Positions 1 through 41,117 of a stretch of DNA of 41,117 nucleotides are shown here, piece after piece. Below the pieces are notes generated by a model. That model made no database searches. It was not told the origin of the DNA and was given only the letters and a program-made list of their open reading frames with translations. This DNA comes from Thermoplasmata archaeon. Its GTDB lineage: Archaea > Thermoplasmatota > Thermoplasmata > RBG-16-68-12 > JAGMCJ01. Location of the stretch: contig JAGLRN010000031.1 in NCBI GenBank assembly GCA_023136265.1, forward strand, positions 1 to 41,117. The letters run 5' to 3'. Position 1 is the stretch's first letter. The number at the start of each line of letters is the position of its first letter. The translations under genes were made by a program, and so were the position numbers.

Positions 1-128
1 GTCAAACCACCCGAGTTGGGTCTGAATGAGGGTTTGCTCTTGTGGCGAGCTCGAATTTGGGTTCAGCAAGGAGGGTTAAGTCGTAACAAGGTATCTGTAG
101 GGGAACCTGCAGATGGATCACCTCCTTT
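1..128 (+). rRNA. 16S ribosomal RNA, 3' end (partial)
   Basis: The last part of a small-subunit rRNA gene enters from the left edge. The conserved 3' sequences are visible: GTCGTAACAAGGTA near 81-94, the helix 45 region GGGGAACCTGC near 100-110, and the terminal GGATCACCTCCTTT ending near 128, which carries the anti-Shine-Dalgarno CACCTCC. The match to the purine-rich ribosome sites before many genes here (GGAGG, GGTGAG) is direct. No 23S or tRNA gene follows: the next gene lies on the opposite strand and 41 kb of the window contain no 23S or 5S, so the 16S is unlinked. The exact mature end is inferred from the conserved sequence. Confidence 0.96.
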
Positions 129-140
129 GAAACCAAAAGA

Positions 141-186
141 GGCGATACCTACCCGCCAGAATGGCGGGGTATGAAGCAGGTATGCC
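141..186 (+). other. Hairpin just after the 16S 3' end
   Basis: A two-part inverted repeat starts 12 bases after the mature 16S end. The outer helix pairs 141-150 with 178-186 (nine pairs, one bulged G at 144); the inner helix pairs CCCGCCA (152-158) with TGGCGGG (162-168) around a three-base loop. It could be the 3' part of a 16S maturation structure or a transcription-end structure; no T-run follows directly, but ATTTTG lies at 231-236. Function is inferred; the pairing is visible. Confidence 0.5.
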
Positions 187-269
187 TTGGGCGGGGTCGC
201 TGGGCATCAAACTCATCGAGTGTCAATAGTATTTTGTTCGATTCTACAACTAGAGTCATCTAGCCGCAG

Positions 270-305
270 GAAGAAAAAAGAAGAAGAGAGAGCTCCGAAG
301 AGCTC
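270..305 (-). terminator. UUCG-loop hairpin plus T tract ending the repeat-protein gene
   Basis: Read on the minus strand, GAGCTC-TTCG-GAGCTC (305 to 290) forms a six-pair stem with the extra-stable C(UUCG)G tetraloop, and a pyrimidine tract with a run of six T follows (289 to 270). The hairpin begins inside the stop codon of the 304-2499 gene. Archaeal termination mainly uses oligo-T; the hairpin may also stabilise the mRNA end. Confidence 0.7.
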
Positions 306-2499
306 AGTGTCTATGCTTGCGGATGAAGAGGTCCTCGACGTCCATCGTCCCGTCCTCGTCTATGTCCTCCGCGTGATAGATTACGACGAGCCAATGCTCG
401 TGGTCGGGCGTTCCGTCATCGTCCGTGTCGAGGCTCTCATAGTAGACTATCCTCAGATCGATCCTCTCGAAGACTCCGTTGCTGTTCTCGTCGAAGGCCT
501 CGAGTTCACCCGCGAAGGCGCGCTGCCATTCCTTGTATCCGTCCTGGTCCGCGTCGACGTACTGATAGCCCATGATGACGACGTGAACATACTCGGGATT
601 CCCATCATCGTTGGCGTCCGTCATCTCCAGCTTGGCGAGGAGGATTCCCTCGTACTCCGGCACGCCGTCCGACGTCGCGTCCAGCATCTCGTATGCCACG
701 AGGCGTCCCCAGACCTCTTCCATATGTCCGTTGCTGTTCGTGTCGTTCGCCTCGAGAACGAGATGGACCACCTTCAGGTACTCCTTGTTCCCGTCCTCGT
801 CCTTGTCAACGTACACTACGCCGACCGCCCTCAGCCTAATCTTCTCGGGGTTCTCGGACGCCGTTACTGTTCTCGTCGAAGGACTCGAGTCTTCCACCAG
901 ATTATGGACCTCGACGTCCACCGCGTAGAAGGCCAGGAACTCGTATATGCCGTTCGAGTTCGGGTCAAGGATCCCCGCTCCGCGAATCCTCATCTTCATC
1001 GTCTCCGCTATACCGTTAGAGTTGTTGTCCCTAGCTTCGATCGTGGCGTGGCAGCCGCGCATCCATTCCGGATTGTCGTCCTCGTTCATGTCTAGGACTT
1101 CCATCCGAAGGGCCTCGATCTCAACCCTCTCCGGATAGCCATCCTCGATCTCATCCACCATCTCAATCTCAAAGGAGACGACCCCTATGTACTCGGGTCT
1201 GCCGTTGCTCGAGTTGTCCCAGGCCCTTCCCGCAACAAGTCTCGCGTGCACGTACTCGACGTTCCCGTCGGAGTTCGTGTCGTTTGCCTCGAACTCACCG
1301 AAGAGTCCCCGTGCAAGCTCTGGATTCCCGTCAACATCCATGTCCAGTCCCTCAACTGCGACGAAGGACAGCGACATCGTCTCGTTGTTTCCGTCATCGT
1401 TCTCGTCCGCGATCGCCATCTCCAGCTTCGCGATGCCCTGGTACTCGATGGTTCCATCGTCCTCGAAGTCGTAGGACTGATAGCCCACCAGGGTCATGTG
1501 AAGCTCCTCGGCTATCCCGTTGTTTGTCTCATCCTTGATCTCCGCCTGAGTCCAGAAGTACCGCCTGAACTCGAGGTTTCCATCAGTGTCAGCGTCCAGC
1601 TCCTGCTTTCCCACGAACTCGAGGCTGACGTAGTTGGGCGTCTCGTCGCCCTCGGGGTCCTGCATCACGAGCCGCCAGAGTCCGAGAGCTTCGTACTCGA
1701 TTAGTCCATCGCTGTTCGGGTCGAGCGCCACGTGGACACCCTGCAGTCCGACCAGGGCGTTGAACTTCCCGTCGCTGTCGTTATCCCAGAGGTTGATATT
1801 CCGTGCGAACACGGCCTTGACCTCCGGATAGCCGTCCTCGTTCTCATCGATCTCACATACCACGAGGATCCTGACCTCCACCCACTCGGGGTTTCCATCT
1901 CCGTCAGCGTCGTCGAAGTCGAATTCCACGGTCTTCGTGCAGTTGGGGTCGTCGCCCTCCTCGGTCAGAGCCTCGAGGAATATCCCGGTGTCGTACTCGT
2001 CCGTATCCACTTCCTCAATCCCCTCAAGCAGGGACATTGGCAGTTCGATGGGGTTCTCGGAGTCCATTTCGGGCATCTCGAGCTCGAAGTCCTCAGGAGT
2101 GATCAACTCCACCCCTTCCGAGGTGGCAGATTCGATCTGACTCTCGATTTCGGGCGGGGAATCTACCGTATAGTCATCGCCTTCCTCCTCGATTGTCTCC
2201 GGAGGCGTCTCCGTTTCTGGTGTCTTCTCCTCTACGCTCTGCGTTTCTCGCTCCTCCATGACGACATCGGCGGTGCGTGTTCCGTAGTCGATGTCCTCAG
2301 AGCTTCTCGTGCTGTCGGGTTCTTGAGCGGGAGACATTACCGCTCCCATCACCATCTGGTAGTCCTCGTTGCTCTCCAGTCCAGGAGCTTCGGCCATCAT
2401 CTTCGCCACAATGCCAAAGAGGGCCACGGTCACAAGCAGGAGGCATAGGGCAACGGCAACCTGCCCCGTTGACCTCTTCTTCGTGGTTGGTTCGTACAT
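304..2499 (-). CDS. Membrane-anchored surface protein of 21-residue calcium-loop repeats
   Basis: 731 residues. An N-terminal hydrophobic segment (about 14-32) after a lysine/arginine stretch should anchor it with the bulk outside. Residues 40-190 are an acidic, Pro/Thr/Glu-rich linker. From residue 197 to the end the protein is an almost perfect 21-residue repeat: each unit opens with DxDxDGxxE (variants DxNSNG), an EF-hand/thrombospondin-3-like calcium loop, followed by about 12 alternating hydrophobic residues typical of a beta strand. There are 24 full units and a partial 25th; unit 17 has lost its acidic loop and carries an 11-residue insert. Every fourth unit is most alike, giving an 84-residue super-unit. 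I recognise no named family; a calcium-stabilised beta-solenoid or propeller on the cell surface is inference. ATG with GGTGAG upstream and a TATA element support the start. It stands alone, ending in a hairpin terminator. Confidence 0.85.
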   Translation of the reverse strand: MYEPTTKKRSTGQVAVALCLLLVTVALFGIVAKMMAEAPGLESNEDYQMVMGAVMSPAQEPDSTRSSEDIDYGTRTADVVMEERETQSVEEKTPETETPPETIEEEGDDYTVDSPPEIESQIESATSEGVELITPEDFELEMPEMDSENPIELPMSLLEGIEEVDTDEYDTGIFLEALTEEGDDPNCTKTVEFDFDDADGDGNPEWVEVRILVVCEIDENEDGYPEVKAVFARNINLWDNDSDGKFNALVGLQGVHVALDPNSDGLIEYEALGLWRLVMQDPEGDETPNYVSLEFVGKQELDADTDGNLEFRRYFWTQAEIKDETNNGIAEELHMTLVGYQSYDFEDDGTIEYQGIAKLEMAIADENDDGNNETMSLSFVAVEGLDMDVDGNPELARGLFGEFEANDTNSDGNVEYVHARLVAGRAWDNSSNGRPEYIGVVSFEIEMVDEIEDGYPERVEIEALRMEVLDMNEDDNPEWMRGCHATIEARDNNSNGIAETMKMRIRGAGILDPNSNGIYEFLAFYAVDVEVHNLVEDSSPSTRTVTASENPEKIRLRAVGVVYVDKDEDGNKEYLKVVHLVLEANDTNSNGHMEEVWGRLVAYEMLDATSDGVPEYEGILLAKLEMTDANDDGNPEYVHVVIMGYQYVDADQDGYKEWQRAFAGELEAFDENSNGVFERIDLRIVYYESLDTDDDGTPDHEHWLVVIYHAEDIDEDGTMDVEDLFIRKHRH
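307..1911 (-). repeat. 25 protein-level repeats of 63 bases (21 residues), higher order 252 bases
   Basis: Codons 197-731 of the surface-protein gene. The spacing between successive first Asp residues is exactly 21 residues throughout, apart from one unit stretched to 32. The units sort into four classes by sequence: class C units (3, 7, 11, 15, 19, 23) mostly carry DxNSNG loops, class B units (2, 6, 10, 14, 18, 22) mostly carry DxDxDG and longer polar strands. The repeats are diverged at DNA level, so they are old and held by selection on the protein and are not a recent tandem expansion. Confidence 0.9.
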
Positions 2500-2529
2500 T
2501 CTCTCACCGAGAATCCTATCCCCCTGAGG

Positions 2530-2535
2530 TTATAA
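2530..2535 (-). promoter_or_regulatory. TATA box (TTATAA) for the repeat-protein gene
   Basis: TTATAA lies 31-36 bases before the ATG at 2499, leaving a short leader that holds GGTGAGAG just before the start. Spacing fits an archaeal promoter. Confidence 0.5.
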
Positions 2536-2673
2536 CTACACCCGTGGAAGTGTGTTACAGAAGATTCTTCCCTAAAGCTTATAAAGGAGTTTCTTGAGCG
2601 GGCCCCGGAAGCTTCGCGTTTGCCTTAGCCAGCAGGTCCCGCACGAGATCCTCCGTCGGATTGTTTCTGAGGT

Positions 2674-2683
2674 CTTTAAATAT
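2674..2683 (+). promoter_or_regulatory. TATA box for the 2705 membrane protein
   Basis: CTTTAAATAT ends 21 bases before the ATG at 2705, the spacing expected if transcription starts at the start codon (leaderless). This argues against longer open-frame starts further upstream, which would lie before the promoter. Confidence 0.6.
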
Positions 2684-2704
2684 CTTAAGACGAGTATTTA
2701 TGTG

Positions 2705-3676
2705 ATGAGAAAGGACGCTCGAGCCGTCGAGAATCCCATCTCCGCCATTTTTGACCTGGCTGAGGAGGTGACCGAGCAGCATCCCAAGTTCAAGAGGCTC
2801 GTGAAGTATGCGACGGTATTCATCGCAGCCTGGTTGTTTGTCGACTTCTTGTTCATTGTGAGTTTCAGACCGATTACGTTTCCCTTCCTTCTGTTCCTCT
2901 TCGCGTCGCTCTTCCTGCTCAGATGGTTCAACGCCACTACGGCACGTGCCATCCTGATATCCGTCGCGACCGTGAACACGTTCCTAATCCTTCTGTTGTT
3001 CTGGCGCCCCGATGTCATTCTCCTTGGCGGGATCCTGACGGGGCTCTTCATTCTTGGCATTATCCTGCTCAATCTCATCCACGAGATCAGGACCTTCTTC
3101 GACTACTATTGGATAAGGTTCAGAGTGATTAAGAGCGTCAGGGACGAGGATCCCGTGATGTACATCCCGAAGGGCGAGAGCTCGGTCCAAAGGGTGCTCA
3201 GCTTCCTCGCACAAAGGAGCCCCGACCTCACGAAGCACTTCTCGGCGCCAGGGGCGATTATGACTCCGGCAATCCTCAAGGGGCGGGGTCAGTTCTTCTA
3301 TCAGTTCGATGCCTATGCCAGCAGACGTTCAGGCTCCCTGTGGAGGGTTCTGAAGCTCGGTTATCCAGGATATGCCATTTACATCAAGAGTTTCGCCGAG
3401 AAGCCCAGACTTCAGGACCTCACGGCGCTCAAGGGGGCGGTAGAGGAAATCACAGCATTCACGAAGCTCCCTCCCCGCAGAGTGATAGCCCTGTGGACGA
3501 GGAAGAGCGAGGAGACCCTCGATGACGATGCGTACGATTTCCTCACGGGCGAGGCAGGTGTCATTAGGGGCGGCGTCTCTCTCATGAATTGCTCGCTGGA
3601 ACTCATTTCCGAGAACCCGGATGGAACGTACGATTTCATCCCTTACGTCTCGGATGTTCCGAGCCGGCAACGCTAG
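2705..3676 (+). CDS. Four-helix membrane protein with soluble C-terminal domain, unknown function
   Basis: 323 residues from the ATG chosen by the TATA spacing; GTG at 2702 is a neighbouring alternative. Four hydrophobic helices are visible at about 34-52, 56-73, 80-98 and 103-122, followed by about 200 soluble residues with mixed alpha/beta character (for example an RGQFFYQFDAY strand and a late FIPYVSD). No catalytic motif or named family is recognisable. Its stop codon shares the four bases CTAG with the stop of the convergent winged-helix gene. Confidence 0.75.
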   Translation: MRKDARAVENPISAIFDLAEEVTEQHPKFKRLVKYATVFIAAWLFVDFLFIVSFRPITFPFLLFLFASLFLLRWFNATTARAILISVATVNTFLILLLFWRPDVILLGGILTGLFILGIILLNLIHEIRTFFDYYWIRFRVIKSVRDEDPVMYIPKGESSVQRVLSFLAQRSPDLTKHFSAPGAIMTPAILKGRGQFFYQFDAYASRRSGSLWRVLKLGYPGYAIYIKSFAEKPRLQDLTALKGAVEEITAFTKLPPRRVIALWTRKSEETLDDDAYDFLTGEAGVIRGGVSLMNCSLELISENPDGTYDFIPYVSDVPSRQR

Positions 3677-4065
3677 CGGGCCCAGGCGGGGATCTCCCTG
3701 TACTTGCAGTGGTCGAGTATCTGTTCGTGGTATATCCGCCTGTAGAACTCGTTGAACTGCCTGACGTGGAGCACGCCCTCTTTCGTTATTCTGATCCCGT
3801 ATCTCTTCCCCTTCTGGGATATCTCTATGAACCCGTCTTCCTCGAGCCTGCTCAGAACCTTGTTCGTCATCACGTGGTTCGACTTGATCTCATGCTTGAT
3901 GTCCTCTTTTGACAGGGATGCGTCTTTCTGTTCCAGGATCTCGTCCAGTCGCTCCTCCAGACCCTCTTGATACAGGTCGATGTCAAGCTCACTGACCAGT
4001 CTGTTCAGGGCAAAACAGCAGTATATCTTGTAGTCCTTGTACAGCGCTGGACTGATTTCTTGCAC
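3673..4065 (-). CDS. Winged-helix DNA-binding protein, probable transcription regulator
   Basis: 130 residues with a GTG start next to GGGGGTG. The middle (about 48-95) reads as a winged helix: helix with SLSKEDIKHEIKS, recognition-helix region NKVLSRLEEDGFIEIS, then a wing with KGKRYGIRITKEG, the usual MarR/PadR-like layout. The N-terminal part is helical (DYKIYCCFALNRLVSELDIDLYQ) and may dimerise. A TATA-like ATATAT lies 36 bases upstream. Target genes are unknown; it faces the membrane-protein gene tail to tail, so it is not co-transcribed with it. Confidence 0.75.
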   Translation of the reverse strand: MQEISPALYKDYKIYCCFALNRLVSELDIDLYQEGLEERLDEILEQKDASLSKEDIKHEIKSNHVMTNKVLSRLEEDGFIEISQKGKRYGIRITKEGVLHVRQFNEFYRRIYHEQILDHCKYREIPAWAR

Positions 4066-4100
4066 CCCCTGTGGGTCGAAAGATTAAGGATTCTCACTTC

Positions 4101-4106
4101 ATATAT
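4101..4106 (-). promoter_or_regulatory. TATA-like box for the winged-helix gene
   Basis: ATATAT, read on the minus strand within GGGATATATGAAG, 36 bases before the GTG start. Between it and the next gene (4107-4203) I see no gene or clear terminator. Confidence 0.4.
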
Positions 4107-4203
4107 CCCTTTTGGCGACAGACCACGACCTGAGAATGAAGCGGCACTGGAGGCTGCGCGAGCCGCAAACGTCCCAGGCGATCCACTCTCCGGCCATGGG
4201 GCA

Positions 4204-5403
4204 TCAGGCGGGAGGAGTATCTGTCAAGTTAATGCTCAGGCCCCGGCGGCGGGCCTCCTCGACCACCCGTTCCGGTCGAATCGCGGACTCCACGGAATGT
4301 GCGCCCGGTCGAACCTCCCCTGCAGCGATCAACTGCGCCATTATCGAGGCATGCCAGCCGGTGACTCGTTCCATTGCCGTGAACCCCGTTTCACTGTCGT
4401 AGCGATCCACGAGATCGACAATGACTTCAGCGGGCGCCCCGTCCCTTGTTCCGATGACCCGAATATGGATGATGGCGATGTCGTGGATGGAGCCTTTGGC
4501 CACCTGTGGCTCGAAAAGCGCGTGGAACACGTGACGGGGGATGACCTCGTGGCCGTCAACCTCGATTGGAGACTCACTCAGGAGACCCAAGTCACGAAAG
4601 GTCACGATCTGGTCCCAGTGCCCTGCGTACCGCAATGTCTTGTTCTCCAGAGTCTGCAGGACCCCCTGGAACCCCCAGGGAGCGGTGGAGAGCCCGCCCG
4701 TGGTCACCCTGGCCTCCAACGTCCCCAGTTCAGGTATCTCCACCATCTCGGCGCCCTCCAGAGCCGGAACCGAGACCAATTCCCCATCCCGCAGGAATGT
4801 GGCTTCTCCGGCATACTCATTCGTGAGCCCAGCGATGCTGAAGGTCAGAGCATAGTTCCAAGGCGGCTCGGGGTTCAACGGGAGCCCCGCCTCGTACACA
4901 AATGCATGTTGCGGATCGTCCATTTGAGCCATGGCGTAAGCTAGGAGACTGACGTTCATCCCGGGACCCATTCCGCAGTCCGGGACCAGAGCCGCCCCCG
5001 CTACTCGCGCTTCTTCATCGAGCGTGAGCTGCTGCCGCGTGACCTCGGTGTTCCCGCCCATATCCACCATGCTGACGCCCAGCGGGATGGCGGTCTGCGC
5101 CACAGTCAGGTTGTAGGCGTAAGGGAGCCCGCTGAGCAGGACTTCCACCCGCTCCTCATCCAGAAACCGCCGCAACGTCCGGTCCTCAGACGCATCGAGT
5201 TCCTGAGGGTTCACTGGAGCCGCGGGAATGAACTCACGAACGCGTTCTGCGGCGGACTGAGCCTGGGCCAGTTTCACATCCACCAGGAAAAGTGCTTCAG
5301 GAGCACCGAATCGAGCGATGTCATAGGCGGCCGCTGTCCCCTGACGTCCAGACCCCAGAACGGCATATCGCTTCCCCATCGAAGCCTGTAACGGAAGTGG
5401 CAT
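4204..5403 (-). CDS. Saccharopine/lysine dehydrogenase family oxidoreductase
   Basis: 399 residues. The N-terminal Rossmann fold shows the dinucleotide motif GSGRQG (17-22), preceded by the strand KRYAVL, followed by acidic LVDVKL at the end of beta 2. Later segments LLSGLPYAYN, VDMGGN and LVPDCGMGPGMNV are typical of the saccharopine dehydrogenase / lysine 6-dehydrogenase / carboxynorspermidine dehydrogenase family, which act on amino acids with NAD(P). The substrate cannot be read from sequence. Either ATG at 5403 or the ATG at 5379 (MGKRYAVLG) may be used; neither has a clear ribosome site. Arginine is mostly CGN here, unlike the AGG/AGA-rich genes around it, which suggests acquisition, probably from bacteria, together with the divergent reductase. 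Confidence 0.85.
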   Translation of the reverse strand: MPLPLQASMGKRYAVLGSGRQGTAAAYDIARFGAPEALFLVDVKLAQAQSAAERVREFIPAAPVNPQELDASEDRTLRRFLDEERVEVLLSGLPYAYNLTVAQTAIPLGVSMVDMGGNTEVTRQQLTLDEEARVAGAALVPDCGMGPGMNVSLLAYAMAQMDDPQHAFVYEAGLPLNPEPPWNYALTFSIAGLTNEYAGEATFLRDGELVSVPALEGAEMVEIPELGTLEARVTTGGLSTAPWGFQGVLQTLENKTLRYAGHWDQIVTFRDLGLLSESPIEVDGHEVIPRHVFHALFEPQVAKGSIHDIAIIHIRVIGTRDGAPAEVIVDLVDRYDSETGFTAMERVTGWHASIMAQLIAAGEVRPGAHSVESAIRPERVVEEARRRGLSINLTDTPPA

Positions 5404-5487
5404 AGAAGTAGATTATGGGCGAATGAATGGGCCCTAGCAGATTTCAGGCTTGAGGGTTGCACAGGTTTTGAGTAGTGATTTCGGCCA

Positions 5488-5534
5488 GGATTACTTTCTA
5501 ATCCTATATACAGGTGGCGTAAACTTTATAAATA
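5488..5534. promoter_or_regulatory. Divergent promoters with an operator-like inverted repeat
   Basis: On the plus strand CTTTATAAATA (5524-5534) is a strong TATA box for the aldo/keto reductase side. On the minus strand TATATA (5510-5505) can serve the dehydrogenase. Next to the latter is a perfect inverted repeat GGATTA-5-TAATCC (5488-5504), placed between TATA box and expected start, where a repressor would act. The binding protein is unknown. Confidence 0.45.
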
Positions 5535-5563
5535 GCAGAAGTGAACCCGCCCCGGAACACATT

Positions 5564-5629
5564 ATGAGGGCTGTGGCGATACCAACTGGGCTAATGCAGC
5601 TCGATTCAAACGGAGGGACATTGAGATGA
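5564..5629 (+). CDS. Possible 21-codon leader peptide
   Basis: An ATG 30 bases after the strong TATA box opens a frame of 21 codons whose TGA overlaps the ATG of the aldo/keto reductase (ATGA). It could couple translation, or be the remnant of a longer gene, or be chance. The reductase has its own ribosome site (GGAGGG at 5612-5617), so the leader is not needed to explain its expression. Confidence 0.2.
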   Translation: MRAVAIPTGLMQLDSNGGTLR

Positions 5630-6486
5630 TTCCGAGACAGGAATTCGGACGTACAGGACGTCAAAGCACGCGGGTCATCTTCGGCGCCTATGCACTTAAC
5701 AAGGCAACGCAGGCAGAAGCGGATCGCGCATTGGCGCTGTTGCAGGAATACGGAGTGAATCACATCGATACCGCGCCCATGTACGGCAATGCAGAGAAGG
5801 TCATCGGGCCCTGGTTGGCCAAGCATCGAGATGACTTCTTCATTGCTACCAAAACCCGCAGCCGCTCACGCCAAGGAGCCTTGGCCAACCTGAAGCGATC
5901 GTTGGAACGGCTACGCGTCGACTACATCGATCTCTGGCAGATGCACGGCCTGACCAATCCGGCGGGATGGGAAAAAGCGATGGGGCCCGAGGGCACCTTG
6001 GAGGCTTCTATTGAAGCGCGTGACGAAGGTTGGGTACGGTTTCTGGGAGTGACTGGCCACGGTAGCAAAGTGCCGGCAATGCACAGACAAAGCTTGGAGC
6101 GATTTGATTTCGATACGGTCCAATTGCCGTACAACTACATGATGATGCAGAATCCCCGTTATGCAGCTGACTTCAACGAGTTGATTGAGATGTGCCGGAG
6201 TCGCAATGTTGTGGTACAAACCATCAAATCCATTGCTCGGTGGCCGTGTCGGGGCGGTTCCAAGACTTACAATACGTGCTTCTATGAACCGTTAGAGACC
6301 CAAGATGCCATCGATAAGTCGGTGCACTGGTCATTGGGCTTCCAAGACAGCTTTCTGATCACAACGGGCGATATGCAGCTTCTGCCCAAGGTATTGGATG
6401 CGGCCAATCGATTCGAAGCACGTCCGTCGGAGGCAGACATGGTCGCGCTCGCGGAGGAATCTACCATTCAACCGGTCTTCAAGTAG
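5626..6486 (+). CDS. Aldo/keto reductase family protein
   Basis: 286 residues with the ATG eight bases after GGAGGG. The aldo/keto reductase tetrad is visible: Asp48 (HIDTAPMYG), Tyr53, Lys76 (IATKT) and His107 (WQMHG). These enzymes are NAD(P)H-dependent barrel oxidoreductases of carbonyl compounds; family length is usually 280-330, so it is complete. The C-terminal half is short and diverged (RGGSKTYNTCFYEPL), so the natural substrate is open. Codon use (CGT, CGC, CGA arginine; many CAA, GAT) differs from the surrounding archaeal genes. It is divergent from the dehydrogenase and ends 24 bases before the tRNA-Pro 3' end. Confidence 0.88.
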   Translation: MIPRQEFGRTGRQSTRVIFGAYALNKATQAEADRALALLQEYGVNHIDTAPMYGNAEKVIGPWLAKHRDDFFIATKTRSRSRQGALANLKRSLERLRVDYIDLWQMHGLTNPAGWEKAMGPEGTLEASIEARDEGWVRFLGVTGHGSKVPAMHRQSLERFDFDTVQLPYNYMMMQNPRYAADFNELIEMCRSRNVVVQTIKSIARWPCRGGSKTYNTCFYEPLETQDAIDKSVHWSLGFQDSFLITTGDMQLLPKVLDAANRFEARPSEADMVALAEESTIQPVFK

Positions 6487-6510
6487 GGAAGCCTTTGTAA
6501 ATGGTAAGAG

Positions 6511-6585
6511 TGGGCCCGCCCAGATTCGAACTGGAGTCTAAGGCTCCCAAAGCCCCAAGGATTGACCAAACTACCCTACGGGCCC
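6511..6585 (-). tRNA. tRNA-Pro (TGG anticodon)
   Basis: On the minus strand the cloverleaf is: acceptor GGGCCCG / CGGGCCC (6585-6579 with 6518-6512), D arm GGGT / ATCC, anticodon stem GGGGC / GCCTT with loop TTTGGGA (anticodon complement at 6547-6549), T stem TCCAG / CTGGG with loop TTCGAAT, and discriminator A at 6511. No encoded CCA and no intron. The 3' end points at the foreign-looking reductase gene, the usual side for integration. Its own TATA box lies upstream. Confidence 0.93.
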
Positions 6586-6609
6586 TTCCACGAAAAAGCG
6601 TGGTAAGAC

Positions 6610-6618
6610 TATTTAAAG
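6610..6618 (-). promoter_or_regulatory. TATA box for tRNA-Pro
   Basis: CTTTAAATA on the minus strand, 25-33 bases before the first tRNA base. A small hairpin CCACG/CGTGG (6588-6603) lies between it and the tRNA. The box sits next to the end of the epimerase gene, so the tRNA is transcribed independently of that operon. Confidence 0.65.
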
Positions 6619-6619
6619 C

Positions 6620-7582
6620 TCATTCCCCGGAAATCAGTTCTCGAGCTGCCAGTCTAACGGCATCCTCGCTCCCGTACGAGGGCTTCCATCCTGCAGACTC
6701 CAGCTTATCGATCGAAAGGAGCATCTTTCTCACGTCCCCCTTCCATCCACGGCCGTCATCGACGCCGCCTGTCCAGTGATATTCGACGTTCTTCAGACCC
6801 AGCTCTCCTGAGACGATGTCGGCGATCTTCTTCACGTCAATCGCGTCCACGCTACCGATGTTGTACATCTCCACGGGTTCGGAGAGAACCTTCCATCCAT
6901 GGACCAGAGCTTGAACGCAGTCGGATATGTGACAGTAGGACTTCACGGTTCCAGGCTCCCGCCCAAGTATCTCGAGTCTCACGGGATCGTCTCTCAGCTT
7001 CTCGATAAAGTCGTGTATAACGCCATGCGTGCTCCTGGATCCCACCACGTTGGCGAATCGATAGAGGCAGGCTTTCAGGTCGAACGTGTGGCAGTAGGAC
7101 GAGATGAGAGCCTCGCAGGCCAGTTTCGAGGCTCCGTAGAGCGATATCGGAACGAGCGGGCCATAGCCCTCGGCGGTAGGTATCTGGCTCGCCTCGCCGT
7201 AGACCGTGGAAGTGGACGTGAAGAGCATCTCTTTCACGCCAGTCTTTCTCATCCCCTCGAGCAAGCGATAGGTCGCGATTATGTTCTGGTCGAGATGCAC
7301 GCGGGTGTCCTCGATCCCGAGCCTGACGTCTGGGTTGGCCGCAAGATGGAAGACGCAGTCGGAATCCTCGATCAAAGGCTCGATGTCGTCGGAGAGTATG
7401 TCCGCTTCCTTGACAGAGAATCTCTCGTTCGATTTCAAATGGCTTATGAACTCCCTTCTTCCGCTGCTGAAATTGTCGACGACCGCCACATCATTCCCCA
7501 AGCGAAGCAGCTCATCGGCAAGATGGCTCCCGATGAATCCCGCTCCGCCGGTGAGAAGGACTCTCCTGTTCTCAGTCTTCAT
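6620..7582 (-). CDS. NAD-dependent sugar-nucleotide epimerase/dehydratase (GalE-like)
   Basis: 320 residues, an extended short-chain dehydrogenase. The N-terminal NAD motif is TGGAGFIGSH (11-20), Asp36 after beta 2 fits NAD binding, Ser/Thr at 122-125 (TSTS) and the Tyr149-x3-Lys153 pair (YGASK) make the catalytic triad. YRFANVVGSRSTHGVIHDF and the late YNIGS are typical of UDP-glucose 4-epimerase-like archaeal enzymes. It should supply an activated sugar for surface glycans; the substrate is inferred. ATG follows GGAGG by seven bases and overlaps the membrane-protein gene by 11 bases. It is the last gene of the XPD-Bud32-RdgB operon. Confidence 0.92.
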   Translation of the reverse strand: MKTENRRVLLTGGAGFIGSHLADELLRLGNDVAVVDNFSSGRREFISHLKSNERFSVKEADILSDDIEPLIEDSDCVFHLAANPDVRLGIEDTRVHLDQNIIATYRLLEGMRKTGVKEMLFTSTSTVYGEASQIPTAEGYGPLVPISLYGASKLACEALISSYCHTFDLKACLYRFANVVGSRSTHGVIHDFIEKLRDDPVRLEILGREPGTVKSYCHISDCVQALVHGWKVLSEPVEMYNIGSVDAIDVKKIADIVSGELGLKNVEYHWTGGVDDGRGWKGDVRKMLLSIDKLESAGWKPSYGSEDAVRLAARELISGE

Positions 7583-8249
7583 CTTTCTTCCTCCTGTACG
7601 AGTAGTAAACGTAGACGGCAGCGATAATGAAGCCCACCACTATTAAGATTCCCGCCAGCTGCAGCGCGCCCAGGGTCAGAACGTTCAATATCGGTCTTCC
7701 GACCAGATACACGAGGAGCCCCATTGCCAGAGAGCCGATGACAGAGCCCACCGTGACCGCGAGCACCATTCTTCGGGGGTCGTAGCCAAGGAGACTGCCG
7801 ATGATGGTGGCGATGAACCCGCCGCTGAACTGGAGCGGGAAGGCGACATACACCGCCAGGAGTGCGTAGCCCCTCCTGGTTGGGCCCCCGCCCAGCCTCC
7901 TCGTGAAGGCCTTCTCCATCCGGTCGGTGATTCTCGCGAGGATCTTGGACCTCCTCACGAGGGTGAAGTTCAACACCACGAAGAGAGCCAGCGACACGTC
8001 CACACAGGCAACGGAGAGGGAGATGGCGACGACCTCCCAGATCCCGGCTGAAATGCTTTCCATGAGAAGGAGAACCGCGGCGGGGATCACCATCTCCCTT
8101 CCCAAAGGCCCGAAGAGATACGCGATCATGGAGGCCAGCGCGGCGTACATCATCATCGAACCGAACAGCACCCACACGAGGGACAAGACAATGACAGGGA
8201 GAAGAATCGGAAGAGCCAGAGACAGTAGACTCGCTCCGATTCCCCTCAC
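7572..8249 (-). CDS. Integral membrane protein, resembling COG2426 / small multidrug export family
   Basis: 225 residues from a GTG start at 8249, 14 bases after AGGTGAGG and 16 bases after the RdgB stop; longer open-frame starts would run through RdgB and are not credible. About five or six hydrophobic helices are visible: 5-28, 30-50, 55-80, 120-150, 155-178 and 185-210. The segment FPLQFSGGFIATIIGSLLG resembles the IPLPGTGAW...ALLG signature of the Sm_multidrug_ex (COG2426) proteins, whose transport role is not established. The family call is by memory of the motif and is moderate. Confidence 0.7.
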   Translation of the reverse strand: MRGIGASLLSLALPILLPVIVLSLVWVLFGSMMMYAALASMIAYLFGPLGREMVIPAAVLLLMESISAGIWEVVAISLSVACVDVSLALFVVLNFTLVRRSKILARITDRMEKAFTRRLGGGPTRRGYALLAVYVAFPLQFSGGFIATIIGSLLGYDPRRMVLAVTVGSVIGSLAMGLLVYLVGRPILNVLTLGALQLAGILIVVGFIIAAVYVYYSYRRKKDED

Positions 8250-8265
8250 GGCAGAAGGCGATGCC

Positions 8266-8814
8266 TCACCTTGACTGGAGGTAACCGGCGAGTTTCCGGA
8301 AGGCGTTTCCTCTGTGCGAGATCTTGTTCTTCTCATCGGTCTCCATCTCTCCGAAAGTCCTCGATTCACCTTTGGGAACGAATATCGGATCGTACCCGAA
8401 GCCCTTGGATCCTCTGGTCCGCTCGGAAATGGTGCCCTCGCACGTCCCGCTGAACGTGACCGCTTCGTCATCCACCAAGAGGCCGATGCAACTCTCGAAG
8501 TGGGCACCTCTCGTCTTCTCCGAATCCATCAGCTTCAGGATGCCATCCATGCCCAAGGTCTTGAACACGTAGGACGAGAAGACCCCGGGGAATCCCCCGA
8601 GCGATTCGACGAACAGGCCGGAATCCTCGATAATCACATCGCCCTCCACCTTCTGGCGAAGCCAGTTCAGCCCGAAGAGAACGACCTCCTTCAGCGACTC
8701 GCCCTGTATCTCGGGATATTCAATGGAGAGCATCTCGATGTCCGTTCCGATCCCCGCCAGGATCCTCTCGGCCTCTCGGAGCTTTCCCCTGTTCGTTGTC
8801 ACGAAGCGGATCAA
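8266..8814 (-). CDS. XTP/dITP diphosphatase (RdgB/HAM1 family)
   Basis: 182 residues, the usual size. It removes non-canonical purine nucleotides (XTP, dITP) by releasing pyrophosphate. Family signatures are present: N-terminal TTNRGKLREA, EDSGLFVESLGGFPGVFSS in the middle, and GFGYDPIFVP followed by KNKISHRG near the C-terminus. The start is TTG at 8814, overlapping the Bud32 stop as TTGA, so translation is coupled. Pairing with Bud32 in one transcript is a housekeeping arrangement seen in archaea. Confidence 0.95.
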   Translation of the reverse strand: MIRFVTTNRGKLREAERILAGIGTDIEMLSIEYPEIQGESLKEVVLFGLNWLRQKVEGDVIIEDSGLFVESLGGFPGVFSSYVFKTLGMDGILKLMDSEKTRGAHFESCIGLLVDDEAVTFSGTCEGTISERTRGSKGFGYDPIFVPKGESRTFGEMETDEKNKISHRGNAFRKLAGYLQSR

Positions 8815-9452
8815 GTGTATCTACCCCTTCCCTCAATCGCAACCATTCTCTCCACGACCGCATCGGCCATTTCGCATTCCTCTCTGTATCCCGCCATCAC
8901 ATGGTCGAAGAGATGGACCCTCTCGGAGTGGGCGCTGGAGAAGGCTTCCTTGAGCAGATGGAGGTCGACCCCTTTGTCCTCGATCCCTTGGCTCTTCCTG
9001 CCCAGGCTGAAGTCTATCAGGTAGATGTCGCCGTCGGAGACGAGCATGTTGGAGGTCGTGAGGTCACCGTGGACTATATGGTTCGAGTGCAGGATGCCCA
9101 CGATAGAGCCTATTCTCGTGCACAGGTCCTCTGCCTCAGCGCCGGAGCTTATGATCTCCTTCGCCTGCTTCCCGTCGATGTGTTCCATGATTATCTTGTT
9201 CTCCACCACGTCCACGTCATATATTATTGGCACGGAGACTCCCAATGCGCGTGCCTCGGTCATAAGCTTCACCTCTGTCCTGATCCTTGACGTTCTGAGC
9301 CTCTCGTCGAGCGCCGGAATCCTGTAGCCCTTCGGGACCCTGAATTTCTCCACCGCTCTTTTCCCTTTCCAGGTGATCAGGCGAAGCTGGGCCTCCGCCC
9401 CGATTTTGATGAGCATTCGGTTCCGCAACGACTTCGCGGTTAAAAATGTCAT
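8811..9452 (-). CDS. Bud32-type atypical kinase of the KEOPS complex
   Basis: 213 residues. The KEOPS complex makes the t6A modification of tRNA with Kae1; Bud32 is its ATPase/kinase. Visible features: GAEAQL glycine-poor loop (18-23), Lys36 (AVEKFRVPKGYR), the catalytic loop HGDLTTSN (Asp130, Asn135) and the metal-binding IDFSLG (Asp147). In several euryarchaea Bud32 is fused to Kae1; here it stands alone. ATG at 9452 follows GGAG and overlaps the helicase stop (ATGA); ATG at 9416 (MLIKIGAEAQ) is an alternative closer to the usual N-terminus. Confidence 0.93.
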   Translation of the reverse strand: MTFLTAKSLRNRMLIKIGAEAQLRLITWKGKRAVEKFRVPKGYRIPALDERLRTSRIRTEVKLMTEARALGVSVPIIYDVDVVENKIIMEHIDGKQAKEIISSGAEAEDLCTRIGSIVGILHSNHIVHGDLTTSNMLVSDGDIYLIDFSLGRKSQGIEDKGVDLHLLKEAFSSAHSERVHLFDHVMAGYREECEMADAVVERMVAIEGRGRYT

Positions 9453-11299
9453 GCCGCTCCGAAGAACTCCCTGACCGCATTCTCCACGTCCTCCTCCCCG
9501 CCAAAGAGCTCCTTGGGAAGGAATCTCCTGTATCTACCAGAGGCGAACCTCTTGTCCGCGAGAATTATCACTGCCCTGTCGGATTCGCTGCGAATGCACC
9601 TTCCCGCCGACTGGACGACCTTGTTCATGGCCGGAATGAGATAGGAGTAGTCGAACCCCCTGCTCTTCCCGAATCTGGAGGAGTAGAATCTCCGGAGCGC
9701 CTCGTTCTCCACCGTGGGCGGCGTCAGCGGGATCCCGCATATCACGGCGGCGCTGAGCAGGTTGTCACGGAAATCCACACCCTCGGAAAGCGACCCGCCC
9801 ATGACCGCTAGAAGGATTCCTCCGTTCGTCCGCACCTCTTTCAGTCGTCCCAGAATGCTGTTCTTGTCCTCCTTCGTGGACCCTTGCGTCTCGACGACCA
9901 TCTCCTTCCCGCATTCGGTCAGCATCATTCTCTGGCGGACGCTCTCTAGGAACTCATAGGAAGGAAGGAACACTGCCAGGTTCCCGCGAAGAAGGGAGGA
10001 CACCGTGAGGATCAGGTTCGCATATGCCTGGTACGTCACGTCTCCGCGCTGCTTGAAGAGCGTCGTCATCTTCGTGGCGAGGACGACCCGTCGGTTCTCC
10101 CGCGGGAAGGGGGAGATGAACGTCCTCAGGACGCATCTCGACTTGGGGATGCCCAGGAGGTCAGAGTAGGTTTCGGCGGGGAAGAGCGTCCCGCTCATGA
10201 GGATCGAGGAATGCGCCTTCTCGAAGACCTCGCGGCTCATCATGGAGGGATCCAGGAACAGATAGGAGAACTCCCTCTCCTCCCCGTTTCGGGTCCTCAG
10301 AATCGGGTTCCCATCCTCCGCCCATCCGTCCAGGAAATCCGCGAGCCGGAGAAGCGCCGTGCCCGCCGTTCTGGCAACGGCAGCCTCTCCACATCGTCTC
10401 ACATTGCTCAGAAACGAGGTGACCGAGCTGTCACGGCCCTTCATGGCCCTGCGCAGTGGGGCAAGTATCGCGTCCTCGCCGACCTCTCTCGTTTCGTCGT
10501 CGAACTGCGTCTCGAGTTCCTTGGCGAGGGGCACTAGGACGCTCGACAGGTTGCGGTCGATCTGTTTCGCCTCCTTCGCAGCGGCCAGGATCTCCTTTGG
10601 CCCAGTCTCGCCCCTCAGATGGTCCCTGATCCTCGACGGCAGATTATGGGCCTCGTCAACTACCACGAGGATGTCCTCCCGCGCTCTCTTTGTCCTTTCC
10701 AAAATGATATCCCGCAAGGGGGAGAAGACGTAGTTGTAGTCGCAGATTACAATGTCCGCCTCTGGGAGGCAGTCCATGGCCGTCTTGTGCGGGCACCTTC
10801 CGAACGCACGGCAGATCCGGGCGACCTCGTCGACGTGCAGGATTCGCCTTCGGACCACATCCACCAGTGGTTTGGTTGACCGCCGGTAGTAAGGACAGGT
10901 CTCCGTGGCGATTCTCAACTCACAGAAGTCCTGGAACGAGGAGGAGTGCCGCGAGGTGGACAAGGGGCAGAGCGACTGCTTCGAGATTATGTCGACCGCG
11001 AAGATCCCTCCCCGGATGTCCGAGATCCTGCGGAGGGTCTCGACCGCGATCCTGTGCTGGGACTGTTTGGATGTGAGGAAGAAGACCAACAGCCCGTTCT
11101 GCAGAGCGACCTCGAGAGATGCGGTCAGCGCCACCGCCGTCTTACCTAGGCCCGTGGGTGCATGCGCGAGAAGATGGCGACCCGACGAGAGAGCCTCCCT
11201 GGCTTCCTGCAGGAAGCTGTCCTGTCCCTTCCTGGGACTGGGAAACGGGAAGAGGTCTTCCTCGACCCCCGACGAAACAGAGCAACCCTCTCCGCTCAT
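9449..11299 (-). CDS. XPD/Rad3-family DNA helicase with iron-sulphur cysteines
   Basis: 616 residues, an SF2 5'-3' helicase of the XPD/DinG type for repair or transcription-coupled work. In order: Walker A APTGLGKTA (47-55), four cysteines expected for the 4Fe-4S domain (SLCPL, DFCEL, TCPYY, GRCPHK), DEAH box VVVDEAHN, SGTLFPA motif III, and in helicase domain 2 the GGSLSEGVDF and QSAGRCIRSESDRA motifs V and VI. ATG at 11299 is chosen over the GTG at 11314 because a TATA-like ATACTAAAC lies 26-34 bases before it. It heads the minus-strand operon and overlaps Bud32 by four bases. Confidence 0.93.
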   Translation of the reverse strand: MSGEGCSVSSGVEEDLFPFPSPRKGQDSFLQEAREALSSGRHLLAHAPTGLGKTAVALTASLEVALQNGLLVFFLTSKQSQHRIAVETLRRISDIRGGIFAVDIISKQSLCPLSTSRHSSSFQDFCELRIATETCPYYRRSTKPLVDVVRRRILHVDEVARICRAFGRCPHKTAMDCLPEADIVICDYNYVFSPLRDIILERTKRAREDILVVVDEAHNLPSRIRDHLRGETGPKEILAAAKEAKQIDRNLSSVLVPLAKELETQFDDETREVGEDAILAPLRRAMKGRDSSVTSFLSNVRRCGEAAVARTAGTALLRLADFLDGWAEDGNPILRTRNGEEREFSYLFLDPSMMSREVFEKAHSSILMSGTLFPAETYSDLLGIPKSRCVLRTFISPFPRENRRVVLATKMTTLFKQRGDVTYQAYANLILTVSSLLRGNLAVFLPSYEFLESVRQRMMLTECGKEMVVETQGSTKEDKNSILGRLKEVRTNGGILLAVMGGSLSEGVDFRDNLLSAAVICGIPLTPPTVENEALRRFYSSRFGKSRGFDYSYLIPAMNKVVQSAGRCIRSESDRAVIILADKRFASGRYRRFLPKELFGGEEDVENAVREFFGAA

Positions 11300-11544
11300 A
11301 CTCAACACGACCACGGCGGTCGAGGTTTAGTATCTTGCGGGTCTGGGTCATGGAAGAAGACAAGGTCCTTGCGAGCCTGGCTTCCCGGAAAATCTTGCAC
11401 AAGGGGATTCCTCGACGACACACACCAAGGACAAATCATGGACGAGCTTATAGTGGAGCTTGTCGCACCGACGAGGCGCCTAGCGTTGAGAGGGAGAGCT
11501 GAATGCGCCCCTGCTGGATGGTTTTCATCGATGATAATCAAAAA

Positions 11545-11578
11545 CGAAAGAATAAGTATCGTCCAGAGGATTCTTTCG
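11545..11578. promoter_or_regulatory. Perfect 9-base inverted repeat in the XPD / zinc-ribbon intergenic region
   Basis: CGAAAGAAT (11545-11553) is repeated inverted as ATTCTTTCG (11570-11578) with 16 bases between. The spacer contains a TATA-like ATAAGTATC, so a protein bound to the arms would cover the core promoter of the 11610 gene. The rest of the 310-base gap (11300-11609) holds the XPD promoter on the minus strand and no other gene that I can support. It could also form a leader hairpin if transcription starts earlier. Confidence 0.4.
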
Positions 11579-11609
11579 CATAGCATCCACACTCTCCACA
11601 CGTGATATT

Positions 11610-12497
11610 ATGGCAAGCGCGAGCGAGCAGATATGCGGCATATGCGGACTGTCTTCTTCTCCTGCGGAAATGATATGTCCGAGGTGCGGCACGATCTTCC
11701 CCGAGAACGAAGTGGAATGCCAGAGCTGCGGGAAGATATACGACTCCTACATCGCGATGTGCCCGTCTTGCGGCGGGACGCTGGAGGAGGAGCCGTCATA
11801 CGACGCGGGTCGAGATGGGGCGGTCCATAGGTTCCGACTAATCCCTGGCGTCACAGAGGACATGGCGGGGAAACTGTACGACAAGGGGATCAAGTCGTTC
11901 TCCGACCTAATCGGAATGAGCCTTCCCGAGGCCGAGAGAAGGCGCGGACTTCACAGAATCATCGCCAGAAGGCTGATGCTCTCCGGACTGATGTTGACGG
12001 AGAAGAAGGACAAGGACCGGCTCGCCTGCGCGAGATGCAAGGGACCATTGGATACGAATGAATTGAAGTGCAAGATATGTGGCGCAGCGGCAGGGGCAGC
12101 ATTCCTTAATCTCCAGGTGAACGGGCAGACACTCAAGCTGGGAGAGTACATGGACGAGCTCTACGAGTTCGTCAAGGACACCGTTCGCGGGTCCGCTGCC
12201 TCCAAGGAGATACGTTCAGAGATCACAACCGCCATCGCGGAACTGGATGAGAGAGAAATCGAGCGGGAGGAATACAGGAACCAGATAGAGGCCTGGAAGG
12301 AGAAGGGGTTCGAGGTCTCTGAGCTCGAGAGCCTGCTGAACGAAGACGTCGAGGAGTTCAAGAAACGAAGCCTCGACATCATAAAGGCTCAAGTGAAGAA
12401 GAGGGAGAGCCATGTGCTCCGATGTCCTCTCTGCGACTTCCTTCTCAAGGAGAGCTGGTACGAGTGCCCGAACTGCGGTGCCAGGTTCAACCTGTAG
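11610..12497 (+). CDS. Multi-zinc-ribbon protein with helix-hairpin-helix domain and coiled coil
   Basis: 295 residues. Eight CxxC knuckles make four zinc ribbons: 9/12 with 23/26, 37/40 with 51/54, 140/143 with 154/157, and 272/275 with 286/289. Between the second and third ribbons (about 77-105) RLIPGVTEDMAGKLYDKGIKSFSDL is a helix-hairpin-helix unit of the kind that binds DNA non-specifically, and 185-265 is charged and helical, probably coiled coil. Nothing catalytic is seen. The mix suggests a nucleic-acid-binding scaffold or transcription/repair factor; that is inference. It faces the XPD helicase across a shared promoter region. Confidence 0.8.
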   Translation: MASASEQICGICGLSSSPAEMICPRCGTIFPENEVECQSCGKIYDSYIAMCPSCGGTLEEEPSYDAGRDGAVHRFRLIPGVTEDMAGKLYDKGIKSFSDLIGMSLPEAERRRGLHRIIARRLMLSGLMLTEKKDKDRLACARCKGPLDTNELKCKICGAAAGAAFLNLQVNGQTLKLGEYMDELYEFVKDTVRGSAASKEIRSEITTAIAELDEREIEREEYRNQIEAWKEKGFEVSELESLLNEDVEEFKKRSLDIIKAQVKKRESHVLRCPLCDFLLKESWYECPNCGARFNL

Positions 12498-12512
12498 CCC
12501 GAACCGATAGTC

Positions 12513-12519
12513 TATTAAT
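12513..12519 (+). promoter_or_regulatory. TATA-like box for the M50 protease gene
   Basis: TATTAAT lies 22-28 bases before the GTG at 12541, fitting a leaderless start there. Confidence 0.45.
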
Positions 12520-12540
12520 GAAGATAGCCTTTTGATTTGC

Positions 12541-13221
12541 GTGCTTGGACGCAACCAATCCTTCCGCGCCACATACGTCGCCAGACCGCCTACCAAGTTG
12601 AGATTCAGCAGAATGGAGCTCCAACAGTTGGGAATCTCGATACTTGTTCTCTCTCTTGCCTTCACCATATTCTTCACGGACCCGTTGTACGGTGAGTTTA
12701 ACCCGTCTGGGTTCGCGTTCTTTTTTGGCGTGTCCCTGGTCGCGGTCGTCACTGGCTTCGCCTTTCACGAGATGGCCCACAAGCTCCTCGCTCAGAAGTA
12801 CGGGTGCTGGGCCGAGTTCCGGATGAGCTCCTTTGGGTTGCTCTTCGCACTCGTAACCGCATTCCTGGGCTTCATCTTCGCGGCTCCCGGGGCGGTGCAT
12901 ATCAGTGGACGCATCACGAAGGAACAGAGCGGGAAGATTAGCGTGGCGGGACCTTTGACGAACGCGGCCGTGGGGGGGGCATTCCTGGCATTAACGTTCG
13001 CCTTTGCCGTCTTCGCACCAGACTGGTTCCGGGTTCCTTGGACCATCGCCTTCATCAACCTCATCTTGGGGGCGTTCAACATGATCCCGTTCCCCCCATT
13101 TGATGGCTCAAAGGTCCTCAGCTGGAACATCGGGGTCTATGCTCTGGTCGTTGCCGTCGTCGGCACTCTGCTCGCGACCGCCTGGTTCTTCGGCCAGATC
13201 CTTGTCATTCTCGGACTCTAG
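12541..13221 (+). CDS. M50 (site-2-protease-like) membrane metalloprotease
   Basis: 226 residues from the GTG fixed by TATA spacing; ATG at 12613 is possible but would drop the conserved LRFSRMELQQL segment seen before helix 1 in archaeal relatives. The zinc site is HEMAH (His76, Glu77, His80) in a membrane helix, and the third ligand is in NMIPFPPFDGSKV (Asp188). Five or six membrane helices surround it. Such enzymes cut membrane-bound regulators or peptides within the bilayer. The 3' end overlaps the convergent LarA gene by 17 bases. Confidence 0.9.
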   Translation: MLGRNQSFRATYVARPPTKLRFSRMELQQLGISILVLSLAFTIFFTDPLYGEFNPSGFAFFFGVSLVAVVTGFAFHEMAHKLLAQKYGCWAEFRMSSFGLLFALVTAFLGFIFAAPGAVHISGRITKEQSGKISVAGPLTNAAVGGAFLALTFAFAVFAPDWFRVPWTIAFINLILGAFNMIPFPPFDGSKVLSWNIGVYALVVAVVGTLLATAWFFGQILVILGL

Positions 13222-14449
13222 GTACTGTCAGCCCTCCCGCGGGCATGACCACGATAGACGAGTCCTCTCCGAGAGATCCAAGCGCGTGATCGATGGCGGA
13301 CTGCAGGTCCGAGAAGGGGTTCATGAAGATACTCCTGATGTCCTCTGGCGGCAGAGCCGTAATGGCGAGGATCTGGAACTCCATGGCCATCTCCGCCATC
13401 TTTGCTGCCTTGTGCCATCCGAGCTCGTAACCTGACTTGAGCTTCTCGAGGACGAAGGCTGGATCATCCTCCTCCGCGATCAAGTCGAAGAACTCCCTTT
13501 TGCCGATTCCCTCCTTGCATCTCGTGACGAAGATTATCGTTCCCCCCTTTCGGGCGACGAGCTTCGCGTTGTCGAGGGCCTTCTGGGACTGATACAGGTC
13601 GATATCCGAGGGCGGAGAGGTCGCGGTCACGACGAGATCGGCGGGCCCCCTCACCGGGACGGAGTTGACCTCGTGAGAGTACTTGACCGCTTCCATGAAG
13701 GAATCCGTGATGTCCCCCGCGCCCGCGAAGTATATCCTCTTCCGCCCGTCCAGAACGAGGTTGATGGAGAACAGCTTCTCACGGTCCAGAAATCCGATGG
13801 CTTCGGCCATGTCCTCGTGGACCGGGTTGCCTTCCAATGACATCGTCTTGGCGGCCGGCTCCAAAGCGAACTTGTGGTTCGCCTCGATCGTCTCGTACGA
13901 CGAGACCCCAGGGAGTATCGATTTCCTACCGCCACTGTATCCAGCGAAGTAGTGGGGCTCCACTGAGTTGATCAGAACGATCCTGTCGAATTCGAGGACC
14001 TTCTTGTTAACCCTCACAGGTGTTCCCCGCGATGTGACCCCAAGCTCGACCATCTCGCTGTTCCTGGAGTCGTGGTAGCCGATCCTATCCTTGTATTCGT
14101 GGTGGAACTTCCCGAAAATGGACCCGATCTCGTCCTCGGTCGGGGCCCTGTGAGACCCCGTGGCAATCAGGAACTCGGGCTTCTTGTCGCGAAGAACCTC
14201 GCTCAGCCCCTCCAGCGCCTTCGCGGTGGGAGTCTGCCTTGTCGCATCGTTGACCACCACGAGGAATTCGCTATGATCGCTCAAGAACTCGGAAAGCGGT
14301 GCAAAGGATATCGGGTCCGATATCGCCTCCCTCAGGAGCCCGATCTCGTCCTTCGGCGGGACCTTCTTTGGCTCGAGGACGGTCACGTGGGCGCTCTCAG
14401 GGATTGCAGCCGAGAGGGTCCCGTCGCCATAAGGGACCTCCACTCTCAC
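13205..14449 (-). CDS. larA: LarA-family nickel-pincer 2-hydroxyacid racemase/epimerase
   Basis: 414 residues from GTG at 14449, two bases after the upstream stop and after GGTGG; the longer ATG at 14470 would overlap it. The residues known in Lactobacillus LarA are present with the same spacing: Asp68/Arg71 (NDATR), His100 (TGSHR), His166 and Lys176 (EPHYFAGYSGGRKS; Lys holds the nickel pincer), His192 (EANHKF) and a QxxK pair in YQSQKA. LarA homologues invert a hydroxyl carbon on lactate or other 2-hydroxyacids including sugar acids, so the substrate is open. Cofactor makers LarB, LarC and LarE are not in the window. Co-transcribed with the HPS/RraA fusion, which hints at a sugar-acid or sugar-phosphate substrate. 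Confidence 0.9.
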   Translation of the reverse strand: MRVEVPYGDGTLSAAIPESAHVTVLEPKKVPPKDEIGLLREAISDPISFAPLSEFLSDHSEFLVVVNDATRQTPTAKALEGLSEVLRDKKPEFLIATGSHRAPTEDEIGSIFGKFHHEYKDRIGYHDSRNSEMVELGVTSRGTPVRVNKKVLEFDRIVLINSVEPHYFAGYSGGRKSILPGVSSYETIEANHKFALEPAAKTMSLEGNPVHEDMAEAIGFLDREKLFSINLVLDGRKRIYFAGAGDITDSFMEAVKYSHEVNSVPVRGPADLVVTATSPPSDIDLYQSQKALDNAKLVARKGGTIIFVTRCKEGIGKREFFDLIAEEDDPAFVLEKLKSGYELGWHKAAKMAEMAMEFQILAITALPPEDIRSIFMNPFSDLQSAIDHALGSLGEDSSIVVMPAGGLTVPRVRE

Positions 14450-14451
14450 TC

Positions 14452-15750
14452 CTATCCCACCTTCTCCCACTTCTTCAGATCGAGAACCTGAGACAGGGTT
14501 GAGCCCCTCCGGATCTCCTCGCGGATCCTGTTCTCCCGCTCAAGGACGTCAAGGGCGCGGTTCGCGATCTCCACGGAGCCCCTCTTCGGAACGACGACGA
14601 CGCCGGTCTCGTCTCCGATTATCCAGTCCCCTGGGGAGACCATCCGCCCGCCACACGAGACCTCGCAATTGATTTCGCCATGGCCTTTGGGCTCACCCGC
14701 GCGGGGCGATATGTGTCGCGAGAACAAAGGGAAACCCATTTCGATTGTCTCATCGATGTCTCTGGCCGACCCGTCGATCACGACGCCGGCCACGTCCTTC
14801 ATCTTGGAGCTCCACGAGGCCAGTTCGCCCCAGAGCGCGACCTTTCCGCCGCCCGCGTCGATGACAATCACTTCACCCTCCTGTGCGACGTCGATTGCCT
14901 CCACGGGCTTCGCCCAGTCACCGTCGACCGTCTTCACCGTGACCGCCCGACCGACCATCTTCGTACCATGCGTTATGCGGGGGACTATGCCTTCCATTGG
15001 GCCTCTCCTCTGCATGGCGTCCGCTATGTTGGAAGTGGATACCTTCTCGAAGGCCTCCCTCAGGTCCTCCTCCCCGTACTTCCTGTAGAGGTCCGTCTTG
15101 ACGATCTTCTGTGTCCTGAGGGCCTCCTTTATCGCCTCGGTGGCCTCCTTGACCTTGGCGGCCTTTATAATCGCCCCGCCCACAATGACGACGCTGGCAC
15201 CGGCCTTCACGGCCTCCGCCGCGGTCTCGGAATTCAGTCCCCCCGCCACGGCCACGGGGACTTTCACGACCTCACAGACCGATCTGAGCGTCTCCAGCGG
15301 GCCCTTGGCTATCATCTGTTCGTCTATGCTGACGTGCACGCAGAGATAGTCGACCCCGAGCTCCTCGACCTCATTTGCCCTCCGAACGGGATCCTCAACG
15401 CCTATCAGGTCCGCCATGATCTCCGACCCATAACGTCTCGCAGCCTTCACTGATTCCAGGATGGTTGTGTCATCCGCCTGCGCCATGATCACGATGATGT
15501 CCGACCCCGCCTTGGATGCGATCTCCACTTCGAACGCCCCTGTGTCCATCGTCTTCATGTCCGCGACGATTCTTTGGCCAGCGAACTCCTTCTTGAGCGC
15601 CCTGACCGAGTCCATCCCCTCGCTCTTTATCAGTGGCGTTCCCGCCTCCAACCAGTCGACGCCGCCCTCAACGGACTCCCTCGCTATCTGAACGGCCCTG
15701 TCGAGCTGCATCAGATCGAGCGCGACCTGGAGCTTTGCCTCCTCCGCCAT
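14452..15750 (-). CDS. 3-hexulose-6-phosphate synthase / RraA-like fusion
   Basis: 432 residues from ATG at 15750. Residues 1-210 are a hexulose-6-phosphate synthase-like barrel of the OMP decarboxylase suprafamily: Asp11 (ALDLMQ), the metal/catalytic DMKTMD (Asp64, Lys66, Asp69) and VAGGLNSETA. Residues 215-432 are an RraA / HMG-aldolase-like domain with GVVIDGSARD (the conserved Arg-Asp pair) and WGELASWSS. In archaea HPS makes ribulose-5-phosphate from fructose-6-phosphate for pentose supply, usually with PHI; the RraA half of such fusions has no settled role. A TATA box 21-30 bases upstream indicates a leaderless message. LarA follows two bases later. Confidence 0.9.
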   Translation of the reverse strand: MAEEAKLQVALDLMQLDRAVQIARESVEGGVDWLEAGTPLIKSEGMDSVRALKKEFAGQRIVADMKTMDTGAFEVEIASKAGSDIIVIMAQADDTTILESVKAARRYGSEIMADLIGVEDPVRRANEVEELGVDYLCVHVSIDEQMIAKGPLETLRSVCEVVKVPVAVAGGLNSETAAEAVKAGASVVIVGGAIIKAAKVKEATEAIKEALRTQKIVKTDLYRKYGEEDLREAFEKVSTSNIADAMQRRGPMEGIVPRITHGTKMVGRAVTVKTVDGDWAKPVEAIDVAQEGEVIVIDAGGGKVALWGELASWSSKMKDVAGVVIDGSARDIDETIEMGFPLFSRHISPRAGEPKGHGEINCEVSCGGRMVSPGDWIIGDETGVVVVPKRGSVEIANRALDVLERENRIREEIRRGSTLSQVLDLKKWEKVG

Positions 15751-15770
15751 GGTTTGGCAACACACATCAC

Positions 15771-15780
15771 GATTTAAAAA
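15771..15780 (-). promoter_or_regulatory. TATA box for the HPS/RraA-LarA operon
   Basis: TTTTTAAATC on the minus strand, ending 21 bases before the ATG at 15750. It rules out the much longer open frame that extends upstream to 16023. Confidence 0.65.
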
Positions 15781-15844
15781 CGTATCGTCGAACCCAACGG
15801 TGTTTGCCGGGGAGTTCCCAGCGAAGCCAAAAAGCTTCAGCCAT

Positions 15845-15859
15845 TCTCGAATTTCGAGA
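15845..15859. promoter_or_regulatory. 15-base palindrome TCTCGAA-T-TTCGAGA, possible operator
   Basis: A perfect palindrome with a one-base centre lies in the 248-base gap between the divergent HPS/RraA and KaiC genes, about 65 bases upstream of the first TATA box and 107 before the other. A dimeric regulator would fit; which one is unknown. Confidence 0.35.
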
Positions 15860-15965
15860 GAGGTGAGGACGCAGGGAAACCAGTAGCACAAATCGCATGC
15901 GACTTTACCAACCGAATTTTCCTTCCCTAGAAAGTCGCTGTCGGTCCTGATATCAACAAGAAAAG

Positions 15966-15973
15966 AAATATAA
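15966..15973 (+). promoter_or_regulatory. TATA box for the KaiC cluster
   Basis: AAATATAA ends 25 bases before the ATG at 15999, again a leaderless arrangement. No separate promoter is obvious before the second and third KaiC-like genes, which follow within 4 and 1 bases. Confidence 0.6.
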
Positions 15974-15998
15974 GAAGCCTGTATGATAGGGTCTAAGA

Positions 15999-16766
15999 AT
16001 GGCTCCGAAGGTGAACCTTTCAACCTCCGTCCGGGAAAGATGTGTGACGGGTATCCAGGGTCTAGACAATGCTCTCGATGGAGGGATACCGAGAGGGAAC
16101 ACTATCCTCGTCACCGGCAGCTGCGGGACGGGAAAGACCACCCTGAGCCTCGAGTTTCTCGTTCACGGAGCGCTTGACGACGAGACGTGCTTGTTCATCT
16201 CCGTCACGGAATCGTCCGAAAAACTGCTGAACAACATCATTCCGTACGACTTCTTCGAGGAGAGCCTCATCAAGAAGGGAAAGCTCATATTCGTCGACAT
16301 GCCAGTCGTCTATGAGAAATTGGGCCTGGACAAGCTGGAGTTCCAGCTGGAAGAGGTGGACGTACTTGTGAGAGCAATAGCGGACATAGTCAAGGAGATG
16401 GACGTGAAGAGGCTCGTGATAGATTCCATAACGTCCGTCTGCTACAGGCTCAGGACTCAGGAGAAGATCAGGGACTTCATCCTCAAGATCGGAGCAACCC
16501 TGTCCTCGCTTGGCTGTACCAGCATACTCGTCTCGGAGATATCCCCCGTGGAGGAGAGATACTCCCTCTTCGGCGTCGAAGAGGCGATCGCGGACGGGAT
16601 AATATTCATGGGCAATCTGGAGAGGAGAGGGGATCTGCTCAGAACACTGCAGGTAGTGAAGATGAGGGGGACCCAGCACTCGCGGACGAAGTACGTTTTG
16701 GACCTGACTTCGGCGGGAGTCCTCCTGGTGCCCCTGCTGAAGGGAGGAAGCGTAGCGGGAGGGTAA
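15999..16766 (+). CDS. KaiC/RadA-like ATPase with intact P-loop (first of three)
   Basis: 255 residues, a single RecA-fold domain of the KaiC type. Walker A is GSCGTGKT (40-47), Walker B is RLVIDS (138-143), and TGIQGLDNALDGGIPRGN before the P-loop is the standard KaiC opening. The late segment VVKMRGTQHSRTKYVLDLTSAGV matches the KaiC C-terminal KMRGTxH strand. Archaeal KaiC-like proteins act as ATP-driven signalling or scaffolding proteins (ArlH in the archaellum belongs to this family). Predicted active nucleotide binder of a three-protein set. Confidence 0.92.
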   Translation: MAPKVNLSTSVRERCVTGIQGLDNALDGGIPRGNTILVTGSCGTGKTTLSLEFLVHGALDDETCLFISVTESSEKLLNNIIPYDFFEESLIKKGKLIFVDMPVVYEKLGLDKLEFQLEEVDVLVRAIADIVKEMDVKRLVIDSITSVCYRLRTQEKIRDFILKIGATLSSLGCTSILVSEISPVEERYSLFGVEEAIADGIIFMGNLERRGDLLRTLQVVKMRGTQHSRTKYVLDLTSAGVLLVPLLKGGSVAGG

Positions 16767-16770
16767 GGCT

Positions 16771-17340
16771 ATGAGCGTGACTACGAACGTTGCTGACAAA
16801 CTTATGACCCTGCCCGAGTCGTCGGCGGTCGCCCTGCAGATTAGGGCTGAGCACTATTTCGATGCGATCAGAGGCATCCTCGACAACTTCGCGATCAAGA
16901 AGGAGCTGGACAGCATCTACATCACGTCAACCATACCGTCGCAATCGATAATCAACGCCCTCCAGGTTCTCGAGGTAGACATGTCCAACATCTTCTTCGT
17001 GGACTGCATCTCACAGATAATGATGAGCACATCATCCAAACACGAGCACACCATCTACGTGGAGAGCCCGACGATGTTGGAGAACCTGATGCTCAAGGTC
17101 GAGTACCTTACAAAACGAACGCAAGGGAGGAACGACATCGTCATCCTGGACTCCATAAACTCGCTTGCCATCCACAACAACACCAAGATACTCTCCGAGT
17201 TCCTTCACCTTCTCGTGAACAATCTAAGGGCAAAGAAGGCGTACACGGTGATATTCTCCATGGAGGAGTACAGGTCCGAGGACATCTCGAACATGCTCAA
17301 TATCGTGGTTGACGAGACTATCATCGCGGCGGGTGAGTAG
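16771..17340 (+). CDS. KaiC-like protein lacking a P-loop (second of three)
   Basis: 189 residues. The position where Walker A should follow the first strand reads YITSTIPSQSIINAL, with no GKT, while a Walker-B-like IVILDSINSL (123-132) remains. The DCISQIM and IIAAGE segments also match the fold. Length is short because the canonical N-terminal TGxxxLD part is missing. It probably binds no ATP and partners the first protein. Start ATG four bases after the previous stop, after a GGGAGGGTAAGG stretch. The fold call rests on Walker B and context, so it is moderate. Confidence 0.78.
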   Translation: MSVTTNVADKLMTLPESSAVALQIRAEHYFDAIRGILDNFAIKKELDSIYITSTIPSQSIINALQVLEVDMSNIFFVDCISQIMMSTSSKHEHTIYVESPTMLENLMLKVEYLTKRTQGRNDIVILDSINSLAIHNNTKILSEFLHLLVNNLRAKKAYTVIFSMEEYRSEDISNMLNIVVDETIIAAGE

Positions 17341-17341
17341 G

Positions 17342-18079
17342 ATGGAAACGACGACAACGGGCATTCCGGCTCTGGACAAGTCCCTCATGGACGGGATACC
17401 CAAGGGCTTCACCATGTTGGTCGCGGGCCCGCCAGGTTCGGGGACCGAGCTCTTTGCAAAGCAGTTCGCGAGCGCGGGGATAGACTCCGAGAACGTCGCA
17501 TACTTCACGACGACAGAGAGAGATCAGGACGTAACGTCCACGATGGAGCACTTCGGCTGGAAGTCGAGCATGAAGATAATCAACATCGCGGACCAGTACT
17601 ACGAGAACGTGCTTTCCAAGGAGCTTGAGATAAGCCGCTATCGCCAGGAGGGGATAACGATGAAGGACATCATGGCTCACGCGAAGGAGAAGGTGGAGGA
17701 TAGGGGCGGGGTGAATTTCCTCACCGCCCTGACGTACGAGACATCCAGTCTGGAGCCTCCGTTCCGAGTCGTCGTAGACTCGCTGGACTTCTTCCTGGAG
17801 TACTACGACCATGTGGATGTTCTTTCCTCCTTGAGGACGATAAAGGGGCACACCCAGCATCAGGGGGGAGTGGCTCTGCTCACACTACTGACAGGAGTGT
17901 ATGCCACTCGTACCCAGAGTAGCATTGAGGAGATCGTCGACTGCTCAATCGAGCTTCAGAGGGAAAGGATCGAGAACACGTTCAAGAACTACCTTGTCAT
18001 CAGAAAGGTGAGGAATCATCCAGAGATGACTGGAATACACGAGTACAAGATAACCAAAGAGGGTATCACACCGAGATAA
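17342..18079 (+). CDS. KaiC-like protein with degenerate P-loop (third of three)
   Basis: 245 residues; the ATG follows GGTGAG and lies one base after the previous stop. The canonical opening TTGIPALDKSLMDGIPKGF is present, but the P-loop reads GPPGSGTE (29-36): the invariant Lys and the Thr are replaced by Thr35 and Glu36. Walker B is FRVVVDS (141-147). The middle (100-135) is an extra charged helical segment. ATP hydrolysis is unlikely; a regulatory subunit role is inferred from the pairing with an intact ATPase two genes upstream. Confidence 0.85.
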   Translation: METTTTGIPALDKSLMDGIPKGFTMLVAGPPGSGTELFAKQFASAGIDSENVAYFTTTERDQDVTSTMEHFGWKSSMKIINIADQYYENVLSKELEISRYRQEGITMKDIMAHAKEKVEDRGGVNFLTALTYETSSLEPPFRVVVDSLDFFLEYYDHVDVLSSLRTIKGHTQHQGGVALLTLLTGVYATRTQSSIEEIVDCSIELQRERIENTFKNYLVIRKVRNHPEMTGIHEYKITKEGITPR

Positions 18080-18116
18080 CTGGTTCTGGTTCCTGTTATC
18101 GATTTTTCAAGCGAAA

Positions 18117-18127
18117 CGTTTATATCC
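18117..18127 (+). promoter_or_regulatory. TATA box for the pilin gene
   Basis: CGTTTATATCC, a strong archaeal TATA box. Transcription should start near 18149-18151, about 28 bases before the start codon, so the message has a leader. The pilin can thus be expressed apart from the KaiC operon. Confidence 0.7.
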
Positions 18128-18148
18128 AACGGAGCATAAAGTAATGGT

Positions 18149-18170
18149 TGTAGGGTGACCTACAGGAGTG
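18149..18170 (+). promoter_or_regulatory. 5' hairpin with GUGA loop directly before the pilin ribosome site
   Basis: TGTAGG-GTGA-CCTACA (18149-18164) forms a six-pair stem with a GNRA-type tetraloop, followed at once by GGAGTG (18165-18170), the ribosome site for the ATG at 18178. Given the TATA position the hairpin would be the very 5' end of the mRNA. It could protect the message or tune ribosome access; function inferred. Confidence 0.5.
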
Positions 18171-18177
18171 ACACGAC

Positions 18178-18654
18178 ATGAACATACGAAGGAATGAGAA
18201 GGCTGTGTCTCCGGTTATTGCTACCATTCTCATGGTGGCAATTACCGTGGTACTTGCAGCAGTGCTGTACGTGATGGTGTCCGGCTTGATCGGCACTGGC
18301 ACGACAGGAACGCCGAACGTGGAGATGACGACGACTTCGACGACGGAAGGTTATGAATTCGAATTCGCGAAGCCCAGCAGAAACGAAGGACTCAGTGCCT
18401 ACAAGGTCACTGTCCTGAAGGATGGCGCACCATGGAGCGTTATGCCGCAGGTACTGTCAGCCGGAATGGATATAGAGAATACGGGTGGAGCTGGTGAGTG
18501 GCTGAACTTCACCGACCTGCTAAACGAGGGAGATCTAACTGCCGGGGACTTCTTCACCTTGGAGGAACTGGTCTCAGGATCGGAGTACGAGGTCATTGTG
18601 CTCTGGGCAGCAAGCAACGACAAGATAACGAGCGAAACAGTGAGCGTATCGTAG
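18178..18654 (+). CDS. Archaeal type IV pilin with class III signal peptide
   Basis: 158 residues. The N-terminus MNIRRNEKAVSPVIATIL is the archaeal pilin_N signature: a short basic leader cut by prepilin peptidase (likely just before AVSPV), then a hydrophobic helix to about residue 40 that packs in the filament core or membrane. The rest is a small beta-rich domain with threonine-rich TTTSTTEGYEFEF. It is an adhesion or surface pilus subunit; no assembly ATPase or platform gene is in the window. It follows the KaiC trio by 98 bases with its own promoter and ends in a strong terminator. Confidence 0.9.
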   Translation: MNIRRNEKAVSPVIATILMVAITVVLAAVLYVMVSGLIGTGTTGTPNVEMTTTSTTEGYEFEFAKPSRNEGLSAYKVTVLKDGAPWSVMPQVLSAGMDIENTGGAGEWLNFTDLLNEGDLTAGDFFTLEELVSGSEYEVIVLWAASNDKITSETVSVS

Positions 18655-18686
18655 AGGTGCTAGCACCTCTATCTTTCTTTTTTTCT
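18652..18686 (+). terminator. Hairpin and T-rich tract after the pilin gene
   Basis: TAGAGGTG-CTAG-CACCTCTA (18652-18671) is a perfect eight-pair stem beginning at the stop codon, followed by a pyrimidine tract with seven T in a row (18672-18686). It is the clearest intrinsic-type terminator in the window. Confidence 0.8.
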
Positions 18687-18712
18687 CGAGCAATCCCAGC
18701 CGGGATGAGTCA

Positions 18713-19152
18713 ATGAACTAGAGGGGTGTGTCCCCCGTCATAGCGGTGGTATTAATGGCATCCATCACTGTTTTCTTGCATCCGTCGTATACATCACGGT
18801 CTCCTCGCTTGTGACCAACACGTCGAGTCCACCGCCGTTGATTTTTCTCTCTAAGCTAATCTCGGATCCGGGAACTGCTGCTTTCGAAGTGACTGGGGCA
18901 CCCGAGAACACTCTGGCCTCCCGTCTCTTCTCCGTGGTGCTGCTCATCAACGGGACAATCGACGAGGCGAGCAGAATGGATCCGTTGGAACCGGGAACGG
19001 TCGGCAACGTCACATATATCGACTTCGACGGCAAGCTCACGAAGTGAGACAAATTCACAGTCTCTGTGGTCCCCGACACGGACTACGAACTAGCCATCAT
19101 ATGGAGGAATTCGGGAGACAAGAGCTTTGGCGTGTCCTGGTCCGAGCAATAG
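18713..19152 (+). pseudogene. Decayed second pilin gene
   Basis: A broken paralogue of the upstream pilin. ATG-AAC is followed by TAG (18719-18721), then RGVSPVIAVVLMASITVF aligns with the pilin signature. One base is missing near 18777: the frame moves to ASVVYITVSSL (from 18778), which continues the same helix. A TGA at 19045-19047 stands where the intact gene has Gly (LTAGDFF against LTK-stop-DKF), then the C-terminal part DTDYELAIIW resumes in frame and ends at TAG 19150-19152. Three independent lesions make a pseudogene nearly certain. The reading frame is otherwise well kept, so the decay is recent. Confidence 0.85.
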
Positions 19153-19265
19153 GCGACTGGATCGGCGAATCTCGCGATGTGGACGTCGATGTGGGAATGG
19201 TTAAGTAAGGACATTCCATAACGTGCTACATAGGAATTGTTCCCACAGGATTCGGGAGAATTAGG

Positions 19266-19426
19266 ATGACGCAGGAAGAGATCTTCTTTGGGTATTGGTG
19301 CTCGTCATAGCCATACAGGGCGTCTGGTTTGCCGGGCTGACCTTCTTGGTCTTCAGGAGAAAGGCCCAGAGACGACGAGAAACGGAGTCCGAGGAAGAGG
19401 AAGAAGGGACTACCAAGTCCACTTGA
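19266..19426 (+). pseudogene. Probable broken small single-helix membrane protein
   Basis: ATG at 19266 opens MTQEEIFFG and then stops at TAG. The frame offset by one carries a hydrophobic helix LWVLVLVIAIQGVWFAG followed by a basic-then-acidic tail (RRKAQRRRETESEEEEE) and ends at TGA 19424-19426, but has no start codon of its own before GTG 19298. A one-base indel near 19285-19290 would join them. Its 3' end overlaps the convergent GYD-like gene, as intact gene pairs do here. The gap 19153-19265 holds nothing I can name. Confidence 0.4.
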
Positions 19427-19664
19427 ACTCCTCTATGGGCAGGGCCACAGCCGTGGTGGACTCCGCAACCCGACCGAATTGAATAGCGAAATCAGCGGCG
19501 ACGCTCGGATCGGGAGCCTCGAAGATTATCAGCACATCGGGCTTGCCGAAAAGACCGAGGAACATCTTGATCTCCAAGTCATCTGGAATCTTGGGATGCT
19601 TGCAGAGCCTTGTGGCATCCTCATACTGTCCCGGCATGAGTTTCAAAGTGATCACAAACAGCAT
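19410..19664 (-). CDS. Small GYD-like ferredoxin-fold protein
   Basis: 84 residues. The layout strand (MLFVITLKLMPG), helix (QYEDATRLC), strand (IKMFLGLFGKPDVLIIFEAPD), helix (PSVAADFAIQFGRVA), strand (STTAVALPIEEF) is that of GYD / dimeric alpha-beta barrel proteins, which have no settled function. ATG is preceded by GGCTGAG, and TATTTTAA lies 34-41 bases upstream (19698-19705). Separate transcript from the stress protein upstream. Confidence 0.7.
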   Translation of the reverse strand: MLFVITLKLMPGQYEDATRLCKHPKIPDDLEIKMFLGLFGKPDVLIIFEAPDPSVAADFAIQFGRVAESTTAVALPIEEFKWTW

Positions 19665-19714
19665 ATTCTCAGCCTTTTGAAATAATGCGGCTCATAGTAT
19701 TTTAACCCTAGCTC

Positions 19715-20119
19715 TCACCTGACAATGAGAACCATCCTGTTGGAGTGCCGGGCAACCTTCTCGGCAACGCTTCCCAGCGTGAATGTCCCCACCTTGCTGA
19801 GCCCCTTCGAGCCTATCACGATCATGTCGCACTGGATGTCGGCGGCGATCTTGATTATCTCCTCGGCGACATCGCCCTCTCGGAAGATGCCTATGGCATC
19901 AACGTCCCTCGATTTGAGCTCCTCCACAATCTCGTTGAGGGCCTCCTGCGCCTTCTCGCGGGTGAGGTCATAGTCAAAGTATGCGAAACCGTCGATCTCC
20001 TTCGTCGGCAGGACATAGACGGCCACTAGCTGGTCGCCCTCCTTCAGCATCGACTCGGCCTTCTCCAGGGCCTTTCTGGAGCCCTCGGAGCCGTCGTAAG
20101 CAACAAGAACGTCTCCCAC
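19715..20119 (-). CDS. Universal stress protein (UspA family), ATP-binding type
   Basis: 134 residues with GTG start. N-terminal VLVAYDGSEGSRKALEKA is the UspA opening, and the ATP-binding signature G-2x-G-9x-GS is complete in GSKGLSKVGTFTLGSVAEKV near the C-terminus, followed by the last strand MVLIVR. Such proteins bind ATP and act in stress tolerance or signalling; the partner is unknown. The TATA box at 20142-20150 places the transcript start at the GTG. Confidence 0.92.
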   Translation of the reverse strand: MGDVLVAYDGSEGSRKALEKAESMLKEGDQLVAVYVLPTKEIDGFAYFDYDLTREKAQEALNEIVEELKSRDVDAIGIFREGDVAEEIIKIAADIQCDMIVIGSKGLSKVGTFTLGSVAEKVARHSNRMVLIVR

Positions 20120-20141
20120 GTACCCAGCGAAAGTGTTCGGG

Positions 20142-20150
20142 GTATATAAC
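20142..20150 (-). promoter_or_regulatory. TATA box for the universal stress protein
   Basis: GTTATATAC on the minus strand, 23-31 bases before the GTG start, indicating a leaderless message. Confidence 0.65.
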
Positions 20151-20163
20151 GTAATCAGCCCAG

Positions 20164-20640
20164 TCAGTGTTCCTCAGGGACGGGGGCCCTCTTCACTCTC
20201 ACCCTCCTCAAGGACACGTGGACCACCCTGACGACGACCGTATCTGCCACCCTGTCGGTGAGCCTTTGCCGAGGGTCCCCCTCGGTTGCCATTCCGAGCA
20301 GGGTGTCTATCAGGGGGAAGATGTACCAGAAGAACTTGGCTATGCTCCTGAGCATTCCAGAGGACAGGCTCATGGATCCGGAGGTGGATTCCACACGCAG
20401 GCTCATGAGCTCCTTCCCAGGTGTCTTGCCAACATACGTCTCGAACAGGGACGAGTACGTGAAAAGGCTAAGGCCTGAAAGCAGACCGAACAGCGCGACG
20501 TTCACCGTCGGAACGAACTGAAGGACTATCCACACTGGGAACGTCACGAGAACGACGTCAACGCCAAACGCAATCACCCTTCTCGCCCAGTGGTCCTGAA
20601 TGCTCCTGCTATGACCGAGGAGATCAAATCCTGTAACCAT
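20164..20640 (-). CDS. RDD family membrane protein
   Basis: 158 residues from ATG at 20640, eight bases after GGGAGAG; GTG at 20649 is an alternative. The RDD family features are present: an Arg pair and Asp around helix 1 (ARRVIAFGVDVVLV), a second helix (VALFGLLSGLSLFTYSSLF), the GKTPGKELMSLRV signature, and a last helix with FFWYIFPLIDTLLG followed by QRLTDRVADTVVV. The family is thought to move ions or small molecules (some act as sodium/proton exchangers); the role here is open. TTTTTAAA at 20682-20689 is a likely TATA box. Confidence 0.88.
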   Translation of the reverse strand: MVTGFDLLGHSRSIQDHWARRVIAFGVDVVLVTFPVWIVLQFVPTVNVALFGLLSGLSLFTYSSLFETYVGKTPGKELMSLRVESTSGSMSLSSGMLRSIAKFFWYIFPLIDTLLGMATEGDPRQRLTDRVADTVVVRVVHVSLRRVRVKRAPVPEEH

Positions 20641-20833
20641 GCATCCCACTCTCCCTTCTATTGTCCTGAACGATGAGGAAGTTTAAAAATGTTGTCATGC
20701 CACTCAGGTCGCCCATCATTCATCAGGATTCAGCATTGGGCTCTGTCATCATCGTGGCGTCTTCAGTATCGTCATCCCTGAACATATCACTTGCGGTGGA
20801 AAGAATGTAATACGGAACGACAATGTCCCTTTC

Positions 20834-21334
20834 GTGAGGATCAGGCTCCATGCATACGATGCCAAGGCTTGCGATCCGAAGAAGTGCACGGCGAGGAAGC
20901 TGGCCAGGATGGACATGATCACGCTCACCAACAGTCCGAAGGGTCTGCCAAGGGGTTGCGTCCTCCTGAACCCGACCTCTGACAGGGCGGTCTCAAGAGA
21001 GGATGAGAAGCACGCGGTGCGGAGGGGGCTGGCGGCACTCGACCTCAGCTGGAAGCATCCGGCTTTCCCGGAGGTACGGGGCGCCATAGACAGGGCCCTT
21101 CCATACCTAGTGGCCGCGAATCCCGTCAACTACGGCAAGCCGTTCCAACTCTCAACGGCGGAGGCCCTGGCCGCCGCCCTCTTCATCATGGGCCACGAGG
21201 ATCAGTGCCTCGCGATCCTCAACAAGTTCAAATGGGGTCCTGGCTTCATGACCCTCAACAGGGAACCGCTCATGCTGTATGCGAAGGCCAAGAACAGCGA
21301 GGAGGTTGTGGAGGTCCAGGACGAGTTCATTTGA
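20834..21334 (+). CDS. Tsr3-like rRNA aminocarboxypropyltransferase (DUF367)
   Basis: 166 residues with GTG start. Family landmarks in order: AYDAKACDPKKCTARKLARM near the N-terminus, TLTNSPKGLPRG, LDLSWKHP, and LPYLVAANPVNYGKPFQLSTAEALAAALFIMG with the final SSEVVEVQ-type end (NSEEVVEVQDEFI). Tsr3 transfers the acp group from S-adenosylmethionine to a hypermodified pyrimidine in small-subunit rRNA helix 31 late in ribosome assembly. A weak GTAATAC lies about 25 bases upstream. The 184-base gap before it (20650-20833) holds promoters for both sides and nothing else that I see. The last eight bases overlap the convergent Trm112-like gene. Confidence 0.93.
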   Translation: MRIRLHAYDAKACDPKKCTARKLARMDMITLTNSPKGLPRGCVLLNPTSDRAVSREDEKHAVRRGLAALDLSWKHPAFPEVRGAIDRALPYLVAANPVNYGKPFQLSTAEALAAALFIMGHEDQCLAILNKFKWGPGFMTLNREPLMLYAKAKNSEEVVEVQDEFI

Positions 21335-21506
21335 AGTCTGGCGGGAGAAGGTTGGGGATACCGTCCTCTATCTTGAATGCGTGATCGCACTTTGGACAGA
21401 AGAGGTCTCCAGTAACGATCTCATCTCCGTCCTCGCGCTCAATCTTCAGCTCAAGATCGGACTTGCAGACAGGGCAACATAGTATGTCCATTAGGTCCCT
21501 TTTCAC
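21327..21506 (-). CDS. Trm112-like small zinc protein
   Basis: 59 residues from a GTG at 21506, right after GAGGTGAG; starting at the ATG at 21491 would cut the conserved MKRDLMDIL opening. MKRDLMDILCCPVCK and FCPKCDHAFKIEDGIPNLLP are the Trm112/UPF0434 signature, with Cys11/14 and 37/40 binding zinc. Trm112 activates several rRNA, tRNA and release-factor methyltransferases. It is divergent from two methyltransferase genes; a functional link to them is possible but not shown. Confidence 0.88.
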   Translation of the reverse strand: MKRDLMDILCCPVCKSDLELKIEREDGDEIVTGDLFCPKCDHAFKIEDGIPNLLPPDFK

Positions 21507-21596
21507 TCGCTCACCTCTAGGGTGATTTTCTAGACATCTCTTAAAGGCTTCGATGGCAATAAGATTAAGAATACTCCGCCAATAATCCCTACCACG

Positions 21597-22322
21597 ATGG
21601 ATGAGCATCCAGTCCTTCCGGTCGAAAAGGCGGCAAGAAGGAGATGGTTGAGAAGGCTGGAGGACATCGACAATCTGCTCTCCCTTCTCGAACCGTTCCT
21701 TGACAAACCGCTGAAGGACTGCCGTGTGGTGGACCTCGGCTGCGGTCCTGGGTCCCTTTCGATTCCCATCGCGATGAGAGTGAGAGACATCGTCGGCATA
21801 GACAATAACAAGAGGCTCATCGGCATGGCGGAAGACTGGGCGGAAAAGGAGGGTGTCAGCAACGCGAGGTTCGAGGCCATCTCCATCTACGACTACGACG
21901 GGGCGGGGGGCTTCGACATCGCGATATGCAGCGACGTCATCGAGCACGTTCCTAATCAGAGAGGGCTTGTCAGCGTCCTCGTCGAGAGCCTGCGGGTCGG
22001 CGGCGCGTTCTACATGACCACGAACAACAAGCTCTGGCCCCTGGAGGGGCACCACAAGCTCCCCTTCCTGTCATATCTTCCGAGAAGCTGGGCGGATCGA
22101 TATGTGAGGCTAATGGGCAAGGGAGACCACTTCAGGATCTATCCTCTGACCCTTTCCGAGGTGAAGAGGATACTGAACGAGTTCCCGCTGACATACGAGC
22201 TGAAGCCGCCGAGGAATCCCAGAACGGTTCTCTACAAGTTCGGGAAGAAGCTCGTCCAAGCGAGCGAGGTCTTCTGGAATCTGGCCAACGCCTTCCAGAT
22301 AGTGGGGGTGAGGTCGGAATGA
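21597..22322 (+). CDS. SAM-dependent class I methyltransferase (first of pair)
   Basis: 241 residues. Motif I VVDLGCGPG (44-52) and GIDNNK at the end of beta 2 define the S-adenosylmethionine site; CSDVIEHVPN is the usual post-motif in UbiG/Methyltransf_11-type small-molecule methyltransferases. The C-terminal part (PLEGHHKLPFLSYLPRSWADRY) resembles methyltransferases in glycan and polysaccharide clusters. First gene of the operon leading to STT3, so methylation of a glycan or lipid carrier is a reasonable inference. Overlaps the next gene by four bases (ATGA). Confidence 0.88.
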   Translation: MDEHPVLPVEKAARRRWLRRLEDIDNLLSLLEPFLDKPLKDCRVVDLGCGPGSLSIPIAMRVRDIVGIDNNKRLIGMAEDWAEKEGVSNARFEAISIYDYDGAGGFDIAICSDVIEHVPNQRGLVSVLVESLRVGGAFYMTTNNKLWPLEGHHKLPFLSYLPRSWADRYVRLMGKGDHFRIYPLTLSEVKRILNEFPLTYELKPPRNPRTVLYKFGKKLVQASEVFWNLANAFQIVGVRSE

Positions 22323-23029
22323 GACTTGACTGGAAGATAGACCAAGACGCCAGAAGCATCTGCTGGAAGGATCTGATGGATGCACCGAGAGAGATGGTGG
22401 AGGGCCGCCCGTTCACTGTCATCCTCGACCTGGGCTCCTCCAACGGCGCTTTTGGGAACCTCATCTCCATGGACAGGGAGACGAGGATCATCGGCGTCGA
22501 CATAAGCCGTGGCGTGGCTCCAGCTGAACACGTGGAGTTCGTCCAGGCGGACATCCTTCACCTTCCATTCAAGGACAAATCGTTCGACCTAGTCTCCGCA
22601 AGGGCGATCCTGCACCACGTGCCGGATGACGTGGAAAGGGCGGTCGAGGAGGCGGGAAGGGTCCTCCGCAGCGGGCAGATCCTCATATGCCAAGAACCCA
22701 CATCCGACAATCTCGTTTCCGAGCTAGCGCGCAGGATCTTCCGGACTGTGCTGCATGATCCGTCGGAGAGGGCCTTCTCCTCCGCGAGGCTCGAGCGGGC
22801 GGTGTCGAGCAGTCTGACGATGTTAGAGGCGAGATATCACCTCATCTTTGCCTATCTTCTCCCGCACTTCGCATCCAGGTTTCGCGGCCGCCTAAGGAGG
22901 ATGCTTCTCGGCCTGAGCAGACTGTTGGTCCGGGTCGATGAAAGGCTGCTCGCAAAGGGCCGCTTCTGGAGGAGAAGAGCCGCCTACGTCACTGTCTCGG
23001 CGGTGAAGTCCCCCGCTCAAGAGCCGTAA
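22319..23029 (+). CDS. SAM-dependent class I methyltransferase (second of pair)
   Basis: 236 residues. Motif I is VILDLGSSNGAFG (34-46), followed by GVDISRG, then LPFKDKSFDLVSARAILHHVPD, the Methyltransf_11 pattern. The C-terminal 70 residues are rich in arginine and hydrophobic residues (ASRFRGRLRRMLLGLSRLLVR), suggesting membrane contact and a lipid-linked substrate. ATGA overlap with the first methyltransferase and a 22-base gap to STT3 mean one transcript. Substrate unknown. Confidence 0.87.
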   Translation: MRLDWKIDQDARSICWKDLMDAPREMVEGRPFTVILDLGSSNGAFGNLISMDRETRIIGVDISRGVAPAEHVEFVQADILHLPFKDKSFDLVSARAILHHVPDDVERAVEEAGRVLRSGQILICQEPTSDNLVSELARRIFRTVLHDPSERAFSSARLERAVSSSLTMLEARYHLIFAYLLPHFASRFRGRLRRMLLGLSRLLVRVDERLLAKGRFWRRRAAYVTVSAVKSPAQEP

Positions 23030-23051
23030 GGCTTATCTCCACGACCTGCAG

Positions 23052-26000
23052 ATGGCCCAGCGGTCCGTAGAACGCCGTGAGCCTGCCAAGCCAAGGCAGA
23101 CTCTCACAAGAAAACAAACATATACAAGAACCTCTATGGAACGGGCTACCAGTCCCTCGGTGATACAGGTGACAAAATCAATCCGTGAAGAGGCGCGGAC
23201 TTGGTTCCGGAAGAATTGGTCGAGCATCATAGCCTTGGTGCTCATCTTCTTCCTCGCCGTATACCTGCGAAGTTACTTCGCGTTCGACATGGCAACAGAT
23301 ACTGGCTTTGTCGTCTCGGGAGGTTCGGACTCGTACTACCACAAGAGGGTGATCGACTATGTCGTCGACACTGGCCATCACCTAGTGGGGGAGCCGCTCC
23401 TCGCGTACCCGTTCGGAAGCGAGGCCTCTGGGCGTCCACCGCTGTTCGACTGGTCGGTTGCCGTCTCAGGCATGGCTTTGGCACCGCTGTTCCAGGATGT
23501 GGACACGAGCGTCTGGTACTCGTTCATATTCTCGACGGCCCTGTGGGGCGCACTGACCGTGTTCCCGATGTACTTCCTGACCAAGGGAGCCTTCGGAAGA
23601 AAGGCGGCGATGTTGGCGGCCTTCCTGCTCGCGGTCATGCCCGCGCATATCCAGAGAAGCCCGCTGACAAACGGCGATCACGACGCGTACGTTCTCTTCT
23701 TCGTCGTTACGACTTTCTTCTTCTTCATGAGAGCCTTGGGCACTCTTCGGGAGAAGAAATGGGTCCGCAACTGGTTCAAGCCGAAGGACGTCACGAATGG
23801 GCTCTCGGATTTCTTCAGGTCGAACCGCGACCCGGTCCTCTACTCCTTCATGGCTGCCATATCCCTCACTGCGATTGCACTTGCGTGGAAGGGGTTCGGC
23901 TACGTCGTCGTCATCCTTCTCCTCTACTTCTTCTTCCAGATCCTGCTTAACAAGTTCAGAGGCGCCGACTCGACTGGCATCCTCGTTTGCTTCGCAATCA
24001 CCGTGGGCGTGGCCCTTATTCTGTCCATGCCCTGGTATGTCCAGTTCCTGAAGATGGGAGATTTCTCCACCCCGGCGTACATGTTCATCGCCGGCCTCGT
24101 CTTCGGGGTGATTTTCGTGGCTACGAGGGACTATCCCTGGTCTCTCGTGATGCCTTCTGTGCTTGCGGCTTCCAGTATTGCGCTGTTCCTCATGTTCATA
24201 TTCGCTCCGACAACCGTCTCCACTTTCCTCGCGGGCGCTGGCTACTTCATCAGGACGAAAGCGTACGAGACCATTGCTGAAGCCCAACCGCCCACGTTCA
24301 GCCAGCAAGCGATGTCGTTCGGGGCGGTCACTTATTTCCTCGCGCTGTTCGGACTCGTATACGCGGCCGTGAAGCTCCCGAAGAGAATGAAACCGGACTA
24401 TCTCTTCATAATCGTGTGGACAGGTGCCGCCATTTTCATGGCCTTGTCGGCGGCGAGATTCATATTCAACGGCGGGCCCGCCTTTGCGGCCGCATCCGCC
24501 TGGATCGTCATGCTGGTCATCGATAGGCTGGACTTCAAATCCGCCAAGAAGGTGTACAACAGCTTGAGCGGAAGCAAACTTCACGCCGTGAGAAGGAGCG
24601 TCAAGGTCAGGCACGTGGCGGGAGTTCTCTTCATAGCCTTCCTCGTGGTCCTGCCGAATGTCTGGTACGGAGTAGACGCATCCATACCGTTCGAGGACAA
24701 GAGAAGGCTCGATGAAGAGATATACGAGACCACGCCGGAATTCATGCAGCCCGAGCATTACAGTGCGCCGTGGTTCTTGGGTGCGTTCGGATACTCCTTG
24801 CCGCTCAGCAACAGATACTGGCCTGCCGCTTGGGAATGGCTCGAGCAGCAGGACGCGGACATACTCCCGTACGAGGACAGACCGGCGTTCCTAGGCTGGT
24901 GGGATTACGGCTTCGAGGCGGTCCAGGAAGGCAAGCACCCGACCGTTGCGGACAATTTCCTTCACGGGTACCCCACGGCTGGCAATTTCATAGCGGCCCA
25001 AGATGAGAACACCGCGATCGCGTATCTTTCCACGCAGCTTCTCCAAGGGGACTACATGGAGCACGGCAAGAAGCTCGGTCCAGAGATCAGGGTGATACTC
25101 GAGAAGCACGGCCTCAACCCTGACGAGGTGGAGATGGTGCTGCGGTACCCGACCATATACATAGACGAGATCGTCAGGGACCCGGACCGCTTCGGACCCA
25201 GGGACGACGTCATCCAGGCACAGAACGCGCTGCTCATCTACATGAAGCAACTTCTCATAGAGCAGCTCGACACGGACGAGCAGGCGGAGTTGTACATGGA
25301 CATCATCGACGCCACTGGGAATTCCATTAGGTACTTCGCCGTCGACTCGAGGATGTTTCCCTTCAGCGGGGGCAACCCTGGCATCTTCTACGCGCCGATC
25401 AAGCTCTCGGACCACAGGATCAAGGATTACGACGTGCGACCTGATGTTCCCATTGACTTCTTCGATCTCATCTGTGTGGACGCCGGAGGAGCCGGGCATG
25501 ATTGCGACGAAGTGACCGCGGCCCAGGGTGTTTCCAACTTCGAGATCGTTTACCAGGACATGTTCTGGAACAGCATGTTCTACCGGGCATACGTGGGTTA
25601 CAGTGCCGTTGATCTGGGAGAGGACCCCAGGGAGAAAGGCATACCAGGTCTTAGCGGCGAGTACGCGAACTCCATCCCACTGCACGGCTGGGGACTGAAG
25701 CACTTCAAGATGGTCTACCGAACCGCCTACTACAATCCGTATCCGCCAGATCAGTATCAGAACCACACGGACGCTTGGACTGCGGTGAACTTCGATGACG
25801 CTCTGAGATATCAGGAGGAGATCCAGGTGGGCCTTAGGCAGGGCGTTGTGGACATCAGCCCCAGGTCAGGACTGACGAGCGGTGTCGTATTCCTGAAGTA
25901 CTACCACGGGGCCATCGTGAGCGGCACCGTGACCGTGGACGGAGAAACGCCGCTGAGCGGCATCCGGGTCACTGTCAGGGATGAGTACGGCGTTCCCCAC

Positions 26001-29000
26001 TACGTGTCGCACACGGACTCGAACGGCAACTATCAGGTTCTGGTACCGTTCGGGGAGATTGACTTAGTCGCCTCCACCGGAACGTCGAACAACATGACGA
26101 TGATCGGGGAGACCGTCCTGAACACGACGACCATCTTCGTCACGGACGCGCAGGCGATGAGGATGCCGAATGACATGGATGGGGACGGAGAACTGGATTT
26201 CTACATCACCGAGGACATAATCGTCGATGGTGGTGGCCTCACGGGATCGATCTTCATCGACGAGAACGAGAACACCTTCCCAGAGTTGTACGAGCAGAGG
26301 ATAGCGAATGCTGAGCTCGTGTTCATTCACGTGAACACGGGTGAGATTATCAGCGCCATGACGAAGGACAATGGCTTCTACAAGATGACCGGAGCCTTCC
26401 CGGGAGCCTATGCGCTCCTCGTCGTGACTCCGGATAGGACCCTCGGTCCGTACGATATGAACGTGACGGCCGGGGAGACGAAGCTGGTTAACGTCCCAGT
26501 GCAACCCTCGAGCGTGGGCGGGCTAGCGAAGTTCGAGGACGGCTCCCCCGCGGAGGGCGCAACGGTCGTCCTCCTGGACGAGCACAATGGGACGGAGATG
26601 GACCGGATATCCGGACTAAGCGGTGCCTTCAAGTTCACGTCCCTCCTTCCTGGCAACTTCACCATGATTGCGGAGAGAGGAGAATACAGGAGCCTGCCCC
26701 TCAGACTGAAGATACTGGACGAGGGCGACACTAGGATCAGGAACGTGACGCTCCTACCCAGCGGAGAGGCGAAGGGCAGGAGCCGAGAGTTCGGAAACGC
26801 GATATCCAATGTTGCCATCATATTCAGGAGCCTCAAACATCAGACCTTCGATGTCTTTGTGAGAACTGACGAGGGCGGGTTCTACAACGTCGATCTCCCT
26901 GAGGGTGACTACCTGGTCTATGCCCTTCACGACCTGGAGGGGCAGAAGCTGGTTCACATGAGAGGGCTGACCGTTCGCAGGGGTGAGACCACCCTCTATG
27001 ATGTCAACCTGGAGGACGCAATCGAAGTCTCGGGGAACGTCATCGACGACACGAACGAGAACCCGCAGAACCAGATTAGGATATACTTCGACACAGGCGA
27101 CGCGAGGATTGTTGTAATCACCAGCGCCGACGGGGACTACTCCCTCTACGTACCGAAGGGAGAGTACAGCATCTGGGTCAGCCAACAGAACTTCGCTCAC
27201 CTGGAGAAGAGGCAGCTCACCTCGGACACGACGATAGACCTGCGCCTCAAGACGAGCGTATCTGTGACGAACACTCTCTACGAGGACAAGAACTCCAACG
27301 ATGTATCCGACATTGGCGAGGGGGTTGAGGATGTAGAGGTCGCCATAACCGACTCGAAGGGAGCGACGGTCAAGTTCCTCACGGACGGCGCGGGGAGGTT
27401 CACGGGCCCGCTTCCTGAAGGTAGTCAATACGCGGTCGTCTTCTCGAAGAGGGGTTACTCGAGCAAACAGATTGGACCCGTGAGCGTTGCGGACATCAAC
27501 CAATACGGGGCCATACAGCTCATCTCGTTGTTCGTTGGCGTTCAGGGACGCGTCCTAATGAACGGGGAGATTTTCACTGACCAGACGCTCGAAGTGAGAT
27601 TCGAGTCCGCTGGCTCAGGTGCCATTTCTGACGAGGTCCTCACGTCCCAGGGAGAGTTCCAGTTGTCCCTCAGGCCGGGGGAATACGACGTAATCATAGA
27701 CGAGCCCGTTGGCGGGTCGGAGGTGGAGAGACACCAACTCGTTTTCCCTGGGGTGCTAACACTGGAGCCCACAGATCGTCCGGTCGAGATTGTGCTTCCA
27801 ATAACGAAGCGATTCCTCATGACAGGAACTACTACCCTGAGTAGTGTTCCAGTGGCCGCAAACGTCACCTTCTCAGAAGAGGAGACATCCCCAGAAGAGG
27901 AAGTGGAGTTCGGTCCGATAGAGTGGGGTCCATTCACTAGCCGCATTAGCGTCGTGACGGAGAACTTCACGAAATACCTCAGAGAAGGTGACTACACGGT
28001 TGTTGCATCGACCGAAATCAGCGAGACCGAGTTCATGAGCGTCAAATCGATTACTGTCTCCGGTCCGCTGACGCTGGACATGGAGCTTCATCCTAAGACT
28101 AACGTGACCGGAAGGACGTTCTACGAGGGCAGTGAATACGTGACAAGGTTGAACATTAGCTTCTCATCTGAGAGCGGTGAGCTGATAGACAGAGTAAGCA
28201 CGACCGCCGCAATGTATTCCGTCGATCTCCCGCCCGGGAGGTTCATCGTGGAAATCGATCACTCCGACAATGTCACTGTCGACGGGCTGTACAAGTTCGT
28301 GCGATACCAGTTCTCGGAGACTCTTCTCATCACCGAGGGACTTTCCGAGAGGACCTACAACATAAACCTGGTCAGGGTGTTCGACAACGTGACGGTCTCA
28401 GGAACCATTCTTCATCAGGGCCAGGGCGTCGACGCTGAGGCGACCATATCGGCTGATTCGCAGACTGCCATGGATGCGGCCTTCCAGTCACAATCCGATG
28501 GCACGTTCAACCTGACGCTGGCTCCAGGACAGTACAGCATTTACATCCACAAGAAGGAGGGGCACCTCGTCTTCCTCGGTCTCTTCGAGATATTGCAGGG
28601 ACAGGACAGGGAGTTCGAGTTCGAGCTGACGGAATCGTACAGGGTCTCGGGCATGGCAACCTATCGGGACGGGCTCCGTCAGAAGACCTACGTCCACGTC
28701 CTAGGAGAGGGGAGCTACAACTTCGAGTCGGACGACAACGGCTACTTCGAGGTCTACCTGCCTCCGAGCGTCTACGAGATCAACGCGTACACGGAGGACT
28801 ACGAGGGAGAGAAGCTGGTAAGGTACAGCACGGTCCAAGACCTGGATGTCGACGGGAACGAGGTCGTTTCCCTCAGGCTCGAGAAGGAGATCGTCAGGAG
28901 CGTCGATATCGCATGGGATTCGGGTCAGAAGAGAAAGATCGGCGGGGGAGAAAGCGTAACATACTCAATCACAATCGAGAACGCGGGTAATGTTCCCGAC

Positions 29001-29732
29001 GAATTCGAGATGACAGGTGTCCCGCCCCGCGACGGATGGACATTCAAGTTCAGCCCGTCGAAGATCTCACTCGGGACGGGAGAGCAGGCCCATGGCTCCT
29101 TTGAGGTCACGGTCACCGCTCCTGCGGACGCTCTTGTCGAGCACGGCCCAGTGAAGATCCTGGCGACATCGGCCAACGACGCTGACACGACGGACGGGGT
29201 CACGGTCGAGATAGAGATCAAGCAGTTCTGGGGGATAGCCCTGGAGGTCTCCTCCGACGTACCAGTCTACGACGGCACGTACCTGGACATCCTCGTGAAC
29301 CTCACCAACTCCGGCAACGGTCCCGACTCGTACTTCATAGAGATAGCGAACGTCCAGCCAATTGAGAACGAGGGCTGGGAGGTCGGACTGAGAAACGAGA
29401 CATCGCAGCACACGGCCGCGTCATTGATCGGTTTCGAGGTTCCCTCCAATTCGACTTCCACGTTCGGTCTCAGGCTCATACCAGCGAGAAAACTGCTGAA
29501 CCAGACCGTGAGCATAACCGCTCATTCCCATGATAACTGGGGCAATGATGAGAACATCGACATCGAAGTGGCATCACCGACCGCCCAGGTCGTTGGCGAG
29601 AACATGTTCGCCGAGGGGCCAAACGCTCACACTGAGCCTCTGGAGGACTACGTGAGCTACCTCCTCGTGGGCGTCATCGTCGCTACCTTGGTTGTAGCGT
29701 TCGCGTACTTGAGAAGGAGGAGGAAGAAGTGA
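23052..29732 (+). CDS. Giant STT3/AglB oligosaccharyltransferase fused to beta-sandwich repeats
   Basis: 2226 residues; archaeal AglB is normally about 600-1000. Residues 1-940 are STT3: first helix 56-72, SDSYYHKR with the metal-binding Asp93, second acidic motif GDHD (Asp209, Asp211), about a dozen helices to 540, then WWDYG (616-620), the sequon-binding motif. So it can transfer lipid-linked glycan to Asn of secreted proteins. From about 954 to 1945 come about a dozen carboxypeptidase-regulatory-like beta-sandwich units (SGTVTVDGETPLSGIRV type), then two NEW3-like domains with IENAGNVPDEF and LTNSGNGPDSYFIE, and a C-terminal helix (about 2203-2220) ending RRRRKK, cytoplasmic side. Many N-x-S/T sites lie in the tail. 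Start is uncertain: ATG 23052 or ATG 23136. Ends in GTGA overlap with the next gene. Confidence 0.92.
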   Translation: MAQRSVERREPAKPRQTLTRKQTYTRTSMERATSPSVIQVTKSIREEARTWFRKNWSSIIALVLIFFLAVYLRSYFAFDMATDTGFVVSGGSDSYYHKRVIDYVVDTGHHLVGEPLLAYPFGSEASGRPPLFDWSVAVSGMALAPLFQDVDTSVWYSFIFSTALWGALTVFPMYFLTKGAFGRKAAMLAAFLLAVMPAHIQRSPLTNGDHDAYVLFFVVTTFFFFMRALGTLREKKWVRNWFKPKDVTNGLSDFFRSNRDPVLYSFMAAISLTAIALAWKGFGYVVVILLLYFFFQILLNKFRGADSTGILVCFAITVGVALILSMPWYVQFLKMGDFSTPAYMFIAGLVFGVIFVATRDYPWSLVMPSVLAASSIALFLMFIFAPTTVSTFLAGAGYFIRTKAYETIAEAQPPTFSQQAMSFGAVTYFLALFGLVYAAVKLPKRMKPDYLFIIVWTGAAIFMALSAARFIFNGGPAFAAASAWIVMLVIDRLDFKSAKKVYNSLSGSKLHAVRRSVKVRHVAGVLFIAFLVVLPNVWYGVDASIPFEDKRRLDEEIYETTPEFMQPEHYSAPWFLGAFGYSLPLSNRYWPAAWEWLEQQDADILPYEDRPAFLGWWDYGFEAVQEGKHPTVADNFLHGYPTAGNFIAAQDENTAIAYLSTQLLQGDYMEHGKKLGPEIRVILEKHGLNPDEVEMVLRYPTIYIDEIVRDPDRFGPRDDVIQAQNALLIYMKQLLIEQLDTDEQAELYMDIIDATGNSIRYFAVDSRMFPFSGGNPGIFYAPIKLSDHRIKDYDVRPDVPIDFFDLICVDAGGAGHDCDEVTAAQGVSNFEIVYQDMFWNSMFYRAYVGYSAVDLGEDPREKGIPGLSGEYANSIPLHGWGLKHFKMVYRTAYYNPYPPDQYQNHTDAWTAVNFDDALRYQEEIQVGLRQGVVDISPRSGLTSGVVFLKYYHGAIVSGTVTVDGETPLSGIRVTVRDEYGVPHYVSHTDSNGNYQVLVPFGEIDLVASTGTSNNMTMIGETVLNTTTIFVTDAQAMRMPNDMDGDGELDFYITEDIIVDGGGLTGSIFIDENENTFPELYEQRIANAELVFIHVNTGEIISAMTKDNGFYKMTGAFPGAYALLVVTPDRTLGPYDMNVTAGETKLVNVPVQPSSVGGLAKFEDGSPAEGATVVLLDEHNGTEMDRISGLSGAFKFTSLLPGNFTMIAERGEYRSLPLRLKILDEGDTRIRNVTLLPSGEAKGRSREFGNAISNVAIIFRSLKHQTFDVFVRTDEGGFYNVDLPEGDYLVYALHDLEGQKLVHMRGLTVRRGETTLYDVNLEDAIEVSGNVIDDTNENPQNQIRIYFDTGDARIVVITSADGDYSLYVPKGEYSIWVSQQNFAHLEKRQLTSDTTIDLRLKTSVSVTNTLYEDKNSNDVSDIGEGVEDVEVAITDSKGATVKFLTDGAGRFTGPLPEGSQYAVVFSKRGYSSKQIGPVSVADINQYGAIQLISLFVGVQGRVLMNGEIFTDQTLEVRFESAGSGAISDEVLTSQGEFQLSLRPGEYDVIIDEPVGGSEVERHQLVFPGVLTLEPTDRPVEIVLPITKRFLMTGTTTLSSVPVAANVTFSEEETSPEEEVEFGPIEWGPFTSRISVVTENFTKYLREGDYTVVASTEISETEFMSVKSITVSGPLTLDMELHPKTNVTGRTFYEGSEYVTRLNISFSSESGELIDRVSTTAAMYSVDLPPGRFIVEIDHSDNVTVDGLYKFVRYQFSETLLITEGLSERTYNINLVRVFDNVTVSGTILHQGQGVDAEATISADSQTAMDAAFQSQSDGTFNLTLAPGQYSIYIHKKEGHLVFLGLFEILQGQDREFEFELTESYRVSGMATYRDGLRQKTYVHVLGEGSYNFESDDNGYFEVYLPPSVYEINAYTEDYEGEKLVRYSTVQDLDVDGNEVVSLRLEKEIVRSVDIAWDSGQKRKIGGGESVTYSITIENAGNVPDEFEMTGVPPRDGWTFKFSPSKISLGTGEQAHGSFEVTVTAPADALVEHGPVKILATSANDADTTDGVTVEIEIKQFWGIALEVSSDVPVYDGTYLDILVNLTNSGNGPDSYFIEIANVQPIENEGWEVGLRNETSQHTAASLIGFEVPSNSTSTFGLRLIPARKLLNQTVSITAHSHDNWGNDENIDIEVASPTAQVVGENMFAEGPNAHTEPLEDYVSYLLVGVIVATLVVAFAYLRRRRKK

Positions 29733-30508
29733 AGCGTGCTGTTCTTTCCCTCTTGATCCTGTTCTCCCTTCTCTCGCTAGTTCCTAGCGTGGCTTCGCAG
29801 GATGTAGTCGTCAATGTGGAAGGCCCCAGTGTCATGACCATCGGAGGCAAGGCTCAGTTCAACGTGACCGCCGCAGGTGGCCCGGGAGAACAGGGCGGGA
29901 CCTACAATATCACGGCCTTTCTTATTGGGGACAACCTAACCGGAGCGGATCCCTCCCCAGGAAACGTCTTCATCAATCTTACGACTGAGCCACATTGGGA
30001 AATCAATGTCACCGTTCCCTATGCCGCGCAGACGATGACTTTCGAGGTCAACGTCAGATCGAGCCTTGGCAACGACAGTACCTTCAAGATTGTGAGGACC
30101 AAGATAAGGGTCGTGGGTCCAATCATTCTGAGTGCGGAAATCCACAACCCGCTGGAATACGAGCTGAAAGGAGTCCCTGTGGACTTCTATGTGAAAAAGC
30201 CGGGCGAGACAGAGAGCCGGCTCGTGGGAAGCTCCACGATAGAGTCCATTGCCCCAGGGAAGAGCGAATACGCCTCGTTCGACTGGATAATCGCAAATCC
30301 TGAACCGGGGCAGTACACGCTCACCGTCGTGGTCGACTTGGACAGGGATGGCGAGATCGACGAGAGCGCTGGGGATTCGGTCGCCAGCTCATACTTCTAC
30401 GTTGGGGGCGGAGTGGACTACGTCACGTGGATATTGGCGGCTCTCATCATCGTACTGGCCTTGCTGGCCGCAATGTGGCTAATCAGGAAGCCCAAGAGAA
30501 GGCCCTAG
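29729..30508 (+). CDS. Secreted, C-terminally anchored CARDB-like protein
   Basis: 259 residues with a GTG start overlapping the STT3 stop and GGAGGAGG in the STT3 tail as ribosome site. Signal peptide 1-23 (ends PSVASQ), a beta-rich outer part of about 200 residues, the second half resembling a CARDB domain (YVKKPGETESRLVGSS, then GQYTLTVVVDLDRDGEIDE), and a C-terminal helix (about 232-252) ending RKPKRRP. Same membrane layout as the end of STT3, so the two could sit side by side. Several N-x-S/T sequons (NVT, NLT, NDS). Function unknown; accessory to the STT3 tail is inference. Confidence 0.85.
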   Translation: MKRAVLSLLILFSLLSLVPSVASQDVVVNVEGPSVMTIGGKAQFNVTAAGGPGEQGGTYNITAFLIGDNLTGADPSPGNVFINLTTEPHWEINVTVPYAAQTMTFEVNVRSSLGNDSTFKIVRTKIRVVGPIILSAEIHNPLEYELKGVPVDFYVKKPGETESRLVGSSTIESIAPGKSEYASFDWIIANPEPGQYTLTVVVDLDRDGEIDESAGDSVASSYFYVGGGVDYVTWILAALIIVLALLAAMWLIRKPKRRP

Positions 30509-31122
30509 AGCTTGTCCAAGAGATTGTCCATCTTTTCTTCCAGCGACTTCCCGTAGGAGGCCACGGCCACCTCCCCCCTCGTCTTCTCGAGCAGCCTCCG
30601 CGCGATGTCCTGCTTCCTCTTTATGGCGAGAAGTGCAGATGGGAAGTCGAACCTCATGAGCACCGTGAAGATCTCCTCCATCTGCTGGAGGTGCTCGTTG
30701 GCGGCGTCGGCGTCTCCCCTTTTCAAGGCATCCAGCGTGATCCGCCTGAGCTCACCGACGACATCCCCGAGGCCCATCAGATAGGCCTTGTCCGTCACCT
30801 CGAGGTCGGTTGGTGTGGGCAAGGGCTTCTCCTCGACTATCGAATGCAGGATGCTCACCTCCGCGAGCTCCTGATGAGCGTTCTCTATGTACCCGGCATA
30901 ATAGATGTCAAGATGGTCCCGAAGAGCGGACGAGAGCTCTCCGTTCCGATCGCGCACCTCCCGCAGAAGGTCTATCATGTCCTCGCCGCGATGGATTCGC
31001 CTGACCGCCTCGCCGGCCAGCCTCGCAATCGTTCTGGATGACTTGAGGGCGAGTTCCCGCACGGCGTCCTTCTCGTCCAATCTGGCCTCCATCCCCTCAA
31101 TGATCTTCTCGAGGTTCTTCAT
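30505..31122 (-). CDS. Translin family RNA-binding protein
   Basis: 205 residues, all helical. The archaeal translin pattern is seen in the middle and end: DKAYLMGLGDVVGELRRITLDAL, then FDFPSALLAIKRKQDIARRLLEKTRGE. Archaeal translin relatives form octamer-like shells that bind and cut RNA, using acidic residues in helices (Glu in GELRR and Asp in RFDFP are candidates). ATG at 31122 is favoured over 31128 because CTTATGC lies 22-28 bases before it. It shares a CTAG stop overlap with the convergent CARDB-like gene. Confidence 0.92.
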   Translation of the reverse strand: MKNLEKIIEGMEARLDEKDAVRELALKSSRTIARLAGEAVRRIHRGEDMIDLLREVRDRNGELSSALRDHLDIYYAGYIENAHQELAEVSILHSIVEEKPLPTPTDLEVTDKAYLMGLGDVVGELRRITLDALKRGDADAANEHLQQMEEIFTVLMRFDFPSALLAIKRKQDIARRLLEKTRGEVAVASYGKSLEEKMDNLLDKL

Positions 31123-31242
31123 GGTCATGGCAATCGCTCACGTGCATAAGTCTTTTTGTCTTTCGGAAGCCGAACGATATTTTGATTTAGGGGTACCTCA
31201 TTAGCTGGCTTGCTTCTTAAGCGGGAGGAGGAGGTTATGCGT

Positions 31243-34200
31243 ATGAAATCTGAGGAAGCTCGTGCTGATAGAATCTTTGCTCGTCTGTTATGCCTCGCTG
31301 TGGCGGTGGCAATGGTGTTGCCTGTGGCCTTCGCGGTTATTCCATCCGAGGAGCCTGACAGGCACACGATGCCTGAAGATCCGAAGCCCACACAAGAGCT
31401 GTTCCTGCTGCAGGTGACCAACACCCTTGACGTGGCGAGGTCAAACGAAGTCGTGCGCTATTCGCTCACTCTGGACAACTTCCATCTTCTCGATCCGTCT
31501 CAGTTCCTCGTAAGGGCCACATCAACGGGCCAGGAGGTTCTTTCCGGACATCTTGAGTCCACGGTGGAGAGATATCCCTCCAACTTCATCCACAAGATGG
31601 ACATCGTGTTCCAAGACGACTTCGGCCCTCTCCAGGTGAGGACATACGAAATCGACACGTCAAACACGACGGCGCTGACCGGCGACATGACCGTCACCTC
31701 CAACGCCAACACTGTCGAGGTGAGGGACGGGCCCAGGAGATACACGCTCTCCAAGAAGGAAGTGGACAGGAACGGGGTCTATGTCACATACCAGAACGGC
31801 TCCGCGCCAACCGTTCGCGGCTACATCTTCGTCAGGATTGGCGGGAACCAGCTTACGATAGACCAGGCTAGCGTGGAGATGTGGTGGGGCTCACCAACAC
31901 TGGAGGAGATCGACATCAACAACGTGATGGTCTCCGTCCACCTTCAGTACGGCAGTCCGAGCATGATAAACTGGGGCGTCGGCACGATGGGTGACCTCTA
32001 CAAGGACACAGACGTGATCTTCGGGGACGTCCACGTCAACTTCTACAATGACAGGGAGATGTATGAGACGATAACCGACAAGAAGGTCAACGAGAAGTTC
32101 CACAACCACAACGGCTTCGTGATGGAGTTCACCGTCCTCTATGGAGGGGACGCTGAGTACCAACAGATATTCGGGAACAGTCAACATCAGACCATGACCG
32201 CAAGGACAAGAGAGCCAACGTGGTCAAGGGTGAACCCGGTGTTCAGGGCGCACGACATCGGGAACCGAAGCGCCCCCGCATTCGCCAACCTGGACAACGA
32301 CACGGACTATGACATGGTGGCGGGTTCGGCGGAAGGAGAGATCTGGTACTTCAGGAACACAGGGAACAAGAACACGCCCGTCTGGAGCAGGGACACGGAC
32401 ATGTTCGCGGCGTTCAGTGGTGTGGCCAATCACTCCGTTCCCTGGCTTGCGGATGTCGATGGCGACGCCGATTTCGATCTCATTCTGGGAAAGGACAACG
32501 GCACTCTGGTGGAGATTGAGAACGTTGGCACCGTGCAGACGCCCCAATGGAGCCTGAACACGACCGCCTTCGCCGGAATGGATGTGGGCAACTTCTCCGC
32601 ACCCGCCCTGGGCGACCTGGATAACGACACCGACCTCGACCTTGTCGTGGGAGAGGAAGGCGGCTTCTTGATATACTACAGGAATGATGGGAACTCGACC
32701 TCACCGAGCTGGACACTCGACCCGCTCGAGTTCCAGGCTCTCGGAAGCCTAGGGGCCAACGTCATACCCAGACTGGACGACCTGGACGGTGACGGAGATG
32801 TCGATATCGCGGCTGGGCTTCAGGATGGAACGATTATCAACGTCATCAACACAGGGAACTCGTCAGTAGCCAACTGGACACTGCAGCCGACCCTTTTCCA
32901 GGGGATTGACGTCGGGGGCTACGCGGCTCCCGCCCTAGCGGATCTGAACTCGGATGGAGACCTTGATTTCATCTCGGGAGAGTACAACGGCTCGCTCTTC
33001 TACTACCAGAACACGGGTTCGCTGGTCTCTCCCCTGTGGACCCAGGACAGCTTCCTTCACAGGCTCTCTTCCCTTGGCGTGCGTGCCGTCCCGGAATTCT
33101 CCGACCTGGACTCAGACGGTGACCAAGACCTCACAATTGGCTTGGACGATGGAACACTGACGTACCTCGAGAACGTGGGCCTTCCGACCGTGGCATCTTG
33201 GCGGGAGGACCCGAGCTTCTACTCCGGCATCGATGTCGGCAGCCTCAGCGTCCCCGCGCTTGGCGATCTCGACGACGATAACGACTTCGACCTCGTCCTC
33301 GGAAGAGACGATGGTACGCTGACGTACTACGAGAATACTGGCACGAACGTCTCGGCCTCATGGACGCTCAACGCGTCAATGTTCCCCGGAATAGACGTGA
33401 GGGACAACAGCGCCCCTGAGCTCGTGGACATAGACACTGACGGGGACCTCGACCTTGTCGTGGGGAATGCCACTGGTTGTGTGCACCTCTACAGGAACAC
33501 TGGGACCGTTATGCAACCATCGTGGACACACGACCCCTCGGTTTTCGACTTCATCAACACGGGGCTGTCCAAGAAGCCCGGGAAGTACGCGACACCCGCC
33601 TTCTCTGACGTCGATGGCGACGGAGATCTGGACTTCATATCAGGACAGGACAATGCGCCATACGGCAGCCTAGTCCTCTACTTCAACACTGGCACGAGGT
33701 TCAGTCCGGTATACGATCAGCTCTATCCGGGCATGTTCAACAACGTGCGCGGCGGGGCTACGGACGGGACACGGGACTTCAGTGCACCCGAGTTCGTGGA
33801 CCTGGATGGCGACGGTCGTGAGGACATCGCAGTCGGAACGAACGACGGCTGGCTGACCTTCTACCGGAACGCAGGGAACAGCTCCGCGCAGAGGTCGGTC
33901 AACTACATGGAACCGCAGACGGACGGCAGCTACAGGTTCTACTACGATCAGGATGGCAATGATGGTCAGTTCGTCATAAGAGGGACCTCGGACGACTTCT
34001 TCGACTACTACGTCATGGCCAATCCGAACACAGGCAGGGCGACCATGCGATTCATACCTGACTTTGCCAGGCTTGCGTATCGAGACAAGTATTCGGGTGA
34101 CCAGTTTCCTTGGGCAGGAGGGAATGTCAGCTACTATCCCTTCATCCCCGAGGAGGATGGCTACGTCGGTCGGGCCATAGTCATCTCTCGAGCTCAGGCT

Positions 34201-36711
34201 GGATTGGGGATGGGAGCCTCCTTCCTGACCCAGACGGGAACCGCAGGCGGATTCATACTCGTACCGCTCACGGCCAAGAGCCATGCCAGCAGGGAAGTGC
34301 TGTTGCCTCAGATCGCGCACACCACCGACTATTCGACCTACGACACGATGGCCCAAATCCTTGGGACACCGCTTGTCGTCTCCTGCCCGCCTGACCTCGC
34401 CCTCGTAACCGAGGACATAACGTCCAATCCTCCAGATCCGGGAGAGGGGGACATAATCACGCTTACCGCGAACGTGAGGAACATTGGCGGGGGCAATGCG
34501 AGCAACGTTGAAGTGGAGTTCTTCGACGGCTCGCCCACGCTGAACAAGCGGATCGGGACGACCCAAGTCATACCGAGCGTCCCCGCCCGTTACAACGCGA
34601 CCGCCTCCGTGATGTGGAACCTCAGCGGGGTCTCTGGCCTGCACGACGTCTACGTCCATATCGACTCGAGCGACACGATCACGGAACTGGACGAAGGGAA
34701 CAACCTGGCTTTCAGGGGCTTCAACATAACCTCCTGGACGAGGATGTGGAGCCCGCCCGTCCGCATGACGTTCGACATGAACAACAGCCTTGAACCGACG
34801 ATGGTGGAGGATGCCAACGGGAACATGTGGATTGCGTATCACACGTACACGAAGCACGACGACTGGGACATCGCCGTGAGGAGCTGCAAGGATCTGGTAT
34901 GCACTCCCGAGAACGCCATCGTGACCGATGCGAAGAGGACGAGCCAGCCGTATCTCGTGGCGGATGACAGCGGCAACGTGTACACGATATACTCGAGCAA
35001 CATCGTGGAGTGGCAGGACTTCATTAGTCTCAAGAGCGGCATCTACTACTGGAGCCAGAAGTTCGACCTGTACTCGAAGAAGTTCAACGGAGCCACGTGG
35101 GAACCCACGGTCCAGGTGACCGCGTCTGAGAAGATCGACAACTCGGACCAGGTTCCGGTCGCAACGATCGATGGCGCTGGAGATTTGTGGGTCGTAATAC
35201 GCAGCACCCACTACGACCTCTACGAAGGCGGCTACCAGATGGCGAACATGCCGTACAACGACATGAACATAACAGCCGCCAGCTTCGACGGCGCCACCTG
35301 GACGACGGACGTGATCGTGAACAACGATGCCGGGTCGCAGGGCTTCTGGGGAGGGCCTACCGTCACGACCGATGCTTCGGGCACCGTCTGGACGGCCTGG
35401 GGAGCTGAGATATCCAACACTCAATGGGACGTCTTCGCGACCTACTGGACGGGCTCGGGTTGGGCACCCAAGATGGGGGTGAGCCTGAGTCCGCTGAACG
35501 ATATGAGACCGTCCATGGCCTCCGACAGCTCAGGCCGCGTCTTCGTGGCGTGGGAGTCCAATCGGACGGGTGACAAGGAGATCTTCATGCGGTACTACGA
35601 CGGTACATGGTCCCCCGAAGTCCAGGTCTCGGACGACCCCGGGCACGACATAAAGGCCTCCGTCGTGGTGGACATGCACGACAATGTGTGGATAGCGTGG
35701 GAGACGGACAGGCACGGTAACAAGGACGTCTACATCAAGCGGTACAACGGCTCCTGGTCCCCGCCGATACAGGTGACGACGAGCGCGTTCTCGGACGAGG
35801 AGCCCTTCCTCGCCGCCAGCGACCACACGGACTCGATCTGGGTCGCATGGGAGACGGACAGGCACGGCAACAAGGACATCTACGTGAAGACGCTCCCGGA
35901 CGTCCTCGTCTGGCCCGACAGAGAGGTCGGTCGTCCGTACAACATCATGGCCGAGATGGTGTCCGACTACTTCCAGATGAACATCAGCTGGGACCTGTCC
36001 AAGGACGATGGCATGGGAGAGGATGACCTCGTCGCCTACGACATATACTGCAGCGTCGTCTACGACAGGGACAGACAGGGATACTTCTTCCTCGCGTCGG
36101 TCCCGGCGGGCACGAACCACTTCATCTACGATCTGCCTTTCGGCCCCAGCAACATGTTCTGCTACGTTGAGTCCAGGGATGATGCCAATAACACCGCGTC
36201 GACGACGGACCAGGTCGGCCTTCTCGTCAAGCACGTGATGCCCGGAAGCAATCTCGTCTCCGTTCCGTTCCTGCTGAAGAACCCCTCCGTCTCGCAGGTC
36301 CTCGGCAGCGTCAACTATTCCGACTCCAGAATCTACGACGTCTGGGGCGGGCGGCAGTGGCGGCAGCACACACCGCTCAAGAACTACGCAACCTTCTCCG
36401 ATGTGGACCTAACCATGGGAGTCTGGGTGAACAGCACCATCGACGGCAACTTCCTCGTGGCGGGTGTTGTTCCGGACGAGACGATAATACAGCTCGCGAA
36501 GGGCTGGAACCTGATAGGGTTCCCCTCCTTCCGGGACGACTATCGGATCGCGGACCTGATGGCCGAGACGGGAGCGACGAGGGTGGAGGGCTTCGACCAG
36601 GCCGCTCCGCCCTACTATCTGCAGGTGCTCCTGCCGAACCAGTTCATGGCGGCGGGAGAGGCGTACTGGATATATGTCCCGGACACGACATCGTGGACCG
36701 TCAGAAACTGA
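31243..36711 (+). CDS. Giant secreted beta-propeller surface protein (FG-GAP/VCBS, CARDB)
   Basis: 1822 residues from the ATG eight bases after GGAGG; ATG 31237 is possible. Signal peptide about 1-34 (basic, then LCLAVAVAMVLPVAFAVI). Residues 40-330 are a beta-rich domain; 343-880 hold ten FG-GAP/VCBS units with DxDxDGDxD calcium loops; about 1051-1160 is a CARDB domain (GGGNASNVEVEFFDG, DEGNNLAF); about 1170-1560 is a second propeller with repeated VAWETDRHGNKDIYVK units; then a fibronectin-like part and a C-terminal WNLIGFP / YWIYVPD domain seen in archaeal secreted proteins. No C-terminal membrane helix or sorting motif, so it is released or held by other proteins. Very rich in N-x-S/T, a likely STT3 substrate. 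Function is unknown. Confidence 0.9.
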   Translation: MKSEEARADRIFARLLCLAVAVAMVLPVAFAVIPSEEPDRHTMPEDPKPTQELFLLQVTNTLDVARSNEVVRYSLTLDNFHLLDPSQFLVRATSTGQEVLSGHLESTVERYPSNFIHKMDIVFQDDFGPLQVRTYEIDTSNTTALTGDMTVTSNANTVEVRDGPRRYTLSKKEVDRNGVYVTYQNGSAPTVRGYIFVRIGGNQLTIDQASVEMWWGSPTLEEIDINNVMVSVHLQYGSPSMINWGVGTMGDLYKDTDVIFGDVHVNFYNDREMYETITDKKVNEKFHNHNGFVMEFTVLYGGDAEYQQIFGNSQHQTMTARTREPTWSRVNPVFRAHDIGNRSAPAFANLDNDTDYDMVAGSAEGEIWYFRNTGNKNTPVWSRDTDMFAAFSGVANHSVPWLADVDGDADFDLILGKDNGTLVEIENVGTVQTPQWSLNTTAFAGMDVGNFSAPALGDLDNDTDLDLVVGEEGGFLIYYRNDGNSTSPSWTLDPLEFQALGSLGANVIPRLDDLDGDGDVDIAAGLQDGTIINVINTGNSSVANWTLQPTLFQGIDVGGYAAPALADLNSDGDLDFISGEYNGSLFYYQNTGSLVSPLWTQDSFLHRLSSLGVRAVPEFSDLDSDGDQDLTIGLDDGTLTYLENVGLPTVASWREDPSFYSGIDVGSLSVPALGDLDDDNDFDLVLGRDDGTLTYYENTGTNVSASWTLNASMFPGIDVRDNSAPELVDIDTDGDLDLVVGNATGCVHLYRNTGTVMQPSWTHDPSVFDFINTGLSKKPGKYATPAFSDVDGDGDLDFISGQDNAPYGSLVLYFNTGTRFSPVYDQLYPGMFNNVRGGATDGTRDFSAPEFVDLDGDGREDIAVGTNDGWLTFYRNAGNSSAQRSVNYMEPQTDGSYRFYYDQDGNDGQFVIRGTSDDFFDYYVMANPNTGRATMRFIPDFARLAYRDKYSGDQFPWAGGNVSYYPFIPEEDGYVGRAIVISRAQAGLGMGASFLTQTGTAGGFILVPLTAKSHASREVLLPQIAHTTDYSTYDTMAQILGTPLVVSCPPDLALVTEDITSNPPDPGEGDIITLTANVRNIGGGNASNVEVEFFDGSPTLNKRIGTTQVIPSVPARYNATASVMWNLSGVSGLHDVYVHIDSSDTITELDEGNNLAFRGFNITSWTRMWSPPVRMTFDMNNSLEPTMVEDANGNMWIAYHTYTKHDDWDIAVRSCKDLVCTPENAIVTDAKRTSQPYLVADDSGNVYTIYSSNIVEWQDFISLKSGIYYWSQKFDLYSKKFNGATWEPTVQVTASEKIDNSDQVPVATIDGAGDLWVVIRSTHYDLYEGGYQMANMPYNDMNITAASFDGATWTTDVIVNNDAGSQGFWGGPTVTTDASGTVWTAWGAEISNTQWDVFATYWTGSGWAPKMGVSLSPLNDMRPSMASDSSGRVFVAWESNRTGDKEIFMRYYDGTWSPEVQVSDDPGHDIKASVVVDMHDNVWIAWETDRHGNKDVYIKRYNGSWSPPIQVTTSAFSDEEPFLAASDHTDSIWVAWETDRHGNKDIYVKTLPDVLVWPDREVGRPYNIMAEMVSDYFQMNISWDLSKDDGMGEDDLVAYDIYCSVVYDRDRQGYFFLASVPAGTNHFIYDLPFGPSNMFCYVESRDDANNTASTTDQVGLLVKHVMPGSNLVSVPFLLKNPSVSQVLGSVNYSDSRIYDVWGGRQWRQHTPLKNYATFSDVDLTMGVWVNSTIDGNFLVAGVVPDETIIQLAKGWNLIGFPSFRDDYRIADLMAETGATRVEGFDQAAPPYYLQVLLPNQFMAAGEAYWIYVPDTTSWTVRN
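32269..33895 (+). repeat. Ten FG-GAP/VCBS protein repeats, period about 54-57 residues
   Basis: Each unit starts S/A-x-P-A/x-L/F, then DLDxDGDLDLVxG, then GTLxYYxNTG and PxWxxxxxxF. The joins alternate over the first units: odd ones come after FxGIDVGxxSAPAL, even ones after FxxLxSLGxxxxPxL, giving a two-unit period of about 110 residues. Later in the gene (about 35698 and 35848) GAGACGGACAGGCACGG occurs twice, 150 bases apart, in a near-identical pair of units. Confidence 0.85.
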
Positions 36712-37009
36712 TAAGGAACGCGACGAGAAGCGTCATCACGCCCCCCAGCATCCCTACGAGGATCGAGAATCGCGGTATGGCCTTGTGAGCAATGAAACCC
36801 AGCCATATCGCATTAAGAATCGCGAGGACGAAGAGGAGTCCTAAATCTGCGGGGGCTTTCAGGGGCTCGAAGTGGAGGATCACGCAGGCGAGCCCCATGA
36901 AGAGGAAGACCATGGGCCAAGAGCCCTCCTTCTTGAAGATCGCCATGACGGCCACGGATATCCCTACCAGCGTCCCGCCGATCATGAGCCAGATCAGCGC
37001 GAGTTCCAT
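36701..37009 (-). CDS. Small four-helix membrane protein, unknown
   Basis: 102 residues from ATG at 37009, shortly after GGTG. Four hydrophobic helices are plain: about 3-25, 33-50, 56-76 and 80-101, with short loops and few charged residues (KKEG, EPLK, HKAIPR). The size and even helix number suggest a compact bundle such as a small transporter or accessory subunit. It overlaps the convergent surface-protein gene by 11 bases and lies 23 bases after the M20 peptidase, probably in its transcript. Confidence 0.75.
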   Translation of the reverse strand: MELALIWLMIGGTLVGISVAVMAIFKKEGSWPMVFLFMGLACVILHFEPLKAPADLGLLFVLAILNAIWLGFIAHKAIPRFSILVGMLGGVMTLLVAFLISF

Positions 37010-37032
37010 ATCACAACACCATCGCACTCCAG

Positions 37033-38115
37033 CTAGAAGGTTTCGAGGAGGTGCACATAGAAGTCCCTGCACGTGTTCAACGACTCGATCTCCACATACT
37101 CGTCGGGGCGGTGCCAGTCCCCGCCCGCGGGTCCGAGGACCAGCGTGGGCATCTTCGTCGCGAAGACGTTGTAGTCGCCCGGTCCGCTCGCATACTTGAA
37201 CTCGGGCTGCCTCCCGAAATGCTCCTCATGGACCTGCGCGAACCTCATGACCTGCTCGTTGCTGCGGCTCAGGACGTACGGTTCCAAGAACGGCGTGCTC
37301 CTCTTCATCCAGGATATCTTGAAGCGACACCTGAGCCCCAAGGAGTCTATCTTCTCCTTGAACGCTCGCATCACGTCTTCCCCGTCCTCACCTGGGACTA
37401 TGTGGCGGTCCACGAGCAGGTTGCAGTAGTCCGGGATGGAAAGGGAGTCCCCGCCTCCTCGGATCTTGAGCGGGGCCAGAGACGCCTTTCCCAGCTTGTC
37501 GTGACGGCCGAGCTCAATCTCATCCAGAACATCCAGCACGCGGGACACCTCGGAGACCGCGTTCACTCCCTCCTCGGGCCTCGACCCGTGCGTCTTCTTG
37601 CCGAAGAGCTCGATTTCCAGGGCGTATCTTCCCCTACTGCCGAGGATCGTCTTCTCGTGGGTGGGCTCGGTGACCAGGCACACATCGGCCTTCACATCAT
37701 CCAGGAGCTTGTAGGCTCCGGTGGAGACACCTTCCTCGTCGACCACTATCGACATGATAACATTCGACCTGGGCGACTGGACGGACTTGAATGCGTCCAT
37801 CAGCACCGCCAGACCGCCCTTCATGTCCGATGCCCCAAGCCCGTAGAGCCTGCCCTCCTCGATAGTGGCCGAGAAGGGAGCCTTGGTCCACTCGAACGAG
37901 GGTTCGACGGTGTCCATGTGACCGTTCAGCAGGATCGTCGGGCGGCTCTCGTCGACCTCGCGCCTGATGATGATGTTCGGCGGGTAGCCTTGGACCCTCT
38001 GTCTCTCCAGCTCCTCGCCCTTGAAGTAGGAGGCTATGAACTCGCCTATCTCCCACTCCCTCCCGAAAACGCTCGGTATCGTGACGAGCTTCTTAGCCAG
38101 GTCAACTACGCCTAT
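37033..38115 (-). CDS. M20-family zinc peptidase/deacylase with apparent AUA start
   Basis: 360 residues. The M20 metal and catalytic residues are complete: His and Asp in LLNGHMDTVEP, bridging Asp in GASDMKGG, the Glu pair in VDEEGVSTG, Glu in VTEPT, and the last His in GDWHRPDEYVE; a lid domain lies between. Family members cleave acyl groups or dipeptides (ArgE, DapE, carboxypeptidase types); the substrate is open. The conserved N-terminus IGVVDLAKKLVTIPSVFG has no ATG, GTG or TTG before it down to an in-frame TGA. ATA at 38115-38113 lies four bases after GGTGAGG and overlaps the PurD stop TAG, so AUA initiation is the best reading; CTG at the DLAKK Leu is the alternative. Confidence 0.85.
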   Translation of the reverse strand: MGVVDLAKKLVTIPSVFGREWEIGEFIASYFKGEELERQRVQGYPPNIIIRREVDESRPTILLNGHMDTVEPSFEWTKAPFSATIEEGRLYGLGASDMKGGLAVLMDAFKSVQSPRSNVIMSIVVDEEGVSTGAYKLLDDVKADVCLVTEPTHEKTILGSRGRYALEIELFGKKTHGSRPEEGVNAVSEVSRVLDVLDEIELGRHDKLGKASLAPLKIRGGGDSLSIPDYCNLLVDRHIVPGEDGEDVMRAFKEKIDSLGLRCRFKISWMKRSTPFLEPYVLSRSNEQVMRFAQVHEEHFGRQPEFKYASGPGDYNVFATKMPTLVLGPAGGDWHRPDEYVEIESLNTCRDFYVHLLETF

Positions 38116-39443
38116 CCTACCTCACCCCCTCGTATTGCTTCCATCCGCTTGATTCTCTTCTCTATGGAATCGGACTTCCCTATGTCGTGGCGCATGAAGA
38201 CCTTCCCGCTCACGTACTGGAGGGCGCTCTCGCTCACGCGCTCGGCCTCTGCGATGTCCTCGTCTATTCCGACGATGGCCAGAGAGCGCGATGTCGTCGT
38301 GTAGATGTCACTGTCCCTCTCGTCGACGGACGCGTAGTACAGCTCCGCGCCGGTCTGACGGATCTTGGCCTCATCGACGAACACCTTCTCGCCCGCCTGG
38401 GACTTGACGCCGTACCCCACTGGGGTCACGTACTTGCACACGGTCGCCTTCTCGGCGAACTTGACCGCGGAGGGCAGCGACGAGTCCATGATCTGGCCGC
38501 AAAGGTCAACGAAGTTCTCCTCCAGCAGTGGAAGGACGTTCATCGCCTCTGGGTCGCCGAAGCGAACGTTGTACTCCAGGATTCTCGGACCCTCGCGCGT
38601 GAGCATGAACCCGCCGTACAGGATCCCATGGAACGGGTGCTCAATCGCGCGCATTGCATCTACCGTCTGCTGCATTATGCCAACCGCTTCCTCGACCTCC
38701 TCGAATGTCGCGAACTGCGGCAGCCCGCTCCCCATCGAGTAGGAGCCCATGCCGCCAGTGTTCGGCCCCGTGTCTCCCTCATACGCCCTCTTGTGGTCCA
38801 TGACCGAGGGCATCGGCACGACCCGCCTCCCGTCCGCGAAGGCCTGGAGGGTGAACTCCTCACCCACGATCTTCTCCTCGACGACGAAGCGGGAGCTCCC
38901 GCCGATCTTGTTCTGGATTATGTCCTCGGCGTAGTCGATGACGTCCTGGTGCGTCATGAGGTGCTCGCCCATCACCTTGACGCCTTTCCCGCCGGTCAGT
39001 CCGATGGGCTTCATCACGACGTCCTTGTCGTAGTCCTTCAGCATGGCCTTCAGGTCGGGAACGTTGTCGAACACCCAGTAGTCTATCGAGCCAGGGATCT
39101 TGTGCTCCCGCAGCAGGTCTCTGCAGAACTCCTTCGAGATTTCCAGCTGCGCCGCGAACTTCGTCGGGCCGACCGCAGGGATCTCGTGCCTGGCCAGCTC
39201 ATCGACAATCCCCTCGCCCAGGGGTGCCTCGGGGCCCACAACGGCGAACTCGACGCCCTTGCTCTTTCCCCACTTGACGATCTTCTCTATGTCCATCTCG
39301 TTCGCGAGAAGGATCTCCTCGGACGCCCTGGCTATCCCCGGGTTCCTGTTCTTCATAACCGTGAAAACCTTCGCGCCGTCCTTCACCAGAGACTTCACAA
39401 TCGCGTGCTCTCTCGCGCCTCCTCCCACAGCAAGAACCTTCAT
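38112..39443 (-). CDS. purD: Phosphoribosylamine-glycine ligase (GAR synthetase)
   Basis: 443 residues, family length about 420-440. PurD joins glycine to phosphoribosylamine with ATP, step two of purine synthesis. N-terminal MKVLAVGGGAREHAI is the PurD signature; the ATP-grasp part has KPIGLTGGKGVKVMG and VVEEKIVGEEFTLQAF; YEGDTGPNTGGMGSYS, YGGFMLT and RFGDPEAMNVLPLL are all PurD landmarks. ATG at 39443 is fixed by this N-terminus. AT-rich AGAATTAAC lies about 32-40 bases upstream. The stop overlaps the presumed M20 start. Confidence 0.97.
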   Translation of the reverse strand: MKVLAVGGGAREHAIVKSLVKDGAKVFTVMKNRNPGIARASEEILLANEMDIEKIVKWGKSKGVEFAVVGPEAPLGEGIVDELARHEIPAVGPTKFAAQLEISKEFCRDLLREHKIPGSIDYWVFDNVPDLKAMLKDYDKDVVMKPIGLTGGKGVKVMGEHLMTHQDVIDYAEDIIQNKIGGSSRFVVEEKIVGEEFTLQAFADGRRVVPMPSVMDHKRAYEGDTGPNTGGMGSYSMGSGLPQFATFEEVEEAVGIMQQTVDAMRAIEHPFHGILYGGFMLTREGPRILEYNVRFGDPEAMNVLPLLEENFVDLCGQIMDSSLPSAVKFAEKATVCKYVTPVGYGVKSQAGEKVFVDEAKIRQTGAELYYASVDERDSDIYTTTSRSLAIVGIDEDIAEAERVSESALQYVSGKVFMRHDIGKSDSIEKRIKRMEAIRGGEVG

Positions 39444-39540
39444 GTTATCCCGGAGGGAAAACAGTATGCGGACTGTTAATTCTTTTGGTTTCGGGTCCCG
39501 AAAGGAAGGCGGATAGCGGTCCCGCGGGCGTTCTCTATCA

Positions 39541-39684
39541 ATGACGACGATCGCTGTCGAGCGGGCAGAGAACGTTCGGCGGGACTTCGACAGGCGGGGC
39601 ACAATCTGGGCTAAGACCAGGACTGGCTTTCAGATATTCTCAGGAAGACTGTGGCAGGTGCTCGAGGGAACGGGGAAGCCCTAG
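39541..39684 (+). CDS. Possible 47-residue basic protein
   Basis: ATG at 39541 opens 47 codons with a basic, amphipathic product (MTTIAVERAENVRRDFDRRG then TIWAKTRTGFQIFSGRLWQV). No family is recognised and no clear TATA box or ribosome site precedes it. Support comes from its stop: the CTAG at 39681-39684 serves both this frame and the convergent formate ligase, exactly as two certain convergent pairs in the window do. Without it the 237-base gap between PurD and the ligase (39444-39680) would be empty. Confidence 0.4.
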   Translation: MTTIAVERAENVRRDFDRRGTIWAKTRTGFQIFSGRLWQVLEGTGKP

Positions 39685-41117
39685 AACAGACCGACCGTCT
39701 TTCCGGTCTCGTCTATGTCCACGGCCTCCGATGCGGGCACCGATGGCATTCCCGGCATGGTCCTCATCTCACCGCAGAGCGGATAGAGGAAGCCCGCGCC
39801 GATGGAGGGCTTGATGTCCCTGACGGGCAGCATGAATCCAGTTGGACGTCCCTTCAGCTTGGGATCGTGCGATATCGACAGGTGCGTTTTCGCCATGCAG
39901 ATGGGCAGCTTGTCGTAGCCGTATTTCGTGAACAGCTCGATCTTCTTCTGCGCCTCCTCCGAGAACTCCACGCCATCCGCGCCGTAGATCTCCTTCGCGA
40001 TCGTCTCTATCTTCTCCGCGATGGGCATGTCATCCGGGTACAGGAGCTTGAAGTCGCTGGGCATGTCGCAAGCCGCGACCACTGCCTCCGCGATCTTGAT
40101 GGCACCATCACCGCCTCGTGCGTGGAAGTCGCCATCCACAGCGAAGTCCGCACCGTTCTCCTTGGCGATCCTCACCACAGCATCCACCTCGGCGTCCGTG
40201 TCCGAGGCGAACCTATTGACCGCGACCACCACAGGCACGCCGAACTTCTTGAGGTTCTCTATGTGCTTGATCATGTTCACGCAGCCCTTCTCCACGGCCT
40301 CTACGTTCTCGGCCTCCAGCACTTCCTTGGGCGGTGTCTTGCCCGGCGGGAAATCGAAGGCGTCACCGTGCAGCTTCAGCGCCCTTATCGTCGCGACCAG
40401 AATCACGCAGTTGGGCTGATAACCGGCGACCCTGCACTTGATGTTCAGGAACTTCTCCGCGCCGCAGTCGGCTCCGAAACCGCTCTCTGTAATCACATAG
40501 TCCGCGAGCTTGAGAGCTATCTTGTCCGCGATGATCGAGTTGTTCCCCTGGGCGATGTTCGCGAACGGCCCACAGTGCATTATCGCGGGCGTGTTCTCCA
40601 GGGTCTGGATGAGATTGGGCTTCAGGGCGTCCTTCAGGACCACGGTCATGACACCGGCGGCCTTGAAGTCCTCGGCCGTGACGGGCTTTCCGTCCTTCGT
40701 CTGTGCCACGACGATCCTTCCGAGGCGCTTCCTGAGGTCCTTCAGGTCCGATGCCAGCGCCATGATGGCCATGACCTCTGACGCCACTGTTATGTCGTAA
40801 CCGGTGTCTCTTGGATAGCCCTCGACGTCCTTTTTGGAGACCGTGCCGATTTTGACGTTCGTCAGAGCCGAGTCGTTGAGGTCCACGACTCTGTTCCACG
40901 ATATCGTTGACGGATCGATGTTCAGCAGGTTCTTCCTCCTGAACGTCGGGTGGAACATCTGATTGTCCAGCATCGCCGCCAGCAGGTTGTTCGCGGCCCC
41001 TATGGCGTGAATGTCTCCGGTGAAGTGGAGGTTTATGTCCTCCATGGGCACGACCTGGGAGTATCCGCCTCCAGCAGCGCCGCCCTTGATTCCGAAGGTG
41101 GGACCCATGGAAGGTTC
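39681..41117 (-). CDS. fhs: Formate-tetrahydrofolate ligase, N-terminus beyond the window
   Basis: 478 residues in the window; the frame is open through the right edge (EPS before MGPTFGIKGG), and the family has about 550-560, so roughly 75-80 residues including the ATP P-loop are missing. The remainder is typical: GAAGGGYSQVVPMEDINLHFTGD, THCGPFANIA-type MHCGPFANIAQGNNS, ESGFGADCGAEKF and VVAVNRF. It makes 10-formyl-tetrahydrofolate from formate with ATP, feeding purine synthesis (fits PurD nearby) and the C1 pathway. The inner ATG at 41108 should not be taken as the start. Confidence 0.97.
   Translation of the reverse strand, partial: EPSMGPTFGIKGGAAGGGYSQVVPMEDINLHFTGDIHAIGAANNLLAAMLDNQMFHPTFRRKNLLNIDPSTISWNRVVDLNDSALTNVKIGTVSKKDVEGYPRDTGYDITVASEVMAIMALASDLKDLRKRLGRIVVAQTKDGKPVTAEDFKAAGVMTVVLKDALKPNLIQTLENTPAIMHCGPFANIAQGNNSIIADKIALKLADYVITESGFGADCGAEKFLNIKCRVAGYQPNCVILVATIRALKLHGDAFDFPPGKTPPKEVLEAENVEAVEKGCVNMIKHIENLKKFGVPVVVAVNRFASDTDAEVDAVVRIAKENGADFAVDGDFHARGGDGAIKIAEAVVAACDMPSDFKLLYPDDMPIAEKIETIAKEIYGADGVEFSEEAQKKIELFTKYGYDKLPICMAKTHLSISHDPKLKGRPTGFMLPVRDIKPSIGAGFLYPLCGEMRTMPGMPSVPASEAVDIDETGKTVGLF

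Follow-up and report, generated by a model that had tools for sequence, protein, structure and literature searches.

The window, a 41,117-nucleotide stretch of DNA from a Thermoplasmata archaeon, encodes an STT3/AglB oligosaccharyltransferase that carries a long string of additional domains and a C-terminal membrane anchor on one polypeptide chain. The gene lies on the forward strand at 23052..29732, opens with ATG and runs for 2226 residues without an internal stop, bearing out the uninterrupted frame that a preliminary description of this DNA had reported as joining STT3 to the tail. The usual picture of an N-glycosylation enzyme is a conserved catalytic core to which little has been added; in this phylum, however, the enzyme is fused to a long extracellular domain string. 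What is new in our analysis is a coupled partner gene, an excess of sequons in tail and partner, and a family in which most of the proteins checked have degenerate active-site motifs but keep the tail.

The STT3 membrane part spans residues 60-545 (23229..24686; all features are on the forward strand), as indicated by hydrophobic segments and a Pfam STT3 match (PF02516) at residues 63-477 (1.2e-15; 58.3 bits against a cut-off of 24.5). The acidic, TIxE and WWDYG motifs that mark STT3/AglB enzymes are all present. D93 of the first acidic motif (SGGSDSYYH, with D93 at 23328..23330), D209-H210-D211 of the second (23676..23684) and WWDYG at residues 616-620 (24897..24911) all sit where the preliminary description had placed them, and to these we add the TIxE motif, T407-I-A-E410 (24270..24281). 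WWDYG is invariant in 26 of 26 aligned class members. Residues 546-945 (24687..25886) were assigned to an AglB-type globular domain from the conservation profile and from matches to the PDB globular domains 3vgp and 3vu0 over residues 589-659, and structures of Archaeoglobus fulgidus AglB are the top PDB matches of the giant protein. Behind WWDYG, where STT3/AglB enzymes have a DK/MI motif, a conserved VDSRM/L is present at residues 764-768, which we do not equate with that motif. The NCBIfam model archaeo_STT3 (TIGR04154, archaeosortase-associated STT3) covers residues 59-662 at 214.5 bits, below its curated cut-off of 450 bits.

The tail starts with a first domain at residues 946-1060 (25887..26231), followed by carboxypeptidase-regulatory-like repeats 2-11 at residues 1061-1955 (26232..28916). 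Pfam recognised CarboxypepD_reg in seven stretches of the protein (4.3e-47), and a repeat profile built in this analysis counted 11 repeats between residues 969 and 1913, in keeping with the earlier estimate of about a dozen. Next come the two NEW3-like domains also named in the preliminary description, as NEW3/CARDB-like domains at residues 1956-2190 (28917..29621); these are weak in the window protein itself (NPCBM_assoc, E = 0.074) and are supported by a match to NF041740 over residues 1994-2119 (5e-15) and by detection of NPCBM_assoc/CARDB in relatives. The second, C-terminal membrane anchor was likewise found, residues 2201-2226 (29652..29729) forming a membrane helix, recognised as a hydrophobic segment, and a basic cytosolic end with the sequence RRRRKK.

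Homologue sampling covered the phylum Thermoplasmatota. STT3 fusions of more than 1500 residues, whose spread had been raised in the preliminary description, were found across class Thermoplasmata, where the repeat number is fixed at 11 in most members, and in forms of 2300-3250 residues elsewhere in the phylum. Further families have forms of 1150-1430 residues in which the tail consists of the first domains only; such short tails end without a C-terminal helix in families f40, f31, f52 and f56, and in the short-tailed families we saw no case of the tail as a separate adjoining gene. A homologue of the first tail domain follows WWDYG in both the long and the short-tailed forms and is absent from paralogues of 900-1000 residues. 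Nearly all homologues above 1900 residues whose end was included in the fetched set possess the C-terminal hydrophobic segment. The earlier contention that AglB has nothing more than a compact domain at its C-terminus holds for the studied enzymes, which end after such a globular domain (the PDB AglB matches are 875 residues long), but the long tail is the rule in this phylum and no oddity of one genome.

A false join of two genes near residue 940, through misassembly or a faulty gene model, would be another explanation of the fusion, and nothing was found in its favour. The full-length protein recurs in many independent assemblies, among them single-contig genomes, which rules out both chance and a false join; that a homologue of the first tail domain follows WWDYG throughout the phylum also stands against an artefact, the probability of which we consider negligible.

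In an alignment of 26 sequences, many of which share no more than 20-35% identity with the window protein, tail columns are mostly ~95-100% occupied, which, together with the 11 repeats of most members, implies that both length and register are constrained. Across all parts of the gene dN/dS lies between 0.05 and 0.27. The first tail domain is about as conserved as the core (0.05-0.12), whereas most of the tail evolves faster (0.23-0.27 versus about 0.1), so that a spacer or coat role would fit too.

The giant gene is followed immediately by a gene for a 259-residue protein (29729..30508) with a signal peptide, two Ig/CARDB-like domains, one membrane helix and a basic end; its GTG start codon overlaps the giant gene's stop. 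Throughout the class, a gene for a small exported protein of the Ig/CARDB type with a single membrane helix lies directly 3' of the giant gene, its start codon most commonly at -1 from the giant gene's stop, and it was recognised at 39 fetched loci. Outside class Thermoplasmata it was recognised in family f33 and was not seen adjoining the giant gene in f41/f49, f36 and other families. This arrangement suggests that the partner is likely an accessory subunit of the giant enzyme. An AlphaFold2 model of the partner reached a pLDDT of 68, and a Foldseek comparison with the PDB was uninformative, its matches being generic Ig, transglutaminase and macroglobulin folds with TM-scores of no more than 0.34. 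Upstream methyltransferases were considered as part of the unit and rejected, as they adjoin the giant gene in families f1 and f2 only.

The preliminary description had also suggested that the tail might itself be a glycoprotein modified in cis. The tails of the class contain 780 sequons where 346 were expected, and 783 against 398 mirror motifs; the partners contain 172 against 64. Tail and partner thus hold about twice the expected number, while the STT3 membrane part shows no excess (49 against 43) and the D-x-S/T control gave 346 against 401. The excess gives that suggestion partial support but does not single out the tail, because another exported protein of the window shows a like one (30 against 13). 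Sequon excess in exported proteins lends indirect support to the predicted transferase activity of the giant protein.

In one mcrA-positive methanogen family, f11, 12 of the 13 proteins checked have degenerate active-site motifs, and the degenerate ones that were included in the tree group as a single clade (100/100). Against the full-length class profile the proteins still give matches of 1e-56 to 1e-128, and they retain the tail, the C-terminal helix and the partner, while the sequon excess is almost gone. Other PF02516 matches (E ≤ 1) in the genomes of this family are absent or weak. The enzyme part of f11 thus appears to be dead, with string and partner kept, and, since both are retained despite the degenerate active site, the role of the tail seems separable from catalysis. 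With string and partner kept where most of the family has lost the active-site residues, f11 is a natural separation-of-function experiment on the tasks that the outer part of an oligosaccharyltransferase complex has apart from glycan transfer. We infer that f11 is the family of Methanomethylophilus, a cultured member (PMC10673518).

We hypothesise, tentatively, that the two genes encode an oligosaccharyltransferase membrane complex with an extracellular scaffold or holdase. We think this quite possible, and it is the reading we favour from the continuity of the fusion, the domain order, the repeat number, the coupled partner, the sequon excess and the retention in f11. The first gene would supply the enzyme, then a string of fixed length (11 plus two domains) that returns to the membrane through the last helix; the second would supply a small single-pass Ig/CARDB protein, probably lying against the string. 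The first tail domain may dock onto the catalytic core, and the remaining tail, itself N-glycosylated, may stand above the outer membrane surface. The far-reaching rod previously envisaged is doubtful; because both ends of the tail are anchored, it could equally well form an arch or hairpin. An AlphaFold2 model of residues 940-2130 from four close sequences had a pLDDT of 30 and was set aside. Tail and partner would then hold surface proteins that have just been exported close to the enzyme and the exit site, a role that widens the earlier idea of substrate presentation in view of the conserved partner and the tail retained in f11. The short-tailed families, the faster evolution of most of the tail and the families outside the class in which no adjoining partner gene was seen count against this reading.

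It is also conceivable, if somewhat unlikely, that tail and partner are mainly structural glycoproteins, many glycosylated, twice-anchored arches making a thin coat in cells that lack an S-layer, with the enzyme domain originally glycosylating this coat in cis. The richness of both proteins in sequons and the persistence of the tail in proteins that have apparently lost catalysis would fit, as would Cuniculiplasma, which has AglB genes but no S-layer (PMC5155288), Methanomethylophilus, in which an S-layer was not seen (PMC10673518), and marine Group II archaea, where an oligosaccharyltransferase gene is among those transcribed highly and differentially (PMC9723583). However, a single gene copy with an enzyme head of 10-13 membrane helices would be a costly coat unit, the comparable sequon excess in another exported protein weakens the argument, and a strictly fixed repeat number would be unusual for coat repeats. 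A tail whose sole task is to bind or position the acceptor protein or lipid-linked glycan in recognition by the enzyme would explain why its first domain is about as conserved as the catalytic core, and why it is fused, as one copy, to the only oligosaccharyltransferase found in its own genome; this we consider improbable, as it is weakened by f11, where the motifs have degenerated yet tail and partner persist. Picrophilus and the acid-mine plasmas, some of the relatives, do have surface layers (PMC3750248) to which a rod could fasten the enzyme, as the preliminary description proposed. As a general role such a tether is very unlikely, because an S-layer is reportedly lacking in other relatives (PMC5155288; for the family of f11, as assigned above, PMC10673518) though the protein family is phylum-wide, and the C-terminal helix returns the rod to the membrane.

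We found no description of an STT3 with such a tail in the openly licensed literature, including that on AglB of marine Group II, Thermoplasma and Methanomassiliicoccales, though older or closed work may exist. The giant protein resembles A. fulgidus AglB (PDB 3waj/5gmy) in the STT3 membrane fold, the acidic, TIxE and WWDYG motifs and the extracellular globular domain, and differs from it in about 1280 added residues, the second membrane anchor and the coupled partner gene.

For the tail the best PDB match of its profile, by far, is NOMO2 of the BOS complex in the eukaryotic multipass translocon (PDB 9c7v, chain of 1267 residues). NOMO forms a complex with nicalin and TMEM147. The match stands at 8.5e-41, the next one at 5.5e-14. 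The other CarboxypepD_reg proteins inspected in the genome, several cut by locus ends, show one or a few such domains and no rod that could serve as a control for its specificity. Tail and NOMO2 are similar in length and have a short cytosolic end, and their strings of Ig/transthyretin-like domains with a C-terminal membrane helix are broadly comparable. NOMO is described as having 12 Ig-like domains in a rod of about 27 nm (PMC12262048); the tail has 11 CarboxypepD_reg-like and two NEW3-like domains before its helix, but is fused to STT3 and, unlike NOMO2, ends in NEW3/CARDB-like domains. Individual archaeal repeats align with more than one stretch of NOMO, and do so in shuffled order rather than collinearly over the full length; common descent beyond the repeat type is conjectural. 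TRAP-alpha and TRAP-beta of the eukaryotic translocon consist of a signal peptide, an Ig-like ectodomain, one membrane helix and a short cytosolic end, a plan that the archaeal partner shares; for the partner, Pfam, PDB and Foldseek yielded no TRAP sequence match, only CARDB and generic Ig folds. A contact between NOMO and TRAP has been proposed (PMC11169918). It is conceivable, if quite improbable, that the giant STT3 with its NOMO-like tail and coupled single-pass Ig partner is an archaeal counterpart of the eukaryotic oligosaccharyltransferase-NOMO-TRAP translocon assembly, a maturation scaffold for exported membrane proteins, built from one chain and one partner, that outlived glycosylation in one methanogen family. 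Should the tail act at the translocon like NOMO in eukaryotes, the NOMO/BOS complex, which is poorly understood, would become approachable through a prokaryote.

Reading-frame analysis of the window found 2226 open codons at 23052-29732 on the forward strand, and domain and motif searches placed an STT3 domain with its motifs in the encoded protein; the coordinates and motifs in the preliminary description were correct. Behind STT3 the chain continues without a break through 11 carboxypeptidase-regulatory-like repeats and two NEW3/CARDB-like domains to a hydrophobic segment and a final basic stretch. The gene is single copy in its own genome (1.8 Mb, 92% complete), and the giant protein was matched in all 60 of the nearest sampled genomes (31 genera including its own). 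In these genomes, some of which are single contigs, the fusion is mostly either complete or truncated at the edge of a contig; given this recurrence we rejected a false join as its origin. The match in G041 and G053, both from family f11, did not go beyond query residue 1000, yet their frames span 1931-1967 residues. The enzyme class is known, and the architecture is phylum-wide and apparently undescribed.

A survey of the spread of long STT3 fusions showed that frame sizes across the phylum sort by family. Within Thermoplasmata the frames are about 2050-2400 residues, while several families outside the class have 2300-2700, f41 and f49 (probably marine Group II) mostly 3100-3270, and f31, f40, f52 and f56 1150-1430. 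Canonical paralogues of 900-1000 residues occur in a few families; those at L072, L079, L080 and L081 carry no tail, and G083 has one such tailless paralogue alongside a 1291-residue form. A tail profile built from class members was run against all three forms. It matched the tested long and short-tailed proteins, starting about 270-340 residues past WWDYG, or 430-530 residues past it in f41/f49, and gave no match in the 900-1000-residue paralogues searched. A tree of the STT3 part sorts the proteins according to family and tail class; some of its deep forks are weak, and it contains long branches. The simplest reading would be that the families share an ancestral short tail, which was later lengthened through repeat duplication.

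The tail is constrained in length and, in part, in sequence. Across 26 class members, often just 20-35% identical to the window protein, its length is nearly invariant except near residues 1601-1640, and the repeat profile finds 11 repeats in most. In these proteins the first tail domain (residues 946-1060) and the core show similar conservation; within the genus, pairwise comparisons give a dN/dS of about 0.1 in the core, 0.05-0.12 in this domain and 0.23-0.27 in the remaining tail.

Directly 3' of the giant gene lies a partner gene (29729-30508, forward strand, 259 residues), whose GTG start overlaps the giant gene's stop codon. In the encoded protein, a signal peptide is followed by a pair of Ig-like domains, of which the second is CARDB-like, and then by a single membrane helix and a basic end. 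By tblastn, 39 fetched class loci have a homologue behind the giant gene, in agreement with a profile search; the most frequent position of the homologue's start codon is -1 with respect to the giant gene's stop. Genome-wide profile searches of ten class members found one full-length partner in nine and a shorter one in G125, and outside the class placed a partner behind the giant gene in two f33 genomes. No partner was seen at this position in f41/f49, f36 and others. The position is occupied in f41/f49 by a subtilase-like gene: L057:9654-10871, directly behind a 3100-3250-residue STT3, was the one tested against Pfam and is a subtilase (Peptidase_S8, 3e-40), and the genes at the other f41/f49 loci are alike in length and start. 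Elsewhere in the window, two overlapping methyltransferase genes lie upstream of the giant gene (21597-23029), an adjacency confined to families f1 and f2, and behind two KaiC-like ATPase frames there is an archaeal type IV pilin-like gene with Pilin_N (16771-18654).

The 26 class tails hold 780 N-x-S/T motifs where shuffles predict 346; all 26 exceed expectation, L043 barely. Against mirror motifs the counts are 783 to 398 in the tails, 172 to 64 in the partners and 49 to 43 in the STT3 membrane part, and D-x-S/T motifs, counted as a control, are not enriched (346 to 401). These counts make tail and partner look extracellular and under selection to bear N-glycans. The adjacent exported protein (31210-36711; 1833 residues, FG-GAP repeats and CARDB) is also sequon-rich, with 30 against 13 mirror motifs, and the excess seems a general trait of exported proteins here, not specific to the tail. 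Within the genus, one further genome (L004) was found to have this protein close to the unit, most loci having flanks too short to tell.

Two families have an altered second acidic motif. The f22 (L030, L117, L119) and f15 (L039, L042) proteins keep D93, TIxE/TVxE and WWDYG, and have GR[MA]HT or NYL in place of DHD. As the other motifs are kept and the proteins are still sequon-rich, these enzymes are probably active, possibly with a different metal site.

Family f11 is mcrA-positive in the six genomes tested and, lying within this class, very probably belongs to Methanomassiliicoccales; f23, mcrA-positive with intact active-site motifs, is likely Methanomassiliicoccaceae, which would probably make f11 Methanomethylophilaceae. 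Among 14 f11 proteins examined, L120 is cut by a contig end ahead of the motifs, and 12 of the 13 assessable ones (L031, L032, L121, L131-L139) are degenerate. All 12 lack the DHD aspartates and 11 the first aspartate, which L138 retains; WWDYG has become WFGYS, WFEYS, WYGYA, WYGYS, WIDY-, WINT- or WFQD-, and TIxE is unrecognisable, with L032 and L136 still aligning a glutamate there. In the tree the degenerate proteins form a clade with 100/100 support, adjoined by the thirteenth protein, L130 (G178), whose motifs are intact. PF02516 gave no match at E<=1 in 13 of 25 f11 genomes, and mostly weak matches within the giant frame in the others. The full-length class profile still matches the degenerate proteins (1e-56 to 1e-128), and the match mostly begins where STT3 begins and extends into the tail or as far as the C-terminal helix. 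The sequon excess in the 14 tails is down to 161 against 126 expected. The partner was found in all four f11 genomes searched by profile. Of ten additional f11 loci, six have a frame directly behind the giant gene that carries the conserved ending of the partner, the other four being cut or not resolved by this filter. Conservation is strong at the cytosolic end of the f11 partners, which reads RKPVKNYGKPKSRR or a close variant of it. We infer from sequence that glycan transfer was lost in f11, and the retention of tail and partner would then imply a second role.

The preliminary description had suggested, among other possibilities, that the tail tethers the enzyme to the surface layer, a role that is disfavoured because cultured relatives have no S-layer (PMC5155288, PMC10673518). 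The class has a conserved, coupled partner, and in f11 the tail seems to be uncoupled from catalysis. A scaffold mechanism is our best reading, offered tentatively, and its main rival, a role as a coat, appears rather unlikely.

Among solved structures, NOMO2 comes closest to the tail profile (8.5e-41); to our knowledge, few comparable rods are present in the PDB. The alignment runs from repeat to repeat without collinearity, and the likeness would serve as a lead and not as a classification. NOMO2 is itself rod-shaped, has 12 Ig-like domains and a single C-terminal helix, and forms part of the multipass translocon (PMC12262048, PMC11169918).
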